Assembly: GCA_019359505.1 (NCBI GenBank)
Contig: JAHHHD010000039.1
Span: forward strand, 1 to 47,714
Origin: Drouetiella hepatica Uher 2000/2452
Lineage (GTDB): Bacteria; Cyanobacteriota; Cyanobacteriia; Elainellales; Elainellaceae
Length of the DNA stretch: 47,714 bases
Direction of reading: 5' to 3'
The notes under the pieces were generated by a model. The model ran no database searches. It was not told the DNA's origin and saw only the letters and a program-made list of their open reading frames with translations. The translations under genes were made by a program, and so were the position numbers. This document shows, one piece after another, positions 1 through 47,714 of the stretch (the first letter of the stretch is position 1; the number at the start of each line of letters is the position of its first letter).

Positions 1-1
1 A

Positions 2-388
2 GATGAATATGTGGCCCTGTTGCCTCCGCATTTCAAGCTTCAAGGCGATCGGCTGACTTGGGAAGAACTCGTGGCTCAGCCGTTAATCATGCCCCCTGTC
101 GATTATGTGATGATGCAGCAGGTTTATGATCATGCCCGTAGCTTTGGGTACTCGTTGAAAGTGGCTTACGAGGTGGGAACAGATGCCACGATCGTCGGGT
201 TAGTGGCTCAAGGATTGGGCGCTACAATTTTGCCTCGGCTAGCCGCAGAGCCGATTCCACCCGTAGTACAGATCTATTCGTTACCTGTTCCACTCGCACG
301 CGTGATCGGGGTTGCCGTTTTAGCCGATGCTCTGCTGTCTCCAGCGATTTACGCCTTTTTAGAACTTCTCAAGCGTAAAAAGCTTTAA
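2..388 (+). CDS. LysR-type transcriptional regulator, C-terminal part (5' end outside window)
   Basis: The reading frame is open from the left edge (Asp-Glu-Tyr-Val-Ala-Leu-Leu-Pro-Pro) to a TAA at 386-388, so the gene starts outside the window; an internal GTG at 11 is not a convincing start. The visible 129 residues look like the second half of the periplasmic-binding-like effector domain of LysR regulators: the 'YVALLPPHF' strand, 'LTWEELVAQPLIMPP' and the 'GLVAQGLGATILPRLAA' segment are typical of that family. The DNA-binding helix-turn-helix lies outside, so the target cannot be judged. A MITE begins directly after the stop codon. Confidence 0.8.
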   Translation, partial: DEYVALLPPHFKLQGDRLTWEELVAQPLIMPPVDYVMMQQVYDHARSFGYSLKVAYEVGTDATIVGLVAQGLGATILPRLAAEPIPPVVQIYSLPVPLARVIGVAVLADALLSPAIYAFLELLKRKKL

Positions 389-469
389 TAGGACTTACGC
401 AAGCCCTCTAGCTGTAGTGCATTTTTGTTGTGTGTGGTGGGCGCAGCCCACCACACACAACAAAAATGC
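389..469 (+). repeat. MITE with 51-bp perfect palindrome, right terminal repeat missing
   Basis: The element starts with TAGGACTTACGC at 389-400, immediately after the LysR stop codon, followed by an 18-bp spacer and a palindrome at 419-469 (24-bp arms, 3-nt loop). It matches, in reverse complement, the complete element at 26126-26216, including the spacer. The expected right end GCGTAAGTCCTA is absent here: the sequence passes straight into a permease gene fragment. The TA at the outer edge and the GGACTTACGC terminal repeat are what one expects of an IS630/Tc1-mariner-dependent MITE. Confidence 0.75.
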
Positions 470-632
470 GTTCGTCGTAGGAAAGAGTAAACCCTAGCAG
501 CCCAACTCCAATAACGCTGGATGCAAGCAAAGGGAAAACAACCCGCCAAAAGGTTGTGCTGTCGCTAGCTCCCATATCTCTCGCTACCTCCTCATAGACA
601 GAGCCGATTAGCTGAGAAGCATTGAAAAGTAT
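470..632 (-). pseudogene. Fragment of ABC transporter permease (PotC/polyamine-type)
   Basis: Read on the minus strand, this stretch has no start codon but translates without a stop into a peptide containing 'EEVARDMGASDSTTFWRVV', then 'FPLLASSVIGVGLLGFTLSYDE'-like residues. This is the EAA loop (EAARxLGASxxxxFxxVxLPLL) and following membrane helix of binding-protein-dependent ABC permeases, closest in feel to PotC/PotB-type spermidine or thiamine permeases. Nothing before or after continues the gene. Its 3' side is abruptly replaced by the MITE palindrome at 469, so the MITE and this relic share a junction. No function is expected. Confidence 0.6.
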
Positions 633-749
633 TGGATTTTAGGAGCTTCTCCAGCTTAGAATTCGGAGTAGAACAATGCGGCACATTACGACCGTGCCTA
701 GCTCTGAAATCTTTGTATAAAAGAATTTCCTAACGCAAGCACATGGCGC

Positions 750-755
750 TATAAT
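750..755 (+). promoter_or_regulatory. Candidate -10 box for the PatD-like gene
   Basis: A perfect TATAAT lies at 750-755 with no good -35 partner (the 727-732 region is TCCTAA-like). Transcription would begin near 761. This argues against the TTG at 772 as start codon and for the ATG at 820. Confidence 0.35.
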
Positions 756-819
756 ACGCAAGTTTTAGCGGTTGCGGGAGCAAAGATTGTTCAAAATTCG
801 TGACTGTTTACTGAAATTC

Positions 820-1173
820 ATGCTGCCACAGTTCCAGGTTCAATATCGCCATTTCCAGCAAATGCTTTATCTGTTGCAAACGCAGTTAGAGCAAAGCGAT
901 CGCCCTCAGCTCCAGGAATCCCTTGCGGCAGCTCAGACCTATTTTCAGGAGCAGATTTTGTCTGTTGAGCCAGAAACCTTTGAACCTGCCGAGGCTTCCA
1001 GAATTTACTCCTTCCAGGTAGAAATCAACAAGCAGCTCCGTTTACTCAACACCGATCTAATGTTTTTACAGACAGCTAGGCTGTCGGCAACCCAGAGCCA
1101 AAGACGGCAACAAATTGGCGATCGGCTCACCCTGCTGCTGCGGTACTGTGAAGGAATATTGGATGAAAAATAA
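820..1173 (+). CDS. patD: PatD-like protein (heterocyst frequency control family)
   Basis: A 117-residue, soluble, helix-rich protein. The C-terminal half, 'VEINKQLRLLNTDLMFLQTAR' followed by 'RRQQIGDRLTLLLRYCEGIL', resembles the most conserved stretch of cyanobacterial PatD proteins as I recall them. PatD in Anabaena tunes heterocyst frequency and has been reported to interact with FtsZ; homologues also occur in non-heterocystous cyanobacteria, so this does not show that the host makes heterocysts. The frame is open upstream to a TTG at 772, but the -10 box at 750-755 makes the ATG at 820 the better start. It converges on the M23 peptidase gene across a shared hairpin. The family call rests on remembered pattern, not on a search. 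Confidence 0.55.
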   Translation: MLPQFQVQYRHFQQMLYLLQTQLEQSDRPQLQESLAAAQTYFQEQILSVEPETFEPAEASRIYSFQVEINKQLRLLNTDLMFLQTARLSATQSQRRQQIGDRLTLLLRYCEGILDEK

Positions 1174-1206
1174 AAAAGGAGCTTGCAAGATATGCAAACT
1201 CCTTCG
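1174..1206 (-). terminator. Intrinsic terminator of the M23 peptidase gene
   Basis: Inverted arms at 1176-1187 and 1193-1204 (12 bp, one mismatch, 5-nt loop). Read on the minus strand the hairpin is followed by a T-run, so it ends the minus-strand peptidase transcript. The plus-strand patD-like gene ends at 1173 and may use the same stem. Confidence 0.75.
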
Positions 1207-1227
1207 CTGCTGATTCCGAAAGTGAAG

Positions 1228-2523
1228 CTATTGCTCAGATCTGTCGTTAGATAACTCTAGGCGCGGCGCAGGATTTAGGCTAACGCTCTTCGGGGCTTTC
1301 GGCTTTGCCTCCGCCATTTCCAACGCTTTCTTGAGATTTTCCCAGCCGATCGACGCAAACAGCGATTCAGCCTTCTTATCCCCAGGCTTGATGCCCTTAA
1401 TGAACTGAGCCAAAGAATACTCCAACGCCTGACCGGGATCTACCATTGTCCAGCCTTGGGGCGTGAGTTTATGAAACTCAAAGTGCAGGTGAGGCCCTGT
1501 AGAATAGCCCGTGCTGCCCACTCTGCCAATTACTTCACCCTGCTTCACCGTGTCTCCAGGCTTAACAAATACCTCAGACATATGGGCATACAGGGTTTCT
1601 TGAGTATCTTTGTTATGGCGTAGGACGACTGCTAGACCGTAGCCTCCCATCACATCAGCAATTTGCACTTTGCCATCAAACACTGCCATCACTGGAGTGC
1701 CTTGAGGCGCGCCCAGATCGGTGCCAGTGTGAAAGCGGCTTTCACCTGCGATCGGATGAATTCGCCAGCCAAAAGCAGAAGTAATAGCCGCCGGGATTGT
1801 TAGAGGAAACTGCAAACTAATATTGCCGTTGCTGATTTGGGCAGGGGGACGCACGGTCAAGTTATAGAAATCTTGGGCTGAGGGTAGCGCTACAGCCGTG
1901 TTGTAGGTAGAGCTGTAACTGCCGCTGCTGCCGCCGTTAGAGTCAATTCCACCGGACTCAGCCGAGAATGACGGCGCTAGAGGACAAATGCTGCTGGGCA
2001 CACCCTGTCCCGCTTGCAGTACAGCTTCACATCCGGTCGATCGCTCCGACAAAATCACGTCTGGACTGGTCGCCCCTAGCGAATAGGGCGTGGGGTCAAT
2101 ATAGGTACCTGGCGTTGCTTGATCGAAGGCAGCTTTAGCATCATCAGCCAAGTTGGGAGACACTAAATCGGGAGAGGAGAAGCTTTCTGGGGCTGGAGAA
2201 GCATCGATCGCTCCACTCGCATCAGCAGGGGCAACTGTTGATTCCGAGAACGCCTCAGGCGTTGTGAAATCAGGCGTCGTGAAATCAGGCATTGTGGAGG
2301 GCGATGCTAAATCAGCCGGGCTGTCCAACAACAAGTCTTGGGCACTCGGAACGACTGCACCCTCTGACAATGACGACGGCGTTTGGGCGTAGACCACACC
2401 CGAACTGAGCAGACTGAGACCACCTAACCCTAGGCTAAGTAGAAGAGGACGCTGGCTAGAAAAGCCTTGAAACGTCCGATTTGAGTCACGTTTAGTCATC
2501 GCTATGTCCTTAGCAGGCTGCAT
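1228..2523 (-). CDS. M23-family peptidoglycan endopeptidase (LytM/NlpD-like), exported
   Basis: A 431-residue protein. A signal peptide or anchor occupies about residues 25-46 (hydrophobic core then Val-Tyr-Ala), followed by a long Ser/Pro/Asp-rich linker to about residue 235. The M23 domain follows at about 245-370: the zinc ligands His265 and Asp269 are in 'HTGTDLG', His314 is in 'YAHMS', and the catalytic/ligand His345 and His347 are in 'GPHLHFEF'. All key residues are present, so an active zinc endopeptidase cutting peptide crosslinks in the cell wall is likely, although such proteins can also act as amidase activators. A start at Met9 (2499) is an alternative. Two Cys residues (165, 180) in the linker could form a disulfide. 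Confidence 0.9.
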   Translation of the reverse strand: MQPAKDIAMTKRDSNRTFQGFSSQRPLLLSLGLGGLSLLSSGVVYAQTPSSLSEGAVVPSAQDLLLDSPADLASPSTMPDFTTPDFTTPEAFSESTVAPADASGAIDASPAPESFSSPDLVSPNLADDAKAAFDQATPGTYIDPTPYSLGATSPDVILSERSTGCEAVLQAGQGVPSSICPLAPSFSAESGGIDSNGGSSGSYSSTYNTAVALPSAQDFYNLTVRPPAQISNGNISLQFPLTIPAAITSAFGWRIHPIAGESRFHTGTDLGAPQGTPVMAVFDGKVQIADVMGGYGLAVVLRHNKDTQETLYAHMSEVFVKPGDTVKQGEVIGRVGSTGYSTGPHLHFEFHKLTPQGWTMVDPGQALEYSLAQFIKGIKPGDKKAESLFASIGWENLKKALEMAEAKPKAPKSVSLNPAPRLELSNDRSEQ

Positions 2524-2885
2524 TCAAGCTGAGATTGATCGGGGCAAAGGTCTAGAGAACAACCCAAGACATCATAATCTGGATTTTGACTAGATTGAGC
2601 TAAAATCCTTTCCCTAGTCGGGGGGATCCTTTGAAATGATTTGAATAAGTAGTCGTCAGTTGCCACTCAAAAGTTCCAGAAAATCTAAATTTTTTATTAA
2701 AATCTCAGGACTATTCCGGAAATTGTCATCAAAGCCTGGAAAAATGTTGGTTTGCTCTTGCATTCCGCTAGTAGATCTGTCTCTACTCCTGCTCCACCAT
2801 AGCTTAAACAAATGGAACCGGGTTCTAACTTCATTTTTTAGCTTCTCTGGCATTGCTTACAGTAATCTTCAATTGCCTAAGCCAG
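2524..2885. other. Intergenic region without recognisable gene
   Basis: Between the divergent M23 gene and pgeF. Short open frames on both strands (65-89 codons) overlap each other, lack ribosome sites and resemble nothing; they are probably chance. AT-rich stretches near 2540-2640 could hold the peptidase promoter, but I see no clear boxes. Confidence 0.5.
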
Positions 2886-2927
2886 AGATTTTTTGTTGTG
2901 TGCCGCGCGGCATACAACAAAAAATCT
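2886..2927. repeat. Long hairpin of the ATTTTTTGTTG family
   Basis: A near-perfect inverted repeat (about 20-bp arms, one mismatch, no real loop) whose outer arms read ATTTTTTGTTG / CAACAAAAAAT. It lies 35 bp before the pgeF start. The same outer arms with different inner sequence occur at 419-469, 26136-26186 and 44457-44501. It could work as a bidirectional terminator or be a mobile palindrome. Confidence 0.7.
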
Positions 2928-2962
2928 AAACAGACTCAAGCGCAAAGCGCTGTAATAGGGGG

Positions 2963-3802
2963 ATGATTGTGCATACCTGGAACTGGCAGACTGAAGCTCT
3001 GCAATCTGAACAAGAGATTTCTTATTTGACTTGCAGCTTACTTCAAGAGTGGCGGCATGGCTTTTTTACAGGGCTAGCCCGATCGCCCCTGCAGCCTGCG
3101 CCCTCTGATCTTGTGCCCTCTAATCTTGTAGAAATCTTGCAGCCCGCAGCCCCGGTCTATCGAATTAAGCAGGTTCACGGCAACCGGGTTTTGAGTGCGG
3201 CTGAAGTGGGCGAAGACAAAACTGACTTTCAGGAAGCCGATGGGTTAGTGAGCGATCGCCCCCACCAGTCCCTTTGGGTTTGTTCGGCAGACTGTACGCC
3301 CGTCCTGATTGCCGATAGTGAAACAGGGCAAGTGGCGGCGGTTCATGCAGGCTGGCGGGGCACCTCGCTGAAAATCGTGCCGATGGCGATCGCCCGTCTT
3401 CAGGCGCAGGGCAGTCAGCTTAAGCATCTGCGGATTGGCTTAGGGCCTGCGATCGCCGGAGAGGTCTATCAGGTGTCTACGACTGTGGCGGCGCAGGTGG
3501 GCGCTACGATCTTGACGACACCGATCGCGCCTGACGCAGCGCCCGACGCAGTTTTGGACATTCTGAAGCAGTTGCCTAGCCCTCCGATTCTGGACGATCC
3601 TCAGCCGGGACGCGCCAAGCTAGACGTGCGGCGGGTGAATGAACTTCAGCTTCAGCAGTTAGGCATTAGCGCTGAACAGATCGCGATCGCCCCCTACTGC
3701 ACGTTTCAAAACCCAGATTTGTTTTTCTCCTATCGGCGGACTCAGCAGAAGCAGGTGCAGTGGTCGGCGATCGTCAGTCGTGCTGCCCAGAACTCAGTGT
3801 GA
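2963..3802 (+). CDS. pgeF: Peptidoglycan editing factor / purine nucleoside phosphorylase-like (YlmD, multicopper laccase-like family)
   Basis: A 279-residue cytosolic protein of the YfiH/PgeF family (PF02578). The three metal ligands are visible: His72 in 'KQVHGNRV', Cys111 in 'SADCTPVLI' and His128 in 'VHAGWRGT'; the C-terminal 'CTFQNPDLFFSYRR' is also family-typical. Characterised members either prevent misincorporation of L-Ser into peptidoglycan precursors or act as zinc-dependent nucleoside phosphorylase/deaminase; which applies here cannot be read from sequence. Full family length. The frame of the next small gene opens inside the last codons, so the two are probably co-translated. Confidence 0.9.
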   Translation: MIVHTWNWQTEALQSEQEISYLTCSLLQEWRHGFFTGLARSPLQPAPSDLVPSNLVEILQPAAPVYRIKQVHGNRVLSAAEVGEDKTDFQEADGLVSDRPHQSLWVCSADCTPVLIADSETGQVAAVHAGWRGTSLKIVPMAIARLQAQGSQLKHLRIGLGPAIAGEVYQVSTTVAAQVGATILTTPIAPDAAPDAVLDILKQLPSPPILDDPQPGRAKLDVRRVNELQLQQLGISAEQIAIAPYCTFQNPDLFFSYRRTQQKQVQWSAIVSRAAQNSV

Positions 3803-3815
3803 GCAAGACACCAGC

Positions 3816-4055
3816 GTGAATAAGACACATCGCTACATCCGCCAGGTGAGCGGCGAACATTACGCGATTGAGGCAGTGGAGGGCGATCGCTTTTCTATGA
3901 CTGCCTATGGAGAAGGCATTAAGCCAGGTGATTACCTTTTGTTGACCGAAAATTCTCAAATCGTTCGCTACCAAATCGAGCAGATTGACTACTATGCTGA
4001 CCCGCCTGATTTATGGGTGGGCTTGCTGATTAAGTGTTTTGAGGTTCAGCGCTGA
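3816..4055 (+). CDS. Small conserved-looking hypothetical protein, coupled to pgeF
   Basis: About 79 residues from a GTG at 3816, beginning Val-Asn-Lys-Thr-His-Arg-Tyr-Ile. The frame is open upstream to a GTG at 3780 inside pgeF. It begins 13 bp after the pgeF stop, or overlaps it by 23 bp if the upstream GTG is used. The sequence looks like a small beta-rich protein ('GEHYAIEAVEGDRFSM', 'IKPGDYLLLTENSQIVRYQI', 'WVGLLIKCFEV'), with no membrane segment or known motif. I do not recognise it. Its last codons, TTTGAGGTTCAGCGCTGA, are the seed of the 21-bp tandem array that follows. Confidence 0.6.
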   Translation: MNKTHRYIRQVSGEHYAIEAVEGDRFSMTAYGEGIKPGDYLLLTENSQIVRYQIEQIDYYADPPDLWVGLLIKCFEVQR

Positions 4056-4325
4056 GGTTCTGAGATTCAGCGGTGAGGTTCTGAGATTCAGCGGTGAGGT
4101 TCTGAGATTCAGCGGTGAGGCTTTGAGGTTCAGCGGTGAGGTTCTGAGATTCAGCGGTGAGGTTCTGAGATTCAGCGGTGATGTTTTGAGGTTCGGCGGT
4201 GAGGTTCTGAGGTTCGGCGGTGAGGCTTTGAGAGTCAGCGGCGAGGTTCTGAGATTCAGCGGTGAGGCTTTGAGATTCAGCGGTGAGGTTCTGAGATTAA
4301 GCAGTGAGGCTTTGAGATTAAGAGG
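4038..4325 (+). repeat. 21-bp tandem repeat array, about 13.5 copies, keeping an open frame
   Basis: Units near GAGGTTCTGAGATTCAGCGGT repeat head to tail, with variants (CTTTGAG, GGTTCGG, ATTAAG). Because 21 bp is seven codons, one frame stays open and would encode (LRFSGEV)n from a TTG at 4039. No ribosome site precedes it, and I take it as a DNA repeat rather than a gene. The first unit overlaps the stop codon of the preceding gene. Copies at the right end (4290-4320) are the most diverged. Confidence 0.9.
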
Positions 4326-4329
4326 ATAT

Positions 4330-4462
4330 CTGAAAAGTGCAAATCGCTATCCGAGCCGCCCCCCAACCCCCCAATTCTGGGGGACTTTGAACGTAAACTT
4401 ACTCAAAAGTTCCCCAGAATTGGGGATTGGGGAGTGAATGCAGAACATTTGATACTTTTCAG
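4330..4462 (+). repeat. MITE-like element with CTGAAAAGT terminal repeats
   Basis: Ends CTGAAAAGTGCAAAT (4330-4344) and ATTTGATACTTTTCAG (4447-4462) are inverted repeats. Inside lies a GC-rich palindrome: CCCCCCAACCCCCCAATTCT, GGGGGACTTTGAA, then the complement CCCCAGAATTGGGG. The same core occurs in the differently ended element at 8294-8453. It sits directly after the 21-bp array and before the small NACHT-partner gene. Confidence 0.65.
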
Positions 4463-4545
4463 GCAGCCTATTGGGTGTATCCGTCGCTCATTGGCATATT
4501 CTGCCCGATTCTATAGAATGGGGGCAAATTCTGGAGTCAGCCCCC

Positions 4546-4995
4546 ATGTTTTGGAAGAAGCCACAGCCTGACCAGCCTGGACAATCGCAATCGATTAGCG
4601 GCACTCAGATCAATAATGCTCAGGTGCAGCAAACCCAGGCAGGACGAGATGCCACGGTCAATCAATCGGGCAATGTGGGGCAGCAGCAAAGCGGTATCAC
4701 TGGAGCTGATGTGGTAAAGCTGCTGGAAGAATTGGAGGCGGCAGTTAAAGGCGCGGGATTGACGAGCCAACAGCAGGAAGAGGCTCTAGATTATCTCAAA
4801 CCTGCTAAGCGGGAAGCCGCCAAGGAAAATGCAGACAAGGATCTGGTGGCGCAAAACCTGAAAAAAGTGGGGGAAGCCCTGGAAACGGTGGACAAAGCCT
4901 CTGATGCGGGGAAAAACCTCTGGCAAAAAGGGCAAGAGGTGTTTGGGGCGATCGCCCCTTGGCTAGGCATCGCCTCAAAGGTTTTGGGTTTCTAA
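4546..4995 (+). CDS. Small protein paired with the NACHT NTPase; QxGRD motif and hydrophobic C-terminus
   Basis: 149 residues from the ATG at 4546 (the frame is open to a TTG at 4471, which lacks support). Residues about 15-50 are polar with repeated Gln ('NNAQVQQTQAGRDATV'). The middle is charged and helical, with two predicted helices. The last 26 residues (from Asn-Leu-Trp-Gln to Val-Leu-Gly-Phe) form an amphipathic to hydrophobic helix with an Ala-Pro-Trp-Leu-Gly-Ile core that could insert in a membrane. The Gln/GRD motif is repeated at the N-terminus of the NACHT protein that starts 48 bp downstream. I recognise no named family; similar small helical proteins often accompany STAND NTPases in cyanobacteria. 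A role as partner or effector is inference. Confidence 0.65.
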   Translation: MFWKKPQPDQPGQSQSISGTQINNAQVQQTQAGRDATVNQSGNVGQQQSGITGADVVKLLEELEAAVKGAGLTSQQQEEALDYLKPAKREAAKENADKDLVAQNLKKVGEALETVDKASDAGKNLWQKGQEVFGAIAPWLGIASKVLGF

Positions 4996-5043
4996 CGGCT
5001 TGTCTGGATTGCATTCGCTTTATCACCTGTCAGCCTTCTCCTC

Positions 5044-7608
5044 ATGCCCCCCTCTGATCCCGCGCAACGCCAGCAGATTGACCAGACCCAAGTTACAGAT
5101 AGCAGCATCCAGCAGACGCAGGGCGGGCGAGACACCTTCAGTTTCCAAAACTCACATCACAACCAGACCACTATCCAGAATGTGATGGTGCAATGGTTTG
5201 CCCCTAAGCCACAGCCGCAGGTGGATTGGGGATGGGCAAAACGCATCTTAGAAGACCAGCGAACAGAAATCTATAGGCGCTTGAAGTATACGCTGATGCA
5301 GCAACAGCAGCTTTATGTTGAACTGCAAGAACAGCCGCAGCAGGTGGGGCTGCCCTCCTGGGAAACTCCAGAACCCGAATTCTTAGAGACAGAATCCGCA
5401 GAGCTGGAGGCAACTCAAGAGCTATTGATTGCAGGCAAGGCTCCCGAACAATTGCCGCCCGACAAGCTGCTGATTGAAGTCTTTGGGCGACAAGACATTA
5501 AGGGCAAACTGTTAATTCTGGGTGCGCCAGGAGCAGGCAAAACCACACAGTTGCTCAACCTTGCCGAGCAGCTTGTCTTTGGCGCACTGCAAACCCCGGA
5601 AACTACGATTCCGATTATCTTTGAGATTTCGACCTGGAAAGACGATCGCCAGAGTATCCAGGACTGGCTGGTAGAGCAGCTCTACGATAACTATGGGGGC
5701 GATCGCAAGCTCAAACGCTATGAAACCTGGCTCGATCAGCGGGTGTTATTGCCCTTGATGGATGGACTCGATGAGCTAGGGCTAGAGCGGCAGATCAAAT
5801 GCGCCCAAAAGCTGAACGAGTTTGCCCAGCATTATCCGCAGGTGGTGGTTTGTTGCCGGACGAAAGAATATGAAACCGCCTATGAAACTGCCGTTGTCCG
5901 GCTGGACACCCTGCGAGGTGCGGTGTGTTTGCAGCCGCTCTCTGACTCGCAGATTCAAGACTATCTGACCCGAATTAATCGATCGCCCCTCTGGAAAGCC
6001 CTTCAGGAGTCGCCAGAAATGCAGCGCTTGCTGGAGCCACAGCCTGATGAAGCGGTGGGACTGCTGCGCGTGCCCCTGTTTCTCTCAATTGCTGCCAGGG
6101 TTTATGATCCGCGTCAGCCGTTTGAGAGCAAAGCTGACCTGTTGGAAAAATACATCGATCGCCAACTCTCGATCGATACTCGTCGGGGCGATCGTCGTAA
6201 AGGGCTAAAGAAGCGATCGTGGGCTTATAAAACGCCGGAGCAGGAACCGGATCGAAGAGACACGCGCCATTGGTTAGGCTGGCTAGCACGGAAGCTAGAG
6301 GAAAATTATCAGGTCGATCTGTTGATTGAGGAAATGCAGCCGAGCTGGTTGGATACTTTTGCACAAAAGCGACAGTATCGACTGGTTGTTGGGCTGGTTG
6401 TTAAGCTGCTTGGTGGGCTGCTTTATGGGCTGGTTCTTGGGCTGCTTGGTGGGCTGGTTCTTGGGCTGCTTGGGCTGGTTTATGGGCTGCTTTATGGGCT
6501 GGTTCTTGGGCTGGTTGTTGAGCTGCTTGTTGGGCTGCTTGTTGGGCTGGTTTATGGGCTGCTTGTTGGGCTGCTTGTTGGGCTGGATGACATTGATCCT
6601 GTAGAAGCATTTGAAATTTCAATATCGCATAAAGTGCGACGAGAAATTTTGCGTAGCCTAAAACAACAACTGATGACTGGTGAGTTGATTGGTGGGTTGA
6701 TTGGTGGGCTGATTTTTGGGTTGATTGGTGGGCTGATTTATGGGCTGATTGGGTTGATTGGCGGGTTGATTGGTGGGTTGATTGGCGGGTTGATTGGTGG
6801 GTTGATTTATAGGCTGATTTATGGACTGACCTATGGGCTGATTTATGGACTGACCTATGGGCTGATTTATGGGCTGACCTATGGGCTGACCTATGGGCTA
6901 GATGACATTGATCCTGTAGAAGCATTTGAAATTTCAATGTCGCATAAAGTGCGACGAGAAATTTTGCGTAGCCTAAAACAACTGATGATTTATGTGCTGA
7001 TTGGCGGGTTGATTGGTGGGTTGATTGGTGGGTTGATTTATGTGCTGATTGGTGGGCTGATTGGTGGGTTGATTGGTGGGCTGATTTTTGGGCTGATTGA
7101 GGAGCTGATTGGTGGGCTGATTGAGGGGTTAAAAAAAGAACTGAAACTACGATCAAAGCCAAACCAGGGGATCTGGAACTCGCTTCAAAGCATGATGTTT
7201 ACTACTATATTCATTTGTGCTGCGTTGGTTTTCTTTGTCGCTTGCCTCTTTATTGGTGGTGCGATCGCTCAAGCTGAATCAATGCAGAAATTGATAGTGA
7301 CCATAGTCGAATCCTTTCAAAATTTACTCATGTGGATAGGGTTCATGTGGATAGGGTTCGTGGCGCTACGACTCGCCTTCGTATATGGGGGTGGGCTGGC
7401 TTTTGTTCAGCACTTCTGCCTACGCTTCGTTTTGGCGCGCAGCGGAGTCATTCCCTGGAATCTGGTGGCTTTCCTCAACTACGGGGTCGAGCGGCGGTTG
7501 CTGCAACGCATTGGCGGGCGATATCGGTTTATTCACCGGGAGCTGTTGACCCATTTTGCTCAATCCTCAGCGCCCTCTCAATCCTCCAATTCTGGGCTTA
7601 GGCGTTGA
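5044..7608 (+). CDS. NACHT-domain STAND NTPase with glycine-rich multipass membrane region
   Basis: An 854-residue protein. The N-terminus has '[14 protein letters not shown]', matching the upstream small protein, then a coiled linker. The NACHT NTPase follows: Walker [10 protein letters not shown] at 160-168, Walker B '[11 protein letters not shown]' at 235-245 with the doubled acidic residues, and sensor '[11 protein letters not shown]' at 267-277. From about residue 440 comes an extraordinary membrane region of GLxxGLxxG repeats ([20 protein letters not shown]), broken by two copies of '[14 protein letters not shown]'. It ends with the family-typical '[19 protein letters not shown]', '[18 protein letters not shown]'. 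This architecture is a known cyanobacterial NACHT type of unproven role; NACHT/STAND proteins often act in phage defence or signalling. No ribosome site is obvious before the ATG. Confidence 0.88.
6368..7128 (+). repeat. Tandem 12-bp/24-bp coding repeats with an internal ~84-bp duplication
   Basis: Inside the NACHT gene the DNA repeats GGGTTGATTGGT-type 12-mers and CTGATTTATGGGCTGACCTATGGG-type units for over 700 bp. The segment from 6586 (GATGACATTGATCCTGTAGA...) is repeated from 6901 with one substitution and one 3-bp indel over roughly 85 bp, showing a recent internal duplication of repeat block plus linker. Repeat number is therefore likely to vary between strains. Confidence 0.85.
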
Positions 7609-7621
7609 TGTTCTGCCCCCC

Positions 7622-7653
7622 AGACCTCGGAGGTTTGAAAACCTCCGAGGTCT
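7622..7653. terminator. Bidirectional terminator hairpin
   Basis: A perfect inverted repeat with 15-bp arms (AGACCTCGGAGGTTT / AAACCTCCGAGGTCT) and a 2-nt loop, between the convergent NACHT gene (ends 7608) and the minus-strand gene ending at 7663. There is no T-run, so termination is inferred from position. Confidence 0.6.
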
Positions 7654-7662
7654 AATCGCCCC

Positions 7663-8007
7663 TCACCCCCGCAGCCGATACCGCTGCAAAATCCGCATCA
7701 CCTCACCCGATCGCGGTTGCGGGAATTCTCCAGGACGGGGCAAATTGCGACTCCAGTCGGTGACATTGGCAAAGCCGCGCCGCTGGAGTTCATAGAGGGT
7801 TTCCAGCGCACCTGCCTCGGAGGCAATCACGAGCACATAGAGAAGTTCGCGATCGCCCTTGGCACGGGAGGAGTCAAGAGTAGAGGAGTCAGAAGCCAGG
7901 AGATTAGAAGCCAGAAATTCAGAATTCTGACTCCTGAATCCTGCCTTCTGCCCTCCTAAATTCAACAAAAACCGATCGGCATAATCCAACTGAAACGCAT
8001 TAATCAT
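7663..8007 (-). CDS. Hypothetical protein with an in-frame repeat insertion
   Basis: 114 residues from the ATG at 8007 ('MINAFQLDYADRFLLNLGG'). The frame is open upstream to 8070, but the upstream peptide is low-complexity and unconvincing. The conserved-looking parts are the N-terminal 18 residues and the C-terminal 'RELLYVLVIASEAGALETLYELQRRGF' to 'GEVMRILQRYRLRG'. I do not recognise a function. Between them, residues about 19-52 are encoded by a repetitive sequence at 7868-7957 (GAATTCTGACTCCTGAATCC-like), a common short repeat of cyanobacterial genomes, so the protein appears to carry an inserted repeat-encoded loop. Confidence 0.6.
   Translation of the reverse strand: MINAFQLDYADRFLLNLGGQKAGFRSQNSEFLASNLLASDSSTLDSSRAKGDRELLYVLVIASEAGALETLYELQRRGFANVTDWSRNLPRPGEFPQPRSGEVMRILQRYRLRG
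7868..7957. repeat. Short degenerate repeat (GGAGTCAGAAG / CTTCTGACTCC type) within a coding frame
   Basis: The stretch contains imperfect direct and inverted copies of GAGTCAGAAGCCAG and GAATTCTGACTCCTGAATCC. Such heptamer-like runs are frequent intergenic repeats in filamentous cyanobacteria. Here it lies in frame inside the gene at 7663-8007. Confidence 0.55.
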
Positions 8008-8293
8008 CAGAGTTCTCCTGGTTTTGGGTTTCGGGAAGGAAACCCAAAAACCTAGCCGCCCCGAAAGCATGAAGCATCAGAGCGGCTAAAAGGAGTGTTA
8101 AAATTCCTCATTAGCCACCAGACTGCCGCACCGCAGTTTGGTGGTTAGCTACTCATCGCTGTTGTCGCAGCTTTGAGTAGCGCTAGATTTTTGGGATTCA
8201 GCTACCGCAGGGCGAGTTGCAAATAGCTATAACGTGTGAGCATATAGGAAAAGCGGGCGATCGTCAAGGGGGCGATCGGTTAGATGTTTTCGA

Positions 8294-8453
8294 GCGTTGC
8301 TGAATATATGAATGCTCCCCAACCCCCCAATTCTGGGGGACTTTGAAGGTTCGGAAGTCCCCCAGAATTGGGGGCTTAGCGCCTGCGGCAAGCAAGAAAA
8401 GGGGGCGAGAGAACTGACAACTCAGATAGATTCATACTTCAATTCAGCAACGC
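8294..8453 (+). repeat. MITE-like element with GCGTTGCTGAAT terminal repeats
   Basis: Perfect 12-bp inverted ends: GCGTTGCTGAAT at 8294-8305 and ATTCAGCAACGC at 8442-8453. Inside (8314-8376) is the palindrome CCCCAACCCCCCAATTCTGG / CCCCCAGAATTGGGGG shared with the element at 4330-4462. The rest of the 8008-8467 intergenic space has no gene that I can support; a second loose stem (CCACCAGACTGC / GCAGTTTGGTGG) lies near 8115-8143. Confidence 0.7.
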
Positions 8454-8467
8454 CCTTTGTCGATCGA

Positions 8468-9820
8468 TTAGCGATCGCCCAGCGAGTCAAACCTGAGTGC
8501 CTGACCCCGCACTGCCGTATTTAGCTTGCCGCGATCGTAGACAATTTGACCCCCAACGATCGTCACCACCGGATAACCTGTGAGGTTCCAGCCCTCAAAG
8601 GAACTCCAGCCGCATTTGGTTTGCAGCTCCTCCCGCAGCACCGGACGATAGGTTTCCAAATCCACCAGCACCAGATCGGCATCGTAGCCAGGAGCGATCG
8701 CCCCTTTACTAGGAATCCCGTAGGCTTGAGCCACCGCTGTAGACATCCAGTTTGCCACCTGAGCCACGGTGCAGCGTCCTTGCATTGCCTGGGTCAGCAT
8801 CAGCGGCAGGGAGGTCTCAACACCCGGCATCCCGGAAGGTGTGTTGGGATAGTCTTGAGCCTTTTCCTCTAGCGTGTGCGGAGCGTGATCGGTGGCAATG
8901 AAGTCGATAACGCCATCCTTGAGCGCTTGCCAGAGGACTTCGTTATCGTGGGGCGATCGCAGCGGCGGATTCATCTGGGCAAAACTGCCGATCGTCTCAT
9001 AGGCGCTAGTGTTCAGCAGCAGATGTTGCGGCGTCACTTCTGCCGTCACCCAGGCGGGCTTGTCCTGGCGCAGCAGATCGGCTTCCTCGGCGGTTGAAAG
9101 ATGCAAAATATGCAGCCGTCGCTGATATTTTTTGGATAGCTTCAGGGCAAGCTGAGTCGCCAGCAATGCCGCCTGGTTATCCTGTATCTGAGAATGGATG
9201 GCGCGATCGGTGATTCCAGCGAACTGTTCGCGGCGCTGACGGATGCGCTCCTGGTCTTCGGCATGGACGGCAATCAGGCGATCGCCCATCGCAAAGATTT
9301 TTTCCAGCGCCGCCTCCTGATCGACCAACAGCGCCCCATGCATTGACCCCATGAAAATCTTGATGCCTGGAGTGGGATGAGCCGCAATCAAATCGGGTAA
9401 GCCTTCTGCCGTTGCGCCAATAAAAAAGCCGTAGTTCACCAGACACTTCTCGGCGGCACGGCGCAGCTTGTCGTCTAGGGCGGCTTGCGTGGTGGTCAGT
9501 GGCTTAGTGTTGGGCATCTCCAGAAATGAGGTGACGCCGCCTTTGGCACAGGCGCAGCTTGCCGTAAACAGATCCTCTTTGTACTCCAGCCCTGGCTCCC
9601 GAAAATGCACCTGCGGATCGATCACTCCCGGCAACAAAGTCAGTCCGGTTGCGTCAATTTCCTGATGGGTCGGATCTTCTCCGTCGGGTAGCGAGATCCT
9701 GATTTCTGGGGCAACCTGGACAATCTGGCGATCGCACACCTCCACATCTCCTATCAAAAACTCTCCATTCGGCTGGAGAATACGCGCATGGCGAATCAAT
9801 AAACGGGTAGAAACAGTCAT
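8468..9820 (-). CDS. pyrC: Dihydroorotase
   Basis: A 450-residue amidohydrolase catalysing cyclisation of carbamoyl-aspartate to dihydroorotate in pyrimidine synthesis. Visible family motifs: 'GVIDPQVHFREPG' (metal-binding strand 1, where the usual HxH is Gln-x-His), 'EMPNTKPLTT', 'GIKIFMGSMHG' with the candidate carboxylated Lys, 'IAVHAEDQERI', 'LHILHLSTAEE' and 'ATDHAPHTLEEKA' with the catalytic Asp. The Gln-x-His form is, as I recall, normal in one dihydroorotase subgroup, so the enzyme is probably active. Start is the ATG at 9820. It is transcribed away from lepB. Confidence 0.92.
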   Translation of the reverse strand: MTVSTRLLIRHARILQPNGEFLIGDVEVCDRQIVQVAPEIRISLPDGEDPTHQEIDATGLTLLPGVIDPQVHFREPGLEYKEDLFTASCACAKGGVTSFLEMPNTKPLTTTQAALDDKLRRAAEKCLVNYGFFIGATAEGLPDLIAAHPTPGIKIFMGSMHGALLVDQEAALEKIFAMGDRLIAVHAEDQERIRQRREQFAGITDRAIHSQIQDNQAALLATQLALKLSKKYQRRLHILHLSTAEEADLLRQDKPAWVTAEVTPQHLLLNTSAYETIGSFAQMNPPLRSPHDNEVLWQALKDGVIDFIATDHAPHTLEEKAQDYPNTPSGMPGVETSLPLMLTQAMQGRCTVAQVANWMSTAVAQAYGIPSKGAIAPGYDADLVLVDLETYRPVLREELQTKCGWSSFEGWNLTGYPVVTIVGGQIVYDRGKLNTAVRGQALRFDSLGDR

Positions 9821-10135
9821 AATGAACGCAGCTACAGCAGAGGTGGGGAAAATAAGAAAGTTTAGAGGAGCAACAAAGTCAAGATTTGAGCGCTAGATCC
9901 AAAAAATGTAGCAGATTTAAGTCACGAACTCTCTTAGGGTAGTATCGTATGACAGAATTACTGTACTGTTTTGGGTCAAGCTTAATCGTCATTTAGCATT
10001 GTTTTTAGCTACGATTCTTTAGCAATGTGATTTAACAATGTAGCTTTTCGACCTTCAGACTGCCTCAGCCCAAAGCTTACGATCGCTTCTGTTCCATTCT
10101 GATGCCCGATATAAGGCTGATATTTAGAGCAACTG
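9821..10135. other. Divergent promoter region of pyrC and lepB
   Basis: 315 bp with no gene. It must hold the promoters of both genes, but I see no strong -35/-10 pair and no palindromic operator. Confidence 0.4.
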
Positions 10136-10816
10136 ATGTCTACGAATCCCGATCAAAATTCTCCTTCAGACCCAGGCAACCCATTTTTATCTAGCTCCTC
10201 GGAGTCTACCGAGCAGGTTGGAGGGAATGGCACAGCGCCCAAACCCGTCCATCCGCCGCCACTCAAGCCTGAAAACGGTTGGGTAGAAGCTGCTAAAACG
10301 ATCGGATTAAGCCTAATCCTGGCGTTGGGCATCCGACAATTTGTGGCGGAGGCTCGCTACATTCCCTCAGAATCAATGGTGCCAACGCTGGTTATTAACG
10401 ATCGCCTCATGGTCGAAAAAATTACCTACTTGTTCCATTCACCTGAACGCGGGGACATCGTGGTTTTCTGGCCGCCTGACAACGTTTCTGAGGTCTGCCA
10501 GGGTCAGCCTAACCCCAATCGACAGAAGGATGCCTTCATTAAGCGGGTGATTGGTCTGCCAGGAGAAAAGGTCGAGGTGAGAGACGGCAAAGTATTGATC
10601 AATGATCAGGAATTGCCTGAAAACTACACCGAAGAACCGTCAAGAGATCCTTGGGGGCCACAAATCGTGCCGCCCAACTCTTATCTGATGATGGGCGACA
10701 ACCGCAACAATAGCTGTGATAGCCGCCGCTGGGGGTTTATACCTCGGAGCGAAATTATCGGCAGAGCTGCATTTCGATTCTGGCCGATCGATCGTATCGG
10801 CACTTTGGGGAAGTAG
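10136..10816 (+). CDS. lepB: Signal peptidase I
   Basis: A 226-residue membrane-bound serine protease that removes signal peptides from exported proteins. A Pro/Ser-rich cytosolic N-terminus (1-48) precedes a single membrane helix at about 52-70. The catalytic Ser80 is in 'IPSESMVPTL', the general-base Lys136 in 'FIKRVIGLPGEKV', and box E 'MGDNRNNSCDSRRWGFI' follows. Length and order fit cyanobacterial type I signal peptidases. psbQ, encoding a lipoprotein, follows 60-90 bp downstream. Confidence 0.95.
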   Translation: MSTNPDQNSPSDPGNPFLSSSSESTEQVGGNGTAPKPVHPPPLKPENGWVEAAKTIGLSLILALGIRQFVAEARYIPSESMVPTLVINDRLMVEKITYLFHSPERGDIVVFWPPDNVSEVCQGQPNPNRQKDAFIKRVIGLPGEKVEVRDGKVLINDQELPENYTEEPSRDPWGPQIVPPNSYLMMGDNRNNSCDSRRWGFIPRSEIIGRAAFRFWPIDRIGTLGK

Positions 10817-10909
10817 GGCTGAGATTAATCGATCTGGCTTAGCGCACTCGCTAGCCGAAAAGGGTAAGATTTTCTCATGTTGAGTAAGATATGGATGTCG
10901 GTCTTGGAT

Positions 10910-11353
10910 ATGAGACGTTTTCGATCGATTTTAGCTTTGTGTCTAGTGCTAGTCGCCACCCTGCTGGTTAGCTGTGGCAGCCCTACGCCAGTGGCGAAAG
11001 GGCCGCTCTACTCAGATATTCAACTGACTCAGATTCAGAAGTCTGCGGCAGATATTCAGGAATTGCGCGATCGCCTGATTGAGCTGCCCCCCATGATTCA
11101 AGCCAATAAGTGGGTTGATGTTGGAACGTTTATTCACGGGCCTTTGGGCGAACTGCGGGCGAAGATGGCTCGTTTGTCTCGCACGCTGGTACCAGAGGCT
11201 CAAGCCAGCGCAGCGAAAGCAGCCAAAGATGTCTTTGGTCATTTGAATGCGATCGATGAAGCAGCTCAAGCGCAAGATATTCAGAAAGCCTTGAGGAACT
11301 ACAATGAGGCTCTAAAAGACTTCGATGCCTTCTTTAAAGTAATTCCTGGTTGA
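10910..11353 (+). CDS. psbQ: Photosystem II extrinsic lipoprotein PsbQ (CyanoQ)
   Basis: 147 residues from the ATG at 10910; the frame extends to an ATG at 10877, but Met-Arg-Arg-Phe-Arg-Ser gives the better lipoprotein signal. The lipobox is 'LLVSC', so it should be acylated and tethered on the lumenal side of thylakoids. The mature part is a four-helix bundle pattern ('YSDIQLTQIQKSAADIQEL', 'LGELRAKMARLSRTLVP', 'NYNEALKDFDAFFKVIPG'), as in CyanoQ, which stabilises the oxygen-evolving complex. A strong hairpin terminator follows. Confidence 0.9.
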   Translation: MRRFRSILALCLVLVATLLVSCGSPTPVAKGPLYSDIQLTQIQKSAADIQELRDRLIELPPMIQANKWVDVGTFIHGPLGELRAKMARLSRTLVPEAQASAAKAAKDVFGHLNAIDEAAQAQDIQKALRNYNEALKDFDAFFKVIPG

Positions 11354-11380
11354 GATTGTTCCAGATAAAACTTAATCTTT

Positions 11381-11415
11381 CAAAAGTGCGTTAGGCAATG
11401 CTTGACGCACTTTTG
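11381..11415 (+). terminator. psbQ terminator
   Basis: Arms CAAAAGTGCGT (11381-11391) and ACGCACTTTTG (11405-11415) pair perfectly and lie 28 bp after the psbQ stop, with a short T-run in the descending arm. Confidence 0.75.
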
Positions 11416-11462
11416 CTTAGACCGATGCTTAGACCGATGCTTAGACCGATGCTTAGACCGAT
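11415..11462 (+). repeat. Four perfect copies of a 12-bp tandem repeat
   Basis: GCTTAGACCGAT repeats four times without a mismatch, starting at the last base of the psbQ terminator and ending 34 bp before the next gene. Confidence 0.9.
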
Positions 11463-11496
11463 GTTCAAGACAGCATGGTGATGCCAATCTAAATTG

Positions 11497-12600
11497 ATGA
11501 GTCAGCAAGTTGTCATCATTGGATGCGGAATTGTGGGTGCGACGATCGCCTACGAACTCAGCCAAATTCCAGGTTTAAAGATTACTGTTCTCGATCGCCA
11601 GCCTCCTGCCCAAGCTTCTACCGGAGCTGCATTGGGAGTTTTGATGGGCGTGATTAGCCAGAAAATCAAGGGCAGAGCATGGGCAATGCGGCAGTCTAGC
11701 CTTCAGCGCTACGCTACGTTGCTGCCGGAGCTAGAGGCGATCGGACTGGAGGTTCCTCACAATCGGCAGGGAATTTTGCGGCTGTGCTTTGAGGGTGAAG
11801 ATCGGGCAGGTTGGCAGGCTTTGCAAGAAATCCGTCAGGCTCAAGGGTGGCGGCTCGAAATTTGGGAGAGCGATCGCCTTCAGTTTTCCTGTCCACAGGT
11901 GATGAACTCCCGTGTCACAGGCGCAATCTATTCGCCTCAAGATACGCAGATTGACCCTACAGCGCTGACCTTGGCGTTAGTCAAAGCGAGTCAGCAAAAC
12001 GGTGTGACTTTTCATTTCAATGAAGAAGCGAAGGATTTTGAATTTGCCCTCAATGGCTTTGAGCAGAAAACCTGTCAAGCCGTTCAAACCCAAACCGATC
12101 GCTTCTCTACCGATTGGGTAGTGATTGCCGCAGGTCTGGGTTCAACGGCGCTGACTCAAATTTCTCCGCAGCCGTTAGAAATCCGTCCGGTTCTGGGACA
12201 GGCTCTGCGCGTGAAATTAGCTCAGCCTTTGGGCGATCGCGTCTTTCAGCCTGTAATTACCGGAGAAGATATCCACATTGTGCCCTTGGGAAACGGGGAG
12301 TATTGGGTTGGGGCAACGGTGGAATTTCCTACGGATGCTGGAGAAGTTGTGGCAGAGAACGATCGCCTTCAGGAAGTTTGGCAAGGGGCGATCGCGCTTT
12401 GTCCTGCCCTAGCTGAGGCAAAAATTCTGCAAACCTGGTCAGGGTTACGCCCACGTCCTCACAATCGCCCTGCACCGATCGTTGAGCCGCTGATGGGCTA
12501 TGCCAATATCTTGCTGGCGACGGGGCATTACCGCAACGGCGTTTTGCTGGCTCCGGCGACTGCTCAGCAGATTCGGGAGATGATTTTGAGTGAGAAATAG
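11497..12600 (+). CDS. FAD-dependent oxidoreductase, D-amino acid/glycine oxidase (ThiO/DadA-like) family
   Basis: 367 residues from the ATG at 11497 (a TTG one codon earlier is also in frame). The N-terminus has the Rossmann FAD motif 'VVIIGCGIVGATIAYELS' with the Glu/Asp-type strand end ('ITVLDRQ'). Later come 'TDWVVIAAGLGS' (ATG-like second FAD motif), 'RPVLGQALRV' and 'YWVGATVEF', and the C-terminal 'LATGHYRNGVLLAPATAQQI', which is very typical of glycine oxidase/ThiO and related DAO enzymes. It is not fused to ThiG here. The substrate is uncertain: glycine oxidation for thiazole synthesis is the leading option. Confidence 0.8.
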   Translation: MSQQVVIIGCGIVGATIAYELSQIPGLKITVLDRQPPAQASTGAALGVLMGVISQKIKGRAWAMRQSSLQRYATLLPELEAIGLEVPHNRQGILRLCFEGEDRAGWQALQEIRQAQGWRLEIWESDRLQFSCPQVMNSRVTGAIYSPQDTQIDPTALTLALVKASQQNGVTFHFNEEAKDFEFALNGFEQKTCQAVQTQTDRFSTDWVVIAAGLGSTALTQISPQPLEIRPVLGQALRVKLAQPLGDRVFQPVITGEDIHIVPLGNGEYWVGATVEFPTDAGEVVAENDRLQEVWQGAIALCPALAEAKILQTWSGLRPRPHNRPAPIVEPLMGYANILLATGHYRNGVLLAPATAQQIREMILSEK

Positions 12601-12638
12601 CGCTACAGTCAGTGAAAGGCGGTAGAAGTGACAAGTAA

Positions 12639-12751
12639 TAGGACTTACGCCGAAGAGATCCCCCAACCCCCTTAAAAAGGGGGCTTTAGAGGTTTCCCTT
12701 TTAAGGGGGCTAGGGGGAGCGAGGTTTTAAGCGTTAAGTGCGTAGGGTCTA
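12639..12751 (+). repeat. MITE-like element with GGACTTACGC ends and CCCCC/GGGGG core
   Basis: Left end TAGGACTTACGC (12639-12650), right end GCGTAGGGTCTA (12740-12751, 9 of 12 matching the inverted left end). The interior is a palindrome of CCCCCAACCCCCTTAAAAAG and CTTTTAAGGGGGCTAGGGGG type. The ends are the same family as the elements at 389 and 26126, but the interior is of the C-rich type. Confidence 0.6.
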
Positions 12752-12780
12752 AGTAGACGTGAAAGACAGTAAAGCTGGAG

Positions 12781-13437
12781 ATGAATCCTATGTTTGCAGT
12801 CATTACACCTGAGAAGATTCACCTCCCTCCAGGCACAGTCGTGCGGCTATGCGGCAGTTGGCGAGACTACCGGGCGCTAGTGGAGCAGTTGGGCGATCGC
12901 CAGCTTCCCCGGATTAAGTATCGACCTGGAGAAATTTTGTTAATGTCCCCTCTACCTCAGCACGGACGACAAGCAGACATAATTTCAGAGGTTGCGAAGG
13001 TCTTGCTTGATCATTCGGAGCAAGACTATACAGCCTTTACCCCTATTACTATGGATTTGCCAGAAGTGCAGGGAATTGAGCCAGACTACTGTTTCTACAT
13101 TGACAACTGGGCGGCGATCGCAGGTAAAGACCGCATAGATTGGCGTATTGATCCACCACCTGATTTAGTCATCGAAATTGATGTCACGAGCTACACGGAC
13201 GTAACCGATTATTTACCGTATCGGGTACCCGAAGTTTGGCTATTTAAGAATAATCAGCTCAAAATTTACGCTCTGCAAAATGATGGAGAAAATGATGCTT
13301 ATGTTCTGCAAGCAAGCAGCCGCTATTTCCCCGGTGTAGATGTTGCCGGGATGATTTTAGAGTGTCTGCAAATGGCTGGCGATCGCGGGACGAGTCATGC
13401 AATTCGATCGCTACGGCAAAAGCTAGCGGATAATTAA
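12781..13437 (+). CDS. Uma2-family (DUF820) restriction-endonuclease-like protein
   Basis: A 218-residue protein of the PD-(D/E)XK-fold Uma2 family, which is hugely expanded in cyanobacteria and whose role is unclear. The core is visible: 'GIEPDYCFYIDN' supplies the first Asp, 'PPDLVIEIDVTS' the E-x-D/K-like second motif, and 'YRVPEVWLFKNNQLKIY' the third strand. It carries an N-terminal extension compared with the shorter paralogue at 21814. An internal start at Met4 (12790) is possible. Confidence 0.85.
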   Translation: MNPMFAVITPEKIHLPPGTVVRLCGSWRDYRALVEQLGDRQLPRIKYRPGEILLMSPLPQHGRQADIISEVAKVLLDHSEQDYTAFTPITMDLPEVQGIEPDYCFYIDNWAAIAGKDRIDWRIDPPPDLVIEIDVTSYTDVTDYLPYRVPEVWLFKNNQLKIYALQNDGENDAYVLQASSRYFPGVDVAGMILECLQMAGDRGTSHAIRSLRQKLADN

Positions 13438-13538
13438 GCGCCTATTCCATGAGATCGTCTGGTGCGGGTTCGCCGGGATAGAAGCCACAGGGCGATCGAA
13501 ACCTGAAGGCTACTCAATTCTAGACCTTGCGATTCGCT

Positions 13539-16286
13539 TCAACTTAACTGCTGCAACAGCCGCCCTGCTGCTTCGTAAGTGACTTTGTACGTATACTCGC
13601 CGCCGTCGCAGGTGGCTAACTGCCGCGCTTTCTGGGCATACTTCAACGCCTCTGGATGATTGCCCCGCGCTAGCGCCTGCTCTGCCAGAAATAGCTGCAC
13701 ATCCGCGCCTTGCAGCACATAGCCGCTGCGCTCTGCAATCGCCTCTGCCTCTGCTGCCAGACACAGTGCTTCTTCGGGCTGCCCTTGGTCTACGCGCAAC
13801 CGGGCTAGATCTAGCAGGATATCGGCTTCTGTATCTACTAAATTGATCGCTCGGCAACGGGTCATAGCTTCGCTCAGGTGGTGGTCGCTCTGCTCCAGAT
13901 TGCCGTTGACTCGGTGGGCGGCTCCTAGTAACCAGTGCGATCGAACATAGAATCGTTCAACTGGATAGTTGGTACGAGCAAATTCATCAGCCAGTTCCAG
14001 CGATCGCTCAGCCGCTGCCAGTGCCGTTGCTGCTGCCTGAGTGTCCCCTATCCGCACTCGCAGCAGGGCACTCAAGGATCGATAATCCCATGTAGGGCCT
14101 TGACCCTGAACCTGATTTCCCTTTTCAAACAGTCCCAGAGCCTTGTCCAACGCTGCCTCAGCCCCCACTCCCCGGTAAGCCAGCAGTCGCCCCAACTCCT
14201 GATGCCCGACCGCCTCCCTGAACTCATCCTCAATCTCCTGGCAGAGGGCGATCCGGCGGCGCAGGTTGGCTTCAGCCGCTTGCAGGGCACCGATCGGGAG
14301 TTGTACCATGTAAGCCAGGTTTCCCAGTCCGATCGCCCAATTTTTCTTATTCCCCTGCTGTTCTTGAATCGCATTCTGTTGCTCAAACAACGGCACTGCC
14401 TGTGCGGGCTGACCGTTGAGGCTGTAGCTGTTCGCCAGTGCGGTCAATGTCCAGGCTTGATTACCCTGATCCTGAAGCTGTGGAAGATGGTCTTCGCCTT
14501 GGGGGAAGAGGGCACGCAGCAGTTCAATCCGGAGTGAGTAGGCTCCGAGTTGGTAGTAGGTTGCCTGTTCAATGCGATCGCGAAACAACACAAATGCTTC
14601 GTCATACTGCCCCGATCGCACCATGTGATGATACAGCTCAATCACCGGAGCCAGATCAGCTAGCGTCTGCACCTTTTCTACTGCGGGTACAGCAATAAAA
14701 TAGATTTGCAATTGCTGGTGGGCACTGGTGCGGTCTGAGTCGCCCATGCGGTCATAGGCATAGCGGCGGACGATCGGGTGCAGGTCGAAGCGTTGGGTAG
14801 AGCGATCATAGTGCAGGAGTCCGCGATCGATCAGGTCGCGCAGATCTGTCTCTAACTCCCGATCCGCTGTTTCGCTAATCGCCTCCAATACTGCATAATC
14901 CACCGGACTGCGGAAACAGGCGATGCGGCTGAGCAACTGTCGCCGGAAATCGGTCAAGCTTTGATAAGACTGCTCCAGCACATGATGCTGCCGTTGCACC
15001 AAACCGCCCGTCAGATTCAGCCGCTGGGCAACTTTAATATCGCCCGGATTGCGAAAATCATTCACCACCAGCCCCGACAGCAGCCGCAAGCTGAGGGGAT
15101 GATAGCCATAATCCGCACAGGCTGTTTCAATCTCGGCGCGGTTTCCCCGGATGCCCTGACTGCGAAAGAAAGCCACCGCATCGGCAGGCTGCATCTGAGT
15201 TAGCTCTTCCTCTCGACAGCCTTGCAGCAAAGCTCCGCCCGTCAGCTCCACCGGACGCGGTCGCAAGCGAGTGGTCATCAGCACCTTGCCCCGCATCTGC
15301 GGCAGACTCGATAGGTTGCGGAGAAACTGTTCGGCATAGGGATTAATGCAGTCGCGATCGTTCTGGCGTTCCGTTCGTGCCAACTCATCCCCTTGATATG
15401 CCGCTCCCATGCTGCTATAGGCGCGCAGCTCTCGCTCAAACCCATCCATGACCAGCAACACGGGCGATCGGCTCAGCAGATCTAGCAATTGATCTAGCTG
15501 CTGCCGGGGCGGCATCTCTTTCGGCTCCCGACCCATCAAATAGGTCAACGTCACCCGCATAAAAGCGTTGAAATCCGCCTGCGGCTCATAAAAGCTCCAC
15601 CACACTACCTGCCGCCACTGCTGGCGGTTCACATCATGCAGCAGCCAGTACCAAGTCAGGGCACTTTTGCCAAACCCACCCAACGCCCGCAGCACCAACA
15701 AAGGCTGGCTGTCTTGATTCAGCCAATCGCTGAGCATCTGCCGTTCGGCAACTCGTCCGGTGAAGTGAGGCGGCATCCCGTAGGGGTGAGCCAACAGCCA
15801 TTGTCTAGGCGTATTTTCCTGGGGTGGCTTTGCCGCTGGGGGTTTGCCCAGTGCCGTCAAGAGCTGCGTCCAGGCAAAGATCGGATCGTCTGGGTCAATG
15901 AAGTTGAGATAAGTCAAATAGCCAATGTCAGGCGGAAGCTCACAGGATTCTTTGAGCAAAGGAAAAGGAATCAGCCGCAGCTCTTTATTCAGCGGATCGG
16001 GAGTCTGAAGCAGATAGCGCTCAAACTCTGTCCATTTGCTTTCCAAATAATTGGGAGTTAGCACCATCAGCGTTTTGCGGCTCGTGGTAGCAGCCCGCTT
16101 CAACTCTGAAATAGCAGGCGCTCCTATCCGAAAATCTCGATAGTCAATGCAGCACTTCAACCCAGCATCTTCCAATCGTCGCAGCAGTTCTCCTTTCACC
16201 CACTGATCTTTGGTGCTGTAGGAAATGAACACATCGTATTCATACGAATTCGAGTCAGAAGGCAGTTGCTTAGAGGAATGACTCAT
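13539..16286 (-). CDS. TIR-STAND NTPase-TPR protein
   Basis: 915 residues from the ATG at 16286 (a TTG at 16322 would add 12). The N-terminal TIR domain at about 15-95 has 'YDVFISYSTKDQ' (box 1), 'IDYRDFRIGAPAISEL' (BB loop) and 'ESKWTEFERYLL', whose Glu89 lies at the W+4 position of the NADase catalytic glutamate. The STAND NTPase has the P-loop 'ALGGFGKSAL' near 203-209, Walker B 'PVLLVMDGFERE' and 'VLMTTRLRPRP' as sensor. From about residue 580 to the end come TPR-like helical repeats ('ALANSYSLNGQPAQAVPLFE', 'AVGHQELGRLLAYRG'). This is an NLR-like architecture; the TIR may cleave NAD or only signal. A defence role is inferred from related systems, not shown here. Confidence 0.88.
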   Translation of the reverse strand: MSHSSKQLPSDSNSYEYDVFISYSTKDQWVKGELLRRLEDAGLKCCIDYRDFRIGAPAISELKRAATTSRKTLMVLTPNYLESKWTEFERYLLQTPDPLNKELRLIPFPLLKESCELPPDIGYLTYLNFIDPDDPIFAWTQLLTALGKPPAAKPPQENTPRQWLLAHPYGMPPHFTGRVAERQMLSDWLNQDSQPLLVLRALGGFGKSALTWYWLLHDVNRQQWRQVVWWSFYEPQADFNAFMRVTLTYLMGREPKEMPPRQQLDQLLDLLSRSPVLLVMDGFERELRAYSSMGAAYQGDELARTERQNDRDCINPYAEQFLRNLSSLPQMRGKVLMTTRLRPRPVELTGGALLQGCREEELTQMQPADAVAFFRSQGIRGNRAEIETACADYGYHPLSLRLLSGLVVNDFRNPGDIKVAQRLNLTGGLVQRQHHVLEQSYQSLTDFRRQLLSRIACFRSPVDYAVLEAISETADRELETDLRDLIDRGLLHYDRSTQRFDLHPIVRRYAYDRMGDSDRTSAHQQLQIYFIAVPAVEKVQTLADLAPVIELYHHMVRSGQYDEAFVLFRDRIEQATYYQLGAYSLRIELLRALFPQGEDHLPQLQDQGNQAWTLTALANSYSLNGQPAQAVPLFEQQNAIQEQQGNKKNWAIGLGNLAYMVQLPIGALQAAEANLRRRIALCQEIEDEFREAVGHQELGRLLAYRGVGAEAALDKALGLFEKGNQVQGQGPTWDYRSLSALLRVRIGDTQAAATALAAAERSLELADEFARTNYPVERFYVRSHWLLGAAHRVNGNLEQSDHHLSEAMTRCRAINLVDTEADILLDLARLRVDQGQPEEALCLAAEAEAIAERSGYVLQGADVQLFLAEQALARGNHPEALKYAQKARQLATCDGGEYTYKVTYEAAGRLLQQLS

Positions 16287-16469
16287 GGGGCGATCGAACA
16301 GATTGGGCAGGAGCTTAACCAAATTCTATCCGGGGATAGATTAAATCAGCCGATCCAGATGCCGATTAGTGCCACTGACACATTCGCATCTGCCACCTTC
16401 GAGAGGCGAGTTCGGTTACAACTCGATTTGGTAAAATTGCCATAGTTGCGATCGCATTTGGCAGTTCCC

Positions 16470-16682
16470 ATGCAAAAAATCATCGACTTGCCAGATGAAC
16501 TGGCAGAATCCTTAGAGATTTATCTGAGCGAACATCCTGACGAAAGTATCCTTAGCTTAATTCAATCCGCATTAGCAATGAAATGGGTGCCAAAAGATAG
16601 TGCGAAACTGCTGCAATTCGCAGGAATTGTCTCCCATGCTCCCCATGAAGCCGCAGATCACGCAGAGGATCAGGAAGCTTGA
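16470..16682 (+). CDS. Antitoxin of a VapBC-type module
   Basis: A 70-residue acidic protein from the ATG at 16470 (in frame with a TTG at 16446). 'KIIDLPDELAESLEIYLSEHP' followed by 'DESILSLIQSAL' looks like a short ribbon-helix-helix or antitoxin-like dimerisation segment, with an unstructured acidic tail. Its stop codon overlaps the TTG start of the PIN-domain gene, the usual layout of a type II toxin-antitoxin operon. Antitoxin identity comes mainly from this coupling. Confidence 0.65.
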   Translation: MQKIIDLPDELAESLEIYLSEHPDESILSLIQSALAMKWVPKDSAKLLQFAGIVSHAPHEAADHAEDQEA

Positions 16683-17089
16683 GACAACTTGTTTTGGATG
16701 CAGGGCCGCTGATTGCGCTGTTCTATGCCAAAGATTCTTACCATAGCCAAAGTGTGGCTGGCTTTACTCAGTTAAGTCAAGCCAGAACAATCTTGCTAAC
16801 TCCGATCCCAATTGTCTTTGAGGTCTACAAGTGGCTACTCCAGCGAACCAGTCCAGGCTTGGCTCAACAAACCCTGGAAACAATGGAAAAAAGCCTGCAC
16901 CTTATGGCCATCAATCGAACAGAATTTGATGACCTGACAGCCATGATCTACGCTTTACCCCAGTGGCAAGGAACCCTAGAAGATGCAACCGTTGCAGCAA
17001 TGGCATTACATTACCGATGTCCGGTTTGGACGCTAAACTTTAGAGACTTTGGCATCTTTTCCAAACTCAAATTTTGGAATCCTAGCTAG
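16679..17089 (+). CDS. PIN-domain ribonuclease toxin (VapC-like)
   Basis: A 136-residue PIN nuclease. The four acidic residues of the metal site are present: Asp7 ('VLDAGPL'), Glu48 ('PIVFEVYKW'), Asp102 ('GTLEDATVAAMA') and Asp123 ('LNFRDFGIF'). VapC toxins cut tRNA or rRNA and are neutralised by the cognate antitoxin encoded upstream. The start is a TTG that overlaps the antitoxin stop (TTGA), which should keep expression low and coupled. Confidence 0.85.
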   Translation: MRQLVLDAGPLIALFYAKDSYHSQSVAGFTQLSQARTILLTPIPIVFEVYKWLLQRTSPGLAQQTLETMEKSLHLMAINRTEFDDLTAMIYALPQWQGTLEDATVAAMALHYRCPVWTLNFRDFGIFSKLKFWNPS

Positions 17090-17274
17090 TTGTACGGAGC
17101 GATCGTCTCTACTCTTGTGCTCTCCTACAACAAGATTTGCAGTGTGAGGGGCGAACAGTGCTTCTTTGTAGCTCTCTCTAGGTTAGGGCTGGCAGCCTAA
17201 GTTCACACAGGTCTGAAGGTCTAAGAAGCATTAGGCTATAGTCATTGGGCTATGTGGAAGGAGATAGGGCAACC

Positions 17275-17784
17275 ATGAAACTCATATCCGACTGGGGATT
17301 TAGTCAGGAAAGCTGGAAAGGTCAGCGGGGAGAATATTTGCTGTTACTACAGGCAGTGCTAATGATTGGCTTTGTGCTGATGCCTGTATATCGTCCGGCT
17401 TGGCTCTCGGTGTCGCCGCCCTGGCTTTACGGAGTGTGGGCGATCGCTCTTCTCCTATTCCTCCCTGCTGCCTTCGGCGTAATCAAGGCATTGCTTGATC
17501 TGGGGCAAAATCTCACGCCGTTGCCCTATCCCAAACAGGATGGAGAGCTTGTGCAAACTGGTATGTATGGCATCGTTCGGCACCCGCTCTACAGCAGCAT
17601 TCTCCTGGCTGAGCTGGGTTACGCGATCGGTCAGTTGAGTCTATCGCACCTAGGAGCCATGCTGCTATTGCTTTTGCTGCTGAACTACAAGGCTAGCCGA
17701 GAGGAAGTTTGGCTAAGCGATCGATACCCTGATTACGCTGTCTACCAGCACCGCGTCAAAAAACTAATTCCGTTTATCTTCTAA
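17275..17784 (+). CDS. Isoprenylcysteine carboxyl methyltransferase (ICMT/PEMT)-like membrane protein
   Basis: 169 residues from the ATG at 17275, preceded by GGAAGGAGA 12 bases upstream; the frame is open to 17245. Four hydrophobic segments (about 20-38, 46-70, 100-125, 125-140). The motif 'GMYGIVRHPLYSSILL' plus the later 'REEVWLSDRYPDYAVYQHRV' is the SAM-binding signature of the ICMT/phospholipid N-methyltransferase superfamily. The substrate in bacteria is generally unknown. It is followed 25 bp later by fumC, with which it may be co-transcribed. Confidence 0.8.
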   Translation: MKLISDWGFSQESWKGQRGEYLLLLQAVLMIGFVLMPVYRPAWLSVSPPWLYGVWAIALLLFLPAAFGVIKALLDLGQNLTPLPYPKQDGELVQTGMYGIVRHPLYSSILLAELGYAIGQLSLSHLGAMLLLLLLLNYKASREEVWLSDRYPDYAVYQHRVKKLIPFIF

Positions 17785-17809
17785 GATTTCCTTTTAAGGA
17801 GTTTAGTCT

Positions 17810-19213
17810 ATGTCCGTCGATCCAATTCTTGCCACCCGTACTGAAACCGACAGCATGGGCGCAATCGAGGTGCCTGCCGATCGCTACTGGGGGGCACAGA
17901 CCCAGCGATCGCTCAAATACTTTGCCATTGGGCATGACACGATGCCCCGCGAAATGATTCGGGCGATCGGCATTCTCAAAAAAGCGGCGGCAGTCGTCAA
18001 TCAGCAGTTGGGTAATTTGCCAGAAGACAAAGCGGCGCTAATGATTCAAGCCGCTGATGAAGTCATTGCAGGAACATTAGATGATCATTTCCCCCTGCGC
18101 ATCTGGCAGACGGGCAGCGGCACTCAGACTAACATGAATGCCAATGAAGTCATTGCCAATCGAGCGATCGCCCTTGCTGGAGGCGTGTTGGGCAGTAAAG
18201 CGCCGATCCATCCCAATGATCACGTCAATATGTCGCAGTCCTCAAATGACACCTTTCCCACCGCCATGCATATTGCCGCAGTTGAGGAAATCACCCGTCA
18301 TCTGCTGCCGATGCTGACGCAACTTCGGGATGCTTTGGCCAGCAAATCTACCGATTTTCAAGACATTATCAAAATTGGGCGAACGCATCTGATGGATGCT
18401 GTGCCGTTGACTTTGGGGCAAGAGTTTTCCGGCTATGTTTCGCAGCTCGACAAAGATCTGGTACGTATTCAGAATAGCCTGCCCGATCTATATGAACTAG
18501 CGATCGGCGGTACGGCAGTCGGCACAGGACTCAACACCCATCCTGAATTCGCGGTGCGCGTGTCAGAAAACATTGCTCAGCAAACGGGATTGCCCTTTGT
18601 CTCGGCACCCAACAAATTTGCGGCTTTGGCGGCTCATGATGCGATCGTCTCAACTAGCGGTGCCTTGAAAACACTGGCGGCTTCGCTGATGAAAATTGCC
18701 AATGACATCCGCTGGATGGGTTCTGGCCCCCGCTGTGGCTTGGGTGAGCTATTGCTGCCAGAAAATGAGCCAGGTTCTTCCATCATGCCGGGTAAGGTTA
18801 ATCCAACGCAGTGCGAAGCCATGACCATGGTGTGCGTTCAGGTAATGGGCAATGATGCAGCGATCGCCATTGCTGGCTCTCAGGGCAATTTTGAGCTAAA
18901 CGTATTCAAACCCGTGATGATTTTTAACTTGCTCAACTCCATTCGGCTATTGGCAGATGCAGCTCATTCCTTCACCCATTATCTAGTGGTGGATATCAAG
19001 CCTAATCGCAGCCAAATTGAGCGCTTCCTCCAGAATTCTCTAATGCTGGTGACGGCTCTCAATCCTCATATTGGCTATGACAACGCTGCCAAAGCTGCTA
19101 AAAAAGCCCATCTGGAAGGCACGACCTTAAAAGCAGCCTGTGTGTCGTTGGGCTTGTTGAATTCAGAACAGTTTGATCTGTTTGTCCGTCCAGAAAAAAT
19201 GTTGGGTAATTAG
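17810..19213 (+). CDS. fumC: Fumarate hydratase class II
   Basis: A 467-residue iron-independent fumarase of the aspartase/fumarase superfamily, interconverting fumarate and malate. Signatures: '[18 protein letters not shown]' near 104, '[20 protein letters not shown]', '[20 protein letters not shown]', and the catalytic-loop '[16 protein letters not shown]'. The C-terminal '[20 protein letters not shown]' is also canonical. AAGGAG precedes the ATG by 8 bases. Confidence 0.96.
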
Positions 19214-19239
19214 CGTAAGTAATCATACAAAATGAATTT

Positions 19240-19290
19240 CCCAATTTTGGTGAGGTGAAGCTTGCAGGGGCGCACCCGACCAAAATTGGG
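19240..19290. terminator. Inverted repeat between fumC and the convergent methyltransferase gene
   Basis: Arms CCCAATTTTGGT (19240-19251) and ACCAAAATTGGG (19279-19290) pair perfectly around a 27-nt loop, 27 bp after the fumC stop. This may be a terminator for either strand or a relic of a small palindromic element. Confidence 0.5.
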
Positions 19291-19397
19291 TTTGCAAATA
19301 TTTTTGTCCATCGTGCCGTCTGACTGCTGCAAGTAACCTTTGCATCTTCACCCAGACCTCCCTTCAGTTCGCTCTGGTCAAGTTGTTATGCAGTGCC

Positions 19398-20168
19398 TCA
19401 AGCAAGAGTAGCTGAAAAACACAGTTGGTCATGATAGGAACTTGGTTCTAATCTATCTGTGTAATTGGCGCAGACAGTGATGTTGGTGTATCCACACTCT
19501 CGCAAACACATCATAAATTCTTCTCGACCAAACCAATGCAACGGAAGATGCTGTAACTCTGTATCAATCAACTTTCCATCTTTCCATTTCTCATATCGAA
19601 TTAGCGTATGTTCAACTTGCTCCAACCAGTTGATCCAAGATGAGGTTTGCATCACAATCACGGAATTATCTGAGCATTCGATAGGCTCCCTTTGGTTTAC
19701 AGTATTTTCTGTTTTGAAAGAGTCAATCGGCAATGCTAAATCTATGAAAATTCGTCCCTTGGGTTCTAAATGTCTGGCAAATGCTTGTAGGGTTGAGAGG
19801 GCGGCTGTTCGTTTTCCTAGCAACATGAAAGAACCTAGCGTCACAACAATTGCACTGAATTTGCCTGGAACATTTAAGCTTTCAATTGAACCCTCGTAAA
19901 GTATGGGGCTTAAGCCTCTGGCTACACAATTCCGTTTACAAGCCGCCAGCATATCCGGTGATGTATCAATTCCCTCAACATTTAACCCAGCCTCCAGTAG
20001 AGGAATCAGTAAGCGACCTGAACCAACCATTCCCTCCAAGATTCTTCCACCAATTTTGGAGAGATGTTGAATTAAATAGGAAACATCTGGGTATTCCCCA
20101 TCGATCGGTTTGGTCAACTCGTACACTTCCGTACACAATTTTCCGTATGTGGTTAGCGTCATCTTCAC
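19398..20168 (-). CDS. Class I SAM-dependent methyltransferase
   Basis: 256 residues. The SAM-binding motif I is 'RILEGMVGSGRLLIPLLEAG', where the usual D/E-x-G-x-G-x-G appears as E-G-M-V-G-S-G, followed by 'NVEGIDTSPDMLAACKRN' (motif II with the ribose-binding Asp) and 'KFSAIVVTLGSFMLLG' (motif III). The C-terminal half is beta-rich and ends with 'CANYTDRLEPSSYHDQLCFSATL', as in small-molecule methyltransferases of the methyltransferase-25 group. The substrate cannot be told. Confidence 0.8.
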   Translation of the reverse strand: MKMTLTTYGKLCTEVYELTKPIDGEYPDVSYLIQHLSKIGGRILEGMVGSGRLLIPLLEAGLNVEGIDTSPDMLAACKRNCVARGLSPILYEGSIESLNVPGKFSAIVVTLGSFMLLGKRTAALSTLQAFARHLEPKGRIFIDLALPIDSFKTENTVNQREPIECSDNSVIVMQTSSWINWLEQVEHTLIRYEKWKDGKLIDTELQHLPLHWFGREEFMMCLRECGYTNITVCANYTDRLEPSSYHDQLCFSATLA

Positions 20169-20406
20169 CGCCTACTGCTAGTTAAGCACTGTTCTAAAGA
20201 TAACTTCCTGAGATGTCCAATCCTAATCAAAGACCTGAATAGCCTGCTTTGCGCTACAACTCAAGCAGCATAACTGCTTAGGCATTTTCTGAGAAAGAAC
20301 CTACCCACTTTTATCAAGAAATCTCCTTGATATAGCCGGATTAAGCAATGCCCCTTTAAAGGGCTTAGGCTGCCGCCGTATGGAGATAATTAAGAAGTAT
20401 GACATC
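20169..20406. other. Intergenic region downstream of psbA, no gene seen
   Basis: About 240 bp with small stems only (for example CCCTTTAAAGGG near 20351-20362). The methyltransferase promoter must lie near 20170-20230, but no clear boxes are visible. Confidence 0.4.
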
Positions 20407-20436
20407 AAAAAGCGCCCTCCTGAAGGAGAGCGCTTT
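20407..20436 (-). terminator. psbA terminator
   Basis: On the minus strand, AAAGCGCTCTCCT pairs with AGGAGGGCGCTTT (one mismatch, 2-nt loop), followed by a T-run and 33 bp past the psbA stop. A strong intrinsic terminator. Confidence 0.85.
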
Positions 20437-20468
20437 GAAACCTAACTCAGGAGCCGACTGACCCGCCT

Positions 20469-21551
20469 CTAGCCGTTGATGGCAGGAGCAGTGATAGCCA
20501 CAGGAGCCGCTTCACCCGCAGCCAAGTCCAACGGGAAGTTGTGAGCATTCCGCTCGTGCATCACTTCCATCCCCAAGTTCGCACGGTTCAAAATGTCTGC
20601 CCAGGTGGAGACCACGCGACCCTGCGAGTCGATGATGCTCTGGTTGAAGTTGAACCCGTTCAGGTTGAATGCCATTGTGCTGATGCCCAATGCCGTCATC
20701 CAGATACCCACCACTGGCCATGCACCCAACAAGAAGTGCAAGCTGCGGGAGTTGTTGAATGAGGCGTATTGGAAGATCAACCGACCGAAGTAGCCGTGAG
20801 CCGCAACGATGTTGTAGGTCTCTTCTTCTTGTCCAAACTTGTAGCCGTAGTTCTGCGATTCGGTCTCGGTGGTCTCACGCACTAGGGAGGAGGTGACCAA
20901 TGAACCGTGCATCGCACTGAACAACGCACCACCAAACACACCTGCTACGCCCAACATGTGGAAGGGGTGCATCAGGATGTTGTGCTCAGCTTGGAACACG
21001 AACATGAAGTTGAAGGTGCCGGAGATACCCAAAGGCATGCCGTCAGAGAAGGAACCTTGTCCGATCGGGTAGATCAGGAAAACTGCGGTTGCGGCTGCAA
21101 CAGGGGCAGAGTAAGCCACGCAGATCCAAGGACGCATACCCAGACGGTAGGAAAGTTCCCATTCACGTCCCATGTAGCAGAAGACGCCAATCAGGAAGTG
21201 GAAAACCACCAACTGGTAAGGGCCGCCGTTGTACAGCCACTCGTCGAGTGAAGCTGCTTCCCAGATGGGGTAGAAGTGCAAGCCGATCGCGTTGGAGGAA
21301 GGAACGACTGCACCGGAAATGATGTTGTTGCCGTACATCAAGGAACCGGCAACAGGCTCACGGATGCCGTCAATGTCGACAGGAGGCGCGGCGATGAAGG
21401 CGACGATGAAGCAGATGGTGGCGGAGATCAGGGTGGGGATCATCAGGACGCCGAACCAGCCGATGTAAAGGCGGTTGTCGGTGGAGGTGACCCACTCGCA
21501 GAAGCGTGACCAGAGGTCAGCGCTTTCGCGTCTTTGTACAGTAGTTGTCAT
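20469..21551 (-). CDS. psbA: Photosystem II reaction-centre protein D1, Glu130 (high-light) type
   Basis: A 360-residue D1 with all functional residues: Tyr161, Asp170, Glu189, His190, His198, and the C-terminal '[13 protein letters not shown]' carrying His332, Glu333, His337, Asp342 and the Ala344 processing site, followed by a 16-residue extension. Residue 130 is Glu ('YMGREWELS'), which in studied cyanobacteria marks the high-light/stress D1:2 isoform rather than the Gln130 form. It lies alone between a promoter with canonical spacing and a strong terminator. Other psbA copies are expected elsewhere. Confidence 0.98.
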
Positions 21552-21610
21552 GGTTGATAAGTCCAGGTTGGTGAAGTGGGATAGAAGTCGTATCTGTTGT
21601 GTATGCCGTT

Positions 21611-21638
21611 ATCTTAACTGGAATGTGAAGAAATGTAA
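21611..21638 (-). promoter_or_regulatory. Candidate psbA promoter
   Basis: On the minus strand, TTACAT (21638-21633) and TAAGAT (21616-21611) are separated by 16 bp and end 59 bp before the psbA ATG. This fits a sigma-70-type promoter with a short leader. Confidence 0.5.
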
Positions 21639-21813
21639 CGAACTCTCGGCACAGTTTTCCTGATAGAAAACATAAGCGTAGCTTATTGAAGCTTTGGCAG
21701 CGATCGCCCTACCTCATCTATCTTCAGGTACTGGCTCTCTGGAGTGAAGTTCACGTTGGTTCTTTACAATAAGGACAGGTATAGGAACACCTGCCGCTCT
21801 CGGAGGTTCAACC

Positions 21814-22365
21814 ATGACTGTCACCACTGCTAAATGGTCAGTTGAAGACTATCACCACATGATTGAGACGGGGCTGCTAGACGATCGCCCCGTCGAATTG
21901 CTCAATGGAGAAATTATTGAGATGACCCCAGAGCGGGAACCCCACGCCTTTTACAGCCGCACTTCAGCCAAATATTTAGAAGTCTTGCTGGGGGAGCAAG
22001 CTGAGGTACTTCAAGGTAAGCCGATTACCATGCCTAGCAACAACTCTGAACCTCAGCCTGACATTGCAGTGGTACAGCCTTTGGGGCGTGAATACCTGCA
22101 ACACCACCCCTATCCCGAAAACATCTTTTTACTGATTGAGTTCTCTCACTCTAGCCTCAAGAAAGACTTAGATCCGAAGGCTAAAGCCTATGCTGCTGCT
22201 GGCATTGCTGAATATTGGGTGGTCAACTTGAGAACGATGGAGCTGATCGTGATGCGCGACCCGGTTGAAGGTGAATACCGATCGCAGGTGACTTGGAGGG
22301 AAGACACTATTAACCCCTTGGCGTTTGCGGATGTGTCGGTGTCGGTCAATCGGATGTTGAGTTAG
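21814..22365 (+). CDS. Uma2-family (DUF820) restriction-endonuclease-like protein
   Basis: A 183-residue typical-length Uma2 protein. 'WSVEDYHHMIETGLLDDRPVE' and 'LLNGEIIEMTPE' open the family; 'SEPQPDIAVVQP' carries the active-site Asp, 'IFLLIEFSHSSLKKD' the Glu strand, and 'GIAEYWVVNLRTMELIV' the terminal strand. A paralogue of the gene at 12781. The role of this family is unsettled. Confidence 0.88.
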   Translation: MTVTTAKWSVEDYHHMIETGLLDDRPVELLNGEIIEMTPEREPHAFYSRTSAKYLEVLLGEQAEVLQGKPITMPSNNSEPQPDIAVVQPLGREYLQHHPYPENIFLLIEFSHSSLKKDLDPKAKAYAAAGIAEYWVVNLRTMELIVMRDPVEGEYRSQVTWREDTINPLAFADVSVSVNRMLS

Positions 22366-22503
22366 GAGGGGCGATCGCCCTCTCCAGGAATGCTCGTTTG
22401 CTCTGGGGCTTGGATTGAGGGGCTTGGATTGAAGAGATGCAGCGATCGCCAACCGCAGACATCATGATTGAAGAAATCTCCTTGACTCAGTGTACCTAAA
22501 TCC

Positions 22504-22710
22504 ATGACAGACGCATTCCGCACTTCTCGACTCCAGCAGGCGATCGATATTGCAGAGGTTCTATCGCTAGGAGAGCGGTAATTGTTGCTGAAGATTTTAG
22601 CAAAGCGGCTGCGGAGGCAACAAGGTCAACAACTATGCCGTCGATGGGCTGATCGAAGCAGTAATAGGCAAAGGAGGAAGAGTGAGCGATTTACGGAGTC
22701 CTGTTAAATC
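22504..22710 (+). pseudogene. Decayed antitoxin-like (Phd/RelB-type helper) gene
   Basis: From the ATG at 22504 the frame reads 'TSRLQQAIDIAEVLSLGER', a TAA stop, then 'LLLKILAKRLRRQQGQQ'. Together this resembles the common cyanobacterial antitoxin pattern (QQ-IE-VE-LPxxDQxxLLEIIxKRLxxQ), with the stop where an Asp/Glu-Gln is expected. A shifted frame further on ends 'GGRVSDLRS', like the GTxxDLM tail of such antitoxins. At least one stop and one frameshift, so not functional. The remaining 22366-22503 shows nothing. Confidence 0.4.
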
Positions 22711-22717
22711 CTGTCAA

Positions 22718-25702
22718 CTACTGTCTAGTTGTGGGTTCTTCCACAGGACGAATAATTGTCGCATCTGGTGTAACTTGAGGTCTAAAAATGGCTTGCAATG
22801 CTTCTTCTAAAGTGGGCGACATAACAATCCGATTCTCGTAAGCAACAATTACCCGTACCAGCGTTGGCAGACTATTTTGAGTCGCTTCTAGGTACAGCGG
22901 TTCCACATACAGCAGCGACTGTTCGATGGGCACGATCAGCAAATTTCCCTGAACTGCCCGTGAACCCTGACGGTTCCAAAGCGAGATCTGTTGAGAAATC
23001 ACTGGGTCTTGATTAATGCGCGCTTCGATTTGTTCAGGGCCATAAATCAACCGTTCTTTCGGGAAGGTATACAACAACAATTTGCCATAGTTCTCACCGT
23101 CCGATCTTGCTGCCAGCCAAGCAATCAAGTTAGTTCGCTGCCGAGGTGTATAGGGCAACAGCAAAATAAACTCTTCAAACGGCACGGCAGGCAAGCTAGT
23201 AATCAGATAATAGGGTTCAACGGGACGAGCCTCATCGCCATACACCTCATTGGGAATCTGCCACTGGTCTTCTCGGTTATAAAATACCTGTGGATCAGTC
23301 ATGTGATAGGTCATCAACCGCTCCGATTGCAGCTTGAAAAAATCTACGGGATAGCGAAGATGGCTACGTAGACTGGCAGGCATCGCTGTAAGCGGCTTGA
23401 ATAGGTTGGGAAAGATTTTTGACCAGGTGGTAATAATCGGATCGCTGGGATCAGCCACATAAAAATCAACAGAACCGTGATAAGCGTCAATCACGACTTT
23501 GACCGAGTTGCGAATATAGTTAATGCCTTCACTGCCTAGATCAGAATAGGGATAGCGATCGCTCGTTGTGTAGGCATCTACAATCCAGTAGAGGTAATTC
23601 TGGTCATTCTGCTCTGGTGTTTGCACATTAGCTGTTTGCACATTGGCTGTCACCAGATAGGGATCGCTGTCATAGCGTAGGAAGGGGGCGATTGCTTGAA
23701 TCCGATGTTTGATATTGCGGCGGAACAGCACCTTTGTTTCTGGCAAGAAATCGCGGGTCACAAATAAGCGCCAATCGCGTAGGTAAACTGCAAATAGGCT
23801 GCGTCGCCACCAGGAACCCATGTTAATGCCGCCCCGCCCGTCGTAAACGTTGTAGGCATTGTCACTACCGCTGGGATAATCCAACTCCTGCGTTAGGGTT
23901 TGAGTCATGACATAGGTGTTAGGAAGCTCGCCATAGTAGATTCGGGGTTGCCCAATCGGAATACTGGCGCGGATGGCAGGACTGGATGTTGTCAGTGCCC
24001 CTGCTTCACCACTCGTAATGTCTTTGACAAAGTAATCTGGCAGCCCACCCGTGCCCACTGTATTCACTGGGCTAAGCGTGAAGCCGTACCCATGCGTGTA
24101 AATCAAATGACGATTTACCCAGGTCTTGGCTTCCTGAGGAACCGCACTGTAGTCCAATTCCCGTGCTGCGATCAACACCTGCCGTTGTTCAGTTGAAGCA
24201 AGGGGGGGCGGTGCTGGACGCTCCTGAGGAGTTGCAGGCGACGAACGGGCGGGCACATCAGTTTGGAAAGCATAGCGGTCGATGTCTGCGTCGGGAAAGC
24301 GGTAGTATGGACGAATTTGCTGCAATTGCTGATTTGTTTGCAGCAAGGGGCGCTGATCCCATAAGCGAATGTTGCGAATCGTCAAGTCGTTGGCGGTTAA
24401 ATCCGCTTCTGTAAGTTCTCCTTGAGGGTCAAAGTTGCTGGACTCGATCACTTCTAATCCAAATGCCTGACGGGTGAGCGCAATCGTTCGTTCGATAAAA
24501 GGTCGCTCCTGTACTAGCTCATTCGGCTGCACAATCAAATACTGAACGACCTCCGGTGCAATCGCCCCTGCAACCACCGAAATTCCGAACAATCCCAGCC
24601 CAATGTTGACCCAGCGACGCGGAGATTTGGGTCGCCAGAAGATAGTGCGCCAAAGCAGATAGAGCGCGATCGCCAGAGCCAGAAGACTCACCCCTGTATA
24701 AATCGGGAGTTGAACCGTAACATCGGTATAGCTTGCCCCAAAGGCAACCCCCCGAAGTGAATACAACAATTCATATCGGCTCAACCAATAGCTTAAAGCA
24801 ATGACACCCAACAACCCGCTACCCACTCCATACAAGTGTCGCAGTTGCGCTGATGAAAAACCCGGAAATCTGCCCTGACTCAGGCTATCTCCTGACAACA
24901 GATAGGTCAGTGCCACCGCAATAAACCCGTATACAAATAGCCCAAACAGCCACAGTTCCACCAATTCCAAAAGCGGCAAGGAAAAAATGTAAAAACCAAC
25001 ATCACGCCCAAACAGTGGTTCAGAGATGTTAAATGATGTGGGATGTTGATATTGCAGAACAACAGCCCATTGTTGTGACAGCAACCAGGCAAGTAAGATG
25101 CTGAATATAATGGCGATCGCCCTCAGCAAAAAGCGAGGATAAATTAGAAGGGCGATTGTAATCCCCAGCACTCCACCCAGCAGCCAAACTTGACCAATTA
25201 ATTGCGGGATAATTCGCCAGAGGCTCTTAGGATTGAGACGAGACACAAATGAGCTGGAAAACGTCGCACCATTGTGCCAGTATTGGACAGCAAGTTGACC
25301 GTAGTACAGTAGTAACAGCCCCACTACTAGACTTAATCCGATCGTCAGGGGCAGGAGAACGCGCAGTCTAAGAGCAACAGTTGACGGAAGAGAAAATGGA
25401 GAAGAGCGCGATGGTTGTACTGAGTGTGAGGGTTTTCTGAGTTCCTCACGATGATGACCCTCTCCATGAAGAGGATGCTTCCATCGCTGAGCTATTGCCA
25501 GATTGCCCAGTAAGTAAACCGCCGTAAATCCTGCTACAGCGATTAGGATAGCCAGCCGAACCTGAAATTTGAGCAGGAATGCTGAGAGGTAAGTAAGTTC
25601 TTGAAACCAGAGCATTTCTGCCCCTAGTCGGGAGACTAAATCAAGCAGTAATCCTACTCCTAGGAGAAGCGTAAGCAGTTGAAATAAGCGTTTCCAGCCC
25701 AC
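22718..25702 (-). CDS. UPF0182 family membrane protein
   Basis: A 994-residue protein of the UPF0182 (COG1615) family, found in cyanobacteria and actinobacteria and without a settled function. About seven membrane helices fill residues 1-400 ('[21 protein letters not shown]', '[20 protein letters not shown]', '[20 protein letters not shown]'). The large remainder is extracytoplasmic, with family-typical stretches such as '[16 protein letters not shown]', '[15 protein letters not shown]', '[13 protein letters not shown]', '[16 protein letters not shown]' and '[22 protein letters not shown]'. Full length, no defects seen. Confidence 0.92.
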
Positions 25703-25824
25703 AAGCGTTACTAGCCAAAGTAGCGGCAGCGATAAGTTTTTTGGAAATCTTCAGGCAAGTCCTTATCTTCGCTCTTTTCTATTCTACTAAGCAGCTATGC
25801 CTGCCTAAGAATAGATTTCTAAAT

Positions 25825-26091
25825 TCAGACAGCGCTGCTGATAAACCACCTTACTATCAAGCCTGCCGATGAAGTAGTCATCAATAGCCAAAATAATTTG
25901 ACAACGCTGAAGCCATAACGACGTAGTTCTAGCCTGACCAAAGCCTTGGCTGAGAGGATGGCAATAACCTTCAGAAAAATATGTAGCCACACCAGCATAA
26001 CGGAAACCAGCGCAGCACAGCCAGCGAGCAGTGTAAAGGCAAACATAGCTGTGTTCACCTGGGTTAGGGCGGGGACTATTATGAGTGGCAT
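25825..26091 (-). CDS. Possible small membrane protein (weak)
   Basis: An 88-codon frame with two hydrophobic stretches ('MFAFTLLAGCAALVSVMLVW' and 'KLFWLLMTTSSAGLIVRWFI'). No ribosome site, no recognised family, and an overlapping frame of similar length exists. It may be chance or a remnant. The MITE at 26126 lies just upstream. Nothing else is seen in 25703-26125. Confidence 0.2.
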   Translation of the reverse strand: MPLIIVPALTQVNTAMFAFTLLAGCAALVSVMLVWLHIFLKVIAILSAKALVRLELRRYGFSVVKLFWLLMTTSSAGLIVRWFISSAV

Positions 26092-26125
26092 CGGCTGAGA
26101 ACCGCTTCTAGAGAACCTTTAATGT

Positions 26126-26216
26126 TAGGACTTACGCATTTTTGTTGTGTGTGGTGGGCGCAGCCCACCACACACAACAAAAATGCACTACAGCTAGAGG
26201 GCTTGCGTAAGTCCTA
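26126..26216 (+). repeat. Complete 91-bp MITE, GGACTTACGC ends, TA-flanked
   Basis: TAGGACTTACGC (26126-26137) and GCGTAAGTCCTA (26205-26216) are perfect inverted ends; the palindrome at 26136-26186 and the 18-bp spacer are identical to the copy at 389-469. The TA at each edge fits insertion at TA, as for IS630/Tc1-mariner elements. The 177 bp between this and the antiporter gene show no gene. Confidence 0.85.
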
Positions 26217-26394
26217 TGTAAATCATGTTGCTATCCGTTCCCTGGTGCAGCGTTGCCATGTACTAAAACTGCGACTCAAAGGGAATGACCACTCGTTTCC
26301 CATTGGCAAATGGTACAGCAATTTTTCGGGTAGTCCTTACCTCTTAAGGACTGCTCTTTTTCGCTCATAATGACAGCTGTAGACCAAACAAGAC

Positions 26395-28473
26395 ATGATG
26401 CAAACCCTGTGGCATTTTTTCGCAGTCAGTTCTCCATCGTTGCGATCCCTTTTCGCTCCCTTTCTGCCATCCGAGCCAGTGACCGATCCAGTGGCAATCT
26501 TTCTGGTCATCATCGCAATCATGCTCGTTGCACCCCTGCTGTTTGAGCGACTGCGGCTACCAGGCATTGTCGGCTTAATTCTAGCAGGCGTGGTTGTGGG
26601 TCCCCACGGCTTTGGTTTCCTAGAGCGAGACACCACGATCGTCCTGCTGGGCACTGTGGGATTACTCTTTCTCATGTTTATGGCGGGGTTAGAAACTAGC
26701 CTAGACGACTTGAAATTTAACGCCAGGAAAGCGGTAATTTTTGGCTTAGCGACCTTTGCGGTGCCGATGGTGCTGGGGATTATCGCTATGAGTCTATTGG
26801 GTTACTCGTTTCTGTCAGCCGTTTTGGTGGCATCGTGCTTTGCCTCTCATACGCTGCTAGCGTTACCGATCGCCAGCAAACTGGGGATTATGCGATCGCA
26901 ATCAGTGACGGTGACACTAGGTGGCACTCTGATCACAAACGTGTTGGCATTGCTGGTGCTGGCGATCGTCGTCAAGGCACATCAGGGGAATCTAACCCTG
27001 AGTTTCTGGCTTTTTCTGCTGCCTTCGTTAGCTGTCTACACGTTTGTTACCTTGTGGGGCATTCCCAGGTTAGGACGCTGGTTTTTCCGCCGCTTTGGAC
27101 ATGATGAAGGCGCAGAATTTACTTTTGTGGTGGCAGCGCTGTTTGTGGTATCCTACTTCGCCAAACTGATTGAGATTGAACCGATCATTGGCGCTTTTTT
27201 GGTAGGCATTGCGATCACGCAACTGATTCCACAACTCAGCCCCTTAATGAATCGGATTCAGTTTATTGGTAATACGCTGTTTGTGCCGTTTTTCTTGATC
27301 TCGGTGGGGATGCTGGTCAATCCGCTGATTTTGTTTCAGGAGCCACGATCGCTCATGGTGTCTGCGGTGATGGTGGGGGTAGCGCTCGTGGCAAAGTTTT
27401 TGCCTGCTTGGGGTGCTAGCAAGCTGTTTGGCTTTGATTTTGCCAACATGATGGTGATCTTTGGGCTATCTGTTGCACAAGCCGCTTCGACCTTGGCAGC
27501 GATTACGGTCGCCTACAACATTGAGCTGGTTGATCAACTCACGGTCAATGGTACGGTCGCCATGATTTTAGTCACCTGCATAGCTTCTCCCTGGATCACA
27601 GCACGCTGGGGGCAGGGCATGAAAGACAGCAGCCCCAAGGCAACGCCACTGCAAAGCGGTAGTATGTCTCAGGCATCGATTCAATATCGCATTTTGGTGC
27701 CAGTGGCAAATCCCAGTACAGAAGATAACCTGCTGCAACTGGCGTTAATTTTGGCAAAAAGTACGGGAGGCACCTTGCTACCGCTCCATGTGTTGTCGGA
27801 TGCGGATGCACCTATTTCCGCTGAGGCAAAACTACAACAAGGGCGGTTATTGGCCGCCGCCGAGACGATCGCCCATGCGGCAGTGACAAATGTGGAGCCA
27901 ATTGGTCGCGTGGATGACTCGATCGACAAAGGCATTTTGCGAACGGCTCAAGAGCGCAACGCCAATCTGCTCATCTGCGGCTGGAAGGGTTACTCGACCT
28001 ACCGAGATAATTTCTTTGGCAGCGTGATTGACAATGTTGCCCGTCGCACGCTGGTTCCTATACTGATTACTCGCTTTACGCAACCGATTTCATCCACGCG
28101 GCGGATCTTTTTAGCGATCGCTGCTACAGAAACAAAAACGGCTAGTTTTCAACAAACGCTGTTGCTCACGCGCACACTTGCAACAGAGCTGAAAGCCACC
28201 TTACAGATCTTACAAATAGTTTCTAATCCCCGCCTGGCAAATACGGCTCACGAGATTCCGGGTTTGAGTGCAGACATGCCCGTGCAACAAATACGGGGTA
28301 AGTTTGTGAATCAGGTTGCTCAGATCTTAAAGAGGGATGATCTGCTAGTTATCATGCACAATGCCCATCCAGAGCGGTTGAACGTGCCCACGCTAGGCGT
28401 TGAACCGGAGGCGATCGCACGGCAGCATCCTGAGCTTTCTGTGATCATTGCTTACTTTCCTCGTCTGGTATGA
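26395..28473 (+). CDS. CPA2-family cation:proton antiporter with C-terminal universal stress domains
   Basis: 692 residues. About 12 membrane helices (roughly 35-400) of the Na+/H+ exchanger fold: 'LPGIVGLILAGVVVGPHGFG', 'LLFLMFMAGLETSLDDLK' (the acidic helix typical of KefB/NapA-type members) and 'IEPIIGAFLVGIAITQLI'. The cytoplasmic part (about 425-690) contains two USP-like alpha/beta units, the first with 'RILVPVANPSTEDNLLQLAL' and 'ADLLICGWKG'-like residues ('NLLICGWKGYST'). Predicted to exchange Na+ or K+ for protons, with the USP part sensing nucleotide or pH. Specificity cannot be read. Confidence 0.88.
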   Translation: MMQTLWHFFAVSSPSLRSLFAPFLPSEPVTDPVAIFLVIIAIMLVAPLLFERLRLPGIVGLILAGVVVGPHGFGFLERDTTIVLLGTVGLLFLMFMAGLETSLDDLKFNARKAVIFGLATFAVPMVLGIIAMSLLGYSFLSAVLVASCFASHTLLALPIASKLGIMRSQSVTVTLGGTLITNVLALLVLAIVVKAHQGNLTLSFWLFLLPSLAVYTFVTLWGIPRLGRWFFRRFGHDEGAEFTFVVAALFVVSYFAKLIEIEPIIGAFLVGIAITQLIPQLSPLMNRIQFIGNTLFVPFFLISVGMLVNPLILFQEPRSLMVSAVMVGVALVAKFLPAWGASKLFGFDFANMMVIFGLSVAQAASTLAAITVAYNIELVDQLTVNGTVAMILVTCIASPWITARWGQGMKDSSPKATPLQSGSMSQASIQYRILVPVANPSTEDNLLQLALILAKSTGGTLLPLHVLSDADAPISAEAKLQQGRLLAAAETIAHAAVTNVEPIGRVDDSIDKGILRTAQERNANLLICGWKGYSTYRDNFFGSVIDNVARRTLVPILITRFTQPISSTRRIFLAIAATETKTASFQQTLLLTRTLATELKATLQILQIVSNPRLANTAHEIPGLSADMPVQQIRGKFVNQVAQILKRDDLLVIMHNAHPERLNVPTLGVEPEAIARQHPELSVIIAYFPRLV

Positions 28474-28515
28474 GGCTTTTATCCCTTCTTCGCTCAGTCC
28501 ACGATGCGATCGCCT

Positions 28516-28552
28516 AACAGTTATACATGCGCAAAACTCATGTATAACTGTT
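28516..28552. terminator. Hairpin at the end of the IS1595-like remnant
   Basis: AACAGTTATACATG (28516-28529) and CATGTATAACTGTT (28539-28552) pair perfectly around 9 nt. It overlaps the transposase remnant stop codon and lies 43 bp after the antiporter stop, so it may end either transcript or be the IS end. Confidence 0.55.
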
Positions 28553-28982
28553 GGCTCCATAGCTGTTTCGGGGAGATCGACAGTAAAGTTTCTAACAGCA
28601 CTCCCAGCAACGCTTCCCCTCGTTTTCTAGCATTGTGGGCAAACTCGAAAAAGCCCAGGTAGAGCGGCAATTTCTCCTGTGAGACGCCCCGATGAAGACG
28701 CAGCCAGGAACGCAACAGTGACCAAAATCCTTCCATAGTGTTGATATGCACCTCACAAAATCCGTCTTGGTCGTCGTCACGAGCCTATTCTCCAGAGCCA
28801 TGACAAACGGTTTGGTGCTCATAGCCCCATGCCTTCAGCGAATTGTAGATGCCATATTCATTGGTGTAAACGGTTGCTCCTTGACCAAGGGTGCCTTTGA
28901 TAATGGGTTCAATCGTCTGTTGTTGAACGTTTTCAAGCATCCGAATCACTACTTTTCCACCCCGCTCTATCATCGGTAACAT
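28521..28982 (-). pseudogene. IS1595-family (ISXO2-like) transposase, truncated with internal stop
   Basis: One minus-strand frame gives 'GGKVVIRMLENVQQQTIEPI', 'TVYTNEYGIYNSLKAWGYEH', 'VCHGSGE', a TAG, then 'ARDDDQDGFCEVHINTMEGF' and 'WSLLRSWLRLHRGVSQEKL', 'YLGFFEFAHNARKRGEALLG'. This is the DDE part of ISXO2-like transposases (the D of 'YTNEY'/'YTDE', the N/H of 'HINTMEGFWS'). The TAG at 28785-28787 stands where Tyr is expected (GEYARD), and the N-terminal half with the zinc finger is missing. Not functional. Confidence 0.85.
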
Positions 28983-29089
28983 TTAGCATCATCAATCAGG
29001 TTGTTAAGGTTGAACATAGCTTTGCTCAAAGCTTGTAGTCTCTTTGTATCTGATCAATTCTCTCTTGTACCTCGACCTCCCTGGAACAG

Positions 29090-29123
29090 CTATAGAGCCT
29101 TGCTTTAAAAGGCTCTATAGCTG
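29090..29123. repeat. Hairpin in IS debris
   Basis: AGCTATAGAGCCTT and AAGGCTCTATAGCT-like arms pair around a short loop within otherwise unassignable sequence between two transposase relics (28983-29265). It may be a stray terminator. Confidence 0.45.
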
Positions 29124-29246
29124 GTTACAAGTCTTCCCGATCGCCCCTTAGAAGCTGGATTTGAGCAACTCACCGACCAGATGAATCTGTTTGTTTGTCC
29201 CGTAGTCCATCAGCTCAACTTACAGCTTATATTTTCATCCCAATGG

Positions 29247-29396
29247 AGTGATTAATGAGGGATACCTAAGAAACAGCATCGCAGTGTCGATCAAGCCAGT
29301 AGATTGACCCGTTATATCGAAGGATTCAACTGTACCTTGAGACAACGGGTATCCCGGTTGGTTAGAAAGTGTTTGTCGTTCAGTGATTAATGAGGG
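29247..29396 (+). mobile_element. IS1-family transposase C-terminal fragment flanked by 15-bp direct repeats
   Basis: The frame from 29266 to 29388 reads 'RSVDQASRLTRYIEGFNCTL' then 'RQRVSRLVRKCLSFSD', which matches the C-terminal InsB part of IS1 transposases (RFNNTLRQRxSRLVRKTLSFS). AGTGATTAATGAGGG occurs at 29247-29261 and again at 29382-29396, exactly bracketing it. The rest of IS1 is gone. Confidence 0.75.
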
Positions 29397-29509
29397 TTGA
29401 GCAAGGAGGTAGCTGAGCCAGCTCCTTTACAGCTCCTCTATAATCTTCAAAAGCCTTTTGTGCATGGCTTCCCAATTTCTGTGCTGTCTCAAAAGTCTGG
29501 CTAACTCCT

Positions 29510-32275
29510 ATGTCTACTCGTTCAAGCTTCAAGATTGTCAAAGATAGGCGTGATTACAATGCCTGGATCGCGGCAGAAACTCTAGAAGACTACGCCTTAA
29601 GGTTCGCTCCTAAGTCCTTCCGAAGATGGCCAGAGTGGTTGGTTGCCAGCACATCAATCGGGGGACTTTCCTTTCTGGCGTTGGAAGCGATCGGAGGATC
29701 TCTCGCAATCCGCTATGGATTTGCCAATTCTTTCTGGGCAATCATTGTCGTCGGCGTGATCATTTTCCTGACGGGACTACCGATCGCCTACTATGCTGCA
29801 AAATACAACGTTGACATTGATTTGCTGACGCGAGGTGCCGGATTTGGCTATCTGGGTTCCACCATCACGTCTTTAATCTACGCTTCATTTACCTTTATTT
29901 TCTTTGCGCTAGAAGCCGCCATCATGGCGCAAGCCCTAGAGCTGTACTTTCACCTGCCTCTGTATCTGGGCTATATCGTCTGCTCTTTAGTGATTATTCC
30001 GCTCGTATTTTTTGGCGTGACGCTGATCAATAAGCTTCAGCTTTGGACTCAGCCTATTTGGATCACGCTGATCGTGCTGCCCTACCTCTGCATTTTCTAC
30101 AAAGAGCCGGATGCTCTCACAAACTGGGTACAGTTTGCGGGTGAGACGGGTAGCGCTTCCTTCGATCCACTCCTCTTTGGTGCCGCCGCAACTACGTCTT
30201 TCTCCTTAATTGCCCAGATTGGAGAGCAGGTTGATTATCTGCGGTTTCTGCCGGATAAACAAGAAAGCAACAAGGGCAAATGGTGGCTAGCTCTAGTTTT
30301 AGCAGGGCCGGGTTGGGTGCTGATTGGCTGTGCCAAACAGTTAGGCGGCGCTTTTCTGGCATCCTTAGCGATCGCCCATGGCGTGAGTCTTGCGAAAGCC
30401 AACGAACCCACCCAAATGTATCTGGTGGGGTTTGAGTATGTCTTCTCAAATCCAGAGGTGGCGATGGCTGTAACGACTTTATTCGTGCTGGTTTCTCAAA
30501 TCAAAATTAATGTTACTAATGCCTATGCTGGGTCTCTGGCTTGGTCAAATTTCTTTTCTCGGCTAACCCGTAGCCATCCAGGGCGCGTGGTTTGGCTCGT
30601 ATTTAATGTGTTAATTGCCCTGCTGATGATGGAGCTGGGCGTATTCTCTACGTTAGAAGCTGTTTTGGGGCTGTACTCAAATGTGGCGATCGCCTGGGTC
30701 GGTGCCTTGGTTGCCGATTTGGTTGTCAATAAACCCTTGGGTCTTAGCCCTCCCTATATTGAGTTCAAGCGGGCGCATCTCTACAGTATTAATCCTGTCG
30801 GATTTGGCTCAATGCTGATCGCCTCGTTGGTGTCCATGGCGGCTTTTGTCGGTGCATTTGGGTCGGTCGCCAAAGCCTTTGCGGCATTCATTGCTTTAGG
30901 GCTATCTTTTGTGTTGGCTCCCGCGATCGCGGTGCTCACTAAAGGAAAATACTACATCGCTCGTGAAGATGACTATGCGGGTTATAATCATGCGGATCAC
31001 AATCACGCAATTTCCTGCTGCATCTGTGAGAAAGAATATGAGCCGCAAGATATGGCATTTTGTCCCATCTACAGCGACTCTATCTGTTCACTGTGTTGCA
31101 GCCTCGATTCTTGTTGCCACGACGCCTGTAAGATAACCCCTATTTCTGATAGCCAGCCCTCTATGCCAGAAATGGCACAAGTTTTTCAAGGACTTTTTCA
31201 GGAAAAGCTCTCCCCTAAGCTGGGTGCAAAGCTGCTAATCTATCTAGCACTTTTCTTGTCTTTATGCGGTCTACTCGGAGCCATCTTCGGATTTGTCTAC
31301 TACCAGAGAGTGGTGACTGCGTCTCTGCTGCCTGAGATCGCCACTCAGCAGATCACTTCAACTTTAGTAGAAGTGTATGCAATTCTCTCCGTCTTGATTG
31401 GCGTGGGAGCCTGGTGGCTCATACTCACTCAAGAGAGCCGTCAGCTCGCAGAAACTCAGCTCCAGGAAAAAGCACAACAGCTTGAACAAACTCTGCACAA
31501 TTTGCAGCAAGCAGAAGCCCAGCTGATTCAAACTGAAAAAATGGTGGCACTCGGTGGATTGGTAGCTGGGATCGCCCATGAGATTAATACCCCCATTGGC
31601 ATTGGAGTCACTGCCGCTTCGCTGCTGATGGAAAAAACGATCGCCTTCTCTGAGCGCTTCCAGAACGGTACAATGAAACGCTCAGAGTTAGAAAGATTTT
31701 TGGATATGGCTCAACAGAGCAGTCAGATGACGCTCTCTAACTTGGAGAGAGCCGCAGAGCTAATTCAGAGTTTTAAGCAGGTTGCAGTCGATCAATCTAG
31801 CGAATCAAAACGGCTGTTTAATTTCAAGACTTATTTAGAAGAAATCCTGCTGCAACTTAGCCCCAAACTTAAAGCCACAAAGCATAGTGTTGATGTGCAG
31901 GGCGATCCGCATCTGACTTTAAACAGCTATCCTGGCGCACTCTCTCAAATCGTCACAAACCTGGTGATGAACTCCCTCCTTCATGCTTATGAGTCAGAGG
32001 AGCAAGGGCATATTGCATTAACCTTTAACCAGACAGAAGAAAACGTCATTTTTGAGTATGCTGATGATGGCATTGGGATAATTTCAGAAAACCTAGGCAA
32101 GATATTTGAACCTTTTTTTACCACTAAACGCGGACAGGGGGGAAGTGGGCTAGGCTTACATATCGTCTACAATCTCGTGACTCGAAAACTAGGAGGAACA
32201 ATCCAATGCAAAAGCCAGCCTGGAAAAGGAACAACGTTTGTGATCAAATTACCCAATATTCAAAATCAAGCCTAA
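29510..32275 (+). CDS. NCS1-type permease fused to a sensor histidine kinase
   Basis: A 921-residue fusion. Residues about 30-480 form a 12-helix nucleobase:cation symporter-1 (purine/cytosine/allantoin permease) domain ('YALRFAPKSFRRWPEWLVAS', 'GGLSFLALEAIGGSLAIRYG', 'KINVTNAYAGSLAWSNFFSR'). Residues about 503-540 are a Cys/His-rich segment (C-C-x-x-C...C-x-x-C-C...C-C-H-x-x-C) suited to a metal or redox centre. Two further helices (about 578-600, 622-645) lead to a coiled coil and the kinase: H-box 'AGIAHEINTP' with His690, N-box 'NLVMNSLLHA', G1 'YADDGIGI', F-box 'FEPFFTTK', G2 'GGSGLGLHIV'. It could transport and sense a small nitrogen compound. It lies 71 bp before its likely response regulator. 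Confidence 0.9.
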   Translation: MSTRSSFKIVKDRRDYNAWIAAETLEDYALRFAPKSFRRWPEWLVASTSIGGLSFLALEAIGGSLAIRYGFANSFWAIIVVGVIIFLTGLPIAYYAAKYNVDIDLLTRGAGFGYLGSTITSLIYASFTFIFFALEAAIMAQALELYFHLPLYLGYIVCSLVIIPLVFFGVTLINKLQLWTQPIWITLIVLPYLCIFYKEPDALTNWVQFAGETGSASFDPLLFGAAATTSFSLIAQIGEQVDYLRFLPDKQESNKGKWWLALVLAGPGWVLIGCAKQLGGAFLASLAIAHGVSLAKANEPTQMYLVGFEYVFSNPEVAMAVTTLFVLVSQIKINVTNAYAGSLAWSNFFSRLTRSHPGRVVWLVFNVLIALLMMELGVFSTLEAVLGLYSNVAIAWVGALVADLVVNKPLGLSPPYIEFKRAHLYSINPVGFGSMLIASLVSMAAFVGAFGSVAKAFAAFIALGLSFVLAPAIAVLTKGKYYIAREDDYAGYNHADHNHAISCCICEKEYEPQDMAFCPIYSDSICSLCCSLDSCCHDACKITPISDSQPSMPEMAQVFQGLFQEKLSPKLGAKLLIYLALFLSLCGLLGAIFGFVYYQRVVTASLLPEIATQQITSTLVEVYAILSVLIGVGAWWLILTQESRQLAETQLQEKAQQLEQTLHNLQQAEAQLIQTEKMVALGGLVAGIAHEINTPIGIGVTAASLLMEKTIAFSERFQNGTMKRSELERFLDMAQQSSQMTLSNLERAAELIQSFKQVAVDQSSESKRLFNFKTYLEEILLQLSPKLKATKHSVDVQGDPHLTLNSYPGALSQIVTNLVMNSLLHAYESEEQGHIALTFNQTEENVIFEYADDGIGIISENLGKIFEPFFTTKRGQGGSGLGLHIVYNLVTRKLGGTIQCKSQPGKGTTFVIKLPNIQNQA

Positions 32276-32346
32276 AACCCTGAACCCACTCACAGCGGGT
32301 AGCACAGAGGCTTAGGATCTGATTTTCATTTAGGTTAGACTACTTT

Positions 32347-33561
32347 ATGTCAAGCAGTACACAAGATGTTTTTTCTGATGCTCAAAATGATAAATCCATT
32401 TTCACTCAAGAAAGTGAAGAAATCTCTTTTGCAGACGAAACAGAGACTAGCCAACCTGCCAAAAGCTGGAAAATACTAATTGTAGATGATGATATTGAAG
32501 TCCATAAAGTGACTGAGTTAGCGCTGAGCGATTTCACATTTGAGGAAAAATCACTCAGTTTCATTAGCGCTTACTCTGCCCAAGAAGCCAAACACTTGAT
32601 TCAAGCCCATGCTGACATCGCCATTATTTTTTTAGATGTGGTGATGGAGACAGAGACGGCAGGCTTACAGGTGATCAAATATGTTCGAGAGGAGCTAGGA
32701 AACCTACTCGTCAGAATTATTCTACGAACTGGGCAACCTGGTCAGGCTCCTGAGAATGTTGTCGTGGTGAACTACGGCATTGATGATTACAAGACAAAGA
32801 CCGAGTTGACCGCTCAAAAACTGTTCATTACAGTCATCACGGCTCTAAGAGCATTTTCTACCCTGATGCAAATGCTGGAAATGAGCCAAGCCCTAAAGCT
32901 AGAGCTAATTCACTACAAACAAGTGGAGACAAATTTACAGAGCAGTGAGATTTTGCAGGGCAAGCAAAACCCAAAATCGCTCAAAGCCGGACTGTTGGAG
33001 CGATCGCTCCAAGTGTTTCAGCAGGATTCACAGCAATTTGGGCAACATGAAAAAATAGAGGTTTTAGGTCAATTAGTTACAGAAATTACCCATGGAGTTG
33101 TCCAGGAGCCGAATCAATCGTGTGCGGTTTACACCATGTCAATCATCGCCCGCATCGCCCGTATGGTGCTGCGAATTACCGACGAACATTCTGCCAAATT
33201 AGGCATCTCACAAAGTAAATTAGCGGTTTTACTCTACCTCAGCAGCGAGTCTGAACCGGGTGCAAGTCCATCGTCGATCGCCAAACACTGTGGCGTTTCC
33301 CGCGCAGCCATGACGGGATTACTAGACGGATTAGAGCAAGATGGCTACGTTGAGCGCGACGATCATCCATCCGATCGACGGGCTTTGAGGATCAAAATGA
33401 CTCAAAAAGGTCAGCAATTCTTAGATTGGATTGCACCCCAAGATCAGTATTGGATGTCTGAGGTGATGGATTCTCTAGACGAAGCTGAGCGCAGGAAGCT
33501 GATTGATCTGGTAGTTCGGGTGATTAAGCTATTCGATAAAACGGTAGCCCCTGACCCGTAA
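32347..33561 (+). CDS. Response regulator: receiver domain fused to a MarR-type DNA-binding domain
   Basis: 404 residues. The receiver at about 40-190 has the acidic cluster Asp47-49, phosphoacceptor Asp97 ('IIFLDVVMETE') and the 'RTGQPGQAPE' segment typical of the DUF3369-associated receivers. A helical linker (190-255) follows. The winged-helix MarR domain at about 258-400 contains 'ISQSKLAVLLYLSSE', 'PSSIAKHCGVSRAAMTGLLD' as recognition helix region, and wing 'VERDDHPSDRRALRIKMTQKG'. Receiver-MarR fusion is uncommon; MarR proteins usually sense ligands directly. It is probably phosphorylated by the adjacent permease-kinase and controls the amidase/hydratase genes. Confidence 0.88.
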   Translation: MSSSTQDVFSDAQNDKSIFTQESEEISFADETETSQPAKSWKILIVDDDIEVHKVTELALSDFTFEEKSLSFISAYSAQEAKHLIQAHADIAIIFLDVVMETETAGLQVIKYVREELGNLLVRIILRTGQPGQAPENVVVVNYGIDDYKTKTELTAQKLFITVITALRAFSTLMQMLEMSQALKLELIHYKQVETNLQSSEILQGKQNPKSLKAGLLERSLQVFQQDSQQFGQHEKIEVLGQLVTEITHGVVQEPNQSCAVYTMSIIARIARMVLRITDEHSAKLGISQSKLAVLLYLSSESEPGASPSSIAKHCGVSRAAMTGLLDGLEQDGYVERDDHPSDRRALRIKMTQKGQQFLDWIAPQDQYWMSEVMDSLDEAERRKLIDLVVRVIKLFDKTVAPDP

Positions 33562-33705
33562 AAGGGCGGCATTAATGAATTAGAGGATAGATTTTGGTGT
33601 AAACAGTGCGCAGGGTAATCCTTTCGCGCCAGAGTTTATCTTGGCTTCGAAGGCTTTAAGAAGGAATATCCCGATTAGAAAAGTGCTTTAGACGACCCAA
33701 AGTAG

Positions 33706-33717
33706 TTAAGCGCTTAA
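33706..33717. promoter_or_regulatory. Palindrome TTAAGCGCTTAA, candidate operator
   Basis: A perfect 12-bp palindrome 17 bp upstream of the NtcA box and in the only intergenic region between the receiver-MarR gene and amiE. Size and AT-rich flanks fit a MarR-type site. No second copy was found in the window. Confidence 0.3.
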
Positions 33718-33734
33718 TTATTTATTTGTTTAAT

Positions 33735-33776
33735 GTAAGTCCTGATACAAACTCTCTTTTCCCTACTCTCTATTAT
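33735..33776 (+). promoter_or_regulatory. NtcA-activated class II promoter for the amidase/hydratase operon
   Basis: GTA-AGTCCTGA-TAC at 33735-33748 matches the NtcA consensus GTAN8TAC exactly. After 22 bp comes TATTAT at 33771-33776, matching TAN3T. This is the canonical layout of NtcA-activated promoters, where the box replaces the -35. Transcription should start near 33783, giving a leader of about 200 nt before amiE. Confidence 0.75.
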
Positions 33777-33986
33777 TCACTCATGCAGCCAAAGGCTTAG
33801 AAGCGATTCTGCCATTGGCGTGAGCTTGAAAGACAAGAATTTAGTTAATTCAGCGCGATCGACGGTCGGAATGGTTCGGAGTCGTCAAAAAGATTCACTC
33901 AGGTGATGTCATTAGGGTCAGTTCCCTGATTTCAGAGAAGTTTTGATCAGCTATCAGACAGTACATAATATTTATTGGAGGTTGCA

Positions 33987-35066
33987 ATGTCTTATCACGG
34001 CGATATTTCGTCTAGCGATGATGCAGTGGGAGTTGCGGTTGTTAACTACAAAATGCCGCGTCTTCACACGAAGGAAGAGGTGATTGAGAACTGTAAAAAG
34101 ATCTCTACGATGATTGATGGAATGAAAGTTGGATTACCGGGAATGGACTTGGTGATCTTTCCAGAGTATTCCACACATGGCATTATGTACGATGCCAAGG
34201 AAATGATGGAGAATGCAGCAACAATTCCTGGTGCGGAAACCGAAATCTTTGCTGAAGCCTGCATCCGGAACAAGGTCTGGGGTGTTTTTTCACTCACGGG
34301 CGAGAAGCATGAAGATCATCCCAACAAAGTGCCCTACAACACTTTGATCCTGATGAACGATCAGGGTGAAATTGTTCAAAAGTACCGCAAGATTATGCCT
34401 TGGACACCCATTGAAGGATGGTATCCCGGCAACTGCACCTATGTCTCAGATGGCCCCAAGGGATTGAAGATCAGCCTGATCATTTGTGATGACGGCAACT
34501 ATCCTGAAATCTGGCGTGATTGTGCCATGCGGGGAGCTGAGCTGATCATTCGCTGCCAAGGCTACATGTACCCTGCGAAAGAGCAGCAGGTTCTTGTCTC
34601 TAAAGCGATGGCATGGATGAATAATATCTATGTAGCCGTTGCCAATGCCGCAGGGTTTGACGGCGTTTACAGCTACTTTGGACACTCGGCGGTGATTGGC
34701 TTCGACGGTCGTACCCTGGGTGAGTGTGGCGAAGAAGAGAATGGAATTCAGTACGCAGCCTTGTCTAAGTTTGCCATTCGAGATTTCCGCAAGAACTCTC
34801 AATCTCAGAACCATCTGTTCAAGCTACTGCATCGGGGATATACCGGGATGCTCAACTCGGGTGATGGCTCTGAAGGTATGGCGGAATGTCCTTACCAGTT
34901 CTATCGTGACTGGGTTCTCGATCCGAAGAAAGTTAAGGAAAAAGTGGAGTCACTGACGCGTCCTACCGTCGGCACCGAAGAATGTCCGATCGAGGGTTTA
35001 CCCACACAGAAAATTAACGCCCCAGTTGAAAAGGCTAAGTCAGCAGCAGTTTCAGTCACGGTCTAA
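33987..35066 (+). CDS. amiE: Aliphatic amidase (acylamide amidohydrolase)
   Basis: 359 residues from the ATG at 33987, preceded by GGAGG. Very close in pattern to Pseudomonas aeruginosa AmiE along its whole length ('[20 protein letters not shown]', '[20 protein letters not shown]', '[13 protein letters not shown]'-like). The nitrilase-superfamily triad is Glu60, Lys135, Cys167 ('[15 protein letters not shown]'). It hydrolyses short amides such as acetamide to acid and ammonia, in the cytosol. First gene of the putative nitrile-degradation operon; the next gene starts 30 bp downstream. In the nitrile pathway it would consume the hydratase product. Confidence 0.95.
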
Positions 35067-35096
35067 GGCTCTGCCTAACTAAAGAGGAAATTGACT

Positions 35097-36638
35097 ATGG
35101 TTGATCCACAAGAAGCGCTTCGGATCAGGAAGCGATTAGAGGCGCTCAAGCGGGGAGGAGTTCACCGCGTTAAGGATAAAGATCCAATGCCCTCTGCTGT
35201 GCATGTTGTCGGCGTGGGTAAGGCGGGGGCTGATTTCATTGCCCAGATGATTCAGCAAGCTCCAGATGATTTTTTGACGGATAGCCGCACCCGATTTACA
35301 GCTCTGGCAGTAGATATTGGTGATCAGAATTTGCTCCAGGTGCGAGAACTAGCTGAGACCTTGCCCAGTGATCGCGCCCAGGTCAGAACCTTGGCTTTAG
35401 AAGTGCCTAGTCGGGATGAACTCTTTGGCTCACTCCGGCGATACCGCGAGTACCTGAAGTTAGAATATCCTCGATACTACTGGAATCCTAATTACGAACC
35501 CTGGTTGCCGGACACTATCGAGATTCCTAATGCAGGAGAATATTTTCCTCGGGCGATCGCCAAAGCTATCTACGGTAAGGCTTATTACGAGGGCGATCGG
35601 TTGATGGATCAGGAGCTACAAACGTTCGCTGAGAGCGTGGATGCTGCAACCTGTCAGTCGATCGTTTGTGTGGTTTTCGCCTTGGGAGATGGTACCGGAA
35701 GCGGTATCGTGGTTGATCTAGCGCGGCATCTGTCTAACGTGAAGTTTGGACGCAGAGCCTTGGTGCTCGGTATTGGCATCGCGCCTTGTGACGGTGATCC
35801 GGCTCACGAGCGCGATGGTAGCCTCTTCCCCACGCTCAATGAACTGGACTGTATGTTGGATCAGGACAAAAACCAGGGTGTCATTCAGGTTTGGGGCGAC
35901 CTGTATCGCAACCCATTCACGGCTGGATTCCTCATGGTTTCTCAGAAGTCAGTTTGGCAAGAAACGGGTGATTTGGCGGCAACCCAGCAGAAAGTGAACG
36001 GTCAATTAATATCCTTTTTCACCCGCAATCAGGGGCTAGATGTCTATGAGACGCTGCGACTTCTGAACTGGGTGGGTGCGCCACCCTCGCAGCACATGGC
36101 GGCACGTAGCCAGTATGGGGCACGTTGGGCACACCTATTTGGATTTACCAATTTTGAATCCTCCATTGATGACTTGCCTAGCAAACTCGGCATCATGGCA
36201 GGCACCTTTAACCCGGACTTTTTTGAAATCCGCGTTTCAGCTCCAGAAGGCGCTGCTCTAGGTGAAAAACTTGCTGATTTGGCGAGCAAGATGAACAAGT
36301 CTTTCTCTCCAATATTGGAGCCAGAGATCATCTATTCTCCGGGCGGTAGCGAAACCTACGTGCAGTTTGTCATCCCAGGGGCGCGCAAGACGAATCTAGA
36401 TATTTTCTATGACGCTCGACTCGCCTATGACGAACAAACCTGGGACGAAAAGCTGCTTCAGCATTCCTGGCTGCTAGAGCTAGGGGTGATGCTGTCGGAG
36501 CCAGCTATCCGGTTTGAGGGCATGGCGGGTGAATGTCTCTGGGGTTGTGCTTGCTGGGTTGTGGTGCCCTATAGCGACATTCGGGGAGAGGATCTGGAGG
36601 GCTTGAGACAAAAGCTCGAAGAAGTTGTCAAAACGTAG
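35097..36638 (+). CDS. anhA: Acetonitrile hydratase-like subunit A; tubulin/FtsZ-like signature
   Basis: 513 residues from the ATG at 35097 (AGAGGAAA upstream). Gene order (amidase, ~55-kDa protein, 108-aa protein, ~62-kDa paralogue) fits the cobalt-dependent acetonitrile hydratase of Rhodococcus RHA1 as I recall it; the name rests on this context. In the sequence itself, 'HVVGVGKAGADFIAQMI' at 37-52 and 'FTALAVDIGDQNLL' at 67-80 mimic the first nucleotide-binding loops of FtsZ, and 'GDGTGSG' at 197-203 is the tubulin signature loop with one Gly changed to Asp. 'GECLWGCACW' at 478-487 gives a CxxxCxC motif that could bind metal. It shares about half of its sequence with the gene at 37110. An alternative is a tubulin-like GTPase of unknown role. 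Confidence 0.65.
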   Translation: MVDPQEALRIRKRLEALKRGGVHRVKDKDPMPSAVHVVGVGKAGADFIAQMIQQAPDDFLTDSRTRFTALAVDIGDQNLLQVRELAETLPSDRAQVRTLALEVPSRDELFGSLRRYREYLKLEYPRYYWNPNYEPWLPDTIEIPNAGEYFPRAIAKAIYGKAYYEGDRLMDQELQTFAESVDAATCQSIVCVVFALGDGTGSGIVVDLARHLSNVKFGRRALVLGIGIAPCDGDPAHERDGSLFPTLNELDCMLDQDKNQGVIQVWGDLYRNPFTAGFLMVSQKSVWQETGDLAATQQKVNGQLISFFTRNQGLDVYETLRLLNWVGAPPSQHMAARSQYGARWAHLFGFTNFESSIDDLPSKLGIMAGTFNPDFFEIRVSAPEGAALGEKLADLASKMNKSFSPILEPEIIYSPGGSETYVQFVIPGARKTNLDIFYDARLAYDEQTWDEKLLQHSWLLELGVMLSEPAIRFEGMAGECLWGCACWVVVPYSDIRGEDLEGLRQKLEEVVKT

Positions 36639-36650
36639 GGAGGGGACGGT

Positions 36651-36977
36651 ATGCCATTGGATTGGGCTTTGGTGAACCAGAAGTACGGCAACGGTGCTGA
36701 GGTTCCGACCGTAGCGGGTAACAAGATACTTCAGATCACCGGAGTTGATGATGAAAGAATCTACATTAAATCTCCACTTTGGAAGGCGAGTCTAAGCCGT
36801 TCAAACATCGAGAAAGGGGTTGAACTGATCGAGGAAGGCGTGATCGATCGCCAGCCCGGTCAATTCGTTGAAGATTACAAGGTTTACGTTGCGGATGAAC
36901 GCGCCACCTCGGTTGCCCACATTCTCAAGGATTTAGGGTTTTTAACTGAAGATTTAGGCTACTACCCAACCTGTTGA
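36651..36977 (+). CDS. anhE: Small AnhE-like protein, candidate cobalt chaperone between hydratase subunits
   Basis: A 108-residue (about 12 kDa) soluble protein, 12 bp after anhA and preceded by GGGAGGGG. Its N-terminus is 'MPLDWALVNQKYGNGAEVPT', then a beta-rich stretch ('KILQITGVDDERIYIKSP'), helix 'SNIEKGVELIEEGVI' and 'ATSVAHILKDLGFL', ending in a terminal Cys. Rhodococcus AnhE is described as an 11-kDa cobalt-binding maturation factor encoded between anhA and anhB; size and position match. No strong metal motif is visible (one His, one Cys, several acidic residues), so the name is mainly by context. Confidence 0.6.
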   Translation: MPLDWALVNQKYGNGAEVPTVAGNKILQITGVDDERIYIKSPLWKASLSRSNIEKGVELIEEGVIDRQPGQFVEDYKVYVADERATSVAHILKDLGFLTEDLGYYPTC

Positions 36978-37109
36978 CTTCGCACTCGTTGAGGTTATGT
37001 ATTCAGTTCGGGATTAAACGTTCCATTCATTGCTTTCACCACACTGAGCCGCGCACCTGCGGCGATCGCGATTTACTAAATCACAACCTACCAAAAAGGA
37101 AGCTGATCA

Positions 37110-38786
37110 ATGTCAAAATCCATGTATCACAGTGCTTCAGGTTCTCAGTCTCCCCACTGCATCCATTTCTTGGGTATCGGCAAGACTGGGGCAAATATGC
37201 TGGATTCCATGCTGCGCCAAGGCGATTTAGAAGATCAGCTAGCGGATCCCCGTGCTCGGTTCACCGCGCTGCTGGTGGACATTGGTGAACAGGATATGTA
37301 CCAGGCAAAGGACTATGCTGAAGGGTTCCTGAAGCGGCTGGAAGAGAGTGGCATTCCGCCGGAGCGCGCTCAGATTCGGTTTGCTGCGTTAGAAGTCCCT
37401 ACTCGTGACGAGTTGTTCACCTCCTTACGCCGCTATCGTGAATTTCTGAAGCTGGAGTATCCTCGCTACTACTGGAACCCCAACTACGAACCCTGGCTGC
37501 CTGACAATGTGGAAATCCCCAAGGCAGGCGAGTATTTCCCCAGAGCAATCTCCAAAGCAATCTATGGCAAGGCATACTACGACGGCGATCGCCCCCTTGA
37601 GAAAGAGCTGGATGATTTCGCTAAGAGCATCGATGCCACGAAACTGCCCTCCATGGTGCTGTGCTGCTTTGCGATCGGGGATGGCACAGGCAGCGGTATC
37701 GTGGTTGACTTGGCGCGCCATCTGGCTAACGTCAAGCTTGGACGACGCATTCCGGTAATTGGAGTCGGTCAATTGCCCTGCAGCGGCGATCCAGAGACGC
37801 ATCAGGACGGCAGTTTCTTCGCCACAATGAACGAAATTGACTGCATGCTAGATGACGATAAGAATGCGGGTGTGACCACGGTTTGGGGCGACCTCTACCG
37901 CAATCCTTTTACAGGCGGATTCTTTGCGCTGGCGACCGAAAATTCCTACCAGCGCTTGAGCAAATACACCTCAACGGGTGTGCCTACTGAGCGCGATCGG
38001 ATGCGTTTGCAAGTCACCCACAAGTTCGTCGCTGATGCCTTCATGCGGATTGCACTGGATGATTACGGTCGCACGATCTTCAAGGCACTGCGCTTGGTTG
38101 GACAAACCACTGCGCCCCACGAGGCGATCAGCACCAAAGCTCGTAGCTGGACGCTATACGATGTTGCTAAGTTTACTCACCCTGCAGTGCAGGTATTGCC
38201 CGGTGAACCCCTCAGCAAGTGGCGCAGTGTAATCACCGAGTGGATCGGTCACATCCCTGATTATGCCGGGTTAAAACCAGGATTCAAGACTGATTACGCC
38301 GAGTGCATTATCCATGCACCCCGCGAAATGTGGAATGACAAACTGGATGATGAATTTAAGAAAGTGATGGCAACGTTCCTAGTAGAGTCGGAAGATTCTG
38401 CGATCAACATCAGCCACCGCGAGTTCTTTGATCACCTGACCGCCTTTGCTGACATTATGCTGCCGGGAGTTGCGAAGGTAGATTTCATTGATTTCTACAA
38501 GAGCCGTGACCTGTATGATACCCTCACCTGGGATCAAAAGCTGCTGCACCACTCTTGGCTAATGGATCTGGGCGTGATGATGTCTGAGCCAGCGATTCGC
38601 TTTGAAGGGATGGCAGGAGAATGTCTCTGGGGCTGTGCTTGCTGGATTGTAGTTCCCTACGACCAGCTCCGGGGCGATGATGTTGTACCTACTAACCGCC
38701 GGGACATTCTAGAAGCAGGAATTGCGGCGATGACCAAAACGGTTGTCTCTATTCCATCGGATGCGGAGGCTGTGAAAGCAATCTAG
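37110..38786 (+). CDS. anhB: Acetonitrile hydratase-like subunit B; tubulin/FtsZ-like signature
   Basis: A 558-residue paralogue of the gene at 35097. Shared blocks: 'FLGIGKTGANMLDSML' at 20-35, 'FTALLVDIGEQDMYQ' at 51-65, a near-identical 'LKLEYPRYYWNPNYEPWLPD', 'GDGTGSGIVVDLARHLANVK' at 190-209, and the C-terminal 'GECLWGCACW' with CxxxCxC at 505-511. It differs by a larger central region (about 280-440) and a 30-residue tail. It probably forms a heteromer with AnhA. A GGA-type ribosome site precedes the ATG at 37110; 132 bp separate it from anhE. The enzymatic role is inferred from the cluster, not from known active-site residues. Confidence 0.65.
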   Translation: MSKSMYHSASGSQSPHCIHFLGIGKTGANMLDSMLRQGDLEDQLADPRARFTALLVDIGEQDMYQAKDYAEGFLKRLEESGIPPERAQIRFAALEVPTRDELFTSLRRYREFLKLEYPRYYWNPNYEPWLPDNVEIPKAGEYFPRAISKAIYGKAYYDGDRPLEKELDDFAKSIDATKLPSMVLCCFAIGDGTGSGIVVDLARHLANVKLGRRIPVIGVGQLPCSGDPETHQDGSFFATMNEIDCMLDDDKNAGVTTVWGDLYRNPFTGGFFALATENSYQRLSKYTSTGVPTERDRMRLQVTHKFVADAFMRIALDDYGRTIFKALRLVGQTTAPHEAISTKARSWTLYDVAKFTHPAVQVLPGEPLSKWRSVITEWIGHIPDYAGLKPGFKTDYAECIIHAPREMWNDKLDDEFKKVMATFLVESEDSAINISHREFFDHLTAFADIMLPGVAKVDFIDFYKSRDLYDTLTWDQKLLHHSWLMDLGVMMSEPAIRFEGMAGECLWGCACWIVVPYDQLRGDDVVPTNRRDILEAGIAAMTKTVVSIPSDAEAVKAI

Positions 38787-38822
38787 TCAGAAGAGCCGGG
38801 TATAGCTCTCGCTAGAGTTGAC

Positions 38823-38854
38823 AGTAACGGGTAGTTGGTGAATTGCCCGTTACT
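38823..38854 (+). terminator. Hairpin after anhB
   Basis: AGTAACGGG (38823-38831) pairs with CCCGTTACT (38846-38854), 37 bp past the anhB stop. There is no long T-run, so partial termination or a processing site before cobW is possible. Confidence 0.55.
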
Positions 38855-38861
38855 TCATTCG

Positions 38862-38897
38862 ATCATGTTTGAGATTGGGGCGAATACAGAACATGAT
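38862..38897. promoter_or_regulatory. Inverted repeat ATCATGTT-N20-AACATGAT upstream of the CobW gene
   Basis: Perfect 8-bp arms at 38862-38869 and 38890-38897, 42 bp before the cobW ATG. It could be an operator for a metal-responsive regulator or a leader hairpin; it does not match a consensus I know. Confidence 0.3.
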
Positions 38898-38938
38898 TGC
38901 AGTTCAATGAGCTAATTGCTTTATCAGGAGTTACAACG

Positions 38939-39937
38939 ATGGTCATGCAACAGGTTCGCCAGGGAAGCCTTAAGCAACGAGTTCCAGTTACCGTGATCAC
39001 TGGATTTTTAGGGTCGGGCAAAACGACGCTAATCAACCATATTTTGAAGGGGCAGCATGGTCTAAAGGTGGCTGTGATTGTCAATGAGTTTGGTGAGATT
39101 GGCATTGATGGTCAGTTGATGATTTCCGATGATGAAGAGCAGCTCGTAGAATTCAACAATGGTTGCCTCTGCTGCACTGTTCGAGGGGATCTCGTTCGCA
39201 CCCTAGAGGACTTAACGCAGCGAGCTGAATTAGATGCTGTTCTAGTAGAAACAACAGGACTTGCAGATCCTGCTCCAGTAGCTTCGACGTTCATTGTTGC
39301 CGATGAAATCAAGTCAAAATTCAACCTCGACGCATTTGTTACCGTAGTCGATGCGCCTAATTTACAGCGTAATTTAGTCGATAGTCATGAAGCCCAAGAG
39401 CAGGTTGCGTTTGCTGACATCATTTTGATTAACAAAACCGATCTTGTTTCACCGGAAGCGATCGTCAAAATTGAGCAACAGATCCGAGGACTCAATCCAA
39501 TCGCCAAAATCTACCACACAGAATTCAGCGTAGTTGATCTGCCGCTGATTCTGGGAACTGGCTCTTTTGATCTGGAAGCTAAGCTAGAGGTAGATCCTCT
39601 GTTCCTGGACGATCTGGAGCATGAGCATGATGCGGCGATCGGCTCGTTTGCGCTGACTACGAACAAACCCATTGACATGAACAAATTTATGCTGTGGATG
39701 AATGCTCTAGCGCAGGAAAAAGGAGAAGATCTATACCGGACAAAAGGCTTGTTCTATGCTCAGGGATTCCCGGAGCGCGTGGTGTTTCAGAGCGTGAGAA
39801 TGCTGACCTCTATGCGACGAGACAGACTGTGGAAACCCGATGAAGAGAAACTAACGCAGCTCGTTGTGATTGGTCGAGATCTCAATCGAGACGAGTTTAC
39901 GGAAGGGTTTGAGAAATGTATTGTGTCTGGGAAATAG
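38939..39937 (+). CDS. CobW/COG0523-family metallochaperone GTPase
   Basis: 332 residues from the ATG at 38939 (AGGAG upstream; frame open to 38897). Walker A 'GFLGSGKTT' at 22-30, 'VNEFGEIGIDG' switch, the metal-binding 'GCLCC' at 75-79, 'ETTGLADPAPV' and 'NKTDL' (G4). The C-terminal CobW domain has only a short His cluster ('LEHEHD'). Members deliver zinc or cobalt to client proteins; nitrile hydratase activators and CobW of B12 synthesis belong here. Its position between the hydratase-like operon and the cobalt importer suggests cobalt delivery, but zinc cannot be excluded. Confidence 0.92.
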   Translation: MVMQQVRQGSLKQRVPVTVITGFLGSGKTTLINHILKGQHGLKVAVIVNEFGEIGIDGQLMISDDEEQLVEFNNGCLCCTVRGDLVRTLEDLTQRAELDAVLVETTGLADPAPVASTFIVADEIKSKFNLDAFVTVVDAPNLQRNLVDSHEAQEQVAFADIILINKTDLVSPEAIVKIEQQIRGLNPIAKIYHTEFSVVDLPLILGTGSFDLEAKLEVDPLFLDDLEHEHDAAIGSFALTTNKPIDMNKFMLWMNALAQEKGEDLYRTKGLFYAQGFPERVVFQSVRMLTSMRRDRLWKPDEEKLTQLVVIGRDLNRDEFTEGFEKCIVSGK

Positions 39938-39993
39938 CCCATCAGTTGATTTGTAGTGCTTGATTTGTAAACCTAAAATGTTGCGAACAGTCT

Positions 39994-40320
39994 ATGCCAA
40001 CTAGCCAACTTCTAGATAGTGACAGAGCAGTCAAAGCCAAAGCATTGTTCACAGAAGGCGTAGACCAGTCTCGCCAAGGAGATTATGCAGGAGCGATCGA
40101 AAGTTTTGATCAGGCATTACAGCTCAATTCAGAGAATGCCGATGCCTATGGTCATCGGTGCGTTGCCCGCCATCGGCTAGGTAATTGCCAAGGTGCGATC
40201 GCTGACTGTCAACAGGCAGCGATGCTTTATCTAAAGCAGGGAAAGCCAGAGAAGCATCAGTATGCTCTTAAGATGCTGCAAAAGCTTCAGATGTCAAGAT
40301 TAGAACAAAATGTTTTTTGA
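39994..40320 (+). CDS. Small TPR protein
   Basis: 108 residues with about two tetratricopeptide units: 'ALFTEGVDQSRQGDYAGAIE' / 'SFDQALQLNSENADAYGHRC' and 'VARHRLGNCQGAIADCQQAA'. No signal peptide. It lies 56 bp after cobW and just before the riboswitch. A protein-protein adaptor; the partner is unknown. Confidence 0.75.
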   Translation: MPTSQLLDSDRAVKAKALFTEGVDQSRQGDYAGAIESFDQALQLNSENADAYGHRCVARHRLGNCQGAIADCQQAAMLYLKQGKPEKHQYALKMLQKLQMSRLEQNVF

Positions 40321-40347
40321 ACATTCTCTCAGTATCTTCTTTCAGTC

Positions 40348-40534
40348 TGGTATTCTGAGTCCACGACTCGGTTCTGACGGGGAGCAGCCGTCAGAGGAAA
40401 CAGGGAAAGTGTAGTGCGATTCTACCGCTGTCCCGCAACTGTAAGAGAGAGTTTGAGTTTTAAGTTAGTCAACACAATTACAAAATTCAAAGCTTAAGCT
40501 TCAAAGCTCTCTAGAGCCAGAATGCCTGCCAGTC
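40348..40534 (+). ncRNA. Cobalamin riboswitch controlling cbiM
   Basis: The order of conserved pieces is clear: a stem closing around 40350-40385, 'GCCGTCAGAGGAAACAGGGA' region at 40386-40407 (the GGAAxxxGG core), 'CCGCTGTCCCGCAACTGTAA' at 40426-40444, a variable stem, and the B12 box AGCCAGAATGCCTGCCAG at 40515-40532. It ends 33 bp before the cbiM start, so adenosylcobalamin binding would shut off cobalt import. Confidence 0.9.
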
Positions 40535-40567
40535 GCAAACAACATCGTCTTATCTGCGAGGTACAGC

Positions 40568-41323
40568 ATGAAGACACGATATCGGAAATGGCTAAGCCTA
40601 GGAGTGATGGCTAGCCTGAGTTGCTATATTTTGCTTGGATCAGCTACGCCTGCTTATGCCATGCACATCGCGGAAGGATTTTTGCCTGTGCGGTGGGCAG
40701 CTTTTTGGTGGGCTGTGTCGCTGCCGTTTTTTTGGGTGGGGCTGAGATCGCTAACTCGCATCACTAAGCAGAAGCCTGAGTTGAAGCTCTTGCTGGCATT
40801 AGCAGGCGCCTTCACCTTTGTGCTGTCAGCTCTAAAAATCCCTTCGGTCACAGGCAGTTGCTCTCATCCAACCGGAACGGGATTGGGTGCGGTTTTATTT
40901 GGGCCTTCCGTCATGTCTGTTTTGGGTGGATTAGTGTTGCTGTTCCAAGCTGTTTTACTGGCGCATGGGGGTTTGACAACGCTGGGTGCAAACATGTTCT
41001 CAATGGCGATCGTCGGGCCTTTCGTAGCTTACGGCGTTTATCATTTGATGCTGCGCATCGGCAATCAATCTGTTGCAATCTTTTTAGCCGCAACATTGTC
41101 AGATTTTGTTACCTACTTGACTACGGCTGCGCAGCTTGCCTTTGCATTTCCAGCCCTACAGGGCGGATTCTTGGCATCGTTCTCTAAGTTTGTAGGGATT
41201 TTTGCGGTTACCCAACTGCCCCTAGCCCTTTGTGAAGGGCTGTTGACCGTGCTGGTTTGGAACTGGCTGCAAAAGCATGGCCAGCAGGAATTGCAAACGC
41301 TCAAAGTTCTTGAGGAGCAGTAG
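40568..41323 (+). CDS. cbiM: Cobalt ECF transporter S component CbiM
   Basis: 251 residues. A cleavable signal peptide (1-31, ending Ala-Tyr-Ala) exposes the mature N-terminus Met-His-Ile-Ala-Glu-Gly, whose Met and His form the N-terminal metal-binding site in CbiM/NikM. Six to seven membrane helices follow, with '[20 protein letters not shown]' and '[15 protein letters not shown]'-type motifs. It imports Co2+ for B12 synthesis and possibly for the nearby hydratase. Under riboswitch control. Confidence 0.95.
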
Positions 41324-41326
41324 ACG

Positions 41327-41623
41327 ATGTCTAAGGTATCGAGTAACTGGCTGTTGATTGGGGGAGTCCTCGTTTTAGCACTTGGGCCTTTACTTATGCT
41401 TCAAGGTACAGAGTTTGGCTCAACTGACGGCAGCTTTACAACCGCAATTGAGGCAGATCATCCGAATTACAAGCCCTGGTTTGAACCCGTGATCAAAGAC
41501 TCTGGGCCTGAAGTACAAGCCTTTTTGTTTGCTGCTCAAGCTGGGATTGGTGCAGGAGTAGTAGGGTACATTCTAGGATTGTACAAGGGGCGATCGGAGA
41601 GACACGAGAGGGATGAGCATTGA
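41327..41623 (+). CDS. cbiN: Cobalt ECF transporter auxiliary protein CbiN
   Basis: 98 residues with two membrane helices (about 7-25 and 65-85) and the periplasmic loop 'GTEFGSTDGSFTTAIEAD' then 'YKPWFEP', the part that supports metal loading of CbiM. It starts 3 bp after cbiM and overlaps the next gene. Confidence 0.93.
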   Translation: MSKVSSNWLLIGGVLVLALGPLLMLQGTEFGSTDGSFTTAIEADHPNYKPWFEPVIKDSGPEVQAFLFAAQAGIGAGVVGYILGLYKGRSERHERDEH

Positions 41624-42036
41624 ACCAACAGCACGTCATGTTCGTTTGTACAAGCTGTGAGAGTGCCCACCGCACCAAACAGGCGATTCGCACCAGCGGC
41701 GGTGAGCGGCTTCTCAGGCAGTTACAGGCTCTCCATGAAAGCGAATCGTTAGACGCATTTTCAATTCAACCGACAGAATGCTTAGGAGCCTGTGAGCAAA
41801 ATTGCGCGATCGCTCTTAGTGCTTCTGGAAAGCACACCTACTTGTTTGGTAACTTGCCTGTAGATGACGAGCATTTAGAATCAACCGCTGCAGCTGTCAT
41901 GGCGGGTGCTGTGCAATATCACGCTAAGCCAGACGGTACGCTCTCCTACATCAAATGTCCTGAGCTATTGAAAAAGAACGTGTTGGCAAAGATTCCGCCT
42001 CTGCCAGAAAGTCGTTCTAACATCGCAGGAGCGTAA
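41620..42036 (+). CDS. DUF1636 ferredoxin-like metal-binding protein
   Basis: 138 residues from a TTG at 41620 overlapping the cbiN stop, or 132 from the ATG at 41638. Cysteines are arranged as in thioredoxin-like 2Fe-2S ferredoxins: 'CTSC' near the N-terminus and 'CLGACEQNC' in the middle. The DUF1636 family is repeatedly found with cobalt-uptake and B12 genes and may act as an Fe-S or metal chaperone; its role is not established. It sits inside the cbiMNQO operon. Confidence 0.8.
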   Translation: MNQQHVMFVCTSCESAHRTKQAIRTSGGERLLRQLQALHESESLDAFSIQPTECLGACEQNCAIALSASGKHTYLFGNLPVDDEHLESTAAAVMAGAVQYHAKPDGTLSYIKCPELLKKNVLAKIPPLPESRSNIAGA

Positions 42037-42040
42037 GCCA

Positions 42041-42847
42041 ATGTCGTCGCTGCAAATTGATACCTTGGCATACAGCAGTCGGCTGCGACAATTGCCGCCC
42101 GAACATAAGCTGCTATTTGCGATCGCTCTGCTGCTGATCACCTATGCCGCTGATGCTCCAGTGCAGCTTCTCGTTGCAGTTTGGCTCAGCATTTGGACGG
42201 TAGTTTATGCTGGCATTCCGACCTCCGTTTATTTCCGTTTGCTCTCGATTACCACTGCATTTTGGCTCACTAGCCTGCCTGCTTTGATGGTTAATGAGAT
42301 CGACTTATCTGTTCTACCCTCTGTACAGACAGATGTTTTTCAGGGGTTCACCTGGGAAAACTACTACATTTATCTGAGCCATCGCGGAATACAGCAAGCA
42401 GGAGAATTAGGGGCAAGAGCGATCGCCTCAACTTCCTGTATTTATTTTGTTATTTTAACCGTTCCCTTCACTGAGATTTTGAATGTTCTCCGACGTATCG
42501 GCTGTCCAGAGCTGCTCGTTGAGTTGATGATGTTGATGTATCGTTTCATCTTTGTCCTTTTACAGACCGCAAACCAGATCTGGACTGCCCAACAGTCTCG
42601 CGGGGGCTACCGCACCCGTAAACTCTGGCTCAAGAGTTTAGGACTCTTGATCGGGCAGTTGCTCCGGCGCACCTTAGAAAACTATCGTCAGGTTTCGCTC
42701 ACCCTCACCTCGCGGGGTTTTACAGGAAACTTTCGCGTCTGTCACTCGCGTCAATATCGATCGTCTAGGCGATATAGCTTTGAAGCGCTGTTGGGCTGTG
42801 CAATATTACTGATACTCACGGGATGGAACTATGCTATTAGAATTTGA
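42041..42847 (+). CDS. cbiQ: Cobalt ECF transporter transmembrane component CbiQ
   Basis: 268 residues, about five membrane helices, and the EcfT coupling motifs: 'QQSRGGYRTRKLWLKSLG' (first A-R-G-like) and 'LTSRGFTGNFRV' (second), which contact the ATPase. It overlaps cbiO by 17 bp, indicating translational coupling. Confidence 0.93.
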   Translation: MSSLQIDTLAYSSRLRQLPPEHKLLFAIALLLITYAADAPVQLLVAVWLSIWTVVYAGIPTSVYFRLLSITTAFWLTSLPALMVNEIDLSVLPSVQTDVFQGFTWENYYIYLSHRGIQQAGELGARAIASTSCIYFVILTVPFTEILNVLRRIGCPELLVELMMLMYRFIFVLLQTANQIWTAQQSRGGYRTRKLWLKSLGLLIGQLLRRTLENYRQVSLTLTSRGFTGNFRVCHSRQYRSSRRYSFEALLGCAILLILTGWNYAIRI

Positions 42848-43685
42848 GAAAGTCGATTACACCTATCCCAGCAGCCCTCAGCCTGCTCTCCAGAGCCTAA
42901 CGCTACGCATCCCTCAGGGAAAACGCTGTGCGCTGTTGGGACATAATGGCTGCGGCAAAACGACGCTGTTTCTCTTGGCGAACGGTCTATACAAACCTCA
43001 AGGCGGTGCAGTGCATTGGCAAGGTTCACCCCTGCGCTACGATCGAAACTCCCTGATGGATTTGCGACAAAAGGTGGGACTGGTGTTTCAAGACCCGGAG
43101 CAGCAGTTGGTCGCGTCTACAGTCGAAGAAGATATTTCCTATGGGCTGTGCAACCTGGGTTTATCAGATTCAGAAGTGAATCAGCGCGTAGGTCAAGCTA
43201 TTACCGCGTTTAATCTATCTGAGCTAGCCACACGTCCAGTACATCACCTGAGTCTGGGGCAAAAGAAACGGGTGTCTCTGGCAGATGTGATGGTACTCCA
43301 GCCGGAGCTGTTGCTTCTTGATGAACCTACTGCCTATCTCGATCAGCTTCAGACCCGCGATCTGATGACAAAGCTGCGGCAGATTCAAGCCACAGGCACC
43401 ACAATCGTCATGGCAACCCATGATCTAGACCTGGCATATTGCTGGGCAGACTGGATTTTTATTCTCAACCAGGGACAACTGATTCTGGAAGGAACGCCTC
43501 AAGATGTATTTGCTCAACGGGAAATCCTAGAGCAACTTCATTTGGGAGTTCCTTTAGTCTTTGATGTGCTAGACAAGGTTGCAGAGGCATTGTCCAATAA
43601 TTCTGAGCAAGCTGATTATCAGGTGATGGGTAATATTCCGGAACCTCTGCGAAACCGAATTTTGGATGTGTTTAGGTATAGCTAA
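42831..43685 (+). CDS. cbiO: Cobalt ECF transporter ATPase CbiO
   Basis: A 284-residue ABC ATPase: Walker A 'GHNGCGKTTL', Q-loop 'VFQDPEQQLVASTVEEDISY', signature 'LSLGQKKRVSLA', Walker B 'ELLLLDEPTAYLD', H-loop 'MATHDLDLAY'. The last gene of the riboswitch-controlled operon. The ~110 bp after it show no clear terminator. Confidence 0.95.
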   Translation: MLLEFEKVDYTYPSSPQPALQSLTLRIPQGKRCALLGHNGCGKTTLFLLANGLYKPQGGAVHWQGSPLRYDRNSLMDLRQKVGLVFQDPEQQLVASTVEEDISYGLCNLGLSDSEVNQRVGQAITAFNLSELATRPVHHLSLGQKKRVSLADVMVLQPELLLLDEPTAYLDQLQTRDLMTKLRQIQATGTTIVMATHDLDLAYCWADWIFILNQGQLILEGTPQDVFAQREILEQLHLGVPLVFDVLDKVAEALSNNSEQADYQVMGNIPEPLRNRILDVFRYS

Positions 43686-43796
43686 GTAGCAGGATTTAAT
43701 TAAAGCGAAGATAGACTGCCCTGAAAGGCTTGCTGCGTCTAGACAGCATCTTATATTTATTTAGATTTACCTACTTAAGAGGCTCCAACTAACCTC

Positions 43797-44371
43797 ATGA
43801 ATCAACAATTAATGAACAAGGAGTTGCACAATATTGTTTTTCTGGAAGGCGAAAAAGCTGCGCTGCAAGCGGATGTGGCTTGGAAGGGTGGTTGGTACGA
43901 CGAACCACCCACAACTGGGCTGCGGGCTGTGGGGCGAGTCTACGCGGGCTGGGGACTGCTCAGGCATGTTACCGGGGGAAAGTTTACTTGCAACAGGGAT
44001 AATCATCACTCGAAGATTTTCTCGTGGAGTTTTGGGAGGGACTTTTTCTCAAGAAAGATGCCAATAATTTACTGACCACGCTGTGGACTCGGCAAAACGG
44101 CAATATCGGTAATACTCCCGGCTTTGAGGGCAATTTTGAGAAAGCGCTGAGTGCAATCAAAGCAAAAGCAATCGTCATGCCTGCTGAAATGGATCTTTAT
44201 TTCCCGCCTGAGGACAACGAGTATGAAGTGAAGTTCATGCCAAATGCTGAATTTCGCTTCATCAAATTTCGCGTCATCAAGTCAGTTTGGGGACATTTTG
44301 CAGGTGAGGGTGTCAATTTAGTTGATACCCAGTTTATTGATGAGAGTCTCAAGGAATTGCTTGCGCGTTAG
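43797..44371 (+). pseudogene. Truncated and frameshifted alpha/beta hydrolase (MetX/homoserine acetyltransferase-like)
   Basis: Only the C-terminal half of the family is present and it needs three reading-frame pieces: 'VFLEGEKAALQADVAWKGGW' and 'YDEPPTTGLRAVGRVYAGWG' up to about 43955; then 'VYLQQG', a TAA and 'SSLEDFLVEFWEGLFL'; then 'KKDANNLLTTLWTRQNGNIG', 'AIKAKAIVMPAEMDLYFPPE' to the end with the C-terminal 'WGHFAGEG' (catalytic His). The nucleophile-Ser half is missing. Clearly non-functional. Confidence 0.8.
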
Positions 44372-44456
44372 GGGATGGCAACCGACTCAAGCAGCCTCTT
44401 TAAAGCATCCTCTTAATGTCTGTCTCATGACCACAATTTGGCATTGTCTAATAGGA

Positions 44457-44501
44457 GGATGATTTTTTGTTGGAGCGTTTCTCTCCAACAAAAAATCATC
44501 C
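44457..44501. repeat. Long hairpin of the ATTTTTTGTTG family
   Basis: A perfect inverted repeat with 19-bp arms (44457-44475, 44483-44501) and a 7-nt loop, 43 bp before the DUF255 gene. Outer arms match those of the palindromes at 419, 2886 and 26136; the inner part differs. Confidence 0.8.
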
Positions 44502-44544
44502 CAGAAATCAGCAAAGCCTACGACTTGAGTAGCTTCTCCTTCTT

Positions 44545-46623
44545 ATGAATCATCTTGCCTACGCTCAGAGCCTTTATCTCCGCAAGCACGCCGAAAACCC
44601 GATCAATTGGTGGCCTTGGTGCGATGAAGCCTTGGAAACCGCAGAACGAGAGAATCTACCGATTTTTCTGTCGATCGGCTACTCAAGCTGTCACTGGTGT
44701 ACGGTGATGGAGGGAGAAGCATTTTCTGATGAGGCGATCGCCGCCTACATGAATGCCAACTTTTTGCCGATTAAGGTCGATCGGGAGGAGCGCCCCGACT
44801 TGGACAGTATCTATATGCAGGCGTTGCAGTTCATGACAGGTTCTAAGGGGTGGCCGCTGAACCTTTTTCTTTCGCCCGATCGCATTCCGTTTTACGCAGG
44901 AACCTATTTTCCCTTAGAACCCAAGTATGGCAAACCTGGTTTTCTAGATCTGCTTCAGCAAATTCGTCACATTTATGATACTGACGCAGAAAAGGTTTCT
45001 TCAATTACAGGTGAGATTTTTGGTCGGCTCCAGCAAACCGTCACGTCTGCCGCCAGCGACCTGTCTGCCGAGCTGTTGCACCAAGGACTTTCCTACAGCG
45101 CCGACCTGCTGATTTCTAAGGGTACAGGACCCAGTTTCCCAATGATTCCCTATGCCAACGCGGCATTGCGGGCAGCCCGATTTGATTCGCCTAACACGCC
45201 CTATGGGGCAGCCGGAATCTGTCAACAGCGCGGGCTAGATCTAGTTTTAGGAGGCATCTTCGATCATGTGGGGGGTGGGTTTCACCGCTACACGGTTGAC
45301 CCTACCTGGACGATTCCCCATTTCGAGAAAATGCTCTACGACAACGGGCAGATCGTGGAATATCTCGCTGAGTTGTGGAGTACGGGAATGCAAGAGCCTG
45401 CAATAGAACGGGCGATCGCTCAAACTGCGAACTGGCTCAGACGGGAAATAATCGCTCCTCAAGGCTATTTCTATGCGGCACAGGATGCTGACAGTTTTGT
45501 TACACCTGAAGATACTGAACCAGAAGAAGGCGCGTTCTATGTCTGGAACTATACTGAGCTAGAGCAATATCTAACGGCAGACGAATTGCAAGCCTTAACT
45601 CAAAAATTTACCGTCACAGCTTCAGGTAATTTTGTTGACGAAGCTAATTCTCAGAAAATGGGCAAGAATATTTTACAGCGGTATCAACCGGGTCATCTAT
45701 CCCGTAAGCTGGAGGCAGCACTCGCTAAGCTGTTTACCATTCGTTACGGTGCTGCACCAGACGCTATTTCTACTGTTTCTCCTGCTCGTAACAGTCAGGA
45801 GGCAAAAGCGTATTCTAGGACAGGACGCATTCCGCCCGTCACCGACACTAAAATGATCATAGCTTGGAACAGCTTAATGATTTCAGGTTTAGCAAGAGCA
45901 GCTACAGTGTTTCAAAGTCAAGACTATTTAAATATTGCTACCGCTGCTGCAAAATTTATTTTAGAGAACCAGTGGCACAACGAGCGTCTTCAACGAATCA
46001 ACTACGGCGATTGCCCCAGCATCATTGCTCAGGCAGAAGACTACGCCCTGCTGATTAAAGCTCTGCTGGACTTAGAACAAGCAGAACTCTCCATTTCTTC
46101 AAGCTCCTTAAGCTCTCGGTGGCTCTCCCAAGCCATTCGGGTTCAAAGAGAATTTGACGAATTCCTCTGGAGCAATGAGCGATATGGCTACTACAACACC
46201 GATGCCACCCGTAACTTAATTATGCAGGAACGGAGTTGTGATGACAGTTCGCTGCCGTCAGCTAACGGCGTGGCGATCGCTAACTTGGTTCGCCTTTTCT
46301 TGATGACTAAAGAGATGATATATCTTAATCGGGCTGAACAAGGCTTGCACGCTTTTAACGATGTCATGATCAAGACACCCCAGAAATGTCCTAGCTTATT
46401 TTTAGCACTAGATTGGTTCCGCAATCAGACTTTGATTCAGACGGGAAGTGAAGCGATCGCTAGCTTAACTCTCCGCTATTTTCCAACTGCCGTTTTTCAA
46501 CTTGAAACAGATCTGTCCGATGGTATTGCAGGTTTAGTTTGTCAGGACTTAAGCTGTCAGGTACCCGCGCAGAGCTGGGAGCAACTGCAGCAACAAGTTC
46601 AGCAAAGTGTAGTTAGAAGCTAG
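44545..46623 (+). CDS. Thioredoxin-domain/DUF255 protein (YyaL, SPATA20-like)
   Basis: 692 residues. The N-terminal thioredoxin-like domain (about 1-165) holds 'YSSCHWCTVMEGEAF' with Cys49-x-x-Cys52 and 'FLPIKVDREERPDLDSIYMQ'. The rest is an alpha/alpha toroid resembling N-acyl-glucosamine epimerase folds ('DHVGGGFHRYTVDPTWTIPHFEKMLYDN' region). Widely conserved, with no agreed function. Full length, no defects. It begins 43 bp after a strong hairpin. Confidence 0.9.
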   Translation: MNHLAYAQSLYLRKHAENPINWWPWCDEALETAERENLPIFLSIGYSSCHWCTVMEGEAFSDEAIAAYMNANFLPIKVDREERPDLDSIYMQALQFMTGSKGWPLNLFLSPDRIPFYAGTYFPLEPKYGKPGFLDLLQQIRHIYDTDAEKVSSITGEIFGRLQQTVTSAASDLSAELLHQGLSYSADLLISKGTGPSFPMIPYANAALRAARFDSPNTPYGAAGICQQRGLDLVLGGIFDHVGGGFHRYTVDPTWTIPHFEKMLYDNGQIVEYLAELWSTGMQEPAIERAIAQTANWLRREIIAPQGYFYAAQDADSFVTPEDTEPEEGAFYVWNYTELEQYLTADELQALTQKFTVTASGNFVDEANSQKMGKNILQRYQPGHLSRKLEAALAKLFTIRYGAAPDAISTVSPARNSQEAKAYSRTGRIPPVTDTKMIIAWNSLMISGLARAATVFQSQDYLNIATAAAKFILENQWHNERLQRINYGDCPSIIAQAEDYALLIKALLDLEQAELSISSSSLSSRWLSQAIRVQREFDEFLWSNERYGYYNTDATRNLIMQERSCDDSSLPSANGVAIANLVRLFLMTKEMIYLNRAEQGLHAFNDVMIKTPQKCPSLFLALDWFRNQTLIQTGSEAIASLTLRYFPTAVFQLETDLSDGIAGLVCQDLSCQVPAQSWEQLQQQVQQSVVRS

Positions 46624-46695
46624 GGCGTGTTTTAAAACCCCCAAAACTAGAATAGAAATAGCCGTATTTCAGAGATAATTAACAGACATTGGTTG

Positions 46696-46833
46696 CCCGC
46701 AATCCAATCTCACGAAAAAACTTAAGCGATTCCCAATGGCAACGGCTCCAACCCCTGTTGCCCAAACCTAGTCCAAAAGGTGGACGACCTGCTAATAACC
46801 ACCGCCTCATCATCACTAGACCTGTTGGGAAAT
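46696..46833 (+). pseudogene. N-terminal fragment of IS5-family (IS427-type, DUF4096) transposase
   Basis: The frame reads 'ISRKNLSDSQWQRLQPLLPK', 'PSPKGGRPANNHRLI', then diverges to 'ITRPVGK' and a stop at 46831-46833. This is the conserved start of IS427-type transposases (SDxQWxRLxPLLPxxxxxGRPxxDHRxIxNGILW). The remainder is absent. Confidence 0.7.
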
Positions 46834-46838
46834 AAGGG

Positions 46839-47432
46839 ATGACCGTCGGCAGTTGCAATGATGCTCTACCCCTGCTGAACTTAGAACGCATTCTCCGGGA
46901 TGACCGCCTGCTGCGGGCAATGACAGGACTCAATCGCAAAGCATTTGAGAACCTCTTGCCCAGTTTTAGTGAAGTGTATCGGCAAAGTCAGATGAAACCC
47001 GATGTAGAACGTCAACGGGCACCTGGAGGGGGCGAAAAGCAACCTTACGAACCCGTTGCGACAAGTTGTTTTACATTTTGTTGTACTGCAAATGCTATCC
47101 TACCTTCGACTTAATGAGTGTGTTGTTTGGCTTTGACTGTTCCTGTGCATGGGACTGGGTTCATGGTCTGCTCCCCGTTTTTGAGCAGGCTTTAGGAGTC
47201 AAACAGGCACTACCAGAGCGCAAGGTGCGGAGCATGGAGGAATTTCTAGAACACTTTCCAGAGGTGAAAGAAGTGATTTTCGATGGGACGGAGCGTCCAG
47301 TGCAGCGCCCCAAAGACTCCGACAAACAAAAGGAGCATTACTCTGGCAAAAAGAAACGGCATACCCGTAAGCACATCACAGGCAGTACGCGAAAAAGCGA
47401 GTCATCCTCCTGACGAAGGCGAGAGGGGACAT
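46839..47432 (+). pseudogene. IS5-family (HTH_Tnp_4/DDE_4-type) transposase, two frameshifts, 3' truncated
   Basis: Frame 1 from the ATG at 46839: 'LRAMTGLNRKAFENLLPSFS', to 'ERQRAPGGG'. At about 47028 one G too few in a G-run shifts the frame; the proper continuation is 'RKATLRTRCDKLFYILLYCK', 'CAWDWVHGLLPVFEQALGVK', 'EVIFDGTERPVQRPKDSDKQ' (first Asp of the DDE triad). At about 47389 one A too few in an A-run shifts again ('TRKKRVILLTKARGD' expected). Sequence stops at about 47432, where an IS630 end begins. Non-functional. Confidence 0.8.
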
Positions 47433-47433
47433 T

Positions 47434-47587
47434 ATATAGCGCTACGCATGTACGTTAGGACATTCTTTGAAAGCAGCATCAACGCAATCCCGAAAGGTAT
47501 CAAACTCATCCCATCGCTGTCGCATCCAGTTCTTTAGTACGCTCCACCAGTGTTCAATCTGGTTGAGGTCAGGAGAGTACGGTGGTA
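47434..47587 (-). mobile_element. IS630-family end fragment, copy 1
   Basis: On the minus strand: 'LPPYSPDLNQIEHWWSVLKN', 'WMRQRWDEFDTFRDCVDAAF', 'KECPNVHA' and a TAG. This is the C-terminus of IS630 transposases with the third catalytic acid in 'NQIEHWW'. It begins with TATAGCGCTACGCATG at the IS5 junction and is cut off at 47587 by copy 2. Confidence 0.85.
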
Positions 47588-47714
47588 GATATAGCGCTAC
47601 GCACATACGTTAGGACACTCTTTAAAGGCAGCATCAACGCAATCTCGAAAGGTATCAAACTCATCCCATCGCTGTCGCATCCAATTCTTTAGCACGCTCC
47701 ACCAGTGTTCAATC
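47588..47714 (-). mobile_element. IS630-family end fragment, copy 2, running off the window
   Basis: A direct repeat of copy 1, beginning TATAGCGCTACGCACATACG and encoding the same C-terminus ('IEHWWSVLKNWMRQRWDEFD', ending 'NVCA' and TAG), with several substitutions. It continues past the right edge, so this may be a complete IS630 inserted in an older copy. Confidence 0.8.

What the first reader, a model, noticed from the sequence alone, without database searches (positions are those of the whole stretch)
33735..38786. Cyanobacterial acetonitrile-hydratase-like cluster: amiE-anhA-anhE-anhB
An aliphatic amidase with an intact Glu60-Lys135-Cys167 triad is followed by two related ~55-62 kDa proteins separated by a 108-residue protein. 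As I recall, Rhodococcus jostii RHA1 acetonitrile hydratase is a cobalt enzyme unrelated to classical nitrile hydratases, with subunit genes anhA and anhB split by anhE, an 11-kDa cobalt chaperone; an amidase completes nitrile to amide to acid plus ammonia. Gene order, sizes and the nearby cobalt genes all fit. A photosynthetic host using nitriles as nitrogen source by this route would be little described.
Basis: partly seen in the sequence, partly recalled or inferred. Interest (0 to 1): 0.9.

Follow-up and report, generated by a model that had tools for sequence, protein, structure and literature searches.

The report
Cyanobacterial nitrile hydratase with tubulin fold
A photosynthetic bacterium carries a complete gene set for breaking down small nitriles with a probable cobalt enzyme whose two subunits are built like tubulin, the cytoskeleton protein, and comparison with relatives points to where the cobalt probably sits.

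Summary
amiE (33987-35066), anhA (35097-36638, 513 aa), anhE (36651-36977, 108 aa) and anhB (37110-38786, 558 aa) match Rhodococcus jostii RHA1 plasmid pRHL2 in the same order at 71, 48, 45 and 52% identity. Six named cyanobacterial records also carry it; it is patchy (4 of 36 genomes of the order).

Three things go beyond the finding. (1) AnhA and AnhB belong to the tubulin/FtsZ superfamily: GDGTGSG signature, and an AlphaFold model of AnhA (pLDDT 92) matching CetZ at Z 23 and tubulins at Z 21. (2) Both subunits end in GEC-LWG-CAC-W (CxxxCxC), resembling the classical nitrile hydratase cysteine claw. Of 58 complete A/B pairs, 33 keep it in both, 11 only in A, 14 only in B, none in neither. 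It changed state three separate times, each time together with a distant Arg/Tyr/Asn/Glu loop. I read these segments as the metal site. (3) Cobalt and amide genes surround most copies.

Nitrile turnover, cobalt content and the claw are inferred, not measured. I found no paper linking nitrile hydratase to the tubulin fold in the open library searched.

The parts
33987..35066 (+). amiE, aliphatic amidase, 359 aa, Glu60-Lys135-Cys167 (an in-frame TTG lies at 33975); second step, amide to acid + ammonia
   Evidence: NF009802 711 bits vs cut-off 427; PDB 2plq 1.9e-192; 71% to the RHA1 amidase; triad positions
35097..36638 (+). anhA, hydratase alpha-type subunit, 513 aa, tubulin fold
   Evidence: 48% over 488 columns to RHA1 WP_011600030; Pfam Tubulin 31.1 bits, just under the 33 cut-off; model pLDDT 92.3; Foldseek/VIA matches
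35445..35504 (+). AnhA residues 117-136, R-x-10-YYWNPNYEPW loop region (R117, Y128, N132, E134): second segment of the proposed active site
   Evidence: conserved with the Cys motif and lost with it in both paralogues
36534..36554 (+). AnhA Cys480-LWG-Cys484-Ala-Cys486, proposed cobalt claw
36651..36977 (+). anhE, 108 aa cobalt metallochaperone-type protein
   Evidence: 45% over 98 aa to RHA1 AnhE, 2e-35; no Pfam or NCBIfam family at E up to 1; model pLDDT 80 without a significant PDB fold match
37110..38786 (+). anhB, hydratase beta-type subunit, 558 aa, paralogue of AnhA
   Evidence: 52% over 564 columns to RHA1 WP_011600032; 47% to AnhA
37437..37496 (+). AnhB residues 110-129, the same R...YYWNPNYEPW region
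38622..38642 (+). AnhB Cys505-LWG-Cys509-Ala-Cys511, second proposed cobalt claw (absent from RHA1 AnhB)
38897..39937 (+). CobW-family GTPase (in-frame ATG at 38939), likely metal-delivery helper
   Evidence: PF02492 1.9e-59, CobW_C 1.4e-21; a CobW relative in 28 of 63 family loci
40351..40547 (+). cobalamin riboswitch upstream of cbiM
   Evidence: RF00174 50.5 bits, gathering 31.5
40568..41323 (+). cbiM, cobalt importer component
   Evidence: TIGR00123 294.7 bits
41327..41623 (+). cbiN
   Evidence: PF02553 5.9e-18
41620..42036 (+). DUF1636 protein (weak thioredoxin-like 2Fe-2S ferredoxin similarity)
   Evidence: PF07845 9.3e-35; relatives in 3 of 63 family loci
42041..42847 (+). cbiQ
   Evidence: PF02361 1e-39
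42831..43685 (+). cbiO-position ABC ATPase
   Evidence: PF00005 2.1e-33
29510..32275 (+). sensor histidine kinase with a long hydrophobic N-terminal half; possible regulator of the cluster
   Evidence: HATPase_c 3.4e-25; relative upstream of the cluster in L009, L010, L012
32347..33561 (+). response regulator + MarR protein, probable partner of the kinase
   Evidence: MarR 2e-11, Response_reg 3.8e-7; L009, L010, L012

Best explanation
The cluster lets the cyanobacterium take ammonia (and acetate or a similar acid) from small aliphatic nitriles. AnhA and AnhB form a heterodimeric nitrile hydratase of the RHA1 acetonitrile hydratase family. Both subunits have the tubulin/FtsZ fold, reused as an enzyme scaffold. 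Near the C-terminus a Cys-x-x-x-Cys-x-Cys loop binds one cobalt ion, probably Co(III) held by three thiolates plus backbone amides, much as the unrelated classical nitrile hydratases do. The Arg/Tyr/Asn/Glu loop (R117, Y128, N132, E134 in AnhA) and W449/K452 line the same pocket. The metal activates water or the nitrile, giving the amide. AnhE delivers cobalt, helped perhaps by the CobW GTPase; the Cbi importer brings cobalt into the cell; AmiE splits the amide. Here both subunits keep a claw, so I predict two active sites per heterodimer, where RHA1 would have one, in AnhA. SHOWN: homology and order of all four genes, the predicted fold of AnhA, and the conservation and co-loss pattern. INFERRED: activity, substrate, heterodimer, cobalt, claw chemistry, two sites, roles of CobW and the kinase.
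For: Homology and order. RHA1 protein properties. Published: RHA1 ANHase hydrates small aliphatic nitriles, needs AnhE, order alpha-AnhE-beta (PMC3511329, PMC3680314, passages); RHA1 uses acetonitrile, acrylonitrile, propionitrile, butyronitrile (PMC6941271, passage); Co, Cu and Zn reported (PMC7193024, passage). Fold. Claw: both 33, A only 11, B only 14, neither 0 of 58 complete pairs (54 by alignment; L006, L031, L032, L050 added by the recount). The fewest changes of claw state on trees built without the motif columns are one in A and two in B. Co-loss: of 97 homologous positions at least 90% conserved in claw-bearing A and B, 14 fall to 40% or less in claw-less A and B alike, in four short segments. 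My recollection that RHA1 cobalt sits in AnhA agrees with RHA1 keeping the claw only in AnhA. Context: a relative of CobW or of a cobalt/nickel transporter in 46 of 63 loci, of AmiE in 39 of 63, of AmiE or an AmiC-like binding protein in 49 of 63 (the loci that gave the query proteins, L004 and L005, are among the 63); AmiC and AmiR beside the Agrobacterium copy.
Against: No activity or metal data for any claw variant. Only three independent changes, on quick trees, support 'never lost in both', so no useful probability can be given; the trees cannot tell gain from loss, and loss is inferred because A and B share the motif. L068 has a claw-less A and a B cut off by the contig end, so it could be an exception. 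The claw could hold Zn or Cu, since RHA1 ANHase was reported with Co, Cu and Zn. The Cbi importer has its own cobalamin riboswitch, so it may serve B12 and not this enzyme. In 17 of 63 loci no CobW or cobalt/nickel transporter relative was seen at 60 bits; some of these are short contigs. Pfam tubulin scores are under the curated cut-offs, the profile match to the host's own FtsZ is confined to the signature loop, and Foldseek TM-scores by query length are only 0.34-0.49 in the 50 rows shown.
Confidence: 0.8

Rival explanations
1. Same enzyme family and pathway, but the CxxxCxC motif is a structural Zn or Cu site, or a redox/assembly site, and cobalt catalysis happens elsewhere, for example at conserved His/Cys residues of the core.
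For: RHA1 ANHase was reported with Co, Cu and Zn (PMC7193024, passage). Other strongly conserved candidates exist: His23, His211, His333, His456 (98-100% of 56 A rows) and Cys252 (86%).
Against: Loss of the motif is accompanied by loss of a distant Tyr/Asn/Glu loop in both paralogues, as expected for an active site and less so for a local structural metal. RHA1 keeps it only in AnhA, which I recall as the cobalt-bearing subunit.
Confidence: 0.17
2. A homologous hydratase with another natural substrate: a larger or natural nitrile, cyanide or an isonitrile, with AmiE acting on the matching amide.
For: Sequence gives no direct substrate information; identity to RHA1 is 45-52%; cyanobacteria are not known to me for acetonitrile use.
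Against: The neighbouring amidase is of the short-chain aliphatic type, 71% to the RHA1 amidase and far better to aliphatic amidase than to formamidase (711 vs 270 bits). AmiC-type and AmiR-type amide regulators recur in related loci.
Confidence: 0.25
3. A/B are FtsZ-like cytoskeletal or membrane-remodelling GTPases, as proposed for other divergent FtsZ-like families with VWA partners, and the nitrile link is accidental.
For: Tubulin fold; glycine-rich T1 and T4 loops in most rows; MoxR/VWA genes and a third tubulin-like protein in some proteobacterial loci; Makarova and Koonin proposed such a role for FtsZl1 (PMC2875224, abstract and part 1 of 5).
Against: The RHA1 enzyme is a characterised nitrile hydratase (PMC3511329, PMC6941271, passages). 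The loop after the long core helix has no acid at 326-330 in 55 of 56 A rows. Amidase and cobalt genes adjoin; MoxR/VWA pairs also insert metals (NorQD, PMC13036017, abstract).
Confidence: 0.04
4. The cluster is decaying or silent in this host.
For: Patchy distribution: 4 of 36 genomes of the order; of 386 genomes across the phylum only the window's own had a convincing match. In one congener (G390) and in L020, which may be the same organism, the A gene is in three pieces. A split MetX-like gene lies downstream.
Against: All four window genes are open with the conserved residues; 86% (A) and 92% (B) identity to the Oculatella copies.
Confidence: 0.05

Closest known systems
Acetonitrile hydratase AnhA-AnhE-AnhB with aliphatic amidase, Rhodococcus jostii RHA1, pRHL2 (NC_008270, WP_011600029 to WP_011600032)
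   Same: Same four genes in the same order; 71/48/45/52% identity; a gene annotated 'nickel transporter' downstream
   Different: Cyanobacterial host; the Cys claw is in both subunits, where RHA1 has it only in AnhA; AnhA lacks the RHA1 His-rich N-terminus; CobW, Cbi importer and a kinase/MarR pair instead of a substrate-binding protein + MarR
Classical cobalt/iron nitrile hydratases and thiocyanate hydrolase
   Same: Same proposed reaction; a Cys-rich C-x-C claw with an extra upstream Cys (CTLCSC there, recalled; C-LWG-CAC here)
   Different: No sequence match; different fold (recalled for the classical enzyme); spacing CxxxCxC and not CxxCxC; gene order alpha-chaperone-beta
Tubulin/FtsZ superfamily (CetZ, FtsZ, BtubA/B)
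   Same: Predicted fold and GTP-loop signature
   Different: 9-16% identity over the aligned part in the 50 rows; a C-terminal Cys motif; no recognisable T7 acids; metabolic and metal neighbours
FtsZl1/Tubulin_2 (PF13809) and FtsZl2 families (Makarova and Koonin 2010, PMC2875224)
   Same: Divergent prokaryotic tubulin relatives; VWA partners in some loci; archaeal proteins L070-L077 were the most distant confirmed matches of the pattern scan, and the two tested, L070 and L074, pass Tubulin_2
   Different: Score under the Tubulin_2 cut-off (15.5 vs 27 bits); about 490-580 aa, where six of the eight archaeal frames are 877-902 aa; none of the 8 archaeal loci showed the claw or any of the neighbour genes sought

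Membership tests
Acetonitrile hydratase (AnhA/AnhE/AnhB) | AnhA homologue | tested here: met
   48% over 488 columns, 5e-166
Acetonitrile hydratase (AnhA/AnhE/AnhB) | AnhB homologue | tested here: met
   52% over 564 columns
Acetonitrile hydratase (AnhA/AnhE/AnhB) | AnhE homologue between the subunit genes (order alpha-AnhE-beta) | tested here: met
   45% over 98 aa, 2e-35; order; order in RHA1 from PMC3511329
Acetonitrile hydratase (AnhA/AnhE/AnhB) | Hydration of small aliphatic nitriles | not testable with these tools
   needs purified protein
Acetonitrile hydratase (AnhA/AnhE/AnhB) | Cobalt content, AnhE-dependent | not testable with these tools
   needs metal analysis; genomic cobalt context
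Aliphatic amidase AmiE | Curated equivalog score and Glu-Lys-Cys triad | tested here: met
   711.3 bits vs 427; E60, K135, C167
Tubulin/FtsZ superfamily | Overall fold | tested here: met
   predicted model of A only: Foldseek 1.5e-10 to FtsZ1; VIA Z 23.4, 4.2 A over 310 residues to CetZ1; Z about 21, 3.4-3.9 A over about 340-350 residues to most tubulins and BtubA
Tubulin/FtsZ superfamily | Pfam PF00091 curated score (33 bits) | tested here: not met
   31.1 bits (A) and 22.1 bits (B): a divergent relative, not a standard member
Tubulin/FtsZ superfamily | T7 catalytic acids and polymerisation | tested here: inconclusive
   the loop after the long core helix has no acid at 326-330 in 55 of 56 A rows, but the loop was placed by secondary structure only; B has an invariant Glu338 a little further on; polymerisation not testable
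Classical nitrile hydratase | Pfam NHase similarity | tested here: not met
   no NHase family at E up to 1 for A or B
Classical nitrile hydratase | CxxCxC metal motif of the alpha subunit (recalled) | tested here: not met
   C-LWG-CAC, CxxxCxC, in 41 of 56 A and 45 of 55 B rows
FtsZl1/Tubulin_2 (PF13809) | Curated score 27 bits | tested here: not met
   15.5 bits for A, no hit for B
FtsZl2 | Similarity to PFL_1302-type proteins | not tested
   no reference sequence was fetched

The most novel reading that the evidence does not exclude
Acetonitrile hydratases are a tubulin-fold metalloenzyme family: a cytoskeletal GTPase scaffold turned into a cobalt nitrile hydratase, with a Cys-x-x-x-Cys-x-Cys claw that arose independently of the classical nitrile hydratase claw. 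The cyanobacterial, two-claw form would be a heterodimer with two active sites, and one-site forms arose three times by loss in one or the other subunit.
Probability: 0.65. Interest if true: 0.87.

Novelty: new variant of a known kind. Interest (0 to 1): 0.76.

Why it matters
Tubulin and FtsZ relatives are known as filament-forming GTPases. Here the same fold appears to make up both halves of a metabolic metalloenzyme that was characterised years ago, apparently without the link having been drawn in the papers I could search. It turns an open question (where cobalt binds and how this second kind of nitrile hydratase works) into a mutagenesis experiment with named residues and with ready natural controls: A-only, B-only and two-claw forms. 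It would be a second, independent origin of the cobalt cysteine claw. It would also give some cyanobacteria a route to nitrogen from nitriles, and offers extra enzymes for making amides industrially.

Tried and rejected
Rejected: classical nitrile hydratase (no NHase Pfam match; a PF02979 search of the host genome found nothing, but its 14 control genomes also gave nothing, so this is uninformative). Rejected as an explanation of A: lytic transglycosylase MltF (NCBIfam 12 bits against a cut-off of 354). A phage origin is not indicated: no PHROGs match at E up to 0.01 for A, E or B.

Led nowhere: sequence search of A and E against PDB (best 0.68, an Asgard tubulin, and 0.57). Fold search of the AnhE model found no match better than E 0.5, so its fold stays unassigned; the model is of middling confidence (pLDDT 80). 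A profile comparison of the A/B alignment with the host's own FtsZ aligned only the signature loop (28 columns). The N-terminal half of the sensor kinase has no PDB or Pfam match; I first took it for an NCS1-type transporter domain from memory and do not claim that. I could not measure where the claw lies relative to the GTP pocket, because model coordinates are not among the files of the script box. A formal probability for 'the claw is never lost in both subunits' was not attempted: only three changes of state.

Rows dropped before counts. Neighbourhood tally: L006 (another Rhodococcus plasmid with the RHA1-type cluster) and L007 (fragment) left out; hits under 60 bits not counted; the query proteins came from the window, L004, L005 and L006, so L004 and L005 count themselves. 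Claw count: the 54 pairs came from alignments A3/A4 (56 and 55 rows), from which I had left out L006, L031, L032 and L050 although both subunits are complete; the recount adds them (L006 A only, the other three both), giving 58 with the window and L038. Set aside as incomplete: L007, L013, L020, L041, L042, L047, L067-L069; of these L041, L042 and L047 show the claw in B and in a partial A, L013 in A and L020 in both A and B, and L068 has a claw-less A with B cut off. L001-L003, L078 and L080 are the window itself; L079 is a stray weak match. The co-loss and tree results use the 56 and 55 rows only.

Literature: library of open papers only. The two primary ANHase papers (Okamoto and Eltis 2007; Okamoto et al. 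2010) were not read; the second was looked up and is not held, and what I say of its abstract is recall. Searches that found no link between nitrile hydratase and the tubulin fold, or a cyanobacterial ANHase (listings only unless passages are cited): 26,505 papers, 20 listed, two of them relevant; 0 papers with 'nitrile hydratase' and 'tubulin-like'; 4 papers name acetonitrile hydratase; passages of all four seen; 3 papers; 5 papers; 12 papers with 'nitrile hydratase' and 'tubulin', none on the topic by title; 2 papers; passages. Searches looked for divergent tubulin families. Classical NHases are reported from cyanobacteria (PMC2603476, PMC7193024, passages). NCBI's annotation already calls the RHA1 AnhA 'tubulin-like doman-containing protein', and BAA-870 AnhB too, so the similarity itself is on record there.

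Full report
OBSERVATION. The window lies on contig C14 of a 6.4 Mb genome and carries a photosystem II D1-type gene at 20469-21551, - strand (recognised by eye). The four genes are amiE 33987-35066, anhA 35097-36638, anhE 36651-36977 and anhB 37110-38786. The only correction is the left boundary: 33735 lies upstream of the amidase gene.

IDENTITY. tblastn of AnhA against 72,556 plasmid records found 15 records, 12 of them Rhodococcus. The RHA1 hit is on pRHL2, between an aliphatic amidase and a 99-aa protein followed by a 568-aa protein: the same four genes in the same order. Identities to the window are 71% (amidase), 48% (A), 45% (E) and 52% (B). The RHA1 small protein has a computed mass of 11,093 Da and one histidine, which fits my recollection of the AnhE abstract (11.1 kDa, sole histidine). 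The order alpha-AnhE-beta and the need for AnhE are stated in PMC3511329 and PMC3680314 (passages), the substrates in PMC6941271 (passages), and the Co/Cu/Zn content in PMC7193024 (passages).

DISTRIBUTION. A scan of 84,980 named genomes, by two short peptide patterns, returned 69 loci; it is a lower bound. Six are cyanobacterial: Oculatella LEGE 06141, CCP2, a Chamaesiphon MAG, Vasconcelosia minhoensis, and MAGs SM2_3_1 and CRU_2_3. Most others are Pseudomonadota and Actinomycetota, with a few Bacillota and eight distant archaeal matches. Among 386 genomes spread over the phylum 2 had a match and only the window's own was convincing (G047: one short stretch at 5e-5); among 36 genomes of the order, 4 had it. 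Cyanobacterial A rows form one group (99% SH-aLRT, quick tree) and so do cyanobacterial B rows (100%). I infer a patchy accessory cluster that has been in cyanobacteria for some time.

FOLD. Pfam found the Tubulin GTPase domain in A (3.6e-7, 31.1 bits) and B (2e-4, 22.1 bits), both under the curated 33 bits. An AlphaFold model of A, built on 83 rows of A and B proteins, has mean pLDDT 92.3 and pTM 0.93. Foldseek gave 908 chains at E <= 0.001, best FtsZ1 9v7v at 1.5e-10. VIA-align gave CetZ1 Z 23.4 (310 residues, 4.2 A, model residues 33-449) and most tubulins and BtubA Z about 21 (about 340-350 residues, 3.4-3.9 A, model residues 31-498). B was not modelled; its fold is inferred from 47% identity to A. 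The glycine-rich T1 and T4 loops are kept in most rows, better in B than in A. The loop after the long core helix lacks acids at 326-330 in 55 of 56 A rows, which suggests, on a placement by secondary structure only, that FtsZ-type GTP hydrolysis is gone from A.

CANDIDATE METAL SITE. Alignment of window, RHA1, BAA-870 and Agrobacterium A and B proteins showed a C-terminal GEC(L/I)(W/L)GCACW motif: in both window subunits, only in A of the two Rhodococcus strains, only in B of Agrobacterium. In 54 aligned pairs: both 30, A only 10, B only 14, neither 0. Four complete pairs had been left out of that alignment; with them the count is both 33, A only 11, B only 14, neither 0 of 58. On trees built without the motif columns the state changes at least once in A (15 rows, Pseudomonadota) and twice in B (8 rows of the Nocardiaceae type, 2 Bacillota) (groupings). 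Claw-less copies have varied residues there (SGQ, GSN, PAG, ASG and others), so constraint seems gone in them, while in the 54 aligned pairs the partner of every claw-less subunit keeps all three cysteines. Of 97 homologous positions conserved at 90% or more in claw-bearing A and B, 14 drop to 40% or less in claw-less forms of both paralogues. They fall into four segments: R117/Y128/N132/E134, V265, W449/K452/L453, and E479-V489 with the three cysteines. N132 is changed in 14 of 15 claw-less A and 10 of 10 claw-less B rows. Loss of distant segments together, in separate lineages, is what an active site shared by these segments predicts. The resemblance to the classical CTLCSC claw is recalled, and the spacing differs by one residue, so I call it convergent by hypothesis.

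CONTEXT. In 63 loci (L006 and L007 left out; relatives at 60 bits or more), relatives were found of CobW in 28, AmiE in 39, an AmiC-like binding protein in 39, CbtA/B in 10, a nickel/cobalt-type transporter in 10, CbiM in 8, MoxR in 12 and VWA in 10; any CobW or cobalt/nickel transporter in 46; none of these in any of 8 archaeal Tubulin_2-like loci. The counts depend on flank length, and AmiC-like hits may include urea-type binding proteins. Beside the Agrobacterium copy the binding protein matches AmiC (1pea, 2.4e-85) and the next protein has AmiR_N and ANTAR domains, so amide sensing is likely there. MoxR/VWA pairs insert metals elsewhere (NorQD, PMC13036017, abstract). In the window the cobalt importer has its own cobalamin riboswitch, which argues for a shared or B12-centred use of that importer.

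MECHANISM AND CERTAINTY (my estimates). Homology-level function (nitrile hydratase plus amidase): about 0.85. Tubulin fold: about 0.97. Claw as the catalytic cobalt site: about 0.75. Two active sites in this host: about 0.6. Acetonitrile or propionitrile as main natural substrate: about 0.6.

NOVELTY. The cluster is a member of the known acetonitrile hydratase family, in the two-claw form and in a photosynthetic host, neither found described in the papers I could search. NCBI labels RHA1 AnhA as tubulin-like. Makarova and Koonin (PMC2875224; abstract, part 1 of 5 and a term search) described divergent FtsZ-like families, and the words nitrile, cobalt, amidase and Rhodococcus do not occur in its main text; its additional files were not seen. 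PMC9871819 (passages) treats Tubulin_2 proteins as divergent, sparsely distributed relatives.

Noticed in passing
window 29510-32275 and 32347-33561: A histidine kinase with a long hydrophobic N-terminal half of no known family, followed by a response regulator fused to a MarR DNA-binding domain; relatives of both sit upstream of the cluster in L009, L010 and L012 but were not seen in L011. A candidate nitrile or amide sensor.
   Followed up: partly
window 43797-44371: A MetX-like alpha/beta hydrolase split over two overlapping ORFs (NF005757 fragments), probably a pseudogene; a relative lies between amiE and anhA in L010.
   Followed up: partly
L005:14554-15702; also L007, L016, L017, L052, L061, L063-L065: A third tubulin-like protein (about 380-460 aa, no Cys motif) in loci that also have MoxR and mostly VWA genes; one also in L019 without a MoxR/VWA hit. 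Function unknown, perhaps in cobalt insertion.
   Followed up: partly
for example L025, L028, L034, L046, L049, L051, L053, L056, L057: Two or three AnhE-like proteins per locus in many Pseudonocardiales-type loci, one group with extra cysteines; possibly chaperones for different subunits or metals. L018 and L038 also have two.
   Followed up: no
   Followed up: no
L070-L077: Archaeal tubulin-like proteins (six frames of 877-902 aa, two of 529 and 563 aa) are the most distant confirmed matches of the pattern scan; none shows the Cys motif.
   Followed up: partly
window 5044-7608 and 4039-4437: A NACHT-domain protein with long GLIGGLI-type repeats, and a nearby ORF made of RFSGEVL repeats.
   Followed up: no
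window 13539-16322 (-): TIR domain + TPR protein, possibly a defence gene.
   Followed up: no
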